A stretch of DNA of 64,000 nt from Onchidella celtica (Eukaryota; Mollusca; Gastropoda; Systellommatophora; Onchidiidae): contig OZ007569.1 of the NCBI GenBank assembly GCA_963931925.1, forward strand, positions 7,492,957 through 7,556,956, read 5' to 3'. The translations under genes were made by a program, and so were the position numbers. Shown here piece by piece: positions 1 through 64,000 of this stretch. Every line of letters starts with the position of its first letter. Position 1 is the first letter of the stretch. A model generated the notes under the pieces. The model searched no databases and had not been told where the DNA came from. It saw nothing but the letters and a program-made list of their open reading frames with translations.

Positions 1-50
1 TACAGTGTACTCTACTGTGGTCTCATATCCTCTATGTTATTCAAATGCAG

Positions 51-3000
51 GTGTCTATAACGACGCTGTCGATGTGGCGGGACACTGGTACGGTCCTGAC
101 TCACGCCAAGTTGCCGATTCTCTGAGGGCAATAGATAACAGTGTGGGGAAATTGGTTGACCAATGGCAATCTCTGAATGATGATGGTTTTAAGGTACAAA
201 TCTCCGAATTTGGAGTATTGGTTTGTTTCACTTACGTCATCCTAAGTTGTGATGCATTTAAAATAGTCCTTAAATTAATAATACATAAAATATTTATATT
301 TTAAATGCTGAAATTTTATTACATCCCTAGCCTGCGGATTTTCAAGGCCCTCGGCTGTACCCTACTGAACATATTCCTAATTCGGCACGGCCTTCATGAG
401 TGATTTAAAAAGTGCGGCCTCACCAACTTCACACCGGGGTTTTGTAGCATAACAGATGTCAACAGTATGAGATTATTATTATTGTTATTATTATTATGAC
501 AATGAGAATTACTGTAAAGCCTCCACAGTACACTTCGTCCTGAAAAGCTTCATTAAGTGTACAAATCACCCAAACGTTTTGTTCTGTTTTAAAGTTGTGT
601 TTGTTTTCTCATCATATTCATTTCATTACTGTGCTCCCAGGTGAATGTCATGATCGTCTCTGACCACGGGATGGGCAGAGTTAGCACTGCCAAACTCATC
701 AACGTTACACATCTACTGACCCCTGACCTTTACGAGACCATCATGGAGTCCGGTCCAGTCATGAGTGTCTATACTCCGCGGGGAAACAGTGAGGCTGTCA
801 AACAGGTAGTATGCCCGGCGTGCATCGGCGGATTTGATCGGGCGACTCGTTGGATGATGACGTCACGGCATTGAATTTCAGTGAGGTCCAACTAGTTGGC
901 TGGTATGCGAGGTCTCATTGAAACACAATTTCCCGACGTCATCATCCAGCCAGTTGGCAGATCAAACTCGGTGAGTACACCCCGGACCATCGACTTGATG
1001 GGGGCGACGCATCTGCGTTGTTTTGTGTTAAATGTCTGAGTGATCAGCAGGTCAAGTTTCAGTGATGAACTTCTAAAAGACCTAATACAGATGTGTTTGT
1101 TGTCTGTGAACTTGTAGTATTTATATTTCGTGAACTTGTAGCGTTTGTAGTCTGTGAACTTGTAGTGTTTGTAGTCTGTGCAGTGTTTGTAGTCAACGAA
1201 ACTGTAGTGTTTGTTGTCTGTAAACTTGTAGTGTTTTTGGTCTATGAAATTGTAGTGTTTGTTGTCTGTGAACATGTAGTACTTGTAGTCTATGAAATTG
1301 TAGTGTTTGTTGTCTGTGAACATGTAGTACTTGTAGTCTATGAAATTGTAGTTTTTGTTGTCTGTGAACATGTAGTACTTGTAGTCTATGAAATTGTAGT
1401 GTTTGTTGTCTGTGAACTTGTAGTACTTGTAGTCTATGAAATTGTAGTGTTTGTTGTCTGTGAACTTGTAGTACTTGTAGTCTATGAAATTGTAGTGTTT
1501 GTTGTCTGTGAACTTGTAGTCTATGAAATTGTAGTGCTTGTTGTCTGTGAACTTGTAGTACTTGTAGTCTATGAAATTGTAGTGTTTGTTGTCTGTGAAC
1601 TTGTAGTACTTGTAGTCTATGAAATTGTAGTGTTTGTACTCTGTGAACTTGTAGTGCTTGTAGTCTATGAAATCGCAGTGTTTGCAGTCTGTAAACTTGT
1701 GGATGCCATTGCATTGGGATAGGTTAAGGGGGCGATGAAAGAACATTTGTGGGCGTAAGGAAGAGAGTTGCCTGAGAAATGTTGAAAACCACTGCGATCA
1801 TACATTCTGCACATCAACAACTTACAAAAACAAAATCTTCATGCTTTGGCATTAACCCACCCCCTTTTCCAAAGGTTCACAGAAGTGCAAACTCGTGCAA
1901 AGTTAACTTGCCCTTAACAGTTCTGAAATGTAATATAAGCCTTCCAAATTTTCAGGATTCACAGAGGCGGCACAAAGTGTGCGCTTTTGTTATCAATTCC
2001 ACATTCCACATGCCGAGATATGGCTGAATCTAGCTTTTGATCATTGTATGGGTTCACCATGACATTGATAAATGAAATTAATGAGTTTACCGAATGTGGA
2101 AGTAATTTATTTGTTATCATGTTTTTCTGCGTCCTTGAGCAACTGTGATAATAGCTGATGGATACAGTGGACATGCTGCAGGGTAAATAACCCAGGAGAG
2201 AAATCATGTTTACAGGAGTTGTCTACACTTTTTTAAATTTCAAATAATACTCGAGAGCTTGCGCACTTCTACCAGATCGAGGATGATAATTATGCTCAGG
2301 CATTACCTTGAAAATTAACAGAAAACAAAGGCTTTCCCGATCCCGTCATTGTTTTTTATACTGCATTCCACAGGTCTATGACAGACTGCATAACTTTCAT
2401 CCTAACATGACCTGCTATCATAAAAAAGACCTTCCTGACAGATGGTTCTATAAGGAAGGCAAGTTTGTCTCACCTGTGACTTGTGTAGCAGATCTTGGTT
2501 GGTTTATCCTGCATGTAAGTGTGACTTTCTTGTATACTTTTTCCTTTGATTTCATATTTATTTATGTTTATTACTTTTGTATAACTATAAGTCTGCGTTG
2601 AGACCAAAGCAGTCAAGCCTAGCGCCCAAAACAACTGAGCTGTGATGCGTGTCCTTGTGGAACGATGGTCAACATTTCTATGAAATAGTAAAAATGTAAT
2701 TATTTTACTTACGACACACTATATATTTTTGACATTATTCTTATTATTTATCATATAATTATGAACATTTTATATTAGGGATTTTTTTCTCCTTCTTATA
2801 AATCTTATATAATCTTTGGTAAAAGTGCACTTTAGCCGCCACCCCCCCCCCCCCCCAAAGAAAACAAAATTGTGTTGGGCATTTTCATTATTATACTCAG
2901 TATCGATTACTATCTAGATGATTTTAACAAAGGGGTAAGGAGCATTTAGTAATCAAAGTAATTAGTACCAAGTACTCAATATGCTTAACAGTATTATTGG

Positions 3001-6000
3001 AGGGCTAAACTGCGCGTTTACCTTATCGTGTAACTATGGTAAATAATCAGTTTATTGCTGCCATAGAAAGTCTGTAGTGGTATGCAGTAATACTTAAACA
3101 CACGCTTTGAAATAAAGAAGTGAAATTGTAACAGAATAAATGTCAATTCACGTATTATACGAGCCTATCTTCACACTTGTAATGGCATATTATATAATTA
3201 AAGCTGGTAATGACATACAGCTGAGGCAACGATAGAAGATAATCCCGTCATGAGGGATGGCAGAATAATACTAACTGAGGCTTCCGGCGTTGTCTGGAAT
3301 AAACCTGTTTCTGCCTTCCATCACTCTTGCTCTCTCTCTCTCCCCCCCCCCCCCCCAAATTCTATGAAGCCAAATTCGGGGATATCATCACTATGGTCAT
3401 TCCACAATTGCCAAAGTCATTTTTTTTTTGTGTGTGTGTTTTGAGGTGAAGTGCTCACCCTAGTCAGACATTCACATTGCCCATTCAGCAGTTACACATG
3501 TAGATTGTTTTGTTTCGTTGACTGACGAATTTTTAAACAAAAACCCACCTCCACCTAAATCACCATTTTTAGACAGTTGTAAGGGAGGCATAGTTTAGTT
3601 ACAAAGCCAAATAGAGAAACCATTCGCTCCATGGTACACCCTAGATGTCAAAGCAGCCAAAGCAGAATGTCGCAAAGCAGAAAGGAAATGGTTAAAGACA
3701 GGTCTTACAGTCCACAAGGACATTTTCAAACACCAGAAGAACAAATGGAAATGTGTTATTAAACTTGCAAAAAAAGACTTCTATGTCACTAAACTTCAAA
3801 ATTCTACATCTTGTAAGGAACTTTTTAGTATTTGTGATGAACTCACAGGGAAAAGAAAGGAAACACCTCTACCCACAATTTACGAGAACAATTTGTTGCC
3901 CAATGTTTTTGCTGATTATTTTGATAAAAAAGTTACAACTATCCGAGAAAATCTTGACAGTTTTGATGCCATTGATCATTTTGATGAGTTTCAGGGAAAT
4001 CCTATAGACACTTTTGGTGTTGTGTCGAATGAATCTGTAAAATCTATCATCATGGCATCGCCATCAAAATGTTGTGACCTCGATCCTATTCCTGCATTTT
4101 TGGTTAGATATCTTGTATTGATGAACTGGTTCCAACTATTACAAAAATAATAAACAACTCTATTTTAAGTGGGTCTGTCCCTGATTATTTTAAAACAGCC
4201 TGGGTAACACCACTTTGGAAAAAAACGACTCTATCAAATCATGTTGAAAAATTATAGACCCGTCTCAAACCTTGCTTTTCTTTCAAAAATCCTTGAAAAG
4301 GTGATATTACAACAACTAATGTGTCATTTGAGAAATAATGACCTGTTGGAACCATTTCAATCTGCTTACAGAAGTAACCACAGTACTGAAACTGCACTAT
4401 TAAGAATCATGAATGACATATTAGTAAAGGCAGATTCTGGAAATATTACTCTGCTAAATTTGTTGGATCTATCAGCAGCGTTCGACACCATCGATCACGA
4501 AATCCTGCTCAGAAGGCTAGAAACATCGTTTGGAATCAGAGGGGTCGCCCTTAAATGGGTCGAATCTTACCTGTCAAATCGCCACCAATTTGTTGTAACC
4601 AACAAAATAAGATCTTTTTCTTATGCGCTTCAGTATGGCGTACCACAAGGCTCAGTGCTTGGTCCTATTTTGTTTACTACCTATACTATTCCACTTGTAC
4701 ATGAAATAAAGAAATTTAATTTACAATATCATTTCTATGCTGATGATACCCAGCTCTACAGTTCTGCCTTGCCATGCGATGTTGACAGCCTTCTGCAGCA
4801 GGCTGGAAACTGTATAACAGAAATTAAAAGCTGGATGAACCAAAACAAACTGAGGATAAAACTGTGGTTATTTTATTAGGCCGTGAGCGGGTTCTGCAAG
4901 AAGTGGACAGAACTGAGATGATAATTGGCACTAATTCAATAGAAATTTCAAAAAAAGTAAAAAACCTAGGGGTTTACATTGATTCAAATCTTTCTATGTC
5001 ATCTCAGGTTAGTCACCTCATTCGTATTCTATACATGGAAATCTGGAAAATTGGTAAAATCAGACATCTTATTTCAACTGAAACTGCGGCTGTTTTAGTA
5101 AATTCTTTTGTACTTTCAAAGCTTGGCTATTGCAACTCCCTTTTGGCTGGAATTTCACAAAAAAATATTAGAAAACTCCAAATTGCTCAAAACAATGCAG
5201 CGAGACTTGTTTTGAAGAAAAAGAAAAGAGATTCAGCACTGCCACTTCTGCAGAGTTTGCACTGGCTGCCTGTCGAGAAAAGAATAATGTACAAATTGTC
5301 ATCCATTTGTCACAAATGTGTCAATAATACTGCTCCATCGTACCTAGTTGATTTAACTGATTACTATGTTCCATCTCGTCAACAAAGATCATCATCTGAC
5401 ACTACAAAATTGAAAGTACCTAAAATGAATCTGTCCACTGTAGGAGAAAAGTCCTTTTCATTTCTTGGCCCTACCATCTGGAACACTCTTCCAAAGACAA
5501 CCAGGGAAATTAATGACATTGGTTCTTTCAAACGCCATCTGAAGACCCATTTCTTTCAGACAAACTAGGCTAGGTGTTTTTCGGCAGCAACAATAGTAAA
5601 TATTTTTGAATTTCTTTTGTGTATGCGTGTGTGTGTGTGTGTGTAAGAGTTTGTTAAAGCGCCCAGAGCTTGTCATCGACGGGGTTGGGCGCTATATAAA
5701 TGCAATATATTATTATTATTATTATTAACTACTGAGTTGTGTTCACTGTTGAGCTGCAGCTTTCTGTGTAAAATACTACACTCCCTTAACAACAGCTGCT
5801 TCATTATCGAATTACAAGACAGTTTTCTTTGATTTTCAAAAAACGCCAAAACATGACTCTGGCAATTGTGGAATGAGCCTGATGACATTTTCCACTTCCA
5901 AATTAGAAAAATTAGTTAAAAGTTTTCAAAGTGTTCGCTGAATATTCACCAAGCGTTTTGCTGGCCAAAGTGAACTCCCATCTTGAAAGGCTAAAAGGTG

Positions 6001-8175
6001 AAAGAAAAACCAATGCCGTGCATGGAGAACACGCAAGTACGAAATTAATCGAAACAAAAATAGTATTTGTATTTTATCAATGGTCGCGCTTTGATCTGAG
6101 TGTCAGTTGTAACCTGTATAAAAATTATGAAGCTTATACTTATAGCGGTATAATCAGTAACTGGTGCCAAGCATCGGCAAGTCCAGGAATTATAATAGTA
6201 CAGATGATTATAATAATCGTGCCTGTAGATATATTATATCTGATATATGTTGTTTACTGTTGATTGTCTGCAGCCTTTACAAACGGAACTCTGGAAACGT
6301 GAGACGGATGGAAAATTGCTGGAAGGAGAGCATGGCTACGATAATCGTCAGTCTGATATGTGGGGCATTTTCCTGGGGCTGGGACCTGGTGAGTGGGCGG
6401 TGTCTGGTGTGCTGTACAGCCATACTAATACAGAACACCGTACGCGTCAATTTTGATCAAATTCATATTTTAAAAATTATCCCGTAGAATGAAATATGCT
6501 CTGAGTTTCTTTCTGAGTTGTAATTTTGTACGACTAATAGTTTCTTTGGGTCATTGCAAATGGCGCACAACATGTCTCCTGTAAACTTTTTTTTTTTTGG
6601 TGCACATAATATAGCCTTTCCCTGCATTATGGGGGTGTAGTCTAGTGCATTGTTGAAATATGGATATATCTGTATCTTGAGAGGTGAGTATAGGCAGGAA
6701 AATGAGGATGGACTTAGCCACGTGAATCTGGAGGAAACCCAAGCGTTTGAACCTTCCCAGCTAGCATCCCTTGTCAATCCGACGTAGATCTGGATACGAT
6801 TTCCGTAGGGTTAGTAGGATCACAGTGAGGGTCGGTTCCCTGCAACAAATCTACGTGGGCACGATGTCGTAACCAGCGGGCCTACGCCGGAACGATGACA
6901 TTCCTATTTGCAAATTTGACGTCAAGCCTACCACTAGAATTTCCGTAGGATAGCTGGCTGGGCTTGGTATTGCCTTTCCACATTTATAGCTGTTAGTAGG
7001 CCTATATCAAAGTTTTGCTGTCAAAGACAATGAAACTTGGGTTTCTCCAGAAAATGCACGCTTTATTAAAGTGTCAGGTCCTTGCAAGCTCCAAATACCC
7101 AACTTTAAAAGGTTACCACTGGAGCTCAAAAGTCCTTGCAGGTCACAGTAATTTCACCTGCTGGTGGCAGCGTTAATGACTGTATAAATATGAGGATCTG
7201 GACGAACCAGAGATGATTGTGAAAATGTGTCTAGGATTACTTATGAGACGATATGTCAGTAAAAGAAAAATTTGAAGCATTCGGAAAAGGGCGGCTGAAG
7301 GAAAAGACGAAAGAATGATTTTAAGTTCCTGAAAGGAAGTACCTTAAGGTAATAAAAACTGCAATGCATTAATTAAGACATAGGAAAGAGAGATTAAATC
7401 AAAGAAAATTAAGAAATAAGAGACACCAGTCGAAAAGAAAAACAGCAACAACAGAAAAAAAGTGTTTATGATTTCACAGGCAACAAAAATCACAGACAGA
7501 TAAAGTGTCCATATATGAACAGATTGATGTTCTTTGTGAAACACTGTCGGATTTAAGTTATGTGAGCCAACAACCTTTTATTGTCAATAGCGTCAGGAAT
7601 ACTAGTTTCTTCAACAATTCCTCAAATGCTCATATCATAGCAGCCTCAAAGCTAGCCTTTTGTATTCTCACCTCAGTATGCATAAATGTATTATTATACT
7701 GAATGGCCATATTAAAATTTAAAAGTAATATTATTATTTATTTTGTTGCCTGCCATATCTAAGCGAACTGTAAAGGGCAGTAACCATTATAATAATAGAG
7801 GACAACAGTTCGCGTTAATGTTCATGGAAGAACAACTGCTGACGCAAGGATATGACAAAATAATGTGATGAAACAGCATGCAGTTGATACGCGTGCCCTT
7901 CATCGTGATACAAATATTTTGATAATGTCTCTTGATTTTCAGCATTCATGCCTCAGAGTAGCCTCCCATCCATCGATGCCGTGGACCTGTATGGTGTGAT
8001 GTGTCGCCTAGCCGGACTCCAACCCTCGCATAATGATGGCAACCCTGAAAGAGCCAACCCATTACTTCTAACCGACTGGAAGATCAGTGCTGTGGCTAGT
8101 GTGAAGACGGATTATTATGGTCTATGTATCCAGTTGGTTTTGTCATGGGTGACTCTGAAAGTTGTTGTGTATTAA
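51..8175 (+). CDS. Ectonucleotide pyrophosphatase/phosphodiesterase (ENPP family), 3' part of gene
   Basis: Five exons are visible: 51-193, 641-805, 2374-2514, 6274-6388 and 7943 to about 8175. All have AG acceptors and GT donors and a continuous reading frame (entry phase 1, then 0, 0, 0, 1). The 5' part, with the Thr nucleophile, lies outside the window. ENPP enzymes are secreted or membrane-bound zinc phosphodiesterases that cleave nucleotide or lipid phosphodiesters. Seen here: exon 1 VDVAGHWYGPDS (Asp/His metal ligands), exon 2 IVSDHGMG (Asp/His ligands), exon 3 LPDRWFY...ADLGW, exon 4 EHGYDN (His ligand) joining exon 5 as GPAF, then a Leu-rich motif ending GLQPSHNDGN, as at the end of the catalytic domain. 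The final exon stays open to a TAA at 8173, but a donor before that (for example near 8148) is possible, so the C-terminus is uncertain. The closest subfamily cannot be fixed by eye; the layout resembles the shorter ENPP4/5 type. Confidence 0.87.
829..972. mobile_element. Palindromic MITE-like hairpin in ENPP intron 2
   Basis: The arms 831-870 and 927-970 are imperfect reverse complements. Each carries TTTGATC, a GATGATGACGTC block and a shared GTTGG or CTGG motif. The inner parts (about 871-892 and 900-926) also pair, so nearly the whole segment folds into one long hairpin with a small loop near 893-898. There is no coding capacity. It looks like a foldback MITE; a target duplication could not be defined. 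Confidence 0.55.
1085..1705. repeat. 48-bp minisatellite (two 24-bp half units) in ENPP intron
   Basis: A tandem array whose unit alternates TGTAGTCTATGAAATTGTAG with GTTTGTTGTCTGTGAAC. The main part (about 1240-1640) has 48-bp units. The borders have degenerate 24-bp half units. The unit length is a multiple of three and few stop codons occur, so long open frames appear on both strands (about 892-1746). These are by-products of the repeat, not genes. One unit around 1520 is shortened to a half unit. Confidence 0.9.
3383..3425 (+). repeat. Left arm of an inverted repeat flanking the CR1-like LINE
   Basis: The segment around TCATTCCACAATTGCCA recurs in reverse complement at about 5847-5889 (TGGCAATTGTGGAATGA). 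About 38 positions align with few mismatches. The LINE at 3570-5735 lies between the arms. It may have inserted into an older palindromic element. Confidence 0.5.
3570..5735 (+). mobile_element. CR1/L2-like non-LTR retrotransposon, 5'-truncated, decayed
   Basis: A LINE fragment with the end of the endonuclease/RT linker, the reverse transcriptase and a typical C-terminal region. The 3' end reads GCGCTATATAAATGCAATAT at 5689-5708, followed by an (ATT)n tail at 5709-5728, as in CR1/L2/Rex1-type elements. No target duplication was found. Only the 3' half is present, as expected for 5'-truncated insertion. It sits in the ENPP intron between exons 3 and 4, in the sense orientation. Confidence 0.9.
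3602..5568 (+). pseudogene. Reverse transcriptase of the CR1/L2-like LINE (broken)
   Basis: The frame opens with PFAPWYTLDVKAAKAECRKAE (pre-RT region) and continues through LDPIPAF, NYRPVSNLAFLSKILEK (RT block 1), LLDLSAAFDTIDHEILLRRL (first catalytic Asp), YGVPQGSVLGPILF and HFYADDTQLY (the YADD active site near 4735-4755). It ends with SFKRHLKTHFFQTN and a stop at 5566. Three frameshifts break it: near 4115-4125, near 4240 and near 4858. Each lies between conserved blocks that continue in another frame. It cannot encode an active enzyme. Confidence 0.92.
5847..5889 (-). repeat. Right arm of the inverted repeat flanking the CR1-like LINE
   Basis: Reverse complement partner of 3383-3425, sharing the core TGGCAATTGTGGAATGA. 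It lies about 110 bp beyond the end of the (ATT)n tail of the LINE. Confidence 0.5.
6756..6962. mobile_element. MITE candidate with CCCAGC termini (207 bp)
   Basis: It starts CCCAGCTAGCATCCC and ends GGATAGCTGGCTGGG, imperfect terminal inverted repeats of about 15 bp. The trinucleotide CTT lies directly outside both ends and may be a 3-bp target duplication. It has no coding capacity. It sits between ENPP exons 4 and 5. Confidence 0.5.
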
Positions 8176-10447
8176 CAATTCGCTCCATCCGAAAGACGAT
8201 GAAAATATCAATGTGTTTGTTGTCTGAGATTCAGAAATCTTTTTCAGAACGATGTAAAGTTTCTTAAATTGAGATGTAAATAATTATATTCTGTACAGGA
8301 ATTTTTCACGCTGAATTGGCTTCTACCTGTAGTTAACAATGTTGGAGTATTTTGTCCTTAACTCCCTCGGCAGAAAAAAAAGCCTCGAAATACCCATAAA
8401 ACACATGGAGACACTTTGATGTTATTGTATTTGCGCTTGTGTTATTGTCCACTGTCTGTCAATGTATCTATAGAATTAGTCAACAAACACAGATAATACA
8501 TAATCACTGTTCTAAATATACGGAGATCACATCTTCACCGTTCTTCGTCTACGTCATTTCACCATGTAGAGGCTTAGCCTACTTAATGAACAATCTACTA
8601 AGCTTATTTACTGATATGTTTACAAACATCACGAACTATTCAAGATTCTTATTAATCTTGTGAGTTTTCGGACTTTTGTAATCGATAATAAATTTTCGTT
8701 GGTGAGTTTTCATTCCCTAAATTAATGTCTTTGAGTTTTTTGTTCATTGACGTTTATTGTAAATTTTGAAACCAAGACGACTGGGCCACGTTATCATGTT
8801 GTACGTGTATCTGGTGTTGCTGCTAAAAATACACTGTTAATGATTTGTCGTGAGAATGTCGTATAAGTGGAGATGTCTCTCCATCCGTTTGTCTGTATGT
8901 CTCGTTTTCTTTCATGTTTTCAGGCCGTCAGATCCGGGTCTATATCAAAGAGACTTGAGCTAAAGTATTTTGTTAACTGTTACCCCTTAACTTATTGGCT
9001 GTTTCATTTCTTCCTCAAGGGACATGGCTAGTTTTCCCTTGATGCGCTTATATGTAGCTGCCTCGTCCTCATCCAGTATTTGCACCTCAACCCACTCCAT
9101 ACACACAGCCTGTTAAGTGTTATCATGTGTCTTGCAATGTCTATAGAAAAGTGACGGGGACAGCAGTACAGCGACACCTCCGTGGTGAAGTAGCCTTAGC
9201 TTTCTTATTCTTTCTCTCTCTTCTCCTCATTTCCATGTTGCATAATTCCTACATACAAACCCAGAGGGTGATGGTATCCTCTCCATTCCCCTCCTATGTT
9301 TCTCCCCTGCCTCTCCCCCTTATTTTTATTCTTCCATTGCTTTCTTCTCCTGGTTTCTTCCCTCTCTGCTTCCAGTTACCATATGGCCCATTCCCTTCTC
9401 ACGCTTTTCAATTATCTTTATTCTGTTCGTTTTACTTTTCCTCTCCTCCAAGAGAGACAAGTCAGACAGGTCGATGCTCTCTGAACCTTTGCCAGGGAGA
9501 GAAAAATGACTTTGTATTTCAGTTGATTTTGACACCCGATGACCTCATCCAGGACATGCAAAGTGCACAGTGCCGTATCTTTATAGCAAACTCTGACAGC
9601 ATTTCGCGAGAGATCAGTATTATGTTGTTCAACCGACGTGCAAATGTGTTTAGTATATCCATGTCATAACAATTTCTCATTATTTACCGCTTTCATAGGC
9701 CGATTTATGTTTAGGTGTATCATCTGTGTCAAAACCCATGAAAGCGCAAAATGGCCGCCATCGCACCGAACTCGCACTATATAAGTATGCCAGATTTGGT
9801 ATTACTTTGACGAACATCATACTTTAATGGAGGTAAAGAGTGAACGTACAAGCGCCAAAACTTTGTGACTGTGAAGTTTAGCGTACCGTACAGCTTCAAT
9901 TTGTAATGATAAATTACGTGGACACATCCATTTTTGACAATTTAATTATGATTTTTTTTAGCCCGCAAAGAAAGGGACTCGTTTTGGCCGAGTAGAATCA
10001 ATAAGTGTGACCGGAAATTTCGTTTTTCACCTCTCTACACATTGCTAGCAGAAAATTCAACGGTAAATGAAATATCACAAATCTGTGGTCTCCACGTCAA
10101 CGGGCTAACTACTTACAGGAATGGCAGTAAAATACTTCTACGTCAACCTGCAGTTATTGGGTTGCTTGTTCATTTCAGCAGCATTTCCACAACTACTGCA
10201 ACTGCTATGGTATAATGATGTTGTACTCAGTCCCATCTGCCATGAACCCTCTGTTGTGGTTACTATCTAACTAATTAGCATGCATGAACATAACCGTTGC
10301 CTGGCTGTATTTGAGGTGACAATTGACAAGTCATGTTCAGTCAATATTTTCAGAGCTCTCCCGGAACTAAACACAGGCCATTTGGTTTTTTAAGAAGACA
10401 AGTTCTCTCCCCTCACCATCTCAAAGTGAGAAATCCCTGTAGCTGTT
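8176..10447. other. Non-coding stretch, no supported gene
   Basis: AT-rich sequence with pyrimidine-rich low complexity around 9190-9460. The open frames here have no domain signal and unusual composition (Ser/Pro/Phe/Leu from CT-rich DNA). A TATA-like box with nearby GCCGCC motifs at about 9750-9790 is the only regulatory-looking element. Later ENPP exons could lie here, but none was convincing. Confidence 0.5.
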
Positions 10448-10477
10448 AAGTTTTAGGCCGCTATATGAGATGGAAAT

Positions 10478-10566
10478 AGACAGCGAAAGAGAGAGAGGAC
10501 AGAGAGAGGGGAAAGAGAGGGAAAGAGAGAGAGAGACAGAGCGAGAGAGAGAGAGAAACAGAGAGA

Positions 10567-10634
<68 letters not shown>

Positions 10635-10645
10635 GAGAGAGAGAT
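10478..10645. repeat. (GA)n microsatellite
   Basis: About 165 bp of almost pure GAGAGA with scattered C, G or A interruptions. It yields spurious Ser/Leu-rich and Glu/Arg-rich frames on both strands. Confidence 0.97.
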
Positions 10646-10947
10646 TGAGATATTATCATGTAATGATTCACAAATTATGGAATATTTTTATTTCTTTATT
10701 ACAACCGCACTGAGACAGTCAAATGGTGTACTTTTCTTTGTAATAAATGTATTGAACGATGTTGATTTATCTACAGGTCAGGTCAATAGAATCGAATAAC
10801 TTCAGGATTAGTGTCTTGGTTTGTGGCTGTTTTTTTCATCGTTATCATTCCCTTCAAAGCGTATTAGTTTGCAAACCATTTATGAAACTCTGGAACTCTC
10901 TCCAGTGGTAAAACTTAACCTGTTTTCGTTGGTCTGGTCCGGCCATA

Positions 10948-11053
10948 GGCCATATCTAAAAATAGGAACTTAGGTCTACTTTGTGCTTTTACGCGCGCTT
11001 GGCCATATCTAAAAATAGGAACTTAGGTCTACTTTGTGCTTTTATGCGCGCTT
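10948..11053 (+). repeat. 53-bp tandem duplication
   Basis: Two adjacent 53-bp copies (10948-11000 and 11001-11053) start GGCCATATCTAAAAATAGG. They differ at one position (ACGCGCG versus ATGCGCG), so the duplication is recent. Confidence 0.95.
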
Positions 11054-12147
11054 GCCCCTGTCAGCAGGCGCCAGCAGGTAAGGACATGTTCTGACTACAG
11101 TTCTGACCCTCTGCAGTACGGCCTATCATTATCAGTCGACTGGACGGATGTGGGACGAAGAACGCCCGGTGAGTGCAGTTACCACCACTGCACGTATTGT
11201 TATCGTCCCTATTGACACAACTGACAGACTTGTTTGAAACAGGTCAAATCAATACGTTATGTGCTGGTTAACACTTCCCCTCTCGGCATACTGAAGCGTA
11301 ATAAAACAGTACTTAGAGTAGATTTTTATTATTTTGTTGTAGATGAACAAAAAATGGAAACATAATTAATAATATTTTCTATACAATGTAATATTATAAA
11401 AATTGATGTAACAACGGATTTATAAATCTACATAAGGAACTATCTGTCAACTGCACTATCATGACAAGCAGGTATAAATGGCTAGGAGAACATGCAACTT
11501 ACTTTAAGTGGACGCCTGAATGATCAATGAAAGAGACAATGTGTGAAGACCATGGTCACTTTCCATCCGATCAATCAATCAATCAGTCAATCACGCGGTA
11601 AATTTATCAAGAAACCAGACATTTCAGAAATGGATGATTTAAAATTTATTGGGTGAAACACAAAAACTACGATCATGAAATTTCCACCTTGCACTGTAAG
11701 ATGTGTAAAATGTTATTATGTAATAAAATACTTATTTGACAATCACTACTTGAGTACAACATAAAGCATTTTAATGTATCATAATTATAAATTAAATAAG
11801 CGGTAAATGGTGAACCCTCCAAATTGGAATGTGAATGAAATTAATAATGATATTAAAAAGAATATGACGATGCAAGCAAATCACAAGAAAGACGTGCTGT
11901 GCTGCAATGGATAAACTAACAGTAACACGATAGGAATACAACAACAATATTTTAAATATAATAAAATAAACAATTAATGTTAAAAGTTGAATGGATTGTA
12001 TAACGCTAAAAATGGCACGTAACTGCACATTATACTCATTGTGAGTGATTCTGCTATAGAAAACAAACTGTTCTTCTGTTTCCACAGATCCATCTCCATC
12101 ATGTTTCCTCTCTATCTCTGTCTGTTTATCCGTCTGTCTGTCTTTCT
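11054..12147. other. AT-rich non-coding stretch
   Basis: No gene signal. It holds a short (CAAT)n run at 11567-11590 and AT-rich sequence. Two good 5' splice-site strings (near 11078 and 11169) and an acceptor at 11116 could define small untranslated exons, but no protein supports them. Confidence 0.4.
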
Positions 12148-12828
12148 ATAATAATAATAATAATAATAATGTATAGCATTTATATAGCGCATATCCATTT
12201 AAAATGCTCTATGCGCTTTACAGAAACAACATGTCAACCACAGAGCAGAATGGAGCTGCCGGCGAAGCGCTCAACACACTGCACTGCTTCTTTCTCTCTC
12301 CCTGTCTCGATCACTGTCTCTCTCTCTATCTCAGAGCAAATTGTAATGCAGCCTGTTAGGCGCAGTTCACAACTCACAACAGTTCACAACTCACAGCAGT
12401 TCACAACTCACATCAGTTCACACAACACACAACTCAAATAATATTTGAATATTTATTAATAACAATATACATTTAATAATGAATAATAAATTCTGGCGGG
12501 GGGGGGGGGCGGGGGGGGTGAAATGGATAACTTTTAATCTATTAATTTCAATTTTCAATTTTGCCCGGGCAGCGGCCTTTCGGCCTGCTCTTTACGATTT
12601 CCAACTGCCAAGGTATCTTTAACGTGCGCAACGTGCACACGGGCCCTCCGAATTTTTTCGTCCTTATCCGAGAAAACTAGGTACTCGATCCTACCCCCCA
12701 ATAGGACCAGGGACTTGAAAATATGAGAAAAATCCAATTTCCAACATGCCTGCACTGCCCGGGTTTAGAACCCGGGACCCTTGGCATGAGAGGCGAGCAC
12801 CTTGCCTCTAGACCACCTTGTCCACTTT
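12148..12828 (-). mobile_element. tRNA-headed SINE, long copy
   Basis: Read on the - strand, the element starts near 12828 with a tRNA-like head: A box TGGTCTAGAGG (12805-12815) and B box GGTTCTAAACC (12762-12772). A body with GGCAGTTGGAAATCGTAAAG follows, then a G/C run near 12498-12519 and a region of short CAGTTCACAACTCACA units. It ends with GCGCTATATAAATGC (12176-12190) and an (ATT)n tail at 12148-12175. The head recurs at 24580-24877 and the tail half at 58690-59049, so the family is dispersed. It could be a composite of two elements joined at the G/C run. Confidence 0.8.
12365..12437 (-). repeat. 16-17 bp tandem units inside the SINE
   Basis: About four copies of CAGTTCACAACTCACA with small changes. 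The copy at 58.7 kb has fewer units, so this part varies in length between SINE copies. Confidence 0.75.
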
Positions 12829-13296
12829 GTCTATATATCATATAGATCCCTCACATCTCTCTCACTCTCTTAAGGTCGCTTTATCTTTACATCATGTATA
12901 AGCGACTGTTCTTTAAGGTCATTCACGTCGTGGGCTTGTCACACACATGCACAAGCAGAACAATCTTACCCTCTTCCCCCTTGCAGCACTAGGTCAAGTA
13001 CACTAAGATTGGCCCAGACCAACATGAGTAAGTCAGATAGAGAAAATCCTTGATTCAACATCTAAACACACCACATTACCCAAACAATCCCGTATCTGTC
13101 AGTACACGTTCACACTGATTCATTTTGTTTAATGACAATAAGCAAAGCAATCGACCATGATACAGTTGAGCGTAGGTCATTTTTAGAGCTCTGGTGAAGA
13201 TACTCACTGATTCATGAATCAACATGAAAAAGGAGAAACAGTTAACTTGAAGCCCGTATACAATATTCGTAAACAATTTATGACAAGACTTCATCC

Positions 13297-13302
13297 TTTA
13301 TT
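13297..13302 (-). terminator. Candidate poly(A) signal of the E2-like gene
   Basis: AATAAA on the - strand (TTTATT on +), about 560 bp downstream of the stop codon of the E2-like gene. It would give a 3' UTR of about 570 bp. No other gene lies between. Confidence 0.45.
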
Positions 13303-13859
13303 TCAAACATGTATTTAGCAAGTTGCTAAATTTACATGTACATAAGTATTTCAAACATGTTTCTCCCGTGCCCCAGATAGGTGGAATAAAGTCTTCAAAT
13401 AGCTATAAGTTATAACCCACCACTGCTTTCGGCACTCTATTTGCATGTACAGTAACTGTTTCTCTCATAAAATTTACACCATTCAGAAATTCCGCATTAA
13501 GAGTGAAAAGTAACATCAACAATGTCATGCATTCAGTCAACGATTACCACAAACCAAATGAAATTAAAATGTTCCCTACAGTTTGAGCTGTCAAAACCCT
13601 CGAGCGAACTACTAACACATTTACATGTACTTTTAAGAACTTCTGCACAGCCACTGCACAGTTGAGTCAGTCCAGTAAAGGATATTTTCTCCTGCACAAA
13701 ATGACAATGCCACACATTTTATGAACCAAAAGGACAAGGTTGTCCTGCTACTCCCGACCTCACATTATTAGATATTTCACTTGGGGTTCTATCCAGAACA
13801 ACTAGAGGTGGAGTAACATGACAATCGTTACTGAGATGCCAAGTCGAAGTGCAGCACAG

Positions 13860-15947
13860 TCAACGCCATTTTTTAGCTGCTCCTCCCCGACCCCTGCCTC
13901 TCCCCCTACCTTTGGGACTTGAAGAATCATCAGAATCGTCATCATCACTGTCACTCTGTGCCTTCCTCTTCTTTCCTCTCCCTGCAGCTTTCCCTCTTCC
14001 TCGAGAGGCTCCTCTGCCACGGGCCGCCTTTCCTTTACCCTTGCTTTCCTCTGCAGTTCCTTCTTCAGCTTCAGTTTTCTTGGTTTCTGACTTACCATCA
14101 TCTGCAGCTGCCTTCTTTTTCTCCTGAGCTTCCTTGTGCTCTTTTCTCATGTCTGCGTATTTCACGAACACAGCACCCCAGCCACCCCCAGTTTTGGCAT
14201 TGGACCAGTGGTATCCTGGCGTCACGATGGAGAACCGTACAGCTTCCAGCATTATTGTATACAGTTCATCGTCTGAAGGGATGGGCAACTTCAGAATTTC
14301 AAACCAGTCTTGGTACGTTTTCATTTCACTGTTGATTTTAGTAAATGTCTCTTTCATCGTTGCTACCATTTCTTTGGTAGGAAATCCTAAGTTTTCGTCG
14401 TAGCGCTTGATGACCGCCTCCCTGGACATTCCTGCGGGCATCGCGATGTCTAAGAAACTGGCCTGGAAAGCGAGATGTTTCCGAGCGATCTCTGTTAACT
14501 CAAACGTGCGCTTTATTCTGTATTCTTTGGGTGTGTCCAGCATGCCGAGTTTTGCGTCATCCTTGACATACCAAATGACATTGCGTTTCCATGACTCACT
14601 GAGATAAGCGTCAGCAACATCACGCCACCTATATTTGAGAGATCCTGGCACCAGCATGAGCCATTCGGCAATGTAAGGGACTTTAGCCTTTGTCCTGTTG
14701 CTCTCATCTTCCACATAAGCCCTCACTTGTTCCTCAATCTTGTTTTGAAGAGCAGGATACGTGTCCACTGCCCACAGAAGTAGTCTGTGAAGGGCAAAGT
14801 AACCATTGAGACTGTTGTCGCTGGTGTGCTGAGTTCCCTTGGAAAATTCAACGACGGTTGCACTCATCAAGTTGGGCAAAGTCTTGAGAACCAAATCTTC
14901 GATGGGTGTCTTGGCGGGATCATACTTGGGCATGATCTTGGCTACTTCCTTTAAGGTACGTTCAAATTCCTCTTTGATCTCTGAACCATGATTAGGATGA
15001 ATATACAAAGGTAGAAATAGCCTGAGTTCCTCTTTCAAAACGCTATGAATTACACCAACTGCTTTCTTCATTCCATAAAATGAACGCCCGGTAAGAAATT
15101 CACATGGTGACGTCAGCGTCGGTCGCCAGTTTGTTCCAGAAACTGCTAGGCCATAGCCCCATAGTTCTTCAACACTTTTAGGTTTCACAGTTGTGAATTT
15201 TTCTTTCGACATGTAATCAATGATCTGAACAGTGTCCTTGCTTTCCCGTTCAAGATTTGACACGCTCGCTGCAGGAGATGCCTTTGATCCTTTCCCCTTC
15301 CCCTTTCCACCTGCCCCAGCGCCTTTACCTTTGCTCTTTGGAGCATCGTTTTCCTCCTCATTGTCCAAGGAAGGAAATGGCTTGTCATAGGTGTGTCCAC
15401 AATCTTTGCACTTGAAGCTTTTCGATAAGTCTAAGTTGTGCTTATATGAATGACTGGACGTACCCGAAGCTTGTGTCTCTGCAAGGAAAGCCACCACGTT
15501 CATTAGAATTGTCTGCACAGTGTACCCAGGAGACCATCCCAGACCTTTTTCGTTCTTCCACTCAGTGTGGTAATGGGCAAAATCTGAGAAGATATTCAGA
15601 CATACTTGAGTTCCCTTTTTCCCAGGTTTGGTGGCGCCACTGTGATAATTGAAACCCTGCGGTACAAATTCAGCACTGGGGGAGCTGTAGGGATAATTCT
15701 TGGGAAAGAAAAGGATGAGATGGAATATGATATCATCTTGTTTTATATTGCAATGCCATTCAAACATATCAGATTCCAGAGGTGTTGCTGAAACATTTTC
15801 TACAGGAGATCGCCTCAGTTCTTCTTGGTCAAACATGAATCTCTTCATGACAGCTTTTTGGTTAGCCGCCGCCATGACGGTGGTCTCGACTGGTCTTTGT
15901 ATTCGTGCTCCCTTTTCCTGTCGCCCTGTTTTTAGGGGTCGCAACAC
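13860..15947 (-). CDS. Intronless E2-like (UBC fold) protein with Zn knuckle and RGR-rich tail
   Basis: One uninterrupted frame of 695 codons. The Met at 15875 (GTCATGG context, giving 671 residues) is a better start than the first Met at 15947. Numbered from that Met: residues 8-140 read as a ubiquitin-conjugating E2 fold, with FFPKNYPYSSPSAEF (56-70) and a candidate catalytic Cys92 in GTQVCLNIF. The usual HPN is not seen. A CKDCGH knuckle follows (C156, C159), then a Lys/Gly-rich linker, a long conserved-looking region (LWGYGLAVSGTNW, SFYGMKKAVGV, VPYIAEWLMLVPGSLKYRW) I cannot assign to a domain, and an acidic tail with RGRGRGRG. The presence of an aligned Cys suggests ubiquitin transfer, but an inactive E2 variant is possible. 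The tail suggests nuclear location or RNA binding (inference). Confidence 0.9.
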   Translation of the reverse strand: MLRPLKTGRQEKGARIQRPVETTVMAAANQKAVMKRFMFDQEELRRSPVENVSATPLESDMFEWHCNIKQDDIIFHLILFFPKNYPYSSPSAEFVPQGFNYHSGATKPGKKGTQVCLNIFSDFAHYHTEWKNEKGLGWSPGYTVQTILMNVVAFLAETQASGTSSHSYKHNLDLSKSFKCKDCGHTYDKPFPSLDNEEENDAPKSKGKGAGAGGKGKGKGSKASPAASVSNLERESKDTVQIIDYMSKEKFTTVKPKSVEELWGYGLAVSGTNWRPTLTSPCEFLTGRSFYGMKKAVGVIHSVLKEELRLFLPLYIHPNHGSEIKEEFERTLKEVAKIMPKYDPAKTPIEDLVLKTLPNLMSATVVEFSKGTQHTSDNSLNGYFALHRLLLWAVDTYPALQNKIEEQVRAYVEDESNRTKAKVPYIAEWLMLVPGSLKYRWRDVADAYLSESWKRNVIWYVKDDAKLGMLDTPKEYRIKRTFELTEIARKHLAFQASFLDIAMPAGMSREAVIKRYDENLGFPTKEMVATMKETFTKINSEMKTYQDWFEILKLPIPSDDELYTIMLEAVRFSIVTPGYHWSNAKTGGGWGAVFVKYADMRKEHKEAQEKKKAAADDGKSETKKTEAEEGTAEESKGKGKAARGRGASRGRGKAAGRGKKRKAQSDSDDDDSDDSSSPKGRGRGRGRGGAAKKWR

Positions 15948-18900
15948 GTCCTATCTGTAAACGATTGAAAAAGAATACACTGAGTAATTCGTATATATTT
16001 CTTGAAAACTCTGACTTACTTATGATGGAGATGAATTGATATAACAGAGCTACAATAAAGGAGGGGAAAAAACTGCTGATGGCAATGCAGCTCTTTCTTA
16101 TTGTTGGTTGGTGGAATAAAAATGGGCCTGTCCAACAGTTACGACTTTAATACAACAGGAGAAAGCCGTGCAGAGTTATGTTCTTTTAAAAATGCAGGCC
16201 CAATAATGCAGCAAAACAAAACCCAGGACAGATCCTAAAAATATTAATAACCTTTTAATAACTTCACTGATCAATAACCACAGAGTTTGACGGAGACACT
16301 GATCGTGGTTTCGTCTCCCGTGTCACTAGCATTTACACTGCGTCCTTTATTTTGCTCTACTTGATGTCCTGTGTCAAAACTGGGCCGGAAAAGGTCAGTC
16401 CTTACGACATGTGCAAAATCTTTAACATAACACCGTGTTCAGAGGCGTGTCTGAGGTGGGACGGGTGAACACAGGCCAATGGAGTCAAATTTGGATCAGA
16501 TATATAAAAGAACTCAGTAACTAAGAACGCAATTCTTAAGGAGCGCCATTTTTTCTTTTCTTTCCTTCTTTATTTTTCGCCAAGGGTTTGTCATCCCCTG
16601 ATCACACCTCTAATCTTACTTTTACAGTGTATGCTTACTCCTAAATGGGAGATGTTGCACGCGAGCGCCCAAGTGATTCCTGTTTCTAAGATAACTGTTA
16701 AACGTAAACTGGTAAGGTTTGCATTTTGTGTATTTATAACAGAGAGTATGTATTTAAAGAGAGGATCTCACTTCCGCCAAATCCAGAAACTGTGTCTCTG
16801 CGGTAAACAAGAATTGAAAGAGACCGCCTTCATCAAAGATAGTGTGCTTGTCTGTTTACTGTGGTTTCTTCATATTTTTGGGCTGATTGAAACTATTTAG
16901 AGCCATTTGTAAGCTCTTACGCCCCGAGGAACTGCACAAACGGATATTGTTTACCGTAGAGGCCTACTTTCCGCTCCATGCTAACAGTGGTTTCACGGCG
17001 CCTACCGTGTCTCGCAATGCAAATCTACCAATAGTAAACCCTCTCTGTACACACCGGTACATACTCTCTGGTTTGCAATTAGTTTGTGTAAAATGTCGTC
17101 GTGTACACTGTTAAGATTTTTAGAATAATGAATTATTAACAAGGCGGCAAGTCATAACTTCCCATAACATGAACAAAATATCGCATTGTAAGTTAAAACG
17201 ATTCGTTATTGCGTTGCTGCACATTAAATAAAGTCAGTGTTTGAGTTACGGACAATAAAAACACATTTTTAAACGGGTCGCTGGGGGTTCCAATTTTCCT
17301 GTACCAAGTGCATTAAGGAAAACAGGGGTGCGCAGGTAAGCCCCTACCCTAGACTCTGATTTAATTTTTTTAATCGGGGCTACATTTTTATGGTTAAAAA
17401 AAAACAACAACAATTCTAGAATTCTAAAGAACAAAGTTTTCACGCAGGCCTGAACTTTTCATTTACTTTACTTTACTTGCTCTGCTCCCCCACGAGCATT
17501 ATAGTTATGCCCCTGGCCAAGAGATTGATTTTTCCAGACATGTCGGTGTAACCCTACGATCCACCGGCAACGGTAAGCTGTGCCGTGCTAATATTATTAT
17601 TATGTAAGCCAAAGTTCACCTTGCCGCAAGCTGAACAAGTTGCAGCTTGATTTGAAACTGGTCAGTCTACTCTCTCCTTGGTCAATTTAATTCCTTATGA
17701 ATACCGGCCAATTCTGACAATTTTATTACAACCTGTTTGTTTGGGTCCGATGCTATTGGGTTTTGTTGCCAGTGAAAAACTGAAGTTTATATTATGTACC
17801 ACATCAGACTAGATCAGGAAGGAAATTCAAACTCCTCTGCATCAAATCAAACATTGCACAAGGAAGAAAGAGGACAACTTTTCTATTTGTGACACTCCCC
17901 CCCCCCCCCCCCTGTCTTTGCTATTACAGTCCAGGTCGAAAAGCCACCAATTATAAATTTTTCAATAGAACGAATATAAATTAAATCCTCCTTATGCCTG
18001 GCATATGTCTATAATATCTCTTTCCTTTGAGATAAAAGACCGTTAGAGGTGTTGAAAGGAACAAAATTGTGAAGAAATGCGGTTTGTGGTGGGGGGGGGC
18101 GGAGGGGGAGGGGGTGGATATGGAAACTGTAAAAGGAAGTGGTTGGGGGGCGCGTCGACAGGGCGTGGCTCCATAGGATATCGTCTTTTATACCGACTTG
18201 TACCCAAATTATTCTGGTGATGGGATACGATTTGCCGACGAATTCAGAATGTCATTGACAGGAAGCTCCAACACAACATTAGAGCAGAGGGAAGGTTAAA
18301 AAGGACAGACAGAATGAGGAGGAGCCGGTAACAAGGACATTAAAGAAGAAAAAAAAGCAACCTTACCTTCGCTGAGACAGCTCCGTGTCGTTGATAGCAG
18401 AGAAACAGATAAATGAGCTGAAGATCATCGATCTCGACCAAATGCAGTCTGTCAAAATCTTAATGCACTGTGGCAGGCCAGGACTTGATAGTCACTGAAT
18501 GCTGACTTCGCCCGATCGTTTATATTGTGCTTGGGTTTCCCAAAATAGGACCCTAGTTCACCGTGACCATATCCGCGAAGCACCGGAACAAGTCACATTA
18601 TTCAGCATCACTCGCTCCGCGAAGCCTCCGACTATTCTCTCCCCTCTTTTATGGCCCCCACCTAAATTTGACGTGCACAAACTGACAGTAATAAATGTTA
18701 TCATACAAGAGACGCACTAAAAAAGCAAAACATAATTGAACTACGAGATGAATGATCTTTAGCTTGCATCAAAATTACTGTAGGCTACACATACTGCTGG
18801 CACCAAGGAGCTTATAATAGATAGTACAAGGTCCGCGACAAAGTCTTTTTAAAGTTGCCTTTTTGGATTACCCGTAAAATCTTTCCTACACACATTTTAT

Positions 18901-19398
18901 TGCCTAATATGTGTTATTTAAGATGACGACAATAACAAAGTTTTGACCTCTTGAAATCGGTGTTAAAAATTGTCCGAGGGTCATGAGGGTCATAATTTTA
19001 TTTAATTTTAGCTGACCACAGTCGCTTTTGATGCGGCAGAGATCTATCCCACTCTGAATATATCAGAACCTTGCATATTTGTCGACAAACGATCCATTAC
19101 TTTAGTTATTATTTTTCCTACAAAACTAACATAAGGAAGAAAGAAACAAGCAAGAAAGCAAACAAACAAACAAAAAACCTGCTCCATCTAGTTTTTCCAT
19201 TCTTCTTTTTTACTTTTGTGTTTCGTACTGCTCGGACTGTCTGTTATGTCAAAAATATCAATTTAGTACTGTGAGAACGACAGAGAAAGCGAAACTGTTT
19301 CTCAGCCAGACTTCTCAGCGGTGTTGTTGTAAATCAATCAGTCTGCACGTTTACAGTATTTTATATTTTATTAATACAATTATCTGAGCATAGTTATA
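15948..19398. other. Intergenic region between the divergent E2-like and UBXN1 genes
   Basis: No supported gene. It contains a C16 run (17897-17912), a G-rich stretch (18088-18115) and AT-rich sequence. Both flanking genes start at its edges, so their promoters should lie near 15950-16100 (- strand) and 19270-19398 (+ strand). No TATA box stands out at either. Confidence 0.5.
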
Positions 19399-22300
19399 AT
19401 GCCTACAGACGCTGAGACCCTGGTGGAAATGGGTTTTCCACTTCACAGAGCGTAAGTGGTTCTTTGCAAAATTTAAACTTGATGTGGAATGACTAAACAA
19501 GAAAATGAAACAGGCCTATGAAGTTTTGAAAAGCATTGATGAAGGCTGATCAGCTTGCCACTCTTTGGTTACCCCAGAAGAAGAAATTCAGAGTTATTTA
19601 ATTTTTTTTTTATGTCTCAGACCTTGATCTACTAATTGCACCAAGTTGGTACAGAGTCTATAGTTTATCTATTTAGATCTAGATCTAGATCTAGATCTAT
19701 GACTATATAGATCTATATAGATCTAGAGTCTAGATCTAGTCTAGATCTAGATCTGTGGAAACAGAAATATAAAGTCTAGATCTAGTCACATTGGGGGGAA
19801 GTCTGAATGCATCTCATGGTCAGATTTTCATATAATATAGTAATCAAATATTCCAAACTGCAGGGATAATAGGGATTCCCATGCATGGGGGGGGGGGGGG
19901 GAAGCAGATTTAGTAGCACAGCCCCCCCCCCCCCTTGTGAGTTAGTCCTTCCTGGGAATGTTTCTTATTAATAATTATAGTTAAAGAGCAGTATCAGTGA
20001 TTAACTGCTGAGTACATTGAATTTGAAAGGTGCAATACTTGCATGAGAAGCATTTGGAAATCTTTCCGTCACATAGAATTAATTTAGATCTAGCCATATA
20101 TATAGGCCCTATAGTAATATCATAATAAATTATGGTACTTACACAAGTGAGGTTGAATGTAAAATTTTTAATCATATATTTATGATATTCTTAGTCAGAT
20201 ATGAAACGATATTTCTATATTAATTGTTGTCCTAAAAATCTTAAAGTTAAATTAACTCATCAATCAAATACTGTGTTCTTGACAAATTTTTTCAGCATTC
20301 TGGGTCCTTGAAAATCATATTCTTCGACTTTCTGGGTCTTTGATCAGCTGCGCCCTTAATGGAACATTTCTGCTTTATTTCTTTATACAATGTTCAAATG
20401 GTATTAAATTCTTGTCTTTGAATACTCAAACCTTGGAAACAACCAGTGAGCAAGTAAGCATCAGAAGCTGCTAATTTCTGCACTGTTATTAAAACTTGGA
20501 AGCTTTGGTTGGGGATCCAAGGCCATTGGAAAGATTGCACTTTCTCTCTTCTTTTTCAAAATTTTGGAATAGTTTTATTTATACTTTATGTGATTTGTTA
20601 TGTCTGATTGTATTTTTTAACTCAGCATATCATTCTATTTTGTTTTTGTTAAGATTGCACTTACTCTCGTCTTTTTCAAAATTGTGGAATAGTTTTATTT
20701 GTAATTTATGTGATTTGTTTTGTCTGATTGTATTTTTTAACTCAGCATATCATTCTATTTTGTTTTTGTTTTACTGATTCCATTATTGTAATTATAGTGT
20801 AAATTGTTTTTGGTTTGTTTTTTTTAAATTTTAGATTTCAGCGTTGTTTCTATTTCTCTAACATTCATAATTGTTTCATGGCCAAAACTGAAAGAGAATG
20901 TCTCATGCAAACTGTTAATATCTGTGTTTTATTGCAGGCAAAGAGCATTGGCCAAGACTGGGTACAAAGGAGTCCAGTTAGCCATGGATTGGTGTGTTTT
21001 TTTAACTTTACTTTTTCAAAAGTTATTGAAGCAGTGGGGATAATTTCTCAGTTGTTTAACTGGCTGTGCATAAGAAATCATTTGTAAGTTAAAGTAGTTA
21101 AAGTTATTTGTCAGTTGCTTGTTTTAAGTCTCGCATGGACAATGAAGAAGTGATCACAGAGTTCCTGCTCAGCCCTGGAATTCCAGAAATCCCTGGAAAA
21201 GCTTTGGAATTTAAAGATTTTTGAGAATAAGTCCTGCAAATAGGGGATTAACCCTGGATTTCTCCTGAGGTTTTAAAAAAGTTTAAAAAGTGAAAATACG
21301 TGAGCAAAAATAAATAAATAAATTTTTTGTTGCTTTTAAATAGCCGTGGAATTTAGCATTATAGTTCTGGAAAGGCCCCGGAAAAACATTTGGAATGAAG
21401 CCCAGGAACCTTGTAAGCAATAGAAGAGAAAGTTCTATAGACGTTTCTGTTATTACTTTTGCTTTGACATGTTTTCGTTTTCACTTATGTTAATTTTCTT
21501 ATAGTCTGCTATCTCTGTCAACATAATTAATTTGAAGTCTTAGTGTCCAAGCTTCAGAAATACAAGATATTAGATGAGCTGTCTCTGTTTTTTTTATTTC
21601 CATAGAGTCTACTCTATGAGCTATGGGACCTGTAACTTTCTGCTCTAATGCATTGCCTTCTGTATTTTAGGCTCTTTGCTCATGCAGATGATCCGGACAT
21701 AGATGAGCCCTTTGAAGCACAAAAAGGAAATGTTCTTGGAAAAGGTAACGTTCCTGCTTGGAAATCCATACATGTGGATAAATTATTTCTTTTAGGAATG
21801 ATCAAAACATTGATTGGGGAAAACTTCTTTGTCTGATATAAGATATTGGAGTTGTTCCGAATCTCTGTGCGCTGAGTCAGATGACAATTATGTAGTAATG
21901 GTTTTGATTTTTGTTCATGAAATGTCCTTATGAACAGCTTCAGCTACACCTGAAATATTGGTTTCTTCAATAGTTTCTCAAATTTATTTCTCACCATTGT
22001 AGCCACCAGTCACCTGACCATGGGCAGAATCTGAGCAACTCCATTCCACAGCTGTAAACACTTCCAAAATTGAATAGACTCCCCAGATCAGTAATTATAT
22101 ATAATATATGTAAATAGGGTCGATGCAGAGCCCTGAAATTTCAGGGATCCTCGGAAAAGCCGTGGAATTGAAGAATTTGAGCAAAAGTCCTGGAAAAACC
22201 CATGGAAATAAGTGGATTAGCTCTGGAATAGCCTTGGAATTTTTCTTGGGTTTAAAAAACATAAAAAATGTGCGGGGAATGCTGAACAAAAAACTTAAAT

Positions 22301-25300
22301 AAATCAATTGATAAATCATAAATGACAGCGACTGCTTGTTTTCCTCTTGTTTTGTTGCATTTAAGTAGTTCTGGAAAAGCTGTGGAAACACATCCTCAAA
22401 GATTTGCAGAAATTTTGTATAAAACAATTTCACATGCATGGTAGGTCATAAAGTTTGTGCTATATGAAAGTCAAGATATACTGTTGGCTCAGTTATTGGG
22501 TTAGATTAACACTCCACCATATGAGCTCTGTGTATTTCTTGCTTGTAATATAGAACCAGGTACTGAAACACCTGAAGCTTCAGCAGAGGAGAGCCAAGCT
22601 GAAACAGGTGACACCCCAGAGGCATCATTGGAAGCAAAATCACTGAAGTGTGATGAGTGAGTTGAAATCTTCAATACATACAATGATTTCATGAGACAGG
22701 ATACCTTTAGCTCGGAATGCTCTTTCTTTAGCATGTCACTTTCCCGGATTTTTAGCTCTCTGTATTTGTACTTCTCTGTTGTTGTTTTGTATTCATGCTT
22801 AAGCCCTAAGAAAGTTTGGTATTGGTCGTGTGCAGGTAATATCTGACAATATCTGCAGATTAGTCATTAACTTTTTAACTCTTTGTGTGCTATGAATTTT
22901 TCCACGTTTGCTGATACAAGGAGAAATTAGTGGGGCAGATGAATGAAGACTAACTACAGTAATATCTATTCCTAGAAATCGACTTACTTTTCTTCCTGAA
23001 ACAAAATAGCCTAGCATTCTTGTGCACCGATACATTGGTGATTGGCACAAAGGTGACCAGTGGAAGAACCGATATGTCATTGATTGGCACACAGAGTTAA
23101 TGTCCAAGAAATGCACGGTGTATCAGTCGCATTGCCTCCTTACATTCCGGTGCGTGTTAATCAAGGTGATTTTTTATTTTTACTTGGCACATTTGCAGTT
23201 CTAGTTTGTGTCAAAAGTGTCTAGAAAGTATAATAAGATTAAGTAAGTTAACGTGAATGTATTGCAATCTGGAACTGATGTTTTTACAGGTGTGGGAAGC
23301 TTTTGAAGAGTGAAATAGATGCTCAAGCCCATGCAGCACGTACTCAGCATGCAAGTTTCTCTGAGAGTACAGATGAAATTAAACCACTCACAGAAGAAGA
23401 GAAAAGAGAGCAGATGGCTAGGTGAGTTCTTGGTCATGCTGAGATTGAGCAATTTTAGACTGGCATCTTGAGCATTCAGTAGCACTTTTGATATAAGATA
23501 AGATAAGATAAGATACAAATTTATCATTCTGTTGTCAGGAAATTTGTTGTCACAGCATCAGTAATAGTACAACAGTAAATACAATACCTGAGACACACAG
23601 GTCTTTAATGCATGCCACACACATGCAAATTGCTCATACAATCATTACCAGCAAATAAGAACATTACTCACTCACACACACACACACTGTCAGAACAATC
23701 CATTAGAAAAACTAACAACAGCATACCACATCCGGAAACACAACTACTTCGAATAGCGGATGGCAAAAAAGATCATCTATAGCATCTCTGTATGTTTTTA
23801 AAATTAAATACAGTATTTGTCCACTTCTTTGGGATTGGACTATGTGATGGAGCAAGGGGTGGGAGCAATCATTTAGAATTGATTTCAGTTTCTGTTTGCA
23901 CGAATGCATTAATAACTCATCAGAGTTTACATTTTCACTGTTACTAAGACATTGATAATTTGCATGTGTCTATAATCTTAATTGTATAGCAGCAAATTAA
24001 AACAGTTTTGTTTGTTTCCTAAATTTGAATGGTAACATTTTGACAAGCATCCATTGCTCAGGAAGAGCATTTTATTGAAAGAATTTTAACCGTTTTGTAG
24101 GTTATAAGCTAATTCATATCATATATAGATAGATATTTTGAAATGAGTGTTTTGCTGTTGTTGAAAAACATCGCTAGTTTCATGCTCTTATTGGTAATGT
24201 TTGCTTTTTTAAGCGTTTCTTTGAATTTCCTATCACATGTTTTCAGGCTGCAAGATAGATTGAAACAGAAGCGTCTCGAAAAGGAAGAGCAGGAGAAAAA
24301 AGAACAAATTCAGAGAGAAAAAATGAGAAGAAATCAGGGCCGAGATCTTACCATGGCAAAGCAGAAGTAAGTCTGTGTATTTGTTGTGAAGTATATATAT
24401 ATCTCTTTTCGTAGAAGGAATTTGCTGAAATAATTATACATTTATTTATTTATTTATTTTTTTTGTATTTTGTACACTTCTTTAATCCCATTTGGAAAAT
24501 TTGCCTTAGTGTCATTGCAGCCCAGTTATAACTGGAGCAGACACTTCGTCTTCAGAGTGCAGTGCCGATTGGCAGTTTATTGGGGGGGGGGGGGGAATGG
24601 TAGAGATAAATTTTATTTAATTTTGCCCTGGCAGTGGCCTGTTCAGCCTGCTGTTCTCAATTTCCAACTGCCAAGGTATCTTTAACGTGCGCGATGTGCA
24701 CGAAATCTTTCATCCTTCTCCGAGAAGACTAGGTGCTTGATCCTACCTACCATATGTTTTGGGACAGGAAATTATAAGAAAAATCCCAAAATTCCAAAAT
24801 GCCTGCACTGATCGGAATTCAAACCCGGTACCTTCAGCATGAGAGGTGAGCACCTTGCCCCTAGACCACCATGTCCCCATTTTATGATTTAAAATTCAAT
24901 AAAATCATGAGTGTTCAATATTCATTTGAAATCATGACCAGGCGTGTTTACCACAACTTCGTTGTTATGTTGAAGCATAGGATTTGGAATGCACAAATCA
25001 ACAAATCATTTTCTGTGTGTTAAAAATATGACGCATGTTTCAGGAAAATGTGATGGGAATGTCAAATCTAAAAATAAAAAGTTTATATTACAAGTGTTTC
25101 AAGAGCTGTTCATTTTATTTGTATTTGTGTAGCTCATCAAACTTTCTGTTTATCAGGGTTACGGCCTTGAAAGAAAAACCTAGCATTTTTAATTTAGTCA
25201 GGGATGCCAAAAGTCCGGTTTTTCCGTCAGTCCCGATGTGTATTTAATTGTATTTTGTGTGTTGGTGATTATTTAAAAACTGTTTAAAAAAATGTTTGTT

Positions 25301-28300
25301 TTGGTGCAAACACATTCATTTTTCAGGTTTTTCTTGCAAAAATCAGTTGGCATCCCTGTTTAGTTCACTAGCATTGTCGTAGAAAAGTGGGCAAGCTATA
25401 AGATCATGACTGGTATTTTGATTATGTGAATTTTATTGGATATTTCATTGCATTCTTCCTGTTTCATTGGTATAGGCTTGAAGAGGCTGAGATGAAAAAA
25501 ATTGCAGAAGATCGCAAGCGAGAGAAGATGGAAGAAAAGTTGGCAAGGTAAATATTAAGATTTGACAAATTAATGTCCAAAGGAATGATCTGCTAGGTGT
25601 TTGATGTTATTACCTTACCAGTGTAGTTAGTTTGCATGTTTTTCAAATTTTCACATATTTCAATTACCCAACTTTGCACCATGTAATATCTATTTAGATA
25701 TTTGTAGTGTTATGCGTAATCAACATTTTACTACTGAAACGGTTTGATTTTGATGCTGATGCACAACAAAATGCTTCATGTAGTTTTTGTACATTTCCAG
25801 ACAAAGAGTCAAAGACCAGATTGAAAAAGATAAGCAAGATAGGGCAGCAAAGGTAAATTTTTATTACCTTTTTTTGTTTTGATAACCACAGCATGTACTA
25901 TAGTATTGTACAAACTTGTACTTCTGATTCATAGTTAAGGTTCAACTTTTTGGCTGGAGAATTTCGATGATCACCACATATTTTTACTACTTTACGTTTT
26001 GTAGTTTTTCTCCTGCACAATGAATCAATGGAATAGACAAAAATTGTGAATGCTTGACAGTGCAACAGTTGGTATTGTTTTCCATTCCATTCTTGTGAAA
26101 TAACCCATTACTTTTGTATTGTAGCTGGGTTTTTTTCTTGGGGGGGTGTCACATTTATAGTTTCCACAAGAAAAATGCTGGGGGGGGGGGGGGGGGGCAC
26201 ATTTATAGTTTCCTCAAGGAAAATGCTATTTCCTCCTGCTAAAAGTTTTGAAAAATCTCCTAGACAACTGAGAATCTCTTAACATTTTTGTTTTGTATTT
26301 GCTATGAGTCCTTTTCTAAACATAATCAGTAAACTTTAATGGAGATTGACTGCTATAGTAAAACAAATGAAACAGTCTGTGGTATTCCATTGATTTATCA
26401 TGATGTAAATCAGGTCTGGAATGTGGAAAATATATTTTCATATTTCTTGACATCATGGAGCAGACAGACAGTGCGAAGTGTTTTAGATACCTCGTCTCAA
26501 AATACAAGCATCAGGGTGAAAGGTTCAGTGGCACCACACAGTGTATTTTTTTCTGCATTCTTTCATGATGTGCTCTAATCAAGGAGAGTAGAAAGTAACT
26601 TTTCATAATGCGGGTATACAGCAAACTTGTATCTTCAGGTTGAGGAATTTTGGTTCATAATGGCAATACTGTAATAATGACAAACTGCTTCTTGCAATTT
26701 TTTCGTTATTCTGCTATCTTTTACCAGTTCCAAGTTACAGAGAAGCAGTATTGTTGTATCTCCCTTAAAAATGAGATCATTGAGAGCAATAATTGTGTTA
26801 TTTCCGAGTAAGCTCCCATTATTCGTAAACCTGGAGATACAACAATTTTGCTCTATACCCGCGAATTATTCCTGATGATATCTGAAATGACTGAAATCCA
26901 AAATGATTATAAGCTTTTACCTTGATTGTTGGTAGCAGCAAAAATGACCAAAATGCTTGAGAAGAAAAATATAGTTCGACAATATGATGACGATATAATT
27001 TAATCATCCCTTCACGAACTCACAGGACATTGACTTTTCTTGACCAATGTGCAGTGACAGGCAAAACCTAAGGTGTGTTTTTGTCTGTTTCACAGTTGGC
27101 TAAAGAGAAAGAAGGACAGTCCAGTCCAGCTCCCCAAGCAACCTCATCCACATCTTCCACCACCCCTGCTGCTGCGGCAGCCCCTAAAGAATACACAGAC
27201 TGTAGATTACAGGTATAATAGTACATGTAATTTGAAGGAGAAATTTCTCTTGTTTGTGAACTAACCAAAGTTTACCGAGATCAGCTCATTCAGAGCAGAC
27301 TGACTGTTGGTTATTATTTTGTGCTGTTGTTTTCTTTGTATCCCAAATCCATCTTGAAGAATATTCTTCTTGAGCCTTCATCTGTCAGGGATGACTATGA
27401 TTTTTTTTTCATCCTAATTGTTTTGATTGCTATGCTGGAGCAGCATGGTTTGTGGCTGAACATGCCAATGTGGGAGTGACAGTGGCTGCATGGGAGTGAT
27501 CTCAAATCTGTTGGGATTGTAGAGCTCCTTTCCATGGGCCTGCTTGTCAGCCTTCAGCGTCATGAACCAGTTTCTTCTCTCCTGTCGTGAGATATTGGCT
27601 CAGTATGCTTTTCCACTTTTGGGGGCCACTGGCAAGGCCCTTGCAAAAGTAATCATTGATACTAATAGTAATAGTCTTCATATCTCTCTTGCCAAAGAAT
27701 ATACGCTGTAGTTTATTTGTACCACACCTCTTGTTAAAACTACACTGACAAGTGCTTTTTCACACAAAAGCCTCTTGTGTGAAATAATCCAAAACTGGCA
27801 GACAGTTCTAGTAGATATTTATGTACAATGAAGTTGAACATGTTTCCTGTTTCTGTCAACTATAATGTTTCAAGCTAAGGTGTAATATCAAATGTCCACA
27901 GTTCTCTAATTTAGCCAATCTATCTATCTGTGTCTGTGTATTGACAATTAAATTAAACAGGAAGACATGTCTTGGGATCCTAAAAAATTAAATTTGTTTG
28001 TGGACCTTGTACATTGGTTTCCCTGTATGGAATTTACCCGCAGAAATGTTTCTTGTATTCCCCACTGTTTTGTTCAAAATCTCTTCTGGTTATTTACTTT
28101 TTATGTGTGAAATTAAAAATTGACTATCTCATGAAGTGCATAGTGAGACCTATGTATTTCAACATCTTTGCAGAGTGACACCTGCATCACGTTTTATGGC
28201 ATAGTCAAGCTGTAGAGTTATGTACTGTCATGCCTATATGCCCAAAATTATAATTATTAACTGCTATTAAATTTTAGTTTTATTTGTTATGTCCATAGAT

Positions 28301-30332
28301 CCGCCTTACAAATGGACAAGCCCTGACACAGACTTTTGGAGCAAAGGAACCTCTTAGTGCAGTTCGGCTATATGTTGAAATGAATAGGACAGATGGAGCA
28401 GGACCTTTTACTCTAATGACTTCATTTCCCAGAAAGGTTTTTACTTCTGTGGATATGGAAAAACCATTGGATTTATTAGGTTGGTACAGTGAAGTCCATT
28501 TAAACTGAACTTTGGTAATTGGAGTTTCTGCTAAATGGTGATTTTGAAATGAGTTTTTTTTTTCTTCTTCATCTCTATTACACATTTACTACTAATTCGA
28601 GTTTGAACTGCCCCAATTCTGATAAATAGAACTGATTGAGGGCTCTCATCCTCAATCAACTCAAAGTAACTTCTGATTTCCAGCCCCGTGGCCATGAAAA
28701 CCAATTTCCACAAATAGGCTGACACAGGCCTGTTCCACAACTGTTTACTCTCAGCAGCGATCAAGGGGGAGGGTAGAGGTGCCAAAAATGATGCAATGGG
28801 TAGGCTGCAGAGCCTTCCTCGTACGTGTCTGTCCGACCAAGCGAAACATGCAGCGGAGAGTGGCAGTGGTACGGGTGGGGCTCCTGCACGCAGCCTGATT
28901 CTGCCCCATTACCAGTGATATCAGCCAACAACATGGGTATGCGGGATGGTGCCTGCACTATTGCCAGTAAATTTATCAATTGCTGACATAACCACAACAG
29001 GTACAGCCAAGACACTGTGTACGGCAGAACACAAATTACACACAGTAAAACCACGAGCTGTACAGTGTGCCCACCATGCTCACATAGCCATTCTGGTACA
29101 CACTTAGGTAATGTTCGCTAAGTTATACAGCATCAGCATCACATGACTGTATTCACAAGTAGAAATTTATGGTAAGACCCTGGAGGAACAAAGACCTCAC
29201 TTACACGAGGTTCTTAGCACTTCAGTACTGCAAATATGTCACTGCCGTGTTTACATATTCACCACACTACACTCGATGGGGAAGGGGGACGAGTACGGCA
29301 TTATTACACTGCGTAATACTAATAGTAATTCCACACTATTGAAAGTAAGGTGGGACAAAGAAGCGGGCCTACAGTCTTGCATTTGAACATCATACACAGG
29401 AGAATGTCTTTATCTATTGATGATGTCACACACAATACATGCGGCCCAGATAAAGACAGGAACACAGTTTGCTGACCAGAACTCCAGGCCTAAGCCATTC
29501 AATGTTGCTTTTTTGTTTTACCGATACTGTATGGTTACTTCTAAAGAAAAAACCAAACAAAAGATCTCATGACTCATACAGGTTCCTTTGCATTTTTGTG
29601 TGTGTATATATTGGGGGCGGGAGCCTGCAAGGGGATGTAATTACACGTATGGTGTGGGGCAGACCTCAAAATAATGGTTATTTCTCTGTTCAGAGGTAAA
29701 CAGAACTTTGGTAAATCGAAGTATAATTCGTTTCCCCAGCGACTTCGAATTGTACGGGCTCCACTTTATTTACTGTTTCCAGAGAATAGAGACCATGACT
29801 TGCTGCTTCCAACTTTCTTAATGGCACGATGTATAAGATTTTTATCAAGACTTGATTAGTTTCAACTAAGCTGTTTTATTTTTTTTTCAATTTTCTTGGT
29901 GCATGCCATATGATGAGTCCAAGTGGAATACTTCTTATTTATGATGGTTAAGTAAATATGTTGCTGTTGTGAACAAACGTAAATAGCTGAAGAAATGATA
30001 GCTAAAGGGAGGCAGGGATAAAATGGAAAATACAATCACTCAAACTATTGTTTTATAAACATTGGCGAATTTATCAGGTTGTTTAATAATTTAAAATTTT
30101 CACAATACTACAGAGTATGCGCACCTTAAATTTCAGATTTCATTTCAGATATGCCAGTTTTTTGCTCAGTATCTCAAGATAAGGTTTTTGTGATTTAAGC
30201 ACCAGTAGGGAGCGAAACCCTTGAGCTCCTTTTTGATCCATGTTGCAGTGTAGAAATCCATTTCTTTCTTTCTTTTTATTCACAGGTTTGGTCCCCTCAG
30301 CTGTCATCATTGTCACAAAGCAGCAGGGATAA
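19399..30332 (+). CDS. UBXN1: UBX domain-containing protein 1 (UBXN1/SAKS1), complete
   Basis: Eleven coding exons: 19399-19451, 20938-20991, 21671-21744, 22554-22656, 23290-23421, 24247-24366, 25476-25547, 25801-25852, 27096-27212, 28299-28479 and 30286-30332. They sum to 1005 nt (334 codons plus TAA) with every phase matching. UBA domain: residues 2-42 (LVEMGFPLHRA...GYKGVQLAMDWL), which binds ubiquitin. Next are a CDECGKLL...AHAARTQH Cys/His motif (about 93-116), a charged coiled coil (about 135-222), a Ser/Pro/Ala linker and the UBX domain (about 252-334) with the FPR loop that contacts p97/VCP. Vertebrate UBXN1 has the same order and slightly shorter length. The family links ubiquitinated clients to p97 and modulates ER-associated degradation and innate signalling. 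Start: first Met, directly before the UBA core. Confidence 0.96.
19672..19755. repeat. AGATCT/CTAGATCT array in UBXN1 intron 1
   Basis: Repeated TCTAGATC/AGATCTAG words, partly perfect hexamer repeats. Because AGATCT and CTAG are palindromes, the array is strongly self-complementary. Similar CTAGATCTAG words occur near 53653-53676. Confidence 0.9.
19887..19934. repeat. G15 run followed by C13 run
   Basis: A run of 15 G (19887-19901) is followed 20 bp later by a run of 13 C (19922-19934). They can pair as a hairpin or form a G-quadruplex/i-motif pair. It lies in UBXN1 intron 1. Confidence 0.9.
20531..20770 (+). repeat. 120-bp tandem duplication in UBXN1 intron 1
   Basis: Two copies, 20531-20650 and 20651-20770, both start AAGATTGCACTT and end TGTTTTTGTT. 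Only a handful of substitutions separate them. Confidence 0.95.
21165..21400 (+). repeat. Dispersed intronic repeat with GGAAAAGCC motifs, copy 1
   Basis: It shares with 22122-22395 a series of motifs in the same order: CCTGGAAAAGC, TTGGAATTTAAAG, AAGTCCTG, TTTAAAAAGT, GAGCAAAAATAAAT, TAGTTCTGGAAA. No coding capacity or terminal repeats were seen. It lies in UBXN1 intron 2. Confidence 0.7.
22122..22395 (+). repeat. Dispersed intronic repeat with GGAAAAGCC motifs, copy 2
   Basis: Same orientation and motif order as copy 1 (GGAAAAGCCGTGGAATTG, AAAAGTCCTGGAAAA, TTTAAAAAACATAAAAA, TAGTTCTGGAAAAGC). More diverged than the local tandem duplications. It lies in UBXN1 intron 3. Confidence 0.7.
24580..24877 (-). 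mobile_element. tRNA-headed SINE, head-only copy in UBXN1 intron 6
   Basis: Read on the - strand it begins near 24877 with GGACATGGTGGTCTAGGGGC. The B box reads GGTTTGAATTCC, followed by the same GGCAGTTGGAAATTGAGAAC body as the 12-kb copy. It ends at a G/C run at 24582-24595, the place where the two halves of the long copy meet. The tail half is missing here. Confidence 0.85.
26139..26227 (+). repeat. Tandem duplication carrying poly-G runs
   Basis: A unit of about 40 bp (poly-G, then CACATTTATAGTTTCC, AAGAAAAATGCT) occurs twice. The second copy has an expanded G run of 18 (26180-26197). It lies in UBXN1 intron 8. Confidence 0.9.
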
Positions 30333-30496
30333 CAGTCAAATAATTCGCTGCTTAACTGTAGCATGCTGTGCATGGAAAGAATCAACCATTGTGAAAGTCA
30401 GATGAGCATTTGATCTGAATTATTGCTTTGCTGTATTTTCAAGTCTTGACCAAAATATTTTGCATGAAAAGACTTAAGACTATGCTTTTTTCTTTT

Positions 30497-30502
30497 AATA
30501 AA
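30497..30502 (+). terminator. Candidate UBXN1 poly(A) signal
   Basis: AATAAA 165 bp after the UBXN1 stop codon, followed by a T/G-rich stretch. Its position suits a short 3' UTR. Confidence 0.6.
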
Positions 30503-32828
30503 GAACTTCTTTTTGGTCTGATTTGACCAGAAATGCTTCCTTTATTAATTTCTTTTGCCTTCAGAATGCAACAATTAATGTTTCATGAAAGTTATCATTT
30601 CATTTGTATGTGGAAAAACTTTATGTTGATGTTTAAAGAGTTTTTAGCTTATTTTATCCTCATGTGAATCCAGTTGTGCTAACTTGACTTGTGGGAATAT
30701 ATTATTTGTGAATTACACAATAATGTTATGAAAACTGCATATTATATATATATATATATATATATAAACATGCCTTAATCACTTGATATCATAGGTCCTG
30801 GTGGTATATTCTGTTTTCATTTTATTGAAGTTGGAATTGTGAGAGAAAATAGAGGTACCTGAGTTTAGATTTGGAGTGAAACACAAATACAGAGTCAGAA
30901 ATTAAATTTGACTGAATATTTAATCAGATTTTGCTGTTTAATTATCATTGTACACGAAAACTATCTGTTTGCAGAATGCCTCAAAGGATGTGGATTTGAA
31001 AATCTTGACCTCTCTTTCCATGGTCATTGAATTTTATTCCCATTTATTTCTATTTCTCACTTGCTGAGTTGGTCTTAAGTTCTTATAGATCTTAATATTT
31101 GTTTTCAATATGTCACATTATGAGAAAGTTTTTTTAGTTGAACAAATTGGTGAATATAATTGTATTAGCAAATTTCCATAATGGCCATGAATGTTTTACA
31201 TGGAAAAACACAATTCTGAGGTGGATAGGCCATAGAAGTGACAAATTTGTCACTCGTGTTTGAAATTGAATGATACCTTTATCCTTCATTCACTTATTAT
31301 TATTTTATTTTCAAGTCATGCTGATACATCACTGTCCATTTCTCACAATGACATTGGTGGTTTTGAGTTCTGATTGCCTTTGGATCATTGCTCGTGGTGA
31401 AATCCAAGATAAATCCAAGTTACCAAAACTTTGAAACACCCTCCTGTTAAATGAGAAAATTGTGGATATGCCAGAATGTAAGGCGGACAATGGCATACTA
31501 AATGTTCTTTATGGTTTAACAACAGTGGGACAATGCAGAGTAACCAGAGTAGAAGGGTGAGGTGGACATGTTCATTTGCATCATCAAGAATTGCCCTTAA
31601 TTTCATTACCCATTGAAAGATCTGTATCCGTATATTATACATACTTATTCATAGAAAATGCAACAGAGTGACAATGCTTTGTACATGTATTTCACTTTCC
31701 AATAAAATGGATGAAGAGATTTTTTTTATCCCGTGACGAATGATCAATTGAAGTCTTCACTGCAATGAAGTATGAAAAATGTAATCTGGTTTTGTTTGCA
31801 GTAATTTGGATGCGTGAGTACAAATCAGATTTTAAATTATGAATGTGTACTGTTTCTCTTAAACATGCTGTAACCTTTGGGGAATCTGATCAGAGTCATG
31901 GGCAGTATATTCTGTGTTGCTGCAAACAAGGCCTTGGTTGATCTTCTGTACACCTTGGCATCATTTTAACACTTCAAGGCAAAAGGAAGTATGTCAGTCA
32001 TGTTAAGGTGTTAGAGTGTCATAAAATGTCCCATTGAAATGCCTACAGAGTAAATCAACCCAGGTGATGCAGGAAAGAAAATCAATACTTTGCTAGACTG
32101 GGACTGTTATTTATAAGTTAGTAACCAGCTATGTCAGAAGAGTTTCCTAACTATAAAATCAAAGTTTTGCACATGTATTTTAAATTTTTTGTTTTTTTTC
32201 CTTTTCATCTTTAAAATGGGGTGAAAATCATCACTTGTGACTCAAGCTTGTTCCAGTTCCAGCCAAAGCAAACTCATCTGACATTAGAAAGGTGCACACA
32301 GTAAATTCAGACACCTGTAAGAGATTTATGAAAACGAGCTGTGAGGTAACAAGTGTCAGGGAAGTGAGCCTTATGGTCAGCTATTCGGTGAAGCGAGGAC
32401 CCCCCCCCCCCCCCACTCACTCTCCCCCACCTGATTATGACACAAGGCTTGAAGTTAAGCACATTGCCTGCCAGCCTTATTGTTCCATGGGGAAGACACA
32501 CTTTTGTACTGTGGCCAAATATTCTGTTGTGAAAACAGCTGTTGCCAAACAGGTAGGTCCTACAGAAGTGGTTTTGAGTTTGAACTTGAAGAAAGCATTT
32601 GGACAATGTATCGGTCACTTTGTGCTCGGAAGAAGCAAGGCGACAGCGACACACACAATATGGCAGAATGACAGGACAGCAGGAGACCCTATGAGAGGTG
32701 CCCACCAGCCACCCACCACTGAAGTGGTAATGTCACAGGAGTAACTCAACAAAATGATGTCCGTGCTAAATTTCTCAACAACAAGCACACACAAATGAGC
32801 AAATAGGCTACAATGTAATAAAGCTAAC
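30503..32828. other. Intergenic region between convergent genes
   Basis: No supported gene. AT-rich, with an (AT)n run at 30743-30766 and a C run at 32400-32413. Open frames around 32292-32947 overlap each other on both strands and carry no family motif. Confidence 0.5.
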
Positions 32829-35537
32829 TTTATTCTCTTAGTGAAAGCACCAGAAACCTCTTCAAAAATTGAAAAGACATTAAAATACGTGTACATTGTT
32901 TGCCATTTGAAATTCATGCCATTTTTCTTGTTCCTTTGATGGCACACATTACCACCAAATTAAAACATAAACAAAAACATTTCAAACATTTTGGTAATTC
33001 AAACTCCACACTGGATGCAGATGTCATAATGCACCACAAACTCCGAGATTTAAACCATACTGAATATTACAGAAATCTTTGAGGTTTGAGTAAAAATTGA
33101 AAGTTCCATACAAAAAGTGTAAAACAGGCAAAACAACCTCAGTCAGGAAAAATATACAATGAATGTAAAATTTGTAAAAATACATGTACCGATACCTTAA
33201 AACTGTCAGTATATGCTGCAGTGTTTGCTATTTAATGGCACAATTACAGATATCGTCAGTTAAATATTATGTTAATCAGCCAGCTTATTAGGGTGTCAGG
33301 TATTGGAAATATATTTATGTATGGCTTATATAATAGTGTATGCAGTCACTGTTAGTTAAGAAAATATAAAAATTCTTGTATAACAGAACCACAAGAACAG
33401 GGCAAACATTTTGAGTTTTTCAATAACAGCATACAAAATTGCTTGTGTATAAACTGTTTTACATGTATATTGAATGTGAAGCTGAAAGCAAAAACCTACT
33501 GGTTCTAAAATGGTGTATTACAAAATTAATATGTGTACATGTACAAGTAGGTGATAAAATAGGTAATCTTCCAGACTGAGACAACATCTGATACTCACTG
33601 ATATTCACAGCAAAAAAATGTACCCTCCATTGAGCATGACACTGCGGCTACCTTGATCGAATTGTGTGGTCCGAACCATTTTTTCTTTTTCTAATTTCTT
33701 TGCAATAAATAATCCGGATGCACTGACTGCCCATCAGGCCAACGCATGGCTTTGTTCGACAGTGCATGTCGACCATAGTGATACTCACAGTGTGCCAAAT
33801 GCAGTCTTTGGTACCATGTTGCTCATATACATATATAATTAAAAACAGAAGAGCACAGTCCTAGTCAAACAGAAGAGGTAAGGTAGGTGAGAATGTGTGG
33901 ACAGGCATGGGTGCAATCATACAGCCTAGTCAGAACTCTGCCACGCGGTTGATAACCGAATGGTGTAATCAGACCTTGACTACATTATTCCCATGTAGCG
34001 TCGCTGGCTGTTAAAGATGCTAGATCCATAGGTGCGGAAACAATTCACACTGCATGTGCTGCCCCCTTGCAAAATGAGACCGAAAAACCAGGTGAGGCAC
34101 ATGATTGTGTGCCAACGTGTGAAAGATAGCCGATAAACACCTGGCAGCGCTTCAAATAAAGTTTCATACTCTGTTTAATCCATCTCTGGCAGTTATTTCA
34201 TTCATGTTTCTCTGCAGTTCATATCGAATAATTCTAGGCCAGAAACTGAGTTATTGTACTGAATGAAAACAACCTAATTAAAAAAAAAAAATCAGAGATG
34301 GGGACAAGATCTCGTGAACGAGGGCTGGGCAGACATTCAAGGGACAAACTTAATCGGTGGAAAATATGGTTGTAAATTCCCTTGGATCTCCCTTAGCTTA
34401 ATAATAACACCCAATGAGCTGCCCATTTTTTCTTCCTCGCTACACTGTCAAGCTAACCAGGGAATGCTGTATTCATTTACACATGTGTATTGAATTCTTA
34501 AGATGCAAGAAATTATCCTGTGTAACAATCTGGCTATGTGTCTCACATGCACAAACAATATCTTTGTCACTTAACCAAAGGGAAGACGTCAGCTCAGATT
34601 CCATCTGAAATCATTTACATGTATTACGTGACAAAGCACGCGAGTTCTATAGCGTACTACATGTACTGAGAAACAGTTTTTCCTCACACACTGATAAGAG
34701 AATAATATGCCCAGTACTTGATTTGAAATTCAAGACATCTTCACACGCACAAAGTAAGAAATAAGATAGATACACTGTTAGCTCAAGTCAGGTTTTTAGC
34801 AAATGATTTCTCATCAGTTTGATCAAAACATAGTCGCTGCTAAAAAAATATGCCGCTCTGTCATTACTACTATAATAGTTAATACTAGAGTACTGCTGGA
34901 AATTCAACCAAAATAAATACATGTCAAAGTTTGCTTGAATTTATAAGACAGAATTGTAAGATAATAACTCCTGGCCCTATCACAAAACCACCTGATGTGT
35001 CTGTACAATTACAGTTGTCAACTCCTTTTTGCAAAATATTCTATGAACTACTGGAAGGAATTTCATTTTTTCAATTCGGCACAAACGGCAGCACAATAAT
35101 ATCAATCTTTATTTACTAGTACATGACGAAAAGTACATGTATTTAAAACAAGCTATGGCGTACACTTCAAGTAAAACCTTGTATTCTCTCCTGTAAAATA
35201 AGGTCAATGGCACTTAAGTTGTTTCACGAAAGAGCCAGTGATATGCAAACAGAATTTCTTAAAAGTCACACCAAAGGTACTCTTTCCTGTCTACTGGCAA
35301 GTCCAAGGCAATACAGATTAACAAGGAGCTCGTTAAAAAAAATGTACCCTTGTGTACTCGCATACAATGAGATCGTGATAATAATTCAATTGAATTTCTG
35401 ACAAAATCTGAGAAAGTGATTCATGGCTGTTGGACAATCTGGTAAAGGCGGTTGAGAAAAGACACTAATCAGGTGCTATGGCAAGAACACAAATTAAGAA
35501 AAGGACGAGAAACCTCAGAGAAGGTGGGCAGACTAAT
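32829..35537 (-). other. Possible long 3' UTR of the BBOX-like gene
   Basis: AT-rich non-coding sequence with many ACATGTA words. AATAAA signals occur on the - strand at 32829-32834 and near 35106-35113. If the last BBOX-like exon at 35538 is right, one of these would end its transcript. Nothing else was recognised. Confidence 0.3.
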
Positions 35538-38500
35538 CTAAAAGGTTTCCTCAGCCCGATTGAATAATTCAAACTGGTGAACAAACTCATCCCAACAACC
35601 AAGCTCTATTTCCAGCAAAGTGCTGACAAGCTTCTGTTGTGTCGATGGGCCCCATTCTATGCCAAACTTCAAAGCACCCAAGCTGCAATGCGAGACACGC
35701 AATGACTGGTCAAAATTTTAGAAACCAGGCTAGTGGATTTTTTTTTTGGTTTAGTCTGATCACCTTGTCTGAGAAATCACCTCGTAAAAGGATGCTGGCC
35801 ACCCAGTTAGAGGAATTACCCCACAAAAAGACGTTGACCACTTGGCCAGAGGTATCACCCCCTGAAAGAATGCTGACCATCTACATGCAGTTAGAGAAAT
35901 TACCCCAGGAAAAGTATGTTGACCATCTGGTTAGAGGAATTCCTACAGGAAAAGGATGTTAACCCACTGGTCAGAGGAATCACCCTGTGAAGAAAATGAA
36001 CTGTCAAGACAATCACCATGGAGTGACTGCTTGCTGTAATAAAATAGTGTAAAACTGCACAGCATCTGTCAAACAATACGCACCATGGTATTGGATGCAT
36101 CATTTCATATGTGCACAACTGGAAGTCCCGCCCTCCTCCCCCCCCCCCCCACCCCCTTCAAATTTATTAATTATGCACTGTTCTTCATGTGAAAGCACAT
36201 CTTATCATAACACCATCCAGAAATGTACAAAATTCACTGGACCAGAAACTGCAACTTGGCTCATACTGCGCATAACCATAAATACCTGAATCTTCAACCA
36301 GAGTGCAAAACAACGTAAACTCAAGTATAAATCACAGGGTAAAAATCATGGAATTTAAAGAGTAGTCAGTTTCAAGATAAATCCCTTCCAGAAAAATATT
36401 CATTGAAAAATACAAATAGAGCTGTTACGTGTATTAGTGTTATAAAATATAACAAAACACTGTAGATAGTTGTGCAATACGTATATAAATTTAAAAGTTA
36501 TTGTACATGTTTTATTATCTTGGAAATGAAACTCAAAAACAGAGGACAAACAGCCTTGAAAATCAAATCTTCAACACAGTTCAATTCTCTCTCTGCAACC
36601 CTCCTCTGGCCATCTGAGTGTAAAAAAATAGCGCCCTTAACCATTTCTCAATATGGACATAAATGTGTAGATGTAATTAAATGTGATTAAATAATTAGCA
36701 TAAAAACTCAGGCTTGGATATAATTATGCCTGTTAAAACCAACACTGATTCCCAACTCTCTTGGCCAGCCTTCCATCTCCTACAAGATTGTTCTGTACTT
36801 GAACCATGCTCTTGAAAAAGTCAATGTTCACATAACAGACCTGGAATACAAACATTTTCACAAACAGCTGACTTCAGTCATCAACTTTTCAACCAGTCAT
36901 GTTGGAACAGCTCTTTCTGTGAAATCAATCTCTGATCACTTTGAAAACATAATTATAGATACCAAGAAGATTTGTTTTTCCCTTAGCTGACCTCAATGCT
37001 TGCAAGAGTTAGGGATGACATAACTGAGTTCGTCCCATGGAAAATTGTCAACAAAATGTTGAAAGACTAACATATAAACTAATCAACCTTAGTCAGTTCG
37101 TTAACTCAATAAAGACAGTACTCATACCAAAGCCACTACATGCACTGTGGTGATAAAAAAAAAAAAAAAACAAACCAGCTTGGTCTCACTGTGTGTGCAC
37201 CTCAGACTAGGGATATTATTTATCTATGGTGTGCACCCAATGAATTTACTAAATGAACACGTTTAATGACTTTCGGAATCATTGACTGTTTGTCATGAAA
37301 ATTTGCAGACGTCTTACTTTAACCGTTTTCATTTGACACCTGATTTTGTTAGCCTTATTGTGTTGCCATGACGACGTTTTTTGTTTTAAAAAATATGCCA
37401 CGTAACATTTTCCAACTTGCTGGAGATAAGAGTTTTACTGCCTTTTCTCCAAGATTTGTAGAATCATGGATATTTCTAAAGAGCAACGTGTGTGCATCAA
37501 ATTTTGCCACAAACTCGGGAAAACTGCAACTATGACTTTCGATTATGCTGAAGACTGCTTTTGGGGCAGGTGCAATGAGCAGGCCACTATGCTTTGAATG
37601 GTTTTCAAGGTTTAAAGCAGATGAAAGTTCATTTGATGATAAGCCCGATCAGGGGCGTCCTGCAAAAATTTTTTAACTAGGTCAGAATGTGGAGAAAGTC
37701 AGTGTAGTTATTCATGAAGACCGCAAAGCAAAGCATTCGTGGAGCAGCGTGTAGGCCTACTTGGGTTTTCGTACGGGCCTTGCCAGCATATTCTTACTGA
37801 GAAATTGAAAACGAAGGAAGCGCCAGCAAAGTTCGTTCTCCGTTTATTATCAGATGAACACAAACAGAATCGCGTCAGGGTATGCCAAGAATGAATGAAT
37901 TACAATGTATGCTGCTACTAATAGAGATTTTTTTTTTCAAAAAGATTGCAACAGGTGATGAAACTTGAGTTTACTCAAATGACCCAGAAACAAAGCAGCA
38001 GTGTTCTGAAGTTCCTCATTCCCCCACGTCCATGGAAGCCACGCCAGGAAAAAAAGCCGTGCTCATCGTTTTCTTTGACTGGCAAGGTATCATTAAGAAA
38101 GAATATGTGCAGCAGGGTCAAGGTGTGAATCTCGAATATTATATCCAAGTTTTAAGGCGACTGAGAGAACAAGTACATGGAAAGTCAGGGGACTAGTTCC
38201 TCCAGCATGACAATGCAATCGTTCGAAAAGCTCTACATGTGCAGCCATACTTTGCTTCAATTTAACAGAATTCCAGTTCTATATGTCATTCCCCTTATTC
38301 CCCTGACTTGGCACCCTGTGACTATTTCTTGCTATCAAAGCTTAAAACGAATTGAGGAGATCCAAGAAGCATCGTCAATGGCCCTCGACAACATCCCAAA
38401 GGATGAGCTCCAGCGGTGTTTCCAAAGCCGTTACACCTGCAGGAATCGATGTTTAAATCCAGCAGGAAAGTACTGCAAAGGGATTCCATGAAGAACAGTA

Positions 38501-41500
38501 TGCAAGTTGAATAGTTTTTGAAAAAATAAGACCAGTCTTGTCAATTTTTGACATCACAGTATACTATACAATAAGACGGGACAATCCCTGTTTCTCGCCT
38601 TTTTAGAAAAAAAATGTGTGTAGCGTCTCTCTCCCCCTTCCGCCTGTTATTCGAGAAGGCAAAACCCGAGCTCGGCCCGTCTTGTCTATACCTTCCTGGC
38701 CCCGCCCCAACCCCCTTTCTTGATCGCTCGCAGTCGGCAAGCCTTTCTCACCCCTCCTCGTTCGTAGTTTTTTCCCTTTGATGTCTGGCGGTGTGCTGAC
38801 CTAGGTCTGACATACTGACAATAGGAGTACATTTCACAATGTTCCACAGGGAGTTATTTACGCAAAAGTGGCCTTGAGATGATGTCACCCGATGACGTGC
38901 TGTTGTTTGATTGGATGTTTTGTGGGTCTATCGAATTTACTAGATCAGTCTCGAGTCGGCTTGGTGGTCGGGTCGGTTCGGGAATTTTCTGTAAGAATTA
39001 GTATATATATATCAATGTGAGTAAACAGTGTGTGCAGTATCCAGTTGTTCCTCGTGTGCGTAGATTCATATGTTCCTCTTGTGCCTTCCTACTAGGTGTA
39101 AGTAGCGTTGTGGATATCATTTATTTTCATCTACTAATAAACTTAGTATTCACTGTCCGACGGATCCCGCGTTTTATTAATTACAGTTGTAACGGTTTCG
39201 TTTTAAATGGAAGTAGTTTATACAATCTGACTATACCCATCCATAACGTGCTGCAAATCACTTCAACTATTACAACGTGCATACCTAACTCTAGGCCCAC
39301 CCATTTTCGACTGCTGAGCAGGCGCTCTGCACACTGTAAATGTACTTGCATAGAAAATAAGACTAAATATTGATTGGTTTACCTTGCTTCCAGATTCAAT
39401 TGCAAAGTCCAGGTATGAAAATAATATGGAATATCTAATTTACAATGGGTGTCTCGTCTCCAATAATACAAAGCACCCAAAAAGGGCGACTAAGAAAGAG
39501 AGAGACGGATCGATTTTTCTTGTCTGCCTCTGCTCTATCTTATTCTAAAAATTATACTTACTAGACCTATCTTAAGTATGATGGTAAGTTAAACAATTTT
39601 GTCACATTGCTACAACATTTAAAAGACAAAAAAATGCCCTGAGGTTTCCTATGGAATATTAACTTTTAATTACAAAATAAGGGACTTGTATTGAGGTATA
39701 GGGTACTGGCTGAACAGTGAACAAAACTTGATATTTTCTCTCTTTTTAACTTCGTAAAATAAGCCACCGTAGACAAATCTCACGCATTCGTGAAACCCAT
39801 GAATGCTGAACGCCCCAGCTGTTGGGTCTCATTGTATCTACATGTAGAATCTTTGCTCACATTCCACTGCAAATTATAAATGATATAGGGTACAATATAG
39901 CCATTATCCAGCATATGCAGTGCAGAACCCAACTGCAACCTCAGCCCCCTGGTAAACTCCTGATGTGTTACCTTGCCATTTGGCAGGTTCCAATTGGGCA
40001 AAAAGTTATTGTTTTTTTTCATGTAAAAAAATAGTGGGTCATTTGTTGATGATTTATGGAGGGCACTCCTGATGAAAATTTTGGGTTAGGAAGTACATTA
40101 GGTACTAGTAAGTTTCATTAGGTATGAACTATCATTCATGGATCTATACTGCACATCACTTGCTTGTGCTTTGTGGCTGTTTACTTGATTTCTACCGTCA
40201 ACAAAATATCTCCTACAAAAGTCCACAAAATCCCACCTCTCTGTCCTGTAATGCCCCATATATCTACACGTATGTAACTGCCCTGTTTTAATCTCACTTC
40301 GTCTATTCTGCATTATCAAAGCCTAGAAATGGAGCACATTACGAAATCAAAAGCTAAATTTATCATCAATCAACATGGATTTTTAATTGTTTCATTTCCC
40401 CAATGGTCTTAACACATACTAATGGATTGTAAATATGTCGCAAATATCATGATGGGCAGAAATTGCATACCTCCATATGTCGCATTCCTCCATTTAATTT
40501 ATAGCTCTGGCGCCCATGTACCATCCGCAGGTTATTAAACACAGCCGCTTCACCAGGTTGAAGCCTGTGTCTCAGCTACAAATTGAGTAATGAAAATATT
40601 TAAGAATACACTCCATCTCATTTATGTAAGTGTACATTAGAAAGTTCAAAATAGTTTCCAAGCTGAAGACCTGCTACAATGAAGTGGGTTTGGCTAAAAA
40701 AAAAAAAAAAAGGCGGGGGGGGGGGGGGGTGGGGGGCTTGTTCGTTTAGAAACCTTATCAAAACTTTCTGCTTTATATTCATATTCATAACTGTTATGGT
40801 TCACCGAAACTGATCTTATGATTACTGTAGTTATTTCGTGATCAGGTCTCTCATAAAGTCAACTTGGCTTTGGCAAGTTTAGTTTTCAAGTACATCCACC
40901 CACATCATCTTTTATCTATTTTTGTCACCGACATGTCATAATGATTGCTTTGAAAAAAAACAAAACAAAAAAAAGAGTTTTTTTGTTTGTTCCTTCACTA
41001 AATCTCTTTTTTTTCGTTTCCGAGCACGCAATGGTGACGTCAGCCCTGGCTCCGTCTGATGCTTACAAAGAGAATTTTTCTTTACAACTTGAGATGTTTA
41101 TATTATAGTTGCCATGCAATAGAGATTTCAAGGTACAGAAACCACATGACAGAAACTATAGAATTCATTTGAAATACATAAAAACAATCAGTTCAGCTGA
41201 CATAAATAGAATTCTTCATCAGTGGAAAAGAACATATAAGAATATTTCCGATGCAACCCAACTTCAACATGTTAAATTCCAAATTCAGTAAGTTGGGTGT
41301 GGATGTATGTTTACTGTTAAAATAATAACAAATTCACTGCGGAGACTGAATACATGTACATATACATGTACTACACAACACAGAAATAGTTACCTTGTGA
41401 GGAGACTCTTCTACAGACTTTGCAAACATCTCATAAGCTCTGTAGTAACGTTCGACGTCAGCCTAGAAATCAAAGGGAAAAAACAGTTCCTACTTCTAAA

Positions 41501-43053
41501 TCAATGTAATGGTCAGGAATACTAGGAAGGAGGGAAAATCTGACAGGGTGGCATCTCACACTGCAGGATTCACTCCGTACAAGTTCATCTACCAATACAT
41601 CTCTGTATAGTACCAGACAATCAAATTAGGATTTCGGTGTAGGTGTTGAACCAAACAGCTTCTATAACATTATAAACATATTTTTGAAACTTGTTTCTTA
41701 TTTGCTTGCACTTGTTCCCTTGTTGATGCTTTCACTTTGTTGTGTACTATGAAAGCACGTGCTATTGTGAAGAATGTTTTTGGAGATGGAATACCACTCA
41801 CACCTGTGCATCCAGCACAAAGAGTCTAACTAACACTTCTGTAGACCTGACGTAATCGCCAATCCACAAATTTCAAACGCATTATCTGTTATGCAGGACT
41901 TTTTTTTTGTTTATCTGTTAGTGTTACATGGTACTACTTTTTTCTGCCAACTCTTTGCTACAGTCTGCATGACTGAACTCTGAACCACGGAACAACCAGG
42001 AATGCACAGAGATGGTAGCCAATCTTACCCCTTCCACAGAGAGTGCTTACCCCTTCCACAGAGAGTGGACCTTCAAATGCAGGTGCCCAATACACGGCAA
42101 CTATCTGAAAATGTGGCAAATTGTAGAATCAGAAATTTAAAAAAAAATTCATTTTTTCATTAATTTTCATTCATATCACAAGCAATTACTTCTATATATT
42201 ATATCCTTTTCTCTTTACTGTATCTCCTGCATCTGGACTAGACATGAATGGCATTTTACCCATCTCTCCTGGACAAGTATATGTTAGAAGTTAAACTGAT
42301 GCACAGTATCTGAAGAAACAAAGAGTAGTCCTCTGCAAGGTAATAGGCAGGTGTTCTAAAGTTTCTACGTTTCAGTTTCATGCGTGCTCAGACACCGGGG
42401 TCAAAAACAACAAACCAGTCGCTGATATACCAAAAGCTTGGATTGTGTAATACCACAAATGAAATTTCTTTAGCCAAGCAAGTTCTGCAAAAGGTGCAAG
42501 TTTGATCAGGTTCAAAGGAGCTCAATGGCTGGGACAGGGTTCACTGCACTGCCACTAAAAGGATTATTAGTTTAATTTCTCTCGCCACCCAAATTACAAC
42601 TGTAGGGTAAGAATAGATGAACGTTTATACTGTTTATATCAATATGTTATTATCAAAGATCTTAAAATAGTATTCACCTAGATTCCCTAGTCGCGCTGCG
42701 AGAACCAGCTCGCGGCGTCCCGGGCATGGAGAGCGAAAACAATGGCGGCTTGAGGTCAAGCTGTCTAAGCGGCGGCCTAGCAACGCTACTGTTTACCATA
42801 GGAAACACAAACCGTTTGCCTCGAATTTGATAGTAGGCCTACGATGTAGTACATAGTAAGCCTAGCGTGTTGTTTTACGTTGTCGAGAAAAGTAGATCTT
42901 GAGTGCTACAACAATCAGGAAAATGTCAGAGATTCTAGAATAAGAGAACATTGTAGGCCTACAATTGTTTTTAATACATGTATAAGGAGGTCTAGAAGAA
43001 GAAACTCAGAAGCTTGGACCGACAGACTCGCAAATTCTTACTTCAACGTGTGT

Positions 43054-43123
<70 letters not shown>

Positions 43124-46100
43124 CAGAGAGGGAGAGAGGGGTATTATAAGACGTACCACCATAACAGCTACAAAATCAGAAAAAATGAAAGTAATCGACA
43201 ACCTCACCCCCCCCCCCTCTAATGAAATAAACAGACGGATATATCAAGATCCAGCAGAAGCTCAAGTGCATGGGCAGACACTCACTAGTATCATGTGAGA
43301 GTGTGAGGGGGGGGGGGATAAGGCGCAAGCATGATAATGGCTACATAAAATCATAATTTGCTACGTCAACAGCAGCCTCCAACCACCTGTGACAGACACC
43401 CCCCCCCCCCCCCCCAAAAAGACAGAGAGAGAGAGACAGAGAGAGAGAAGATAGGGGAGACAGACATGTAGAGGAGAGGAAGAGAGATGAAAAAAGCAAC
43501 CACAGGGACAAGATACAGAGAGAGAGAGAGACATAACACTTATCTCGGTTACTCACCGGTTCTTTGTATCAGCAGCTGACGGATGTACTTGTAGTGGTCA
43601 TCACTACTGATGCTTGAATTGAACAGCCTTTGTATGTTTCTGCCTGTGAGATCCCTGATCCCTGAAGACATACCTCTCGTTGATAATATGCTCATGATGG
43701 TGCACCAGCATTTTGCAAAACAGCTTAACAGCTCCTTGTATGACCTGACTGACATGACTGTCTTCACTGGCAATATCGTGGCAATCTATGCTGTGATCCC
43801 ACAAATCTGAAAACACTTTGGTACCAACAGACTGCAGAACTTGTTTGCAAACCAGGGAAGGAAGATCTTTGTTGACACTTTTAATGGGTCCGTCCTTTCC
43901 AGTTAGTACAGATCTCAACACTTTGTCCGCAGCAGAAATGACCGTGTACATGTCTGCGGAATACAAAAGGCCATCCCTGTCCCTTCGACGTGTTAATGCT
44001 TCTGCCTCATGGGTGGTGTTGTCTTGACGTTGCAATAGGGCCTGACTACACCGATTGCACCGTGAAAGACAAGCAATCATTCTGCAGACAAATCCACTGA
44101 TATAGTGCAACACATGATCATGGTAAACACTTGGTGACTGCAAAATTTTTACAAGCTGTTGCTGCTCTTTTGGAATGTGCACCGTGTCGATGGTTTCTGG
44201 TTGAGGTTCGTCTCCTGATGAATCTTCGGTTTCTCCCCAGGTTGGGTTCAGTACCCTGTTGGTGGCGCTGGTTGTGGTCCCAATGTCACTGACACAATTG
44301 GCTAGTTTGGAAGGCATGATTTTATCCTTCAACAGAAGATTCCTGAGGGTCCATTTGAACTGCAGTGCAGTTGGATTGCTATTCCAGCCATTTTTCCTCC
44401 TGACTCTACTGAAGAATGTCTCCAAATGATCCTGTGAAAGGCGGTATGTGCAAAAGTAGTTGTAACCATCTTCAAACAATTTCTCACTCAGTCCCATGAT
44501 AGAACGCAAAGTGCATATGAATCCCCTATAAATCCGGTTTTGCGTCTGCCATCCACCAAGCGTTTGCCTCCTTTGTCATTAAGATTTTCGATGTACCAGA
44601 TTGCTTGTCGTATGACATCGAACTTCAGATGTTTGTTCCTAACGGTCATAGCGCTTTTGTATCCCTTTGCAAGAGGGTTAGAAGAATTACAGATATCAAA
44701 CACTGTCAATAATTCTTATAAAACATGTTGTGTCCTCGCTGTCAGCGAACTGGTCCAAACCGAGATCATAATTTGCAAAATCAATTGCATCTGCCACAGA
44801 TGAGCTGAGAACTTGAGCCGCCAACTTAACATTCATTTTGTTATTGTCACAGTGAATATGTTTTCCTTTCAGCTTGTTGGCAAGCACAAGATTGTCCCTC
44901 AGTTGCAGTTCATGCAGCTTCTTAATAAAATCCCACTTGATTTCTGACTCTCCACATTTTAACACACCCCAGTCCTTAAAACAGTTCCTTACGTTCTTGA
45001 GAAGATGACATGCATCAAAAACAAAATACACATGTTCCCCACCTTCACAGTCAAAATAATAGTTCATGGTGTTTGGATGAAGGTCGCATCCTAGTGCTGT
45101 TGCCGTCGACTGGTTGGTGAAGTTTCCGTCACACACAACTGCTCTCACGCAATGGCCTGTTTGGGATAACAGCGCAATCGCATCACGCACCAGCTGCGCC
45201 TGACTGTCCGCACTGATCTTGTCAATAAAAAAATAGCCCACGACTTGTTTGAAGTGTTGCTTCAATCCTACTACCATGAATGCAAGGCATTCAGTTGCCA
45301 ATGTGTCCTCACATCCAACTTGAAAATGTCCGAAGTTTACTGATCCCATGCATGTTTTGGTTCCTCTGTCATAACAGTGCCCCTTTTTAATGGCCATAGC
45401 ATCAAACATAAGAACAACATCTTTCCTGTCATCTGTTAGGTCCTTTTTCAGGGTAGCCAGTACCTCCGACAGAAATCCCGGTGAACAGTCCCGAGTTGAT
45501 GCCCACAGTCTGATTGTGTTGGGATGTGGCAAAGTCAAGTGACTTCTCAGAAAGCTGTACGCCTGTGGACTGTAATAATGCATTGTAACAGCAAACTCTT
45601 TCACTTTTTTAGAATATCGAAGTCCGCGGGGGTCGCAAGAAAGTGCTGCAATCTCATTTTCAATGAGGGTCAATGTGTCTTTGTCAAAATTCAAGTTGAG
45701 GAGGTTATGTTGCTCTTTGCTAAGCATTTGCATTTCTGTTAGCTTCTCCAGTAAGTTTGTCAGTTTACCATCTCTGCGTTGCAACTTTCGTTTCAGGAGC
45801 TTCACTTCATTTTGTTTCTCTGTAAGCTTTGTCTTCATTTTTGATAGTGCCTCTCTTGTTTTGTCTAATGTTTCTTCAATGGGAGGTTGTGCATATGAGT
45901 GGAATGTTTTGACGTAGGATGCTGATGGCTGTTGCTCATTCGTTTTATTCACGAGAGGCTGTCGCTTGGTGGGAGGTTGTCTGCTTGGCTTAACAACTGG
46001 CCGTTTGTGCAGTGGATATGTTGGGAATTGTGTTGGAACAGCCGTGTCTTTCAGCGTTTTCTTAAGCGTGTTCTCAATATAGTCGTCAGGGCAAAAATGA

Positions 46101-49100
46101 TCACTACATATGCGTGAATATTTGGTTGGCTTCCACAGAGAGCCATCTTCATTTTCTCTGGAAACATTCTTAATCCATTGATTTAATCTATCTGGTTGCG
46201 TCAAAGGGAAACTGGGGAAGAAAAATAAAAGCACTACTAAATGAACTGCCAAAACAAACTTTAGTACAGTTTTAGAATTGCGATCTAACTTCATCTATTA
46301 AAATGTATCCAGATCTACGATAAATGAAGCTGCTCTTGGCATTAGGCTATTCGACAAACATGCTAACATCACTGGCAAGGCTTGAAACAGAATAAATTTC
46401 CGGGTTCAGTCCCAGAATTACCCACTCCAGATTAGACTTAATCATCTTTTTCTTTGTCTTATAAAAGTAAATCTAGATCATGAGCCGAAGTCGTTAACAG
46501 ACAAGTAACTTTATATAGTCATGCCTTGATAATCCGAATCCCTCGATAAACCAAATGGATTCAATTTTGGACTCGATATTCCAAAAATTTGGTCTTCCTG
46601 ATCTGAACGGTCTAAATGGGAGCGAACAGTAGTTTTTCAACCGATAATCCGAATGATGCACCAAACTACCCATTAAATTCACTCACTCACACACGCTCCT
46701 AGTCCTACCCACGAACTTACTCTCTTGTTCGCTCACTCACTTACTCTCGTTCGCTCACTCACTCTCGTTCGCTCACTCACTTACTCACACACTCGTCACT
46801 CGACTCAGTCACTGTTGTCATGATTCGGATGTTGTTAAAACTCACGCAGAGAGTGAGTTGTTGTTGTTTTACCAGGGCCATGAGAAATTGGCTGGTGGCC
46901 TTGAACGGCCCTCGCGAATTATAGTTGGTGAGTAAATAAATGTAAAGTTAAACTATTGGATTCACGCTTGTCGGTTTTAATGTTCGTGATTAATAAGTAA
47001 TGGAGTAGGGGTGAAACAAGGTGGGGATAGTTGACATTGTTAAGTATGACTAGACAAGTTTTTGCACGTTAACTGGCTGGTAGAATAGTGCAGACGTATT
47101 ACTACAATTAAAATGGTGGGAGGTTTCGGCCAATGAGATAGCTGAACTAATTGGGCCAGCGGACTAGCACTGCTGGGTAGTTAGATAGTAATAAAACATC
47201 GTGTAACGTTCAGATTTATTGAATACAGACGAGCAGAAGCATCGTGTCGTGAAGTATCTCCGGTTGGCCAGTACCTGAACTGTGATTTGAAGACTAGAAG
47301 TCCTTGCTAACGGACTGACTGAGCTCTAGAAAGAAAGGTCTGAGTGGGCTGACCTTTGAAAGCCCACGCTGCGCTATTTTGATGTTCGCGCCTACCAGTA
47401 GGCGTGACCAATGGTAATATATCTTATTTGTTCAAGCATAATAGAAGATCAGAGATAGAGAGAGAACCACAGCCTCATAGGAAGTCTAAGGAAACCCCAG
47501 CTGGCACTCGACGACGAGTGGCCTGTGTTATAGAATTATTTCCATAGTATGATTGAAGTAATATGGCACATTGTTGATTCTTCTTCTTCTTCTTTCGTTC
47601 ACCAATCTAAATCTGCAGATTTGTTCTTTTAATAAAATCTACGGTTTTCTGCAGTTCTGGCAGAGCACCATAGAGTTTGATATTCAGGTCGGTGGGTTGG
47701 GGCCAATATGTTTCTCGCAGTGCTGAGAGGAGTGTGCAGTTCTGCAATATATGCTCCGTGTTTTGAGGAGACTGGCTGCACTCGCATATATGGCAGATGT
47801 TCCTATTTTGAACTTGGTGAACATGTGGTGGTGGAGCCTATTGTGACCAGTTCTTAGTCTGAACAATAGTACTTGATCCTCTCTGTTCAGGAGATGATAT
47901 TTATCCTGTTGGTTTATTTGCTGCCGTCTGTTGTTTTTGATGAGGTTTTTCTTCTCATAGTAGTTTAGGAGGCACTGTGGCTGCTCCAGGCCGGAGCCCT
48001 CCTTGGCCAGTTGGTCTGCCTTCTCATTGCCTGGGACTCCACAATGTGATGGTATCCACTGTAGGACTATCCTGCTTCTATTTCCAAGCTGTGTAAAACA
48101 TTTCTTCAGGTCGTTAAGCTTGCCAGCTTGAAGGGCCTCAAGGACTGATCTTGCATCTGTGAGGAAGACGATGTTGCTGTCCTCTACTTGAAGCTCTGTG
48201 GCAGCTGTCATGAGAGCTTTGGCTTCTGATCCATAATTATTGCAGAAGGTTCCGGTTGGCATGCTAATTGCCGTTCTTGTCGAGTCTGGATACTCTATAT
48301 ACACTCCGGCACCTCCGTTTGTTACAGCATTCTCAGCAGAGCCATCTGTGTAGACTCGAACCCATGATTCGCTTGGATACTTGTCATCAAGTAGGCCGAG
48401 TACAGCAGTTCTTCTTTCTACTTCACTTTGTTCTCCCTTGTTGAAGACACCATCAACGTCTGTGTGTATCTGGACTTGGGTCTCTGTCTCCTCCGTCCAA
48501 GGGGTCTGTTCAGGTACAGATGTCAGGGGGTGGGCAATCTGGGGAAGGTGTGATAGCTGTCTTCTTATTCGCTTTGCCTTGTGAATAAAGCTCGTACGTT
48601 TCAGCCTTCCCCTTGCCAGGTCTCCTAGCTTCTCTTTCATTGGGTGATTCTCTATGCTGTTGAATTTCTCTGCCTGGATTGCCACCCTGGTTTCTCTTCG
48701 TTCTGCAAGTGTTGCTATCTGGGTGATCTTCTCCATCTCCACAATGGGTGTTGACTTCATTGCTCCTGTGATGATGCGCAAAGCCTGGTTCTGAACTTTG
48801 TCTAACATCTGAAGGGCTGAGTTGGACGCTGAACTCCAGGCTGTTGAACCATATTCGAGGTGAGGGCGAATCCCTTGCTGATACACATTCTTGAGAATTC
48901 TTTCTGTCGCTCCCCATGATGTGCCGCTCAGTTTCCTCAATATGGCTAGCTTTCTTCTAGCTTTTGTCTCTGCCCTCTCGATGTGATTCCTCCATGAGAG
49001 CCTGGTGTCGAATGTGACTCCTAGATAGGTTGGTGCTTTGTCTTCCTTGAGTGATGTCCCATTGAGCTTGATGGCTCCAGCAGTCTGTTTTGGAGACAGG

Positions 49101-52100
49101 GTGAAAAGAGTAGTGGACGACTTCTCTTCGTTGACTGTGTCACAAATCCCAGACTGGGAGATGTAATAGTTTAGGACAGGACGACAATCACGAACAAACA
49201 AGTTTAACACTTAACAAAACAACCCATCAGACTCACACATTTATTAAACATAATTATACATATAATAGCGCAATTACATACATTATATTATTGAAATGAA
49301 CTGCCGTACAACGGCCTTATTCTCACACACACTCTCCCTCGGATCCACAATCCGGTAGTTACTCCTAAAGGCACTTCGGCCTCAGCCTCGCCCTTCAGGG
49401 TCTTAATAGCACACTAGTAATTCACTGGCACCGCAGTCTCTCAATATCACATTCCTATTGTCATACCCTTAGCACTCCCCTAGCACCTCAGCAGGGCAAT
49501 AACACATTATTATTTCCATAGCCATCAACATGGCAACAACATAGTATCAGTTCACTCTCATATCTACGTCCCTGTCCGTGGCCTGACTGCCACGACTTTA
49601 GGTGCCTCTACTGTCCTGCACCGACAGTCTCACTTCTGGCCTATGTATGGCCTCCGGCCCTATGCTGGCCTATCACTTGTGCTCATCGAGGTGGCTCTTC
49701 GGCCCGTCCCCGACACCTACAGAATAATATTACATTGGTATAATACCCTACCATTTCTATTCACTCCACCTCTCCTTACAACCCATGAAACGTACACACA
49801 CTAATTCACCTTTCACTCACCACACATCTTACGGTAACACACTTCCATCGGAGTACACACTACTCACTCGCGCTACAAATCCATGAACTCACTTTCATCT
49901 ATCGCTCGTGGCGCACATTGCTATATCCAATATCAAGGACTTCCACATTCCTCACATATACTTATTTACATCATGGTAATAGACGAATATAATATAATAC
50001 ATCAATCATAATAATCAATCAACGTTCTACATACCAGTCATTACTGGAACAACACTCATCCGTCTCCCGACTGCTTTCACTTATGTCCGCCCGCTGGGCT
50101 CTTATTCACAGGTCCGATCCGTAGGACCTTCTAACTTGCAGTGATAGTTATACAGCGCTTTCGCCTCATTCAGACCCCCCCCCACTACTCACAACAGCAC
50201 GCTTAACTTGCTGTCTACTGTGAGTCCTTCTTACTCTACACCCGCTCTGTAGCAATCCCCTTAATTGCACTCACTCCACTCGTGACAGACTGTGACACAC
50301 CACTTTTTCGTCCATGCTAAGAGGATGTCAGTGGCTCTTTGTAGTCTTCTTGTGGCAACTGTGGCATGTTCTTCCGTACACCACATAACTAGGTCATCTG
50401 CATATAGAGCTGTACGTATTCCGCAGGGTAGTTCTTGAACTAGATCATTTATGAAGATCAGGAATAAGGTGGGTGATATTACTCCTCCCTGTGGCACACC
50501 GTGTCTCAGCAGTACCTTCTTGCTGTGACATCCATCCAGCTGGACTCTTGCTCTTCTGTTGTGTAGAAGGCTCTTGGTCCACTTGTACATGCTACCAGTC
50601 ACTTTGTTGTCTCGCAGCTTCCTGAGTAGTCCGTCTTTCCAGACTTTGTCAAAGGCCTTTTGAAGGTCGATCCACACTGCTAATACTTGTTTCTTGTCCT
50701 GGAAGGCATCTTCAATGTCCTGTGACAGATAGGTTGCTTGATCCTCTGTGGAATAACACTGACGGAACCCTGCTTGCTGATCAGCCAGTAGGTGGTTGCT
50801 TTCCAGGTACCACTTCATTCTGTGGTTGACGATCCGTTCCATGGTCTTGCAGAGGCAGCTTGTCAAGCTTATTGGTCGATAGTTTCTTGCTGTTCCTTTG
50901 CCCTTTCCATTTTTGGGTATTGGGACCATGATTGCTTCTCGCCAGATCTGTGGTACTTCTCCAGTTTTCCAGCTGACGTTGAAGATCTCTAGTAATTTAT
51001 TCAGAGCTCCGGATCCGAGTTTCTTGATCATCTCATTTGGTATTCCATCTGCACCTGGTGACTTCCGCAGTTTTAGTTTGCTAATGGCAAGGTCTAGTTC
51101 TTGCCGTGTGATCCTTGTGTTCATGACTTCTGGCTGGTCTCCTTCGTTTCTCTCCGGGGCCTTGTCATTTCTTGCCTCCTTTAACTTGCTTGTACTTACC
51201 TCTATGTTACAGTCCTTAGCAAACACATCTGCAAAAACATTCGCTGCTGTTTTCTTGGTTAGGGTCTTGCCATTCTCTTGCAAAGTGACTCTGATGTTAC
51301 TATCTGTTCCTTCATCATTTAGAGCTTTAACCAGGTTCCATAGTTTCCTGCCGTCTTTTTCAAAGTTGAGGGAGGCTGTTTTCTCTTTCCAGCTCTTGCG
51401 TCGTGCCTGGAGCTTTCCTCTTTGAAATCTTGCCTTGGCTTGCTGGAGGGCATTGTGTTGCTGTTGTCCTGGGTTGTTTTCAGCCTGTATTCGTGCCTTT
51501 TCTACTTCTTGGTGGAGTTCGTCAAGATCCTTGTTCCAGTATGGTTTGTAGTTCTTTCGTGCTCCACGAGGTATTGTTTCCTTGGCAGCTTGAAGAATAG
51601 ATGAGTTGAACTCTTGCACAATGGTGTTGATGTTTTTCCCTGTTGAAATTATACTTGTGGCAAGCACGCTTGTTCTGTGTCTGAACATCATCCAATTGGC
51701 CTTCTTGTAGTTCCATCTGGCAAGGGTGCTGCTGCTCTTTATTAGCTCGTTTTCCACCATGATGAAAACAGGGCGATGGTCACTTCCTCCAAGTTGTTTC
51801 CCCACAGTCCTTTTGATCTTCCAGTCCAGGTCTGGTGTATAGAAGGCTATATCCGGTGTTGAGGTGGTATGCCAGCATCTTGAGTAAAATGTAGGTGGGT
51901 CTGTGGGCTGATTTATGAGAAGCAGTCCTAACTCATCCTGCCATGTTTCAACCTCCTCACCTCTCTTGTCCATGTGTTCATAGCCCCAGCTTTGGGAGTG
52001 GCTGTTGAAGTCTCCACATGCTATTAGCCTACCTCTAAAGGGAATTGTATCCAGGGACATGGATCGGTCGTTTGGGCAGTAATAATTGAGGATGTGGAAT

Positions 52101-55100
52101 TCCGTCTGATCTGTCCTGATGTGTAGTAGATGATATTCTGCTCCCTCCATTAGCACTTGAATCTGGCTTGCTCTGATGTTGTTTCTCACCAAGGTTAGAA
52201 TTCCTCCTTTTCTTCTGTCTGTCCGGTCGTTTCTAAAGCACTGGTATCCTCTTACCTTGAAAGCAACGTCTTTGCTGAGGTGGGTTTCTTGGATGCAGCA
52301 GATACTTACTTTCTCCTCAAAAAGGATGTTTTCTAGCTCTAACTTCTTGCTGTATCCATCTTTCTTGCTGTTGACTCCTTCAGCATTCCAGTGCATTATC
52401 TTTAAAGGTTGCTCCTTATCTTTGATGGTTTGGCCAGTAGCATTCCTCTCCTGCCCCCCGGCTCCCCGGGGCAGTCGAGAGGGACCTCCAGTAGCTTGGG
52501 TGGGCCCCTTCGAGGCTGGGGGGCCCGGCACTGCCGCTGCCTGGGGGGACTTCACAGGGCGAGCACCATGACGATAACTAACTGCAGACTTAGACATAAT
52601 AGTGAAAAGGGTGCGTGGTATCTAGGTTAGGCGCCCTACTCTGGCCAGATACCTCCGTCTTCAGCTTATTTTGCTAGAGCAGAGTTTGCTCATGCTCGGC
52701 GAGATGGCTCGGCCACATTTGTTTCACACCCCTGGTGGTGTTACTAAAGCCCCCTCACCGGCGACAAGGAGTGACCTCGAGGGGGACATTGTTGATGAAT
52801 TGAATAATGATTGTGCATATATATAAATAGTTTTTTTGCAACTGCATAATTACCTACAAGCCGAAGTGTGCTTCTGTAGGCTTGGAACGTACTGGGCTCT
52901 CCTAACATTCAAGCCCATATGATTTAGGGAGAGTTTGCGTGGCGACTGGCCAGTGGCGACTCAACAGTCACTTTAAATTGATATCTAGTTTCGTATAATA
53001 TACCTATTTGCTATTTGATTGCAGTACATCTATAAGGAACCATAATTACATGAATATCATAGATTAAGTTAGTAATTAGAATTTATTGCTTTGAATATAC
53101 CTCTATTGTCTTTTGTTTTGTTTATTAATATTTATGTAAAACATGGCCTGACCGGCCTGACATATATAGATACTCTAGTTGTTTAGTACTTTTCTTGTGT
53201 GGTTGTGTCCGAGTGTGAGTTAGCTGCCTCTCGTGCAGTCGAATGCTCCCCAAGACCCTAACTCTGCTCCTAACAACTGTCATGTCAGTGTCACTCACTC
53301 GATCACGCACTCACTCAAACCACCCACTGCCGTTGTGTGTGTGTGTGTTTTTTTTTTGGCCAAGTAGGCCTTCATTGTATGGATAGGCGCTAAATTCTAG
53401 GTCTACCCTCCTGCATTGTAAGTGTATGATTGGGTCATCGTCCAGTTCGAAAATTCGATAATCTGAAAGTTGTAGCTGGGCATGGAGGTCTTCGGATTAT
53501 CGAGACTAGACTGTAGACTGTTGGAATAGAGATCTATACAACACACCTTACTACTAGCCTACACTACACCGACACTACTATAGGCCCCTAACTAGTCTAG
53601 TCTACGACACGTCACTTCAACTTGACTAGATCTACACAAACGACTACATAAACTAGATCTAGCTCTAGATCTAGGTTCTCTTTAGAACTCAATCTGAATG
53701 CTAAATCAGCTGACTGAGTTAGAATGCATTACTGCCATTCAGACCATCATGGAATGAATGAGGCTGGAGGAAGGGGGGCTCGTTAACTTCTTAAAATGTT
53801 CTCACCTGTGAAAAGATCGGTCCGTTTCCTTGCTTCTACGATGTGTACAACCGGGGACGACACAAACGTAAACCATGCTGACGATGTGATCAGATGTTTT
53901 GGTTTCGCTTTCACACTGCTTCTCCTTCCCTTTACAGAAAAAGTAAACCAGGCTAACCGGAAGAGTTGTTTCTGACCTCAATGGCCGAAAGCGTTGAGGT
54001 ACGGTCACGTGACCTCACCAGGGAATCTAGGTTAATACTATTTTAAGATCTTTGGTTATTATACATGTACAGTATTTATAACTGGTGTGACAAGAAAATG
54101 CATAGAATTATTGTTTGGGTAAGATCTTGAGCACTGATTCATTGATCATCATGTGCCTAAAACTGTGATCCTGAATGCTGGCTGGATTTTCATACACTAT
54201 AAATCAGCAAACACCAGCCACTTGAAGGCATGGACAATTTTGTTCCATTTTGAAAAGCACCAACAATGCTGTGCCAGCCACGGTCTAGACAAGCTCAAAA
54301 CTTTCCTACCTCTCCCAGGTGGTTCAGCTTGATGTGTGGCTTCTGGTTGACTATATGTACTGGATACTCCCTGCAAATGCATGTGAAATAAATGGAATCT
54401 CAAAATACATGCACTGTTCGAAATTGTTTCAGTATACATTGTAAGCATACTGTCTGAGCATTCATACAAGTTCAGCTAAACCATCAAATATTTCTACTGG
54501 CAAACCTCGCAGTTGTTTTAAATGTATTATAAGCCAACTTTACAATTTTGGCCAAAAATCTAAGTTAAGATTGAACACAAATGTCAGACATCATCTGTTT
54601 GCCATGCACATTTCGCTACCTGGCCCCAAATTCTTTGTCTCACTTACTGCTGTCCTCCAGATATTTATTTTTGTCATGTGGTATTGCCATATACATGGAC
54701 ATTCTTTGTAGATCTGGCCACTTTGTGACTGCTTTTAGCCAGGCCTAGATGGACAAGTCCAGGCCTTAATCTCTCCTGACATTTCATCATAGCTACAATT
54801 CTTTTTTCTTTTTGCAATTTTACTGTCCCAGTCACATAGCATTTTCATTTCTATTGTTACAAGAAGACAATGCCTGTTTTAACCCTACCATAACTGCCGG
54901 AAAGCTAAATTTTGAGTGTTGATGAGAAAGACAAAAGGACACGAGACAATGAAATGGACAACGGTGTCCTGAGATGGCTCTCTGAAATGCAAGTGGTGAT
55001 CTGATAAATTTGTTGTTTGGAGTTCGCGCTAATGTGGACATTCTCATCTTAATCACCTACAGTTGAAGTAGCAGGATTAAAGTTTCCAGGCACGTGACAA

Positions 55101-58100
55101 ATTATTGGATTGATAGAAAACATCAGCAAACTTTTGGCCATACACTGAAGCATGCAGGGTCAGAAATAACACAAAATTAACTCTTCAGATACTTTACTTC
55201 AAAATAATACGAACGGTTCAGTCAGTAAAGTCAATTGTACCTTTCATAGTGGACTTTCTGAAAAGTAGCTGGGACTGTAGTCAGAGTGTGAAACAAGTGT
55301 GGGAAATTGATTCGGAAGGCTTCAGCGATTGGGAACGCATCCAGGAAGACAGTCTCCCCACCTTCAGTACATTCATCAAACCTACAATCAGAAGATCCTT
55401 CATGAGACAAACAATGCATTTAGACGGGGCATAGTCAACTTTTCAGTTCGTAGGGCCAGACCTGAAAAATTATGAGGCTACAGAGGGCCAGATGCTCTCG
55501 CCTCATATTGACTATATAAATGGCATGTTGTTTGGGTCTTGATTTGTAAACAAAAAATATCTCGTTTAATCTGAGGTGGGAGTGCAAGTGCCGGTGTGTC
55601 TTATATTTAATTTTTTTACACAGCTCAGTGACCGGTGTGTAAAATTATTTTCAATCAACCATGGGGGTCGGTCAAAATAGCTCGGCAGGCTGGATCCAGC
55701 CTATGGGTAAAAAAGTTGCCAGTGTCTGATTTAGACAGTCCCTCCATGCTCAGTCTGCTCACCAAACCCTAAGAGGAAATGAATTTATTACGTAAATCAC
55801 AGTACAAAAGCAACAAACTAAACTGTAACAGCAACAAAGGATGAAATGCAAGGCAAACTATGCAAATGAAAGTCAGTCTTCATGGCTTTTGGATTGGTGG
55901 TTCTCAGATATGGTTTGATTCAGAAAATTAGCGAGTCAGTTTGCTATTCATACCACAGTGACAACAAAGCGATACAACAGGACAGCAAGATTCCATTAAA
56001 AAAAAATCACTTACCTCACCCTTTCTTGAATGAATTGAATACGCCCGAGTAACATCACTTAACATAAGCCGTCGCAGATTTTATTAATATGAAAACAGTA
56101 AGAAAGAAATACCTTAAAAGGAATGTTTAGCTTTAAACACGTTTTCTGGTTTTACGAAGGATTATAATTCCTTCGGTAAGACAGCCGTGGGTATACTGAA
56201 ATATGACTTTCAAAATTTCAGCCAAACAGTGAATATAACCTCTATCAAATTCCTCTCTAGCCATTCTGAAATCAGTGACTTTCAGTCTGAAAATCCAGGG
56301 CTATTGTGAATAATTGGGTGCATTTTTACATAAAGTGCTTGAACTTCAAGTGAAGAATGGAAATATTTTCCCAACAACGACGTCCTACAGCAGACAGACA
56401 GTCACAAATAGTGTTCTGGCAACAACAACTGAATACTCTCCACCACCCCCCCCCCCCCACCCCCGTACATCTTACTGAAGACAATGTAACAACTGTATTC
56501 CAGGTGGAGATTCAAAGTAAGCCAGGTCTTGATGAAGGTCAAGGTGCATCTCAGAAAAGGCCAGATTTATGGGATCTTTCACAGCTTTCACATCAAATGT
56601 CTGAAACAATATCAAGTTCAGAATTTCCTTATCAGCAGCCTGGGCGATGAAAATCACGATAAACCTACACGAGTACAAATAATTTTATGTCTGATAAAAC
56701 TCGCCAACCATCATGAGCCATCGTTACTTTCTCTCAAATTAGTGTCAGTTATTGTCATAGGGTTTTGGTGGAGATACTCAAGATAATTTAGGATTCAAAT
56801 AAGCAATAGCATGGGCCTTTGTGCCGCAGAATATTACCTTCAAAATATAGAACATTATGAGATAGGTAGAATACCCAGATGTAATCAAAGGTTTCTGTTC
56901 AAGATATACTTTTTCAACATGGAAATAATTAATCTGCAACACTGCTTTTGTAATATTTGAAGTACATTATAACTTGTGTATCAAACCAATTTGCTCTCAT
57001 AGTTGCTTTTTATTTGTGGGGGGCAGGGACTTATCTCAGAACCATTGACAGAAAATAAACTTACTACTCCATAAATTGAAGTCCACACCGGTCCTATCAG
57101 TTCAGCTACCTGCAATTATTATTACGAGAGATAAAAATATAAACAGGTAAAAACTTATGGCTTTGCCTCTAGTAGTTAATTCTTTTAAATCTTCGTCTTG
57201 CCGTCTCAAAATTAACTGTACGAATTACTAAAAAGCAATTCTTTCTGTTGTAAACTCATTTCAAAGGGAACCAGAGGAAATATTCCAACAATAGTTTTAC
57301 ATTATGAGTTTAAAAAGGAAGAATAATAAAAACAAGACAATGCAGCCCACAGACTAATAAAATACCCAGACTGGATGGTCCCATTGTGTGACGTCACAAA
57401 ACAGCGAAAGGTCATGAACCATCCGCCATATTAGGTTTAAGGTAGCGACCGACGCTTCATCATAGCTACAATTTTGAATGATACCATTTTGACGCACCTA
57501 CTAAACGCGGAAGTTTGGTTCCGCACCAAGAAATTAATACATGTGCAACCAATCTTGACAAATAAAAAGAAATTTCTACTGCAGATAGAACTAGAATCGG
57601 AATTTCCCGAACGGCGGCCATGTTGGTTATACAGTCGTCGCTCGGGAAATTCCGTAGAAAACGACACAGCCGGAAGCTCGTGTTTCCAGTCTGGTTAATT
57701 TATTAGTCTGTGATGCAGCCCAGGCAAATGATACTATCTATTGTGTGTAAAATGCATATATCAATGCCGTGCGTGAGCTGCACATGGCAAATGTGACAAT
57801 TATCAAACTTTTTGAAATAAGGTAAATTACCTTTGTAACTTGGTGTTCTTCTGTGGGCACCCCTTGCACAATACTTAAACCAGCTTCATTAATTTGCGGT
57901 AGCCACCTGGAATGAAATATATAACATACTGTTAAAAAAAATAGTACAGACTATTAATTTATGGACTAGGGAAAAATGAATTTTTATTTTCATTGATATC
58001 CATGATAATTTGTGGCAAGAACAGGAGGTGGGTTACACTGGTTTGTACTGTAATATAGCTTCTATATAACTACATGCTTTTGTTCAAAGAAATGAAAAAA

Positions 58101-59004
58101 GATATTTAGAAACGTAGCATCACAAAGGTGTCAAATAAAGGTAAAAGGTCTACTTGATTGACAAGCACCGCTTTGCTTGGGAATTTGAAAGCCGCACGAT
58201 CGATGTGCTGACGGTTGCTTGGGCCTTTAACTCTTTGTCTCCGGAACCTAAATCCCAGTTTGGATGCCCCCTGCCACTTAAACCAGAATTAAATATTCAG
58301 TTTTGGGTCAAAATATGGAGTGTTATACATGAAAATGTTGGAAATCGATTGTATAATTAGATATATGAAAAACCATTCTGTTGGCCTGTAAACGAAACAA
58401 ACAACATATTGGCAGCTCATCATCACGGGTCAGAATCTTTCCCCAGTATACCGGCAGCTCGGAGACAATGAGTTAAGAACGAAGGGATTATATCCAGGGA
58501 AGAGAAATCACATCAAAATGCCTTAGGTTTACCACTCTTCTTCAATTAAGAAAGGTTGAAGGTGTACACAAGTACAACAATATAAAAAAAAGTCACAACA
58601 GATCTATAACTGCAGTACCATTACAAACTTGATACTAGACATTCACAAGAGAATTAACAAATATACATGTACATCAATAATCAATATCATCCCCCCACCA
58701 GCAACAACAAAATTTATTATTCATTATCAAATATATATTATTATTAATAAATATTCAAATATTAATTGTATTGCGAGTTGTGAGTTGTGAACTGTTGTGA
58801 GTTGTGTACTGCGCCTAACGGGCTGCGTCACAATTTGCTCTGAGATAGAGAGAGATAGAGAGAGAGAGTGAGCGAGACAGGGAGAGAGAAAGAAGCAGTG
58901 CAGTGTGTTGAGCGCTTCAGCAGGCACTCCATTCTGCTCTGTGGTTGACATGTTGCTTCTGTAAAGCGCATAGAGCATTTTAAAAATGGATATGCGCTAT
59001 ATAA

Positions 59005-59049
<45 letters not shown>

Positions 59050-62000
59050 CCAAATGCTAGAGACAGGAACATGTTCTCACCAGTGGTGGTCTAAGTAAGT
59101 ATTGGGTGAAGTTGGAAAAATTACAGAAAAAGGGCTGAAATGCACATGTATTAAAATGTTATTGTGTTAACTGTCCTGTGTTTGGCAGTATACCAAACTG
59201 TGAAGGGCTGATATTTTCACAAAATAGAAACATTCAGTTTAAATGAGATACTTACAAAATGTATCTTCACTTACAAGTAAGCAAAATTAATACATACCTT
59301 AAGCGTGCATTTTTTGATGTCATGATGTCTTCATACGAAAAGAAGGGAATTTTCTGTAACGTGAAATGAATTCTATTGTTAATGATATAATCAATGTGTT
59401 GCCTTCAAGAGAGGATAATAATTAAACACCCCCCCCCCCGGGCACAATTGAATTATGAAAATAATACTTAGCTTTGAAACGTAGATAAAAAAAACAACAA
59501 AACGAAACTAATAAAAACCATTTTAAAACACTGAACAACCTACAGCGACAGGTCTGTCACACTTGACTGCTTGTCTTTTGGCTATCATTGTCTCCATGCT
59601 GTAGTTGGAGTCTCGCAAAAATGTCACTGGTAGACACCCATTGTGGCTGCCCTCTGAACCGTTCCATGAAATGTTCAGGTGGTCACCTGAGTCCGCATCA
59701 CGGGGGCCGCAAGAGATCATGAGGTAAGAAAAAAAACATTATAAAGTGTGTAGAGCAGCATTGCACAGACACGCCCACTCTAATTTCTAGGGCACACTTA
59801 GGAAGACTACTCTTATACACCACCACAGACTAATAAATTAACCAGACTGGAAACACGAGCTTCGGGCTGTGTCGTTTTTTACGGAATTTCCCGAGCGGCG
59901 GCCGTATAATCAACATGGCCGCCGCTCGGGAAATTCCCATTCTAGTTCTATCTGCAGTAGAAATTTCTTTTTATTTGTCAAGATTGGTTGTACATATATT
60001 AATTTCTTGGTGCGGAACCAAACTTCCGCGTTCAGTAGGCGCGTCAAAATGGTGTCATTCGAAATTGTAGCTATGCTGAAGCGACGGTCGTTAGCGTAAA
60101 CCTAATGTGGCGGATGGTTCATGACCTTTCGCTATTTTGTGATGTCACACAATGGGATCATCCAGTCTGGGTATTTTATTAGTCTGTGTACATCACAGAG
60201 TAAATGTGCTCTGTTTTTCATAATTTAATTTTTAAAAAGGAAGCATTTGTTACCATCCCGGTACACACACTGCACATTTTCATCCTGGTATTAGACATGA
60301 ATTAATTAGTGAGTATGTGGGAAGTGATTTTCACCAGTTGCCATGCCTTTACCCATAATTATATAATTTTCTATAACAAACAGGTGGATTCTGACCAATA
60401 AACATTTTCAAATGTTACGTTACTGTGAAAATAAAAACAAAGTGCCATTCAAACACTGAAAAATATATTTCATGGGTGAGCGTAAAATCAAATTACTTTT
60501 CCAAAAAGCAGTTGCCAGGTGGAAACAAAAACCCTGCCAACTCTACACCGGTACTAGAATTTTCTGGAACGAATTACCAGCTGGGCTTGAGGATTGCAGT
60601 TGCAATTACAGTTCTAGCCATGTTAGCTTTCTCCAGCCTACATTCACCCACGGCGTCACAGTGTACATTTATTTGTAATGGTCTTTCATGTCCAGTAAAG
60701 ATTTTCCAACCATATTTATCGTATTATATATAGAGGTTTTCTTTAATCAGCTCCACTAAACCTGACGCTAGAATGATGTTTCACAATGTGACAGACCGTC
60801 ACTTCCCTGATAAATCTTTTTTATTTTTACTAGCAAAGACTAAGAGAAAGTTGTTGAAAACTGCGTTTGTTACAGCGTTTATCTTTATGTGACAGAATGG
60901 AAAACATTAACACAATAATACATGTAGGCTATCTGAAACACTAAGTTGAACGAATCGTGAACCCTTTATTGTACATAAAAGACAACTATAGTATCCTTTC
61001 CCTTTCCAACAAAATAAAACACTTTTCCTCTACATGTGGACAAAACATCTTTTATACCTTCAGAAATAACACTGTCCATATGAATGCTGGCCGGTATAGA
61101 TGTTGGATCCAGCAACTTCTGGCCATTGGCATGTCGGCACGCTTTACAGTGGCAATTGAATCTCAGCCAAACAGCATGGAACCTCGGAAATCATACAGAA
61201 GAATAATCAGGCAAACCATACACTTCGCTGTTATCTCCTGCTTTGTGTCTGTGTATGTATCATAATCATTTCTATCATTTATAAATCAGATTATACTCGA
61301 AGATTTGTTGGTTTCTCTTTGTCCTTTAATCGCTGGACGATGTGTGTGTGTGTGTGTCTGTATGTGGGTTTGAGTGTTCTATCGTTGCATATGCAATGTC
61401 ATTTAGGAAAGAATTCAGTGAATACTGAAATTTTGAGGTTGGTGAATTCTTCTTAAAAGTCAACATTTCAATAACACAATCTGCCGTTATAAAAGAGATC
61501 AATAATGCATAAAAGTTAACAGGATAATTATGATGAGAAATGCATACAACTGTAGAGAAGATAGAGAATATTAGAGAGAGAGAGAGAGAGAGAATAATAT
61601 ATCTATATTATGTTCTGTAACACTGACTGACAGATCATTATGAAGCGATTGTTATTATTCTTGTCCCGAGGTCACTTAACCAGAATCCATCACACCACAC
61701 AAAATTTCCCTGTCACCACATTTGTGTTCCTCCTTGTTTCTCCATGAATATTGGAACTGTTTAGCTAATGACCAGCTCTTGGCCAACCACCCCTGTTCTT
61801 GCCTACGTTTTTCCTTTTACTCACTCTGTCTGAAATCCGTCATTCCATCTAACCATTACTGTTTCTCCTTTGGGATTCACTGCCACTGATTCCACACCAG
61901 GCCCACTTGTCTTTCTTGCCTGATTAAACATGCATTCACCAAATAGTTTTAAACAAGGCAACTCCCGCATTTTTATTTTTAGTCTTTAAATATGTCTAGA

Positions 62001-63904
62001 GCAAAGATTTGGATCATTTTGGTTTAAATGAGTAAACAAGAATAATTTTTATCTTGTTTATATAACATCCCACGGAAATTGTCTACATAATAATTATACA
62101 AACTAGCAATAAATAAAAGTTTCATCTAATTCACCAGCAAGTTTAAGAATTAAATCATTGCACATCTCCACTGAAACCCCATCTCCAGTCAAGTCCAAAC
62201 TAAAAAGAAAATCCCCTAGTAATCAGGTGAGAAGTACATGAATCAAATTACTTCACAGTATTTTGCTTCTCAGACATATTTATTTATTTTTCTCATGAAT
62301 TTCTTACCAATGTGTTAAAATTACGAATGAATGTACTTAATTCTATGTTAAACTTAAAAGCTCTGAATACGAACCATAAACAAAAAAAGTGTACCCAAAT
62401 GGACTGTGAAGGGCGCAAAGTGGCCTTTATCATGCCGAAGTGCCATAAAACCCAAACTCATGAATTTCTAATATGGGAGATGGCTATTTTGTCTATTACA
62501 TGGATGGTTTGCAAGAGAAACGTGGTCTTGTAAATTTTTTAACTAAAAAATGAAAAGTTATTGTCTGGTCAGTTTTCGGTCAAATGTGGAACTGGGATCC
62601 GCCACACATCTATGTCCTGCTCTAGAATGTAGTTTGAATCTTTCTTGATATTGACAAGTCAGGGATCTGTGCAACTCAGCGGTGCTGTAACAGAAAGAAT
62701 GTCTTTTGCTAAATCTTTAACGAAAATGCCCCCAAGCTCTTGAAAATAAAACTATTGGCTAAATTTTACCACCTAACGTGATTAATTGTTCTAACCAAAA
62801 ATAATTCTGCGAAGGTGAACTTAATTCAGTAAATGATTCTTTTACAAAAGCAATATGTAAATACTCACAACACTGGCCTGGGCTGAAGGCCAAACTGTGT
62901 GATTTCTGGTGACATTTTGTAACCATGGTGACTGTACAGGGCTGCAAATTGTCTTGAAACGAAATCCCAGGTGACCTAAAACATAAATGATTGGGTAAAA
63001 ATATTGGCAAAGGTTTCATGGCCATTACATTACTATAATCTGATGTGTGTTTTACCTGAAAAGATATAGATATACATGTAAATCAGTCATAATCTTGCAG
63101 TTCCACAATGTAAATGCAGCAACTGAAGAACACCAAAATAAAAATAACTGCATATCTGCCCACCAGTATAATTAAAAAAAACAAAAAAAACAACTTACAG
63201 CCGCGCCATCTCAGCTAGTGGTTTAAATATTTTAAAGCTGACAATTAAATTTGGTTTAACTAAAAAGGTGAAACATGTCAGCGACATTCCCCAGGTTTTC
63301 TGAACAATATTACAATACAATAAGTCTGGCTGTGTAAAGAACACTATAGGTACTACCTGCAGGCCAAATTCTCCTGGTGACCTGTCTCTGGATGAAATGC
63401 AACAATTGCCTTTGAGCCATTTGAACCTGTTAAAAGTAAGACAAAGTGCTGACTTGGTTTATCATTGCGTTTTAGACTTGAAACACAGAACTAATTTCTG
63501 TTGTTCTCTCTTCCTGGTCCAACACCACAACTAATGCAAATTCCCCCTTCTCTTTTTTTCCTTACAAAGGCTTTGTACATCAATATTGTTCCATCTGAAC
63601 ATTCTCCAGATGCAGACATGTTTTAGATTATGATGGTTATTGGCATCCATATATTTATCACATTGTCAGACATCCAAATATTTATCACATTTATCACAGT
63701 GTCAGATCAGCTTATGCTGCTACCATTATGACAGTAGGTGGTACTACCTGCATCTGTCTTACTGCCTTGTAGTTGCATACGAGAGTATGAAAGGCTAAGG
63801 GAGTAAACCCGAACAGAAAATCCGGAGGGAGAGCCCCTAAGGCAGACTGCACGGAGGAATGCACCAATGTCTTCTGGCAGCTCCTGCAACACTGTTGATT
63901 CCAT
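35538..63904 (-). CDS. BBOX/TMLHE-family 2-oxoglutarate dioxygenase (carnitine biosynthesis type)
   Basis: Exons in transcript order: 63904-63748, 63426-63357, 62975-62869, 59686-59544, 59353-59298, 57906-57831, 57109-57065, 56600-56476, 55381-55241, 54370-54310, 42104-42051, 41462-41394, 40575-40471 and 35633-35538. Total 1305 nt, 434 residues plus TAG, all phases consistent; the family has about 390-420. The core (59686 to 40471) aligns throughout: IPFFSYEDIM, GLSIVQGVPTEE, LIGPVWTSIYG, LDLHQDLAYF (iron ligands in HxD), PPGIQLLHC, GGETVFLDAF, FNNLRMVHGRQSY (third iron His) and GMRHME (Arg for 2-oxoglutarate). The family hydroxylates gamma-butyrobetaine or trimethyllysine using Fe(II). The first three exons and the last are weaker: they fit by phase, but the usual N-terminal WLRDNC zinc motif is not in frame. 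Whether it is BBOX1 or TMLHE type is open. Confidence 0.82.
35773..35995 (+). repeat. Degenerate minisatellite of about 40-bp units
   Basis: About five diverged units built on TTAGAGGAATTACCCC, AAAAAGGATGTTGACCA and a CTGG motif. It is near the proposed last BBOX exon, in the preceding intron. Confidence 0.8.
37150..38560 (+). mobile_element. Mariner-type DNA transposon fossil
   Basis: A decayed transposase lies at about 37466-38510. Recognisable pieces in several frames are MDISKEQRVCIKF, CFEWFSRFKADESSFDD, ILTEKLKTKEAPAKF, TGDET followed by VYSNDPETKQ (first catalytic Asp; the family Trp codon is a stop here), FLQHDNA (second Asp) and HSPYSPDLAPCDYF (third Asp). Terminal inverted repeats were not identified, so the borders are approximate. 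Confidence 0.88.
37466..38510 (+). pseudogene. Mariner transposase pseudogene
   Basis: It begins with ATG at 37466 and has the helix-turn-helix region and DDD catalytic motifs of mariner transposases, spread over three frames. Many stops and frameshifts are present, including a TGA at the Trp of the first catalytic motif near 37966. It is inactive. It lies in the BBOX-like intron between 40471 and 35633, on the opposite strand. Confidence 0.9.
38560..40470. other. Non-coding intron sequence of the BBOX-like gene
   Basis: No exon was found. A GC-richer part (38600-39190) has a TATATATATA box near 39002 and an AATAAA near 39127, an arrangement seen in LTRs. No clear TG/CA ends or target duplication could be set. 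Confidence 0.4.
42024..42067 (-). repeat. 22-bp tandem duplication across a BBOX splice donor
   Basis: CTTACCCCTTCCACAGAGAG plus TG occurs twice in a row (42024-42045 and 42046-42067) without mismatch. On the - strand it spans the end of the exon 42104-42051 and its donor, so two identical exon ends, each followed by GTAAG, lie 22 bp apart. Confidence 0.95.
42105..43603. other. Intron sequence with GA repeats and a promoter-like GC island
   Basis: It contains (GA)n microsatellites at 43057-43140 and 43420-43532, a C run at 43399-43415 and a GC-rich patch at 42700-42800 with AACAATGGCGGC. No exon was recognised. Confidence 0.6.
43604..53876 (-). CDS. P-element/THAP9-type transposase, two exons, frame disturbed
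   Basis: Exon 1 (53876-53806) starts MVYVCVVPGCTHRRSKE and ends in phase 2. Exon 2 (46211-43604) continues with SFPLTQPDRLNQW. Together they form a C2CH THAP zinc finger (C5, C10, then ICSDHF, and AVPTQF), which binds DNA. Next come a coiled coil (EALSKMKTKLTEKQNEVKLL) and an RNase H-like transposase core: LMFDAMAIKKG (catalytic Asp), VVCDG, VFDACHLLKNVRN (Asp), KTGFIG and LSQDHLETFFSRVRR (catalytic Glu). A late CRMIACLSRC...CSQAL segment matches the end of THAP9 proteins. Two indels near 44697 and near 44530 put the stretch between them in another frame; the outer parts share one frame. It may be a P transposon copy or a domesticated gene. It lies in a BBOX-like intron, same strand. Confidence 0.88.
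46676..46812. repeat. CTCACTCACTTACTCTCGTT simple-repeat region
   Basis: Repeated CACTCACTTACTC and CTCGTTCGCT words, degenerate, in the left half of the pogo-like element. Confidence 0.85.
47684..49137 (-). CDS. LINE polyprotein, C-terminal part: RT thumb and RNase H
   Basis: It continues the LINE frame beyond the solo LTR, starting VNEEKSSTTLF. Motifs: YLGVTFDTRLSWRNHIE (after the RT palm), LEYGSTAWSSAS, then RNase H with VYTDGSAENAVTNGGAGVYI (Asp), GSEAKAL (Glu), FLTDARSVLEAL (Asp) and PSHCGVPGNEKADQLAKEG (Asp). The four acidic catalytic residues are all present. It stops at 47684. The frame is the same as that of the other half. Confidence 0.93.
49138..50287. mobile_element. Solo LTR (1150 bp) inside the LINE reverse transcriptase
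   Basis: The element starts TGTCACAAATC and ends ACTCGTGACA, with TG...CA ends and 6-bp inverted termini (TGTCAC/GTGACA). GACTG occurs on both sides (49133-49137 and 50288-50292), a 5-bp target duplication typical of Ty3 or retrovirus-type integration. No gag or pol is present, so it fits a solo LTR left by recombination between two LTRs. Orientation cannot be decided because both ends read TGTCAC inward. Confidence 0.85.
50288..52597 (-). CDS. LINE polyprotein, N-terminal part: endonuclease and RT
   Basis: A 778-codon frame starts at 52597. Its last 10 codons run into the LTR and stop at 50261. Order: a Pro/Gly-rich leader, APE endonuclease (LKIMHWNAEGVNSKKDG, CIQETHL, IACGDFNSHSQSWG, GGSDHRPVF), a basic coiled linker, then RT (SPGADGIPNEMIKKLG, NYRPISLTSCLCKTMERI, QQAGFRQCYSTEDQ, VWIDLQKAFDKVWKDGLL, GVPQGGVISPTLF, LYADDLVMW). 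All catalytic Asp of the RT are present. The insertion of the LTR falls shortly after the YADD box, at WCVTV. Confidence 0.95.
54003..54014. promoter_or_regulatory. Palindromic E-box GGTCACGTGACC upstream of the THAP9-like gene
   Basis: A perfect 12-bp palindrome with a CACGTG core, 127 bp upstream of the proposed start codon on the - strand. Such sites bind bHLH-ZIP factors (USF, MITF/TFEB type). A role as promoter element is an inference from position. Confidence 0.4.
57348..57712 (+). mobile_element. 365-bp MITE with 8-bp target duplication, copy A
   Basis: The ends are CACAGACTAATAAA...TTTATTAGTCTGTG. The inverted termini extend to about 27 bp with one small difference block. ATGCAGCC is duplicated on both sides (57340-57347 and 57713-57720). 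The interior has a hairpin at 57600-57655 with arms around TTTCCCGAACGGCGGCC and TCGTCGCTCGGGAAA. No coding capacity. It lies between BBOX-like exons 57831 and 57109. Confidence 0.9.
58690..59049 (+). mobile_element. SINE tail half, 5'-truncated copy
   Basis: It is the reverse complement of the 12148-12500 part of the long SINE, starting at a C run (58691-58696). It shares TTTATTATTCATTATCAAAT, the GAGTTGTGAGTTGTGAACTG units, GCAGTGCAGTGTGTTGAGCG and GTAAAGCGCATAGAGCATTT. It ends GCGCTATATAAA with an (AAT)n tail at 59008-59049. Confidence 0.9.
59824..60188 (-). mobile_element. 365-bp MITE with 8-bp target duplication, copy B (inverted)
   Basis: Same length and termini as copy A, in the opposite orientation, about 93% identical by eye. 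The flanks are TACACCAC (59816-59823) and TACATCAC (60189-60196), an 8-bp target duplication with one change. The internal hairpin is perfect here: 20-bp arms beginning GAATTTCCCGAGCGGCGGCC (59884-59903) around a 13-bp loop. Confidence 0.9.
60189..62868. other. Intron sequence of the BBOX-like gene without recognised exons
   Basis: AT-rich. Contains (GT)n near 61341-61358 and (GA)n at 61573-61592. Small open frames at 60425-60733 and 60957-61265 have no family motif. The exon 62975-62869 lies directly beyond its upper edge. Confidence 0.5.
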
Positions 63905-64000
63905 GTGTATCGATCATGTCGTTCGAGGGGATCAAGTCAACACTGTCGAGAGGGAGAACGTGCAACATGGACAAGGCACTTTCTCCACACTCACAGCCCA

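Follow-up and report, generated by a model that had tools for sequence, protein, structure and literature searches.

The window analysed here, a 64-kb stretch of the Onchidella celtica genome (C3:7492957-7556956; searched genome 1.14 Gb in 43 contigs), carries a BBOX-like, TauD-type gene on its minus strand, and two exons of that gene are separated by a stack of transposable elements. The exon 5′ of the insertion (54310-54370) has its donor at 54309, and the exon 3′ of it (42051-42104) has the acceptor ttttcag and the donor gtaagc; the splice sites are proper and the exons join in phase 0. Peptides of the joined exons match TauD (Pfam, E 5.1e-29). Five distinct sequences in the structure archive match the peptide, TmpA first, then three gamma-butyrobetaine dioxygenase sequences and DfmD, and together with the TauD match this makes the name 'BBOX-like' fair, orthology itself not being implied. 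The peptide holds HxD and a distal H, which we take to be the motif of this family. A 32-aa candidate exon of the same gene gave no match to a GBBH-like N-terminal domain. A perfect tandem duplication of 22 bp (42024-42067) repeats the 3′ end of a BBOX exon, including its splice donor; if the outer donor were used, 22 bases would be added and the frame shifted.

The outermost layer of the stack is a complete P element on the minus strand (42654-54054; 11,401 bp including inserts, 4,401 bp without the pogo-like element and its contents). Its terminal inverted repeats (TIRs; 42654-42691 and 54017-54054) are 38 bp long and identical at 36/38 positions, where the chance of a single 38-nt pair matching this well is ~1e-18, and the 8-bp target duplication GTTATTAT borders it at 42646-42653 and 54055-54062. 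These features, with THAP, P-type HTH, RNaseH and GTP-binding domains (Pfam), place the element in the P superfamily. On the minus strand, the coding part of transposase exon 1 (53806-53876) supplies the start of the THAP domain, and exon 2 (43604-46211) the rest of THAP, Tnp_P_element, RNaseH N, the GTP-binding insertion and RNaseH C. The frame is broken twice (~44500-44740), so that the window copy lacks the intact transposase that autonomy, rather than membership, would require.

The transposase intron (46212-53805, minus strand; 7,594 bp, or 594 bp without the pogo-like element and its contents) has GT/AG borders and lies inside the THAP coding sequence. Joining the exons gives a whole THAP domain (1-87 of 87, E 1.7e-19), against positions 20-87 (E 8.2e-12) without exon 1, and splicing of both this intron and that of the BBOX-like gene is predicted. 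Among 107 related proteins listed (nearest named by score: Elysia, Plakobranchus), a simple THAP pattern was found in 23, of which 11 are unbroken through the domain start, and may be spliced models or intronless, and 12 begin within the domain. In 9/12 of the latter the break falls directly ahead of one shared FP motif, a pattern that an intron long present in part of the family would be expected to produce. As for subterminal repeats, only two shared inverted 9-mers lie near the P ends, not clearly above the ~0.5 that we estimate by chance. The original prediction had named the two host exons, a same-strand THAP/P transposase between them and this intron, and each is borne out: the exons by splice sites and matching phase, the transposase by domains and strand, and the intron by its GT/AG borders and the whole THAP domain that its removal yields.

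Elements within the transposase intron

Inside the intron lies a pogo/Tigger-like miniature element (46516-53513) with TA at 46514 and 53514, 533 bp long without its inserts (46516-46815 and 53281-53513). Its inverted repeats match at 24/34 positions, which for the left end is the best inverted match anywhere in the 64-kb window; 0/200 mononucleotide shuffles of the window reached 24 matches (best 23). The termini, CAGT...GATAATCCGAA, presumably resemble Tigger ends. The element thus has TA target duplications and short TIRs, as do pogo and Tigger elements, and at 533 bp is too short for a transposase of its own; three short frames from the 1.78-kb region comprising pogo and LTR-X had no match in Pfam. 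No second copy of the left end (~100 bp) was present among 40 scored of 577 candidates in the genome, and neither an empty pogo site nor a pogo copy outside P was seen in the copies read, so that it is the inverted repeats and the TA dinucleotides that suggest that this layer began as an insertion. Pogo-type transposases measure 300-977 aa (PMC7386202).

Within the pogo-like element sits a solo LTR, LTR-X (46816-53275; 1,242 bp once the LINE and one target copy are subtracted, 46816-47578 and 52797-53275), flanked by the duplication ACTGT (46811-46815 and 53276-53280). A genome search with 52786-53515 (40 scored of 1442 candidates) gave non-window matches that stop at base 490-496 of 730, one excepted, which stops at 531, and the three LTR-X copies read start at the base equivalent to 46816. 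One of these, a solo LTR on C14, is flanked by GTCAC; the other two form a pair on C18 with the duplication CTGAC and 3/1241 substitutions between the LTRs. LTR-X is therefore, on the strength of a same-strand pair with 5-bp duplications (one pair read, more matched), an LTR retrotransposon family. Substitutions in the window copy number 10/1240 relative to C14 and 15 and 16/1240 relative to the two LTRs on C18, and the LINE site is empty in 3/3 of the LTR-X copies read elsewhere.

The LINE (47579-52785, minus strand), of APE-RT-RNaseH structure, is bounded by an 11-bp duplication, ACATTGTTGAT (47568-47578 and 52786-52796). As the region contains 82 distinct 11-mers that occur more than once, such a duplication would be unremarkable alone; the case for insertion comes from its position at the LINE ends together with the sites found empty elsewhere. 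The endonuclease (APE) and RT domains precede the innermost insert, LTR-Y, and RNase H follows it, the 3′ end is tailed, and the LINE is open as a single frame of 1,260 codons once LTR-Y and one copy of GACTG are omitted, many relatives being ~1,270 aa. It may belong to the I/Nimb/Ingi group. Genomic matches are 99-100% identical over 1,549-1,554 of 1,554 bp (40 scored of 1967 candidates), and one copy read shows 2/1552 substitutions and a 2-bp gap relative to the window LINE, similarities that mark this layer as young. With a LINE so young, the species may still be polymorphic at this site, and the order could then be tested directly.

LTR-Y (49138-50287; 1,150 bp, TGTCAC...GTGACA) is a solo LTR flanked by GACTG (49133-49137 and 50288-50292). 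It has at least 46 genome matches (40 scored of 3884 candidates). The matches listed include at least 11 same-strand pairs, 5,980-7,209 bp start to start, and two partial matches that pair at a distance of 4.4 kb, the others being partnerless in that list. The one pair read, on C3, has the duplication AGCAT, 0/1193 substitutions and one 2-bp gap; same-strand pairing with 5-bp duplications marks LTR-Y too as an LTR retrotransposon family. The window LTR-Y differs from that pair by 9/1150 substitutions, a 39-bp gap and two small gaps. No exact match to the LTR-Y end was found in viral contigs.

The predicted nest is accordingly real, though one layer deeper than had been proposed, and its outer 'gene' is a whole P transposon with TIRs and target duplication. 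The pogo-like element said to fill the intron does end in TA-flanked inverted repeats, but since LTR-X, which was overlooked, lies between pogo and LINE, pogo proper measures only 533 bp. The LINE has the 11-bp duplication ascribed to it, but its host is LTR-X, and direct insertion into pogo is rejected. The innermost call, an LTR in the LINE at 49138-50287, stands, with GACTG on both sides, as does its reading as the solo LTR of a true LTR retrotransposon family, given the pairs elsewhere.

Sister copies of the P element

Five P copies besides that in the window were compared, on C4, C7, C8 (at 46.10 Mb and 42.47 Mb) and C13. The C13 copy was read in part, short of its ends; the other four were read as far as both ends, which carry P TIRs, and are flanked by differing 8-bp duplications. 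All five (5/5) contain pogo pieces, which implies that the pogo-like element moved with P. Four of the five (C7, the two on C8 and C13) had been selected from 63 matches to the left part of pogo, and all four proved to be within P elements. A sample of C4 (20 × 10 kb) contained no pogo or LTR-Y match and a LINE match of 38 bp only, LTR-X being covered in that sample by the pogo-flank queries only.

The C4 sister is 4,503 bp long, with the duplication GATAGGAC and 67/4475 substitutions relative to the window copy. It lacks 46475-53333 but retains 180 bp at the right end of pogo, including the TIR; the frame breaks of the window copy are absent and it has its own breaks instead. Three sisters are deletion derivatives, of 1045, 1886 and 1773 bp, each with both P TIRs, a perfect target duplication (CCTTTACC, GTTAAGAA and GTCCGACA) and pogo pieces. 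The LTR-X site is clearly empty in the copies on C7, C8 (46.10 Mb) and C13; it is lost in the C4 copy, and the copy at 42.47 Mb on C8 runs ~5 bases past it before a deletion joins to the P right end. Among the P copies read that span the site, the LTR-X insertion is present in the window copy only.

Over 709 columns of the right P end (four copies), private sites number four in the window copy, five in C7, eight in C4 and none in C8 (46.10 Mb), with none shared. Over 368 columns of the left end (five copies) they number two in the window copy, three each in C7 and C4, two in C8 (46.10 Mb) and none in C8 (42.47 Mb), and one site is common to C7 and C4. The differences are star-like: descent from a common master would fit as well as or better than descent from the window copy, which may nonetheless be the parent.

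The 42.47 Mb locus on C8 is a P/pogo hybrid miniature element of 1,045 bp. Its 62-bp match recurs at 94-97% in 18 other loci, which may be copies of it.

Order of events and alternative explanations

By nesting, the order is P, pogo/Tigger-like miniature element, LTR-X, LINE, LTR-Y. Nesting is silent on whether P already had the pogo-like element when it entered the BBOX intron or acquired it afterwards. Substitutions relative to the nearest copy read (P 67/4475, LTR-X 10/1240, LINE 2/1552) follow the nesting order for these three, and LTR-Y (9/1150) is out of line; lying inside the LINE, it must be the younger, and so the nearest LTR-Y relative read is not its source. Divergence of the P copies was rejected as a proof of P having been the first to arrive at the locus: it dates the split between copies and not insertion here. 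Because DNA transposons carry their contents with them, only layers with empty sites in sister copies of their carrier can be dated at the locus; LTR-X, the LINE and LTR-Y look later and local. Of the sequence in time originally predicted, LINE before LTR-Y holds, whereas 'P-type gene, then pogo' is not supported as an order at this locus, since pieces of pogo occur in five other P copies and P may have brought it here. The locus illustrates in detail that depth in a nest need not give the order in time.

The following account, drawn from the boundaries and duplications, the sister copies, the empty sites for LTR-X and the LINE, and the LTR pairs of both families, is in our judgement very probably correct as a whole. 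A THAP9-type P element would have inserted into the intron of the BBOX-like gene. Within its transposase intron the pogo-like passenger should be cost-free to the transposase after splicing, and it has travelled with P; internal deletions would then have turned some sister copies into P/pogo hybrid miniature elements with differing 8-bp duplications. In the window copy, LTR retrotransposon X would have entered the pogo part and shrunk to a solo LTR, a young LINE would have entered LTR-X, and LTR retrotransposon Y would have entered the LINE and likewise become a solo LTR. The more general claim, that the P intron has sheltered an unrelated cut-and-paste element, making it a heritable passenger at five or more further sites and part of the cores of hybrid miniatures, we regard as likely. 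If so, one DNA transposon has multiplied another without the transposase of the latter.

Nesting alone would permit P to have entered the BBOX intron and pogo to have entered that same copy, the other P copies being its descendants, and the whole pogo-like element is indeed found, among the copies read, in the window copy only. Against this, the star-like differences suit a common master at least as well, and even with the window copy as a possible parent we consider such a stepwise history unlikely. Somewhat less credible still is that 'pogo' is native intron sequence of a P subfamily and its inverted repeat accidental. Every pogo copy read lies within P, and an independent one was not found among 40 scored of 577 candidates, as that explanation would have it; however, an accidental repeat would have to be the best inverted match in 64 kb, exceed 200/200 mononucleotide shuffles and have TA exactly at both ends, and the termini resemble those of Tigger elements.

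A misjoining of unrelated repeats in assembly deserves mention, as repeats are where assemblies fail and the locus is judged from assembled sequence alone. Yet each border has its own duplication, the P sisters have other duplications, and the LTR-X and LINE sites are empty elsewhere, which together render an artefact extremely improbable. Nor do we give any real credence to the transposase being a domesticated THAP9-type host gene: its frame is long and nearly intact, but the complete TIRs, the target duplication, the sister copies with other duplications and the two frame breaks led us to reject it.

Comparison with known elements

Deep nests are already known, as are P elements flanked by 8-bp duplications and P-MITEs whose core is not derived from P. 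In Anopheles gambiae (PMC1562414), P elements have a THAP transposase, perfect 8-bp duplications, TIRs of 27-31 bp with few mismatches in most clades and three putative exons; autonomous copies measure 4.2-7.5 kb, and the central part of P-MITEs is unrelated to P. The Onchidella elements resemble them in their THAP transposase, 8-bp duplications and miniatures with a non-P centre, and differ in having 38-bp TIRs and two exons; moreover, unlike in the P-MITEs as described there, the non-P part of the Onchidella miniatures is traceable to the pogo-like element in the transposase intron (PMC1562414). This shows one place from which a P-type miniature can draw a core foreign to P. The study of zebrafish Pdre2 and THAP9 (PMC10983969) describes a THAP9-type P with TIRs beginning CA and 8-bp duplications, as here, although Pdre2 has 13-bp TIRs and distant 12-bp subterminal repeats where the Onchidella element has 38-bp TIRs and no clear subterminal repeat.

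Members of the pogo superfamily share TA duplications and, in most families, TIRs of up to 40 bp, and are present in Mollusca (PMC7386202); the Onchidella element differs in being 533 bp long and without a transposase, and its family assignment is tentative. That such a clean stack is 'rarely seen', as originally supposed, is overstated. Reconstructed nests of elements within elements on wheat chromosome 3B reach 8 layers (PMC4290129), and nesting is described as common and as occurring across eukaryotes in a paper on software for ordering nests (PMC2672092). Wheat 3B is, in contrast, a plant chromosome of 85% TE (PMC4290129), whereas in Onchidella a single animal intron houses a LINE, two LTR families and DNA elements of two kinds. 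Judged from search listings, no report of a P/pogo hybrid was found in the open-licence PMC literature.

Other features of the window

Rfam and tRNA scans over the 64-kb window gave no match. An intronless UBC-domain gene of ~700 aa (13860-15950, minus strand) has relatives in many molluscs, with 71% and 73% identity to Plakobranchus and Aplysia genes, respectively, these being the highest-identity named matches that cover most of the gene, and they point to a heterobranch gastropod as host. Frames of a second LINE lie at 3599-5568 (plus strand), the middle one with a reverse transcriptase domain. A 368-bp repeat is present as inverted copies of 93% identity (57348-57715 and 59821-60188), and a long tandem repeat (892-1797) has open frames on both strands, one of which reads YKHYKFTD-like repeats.
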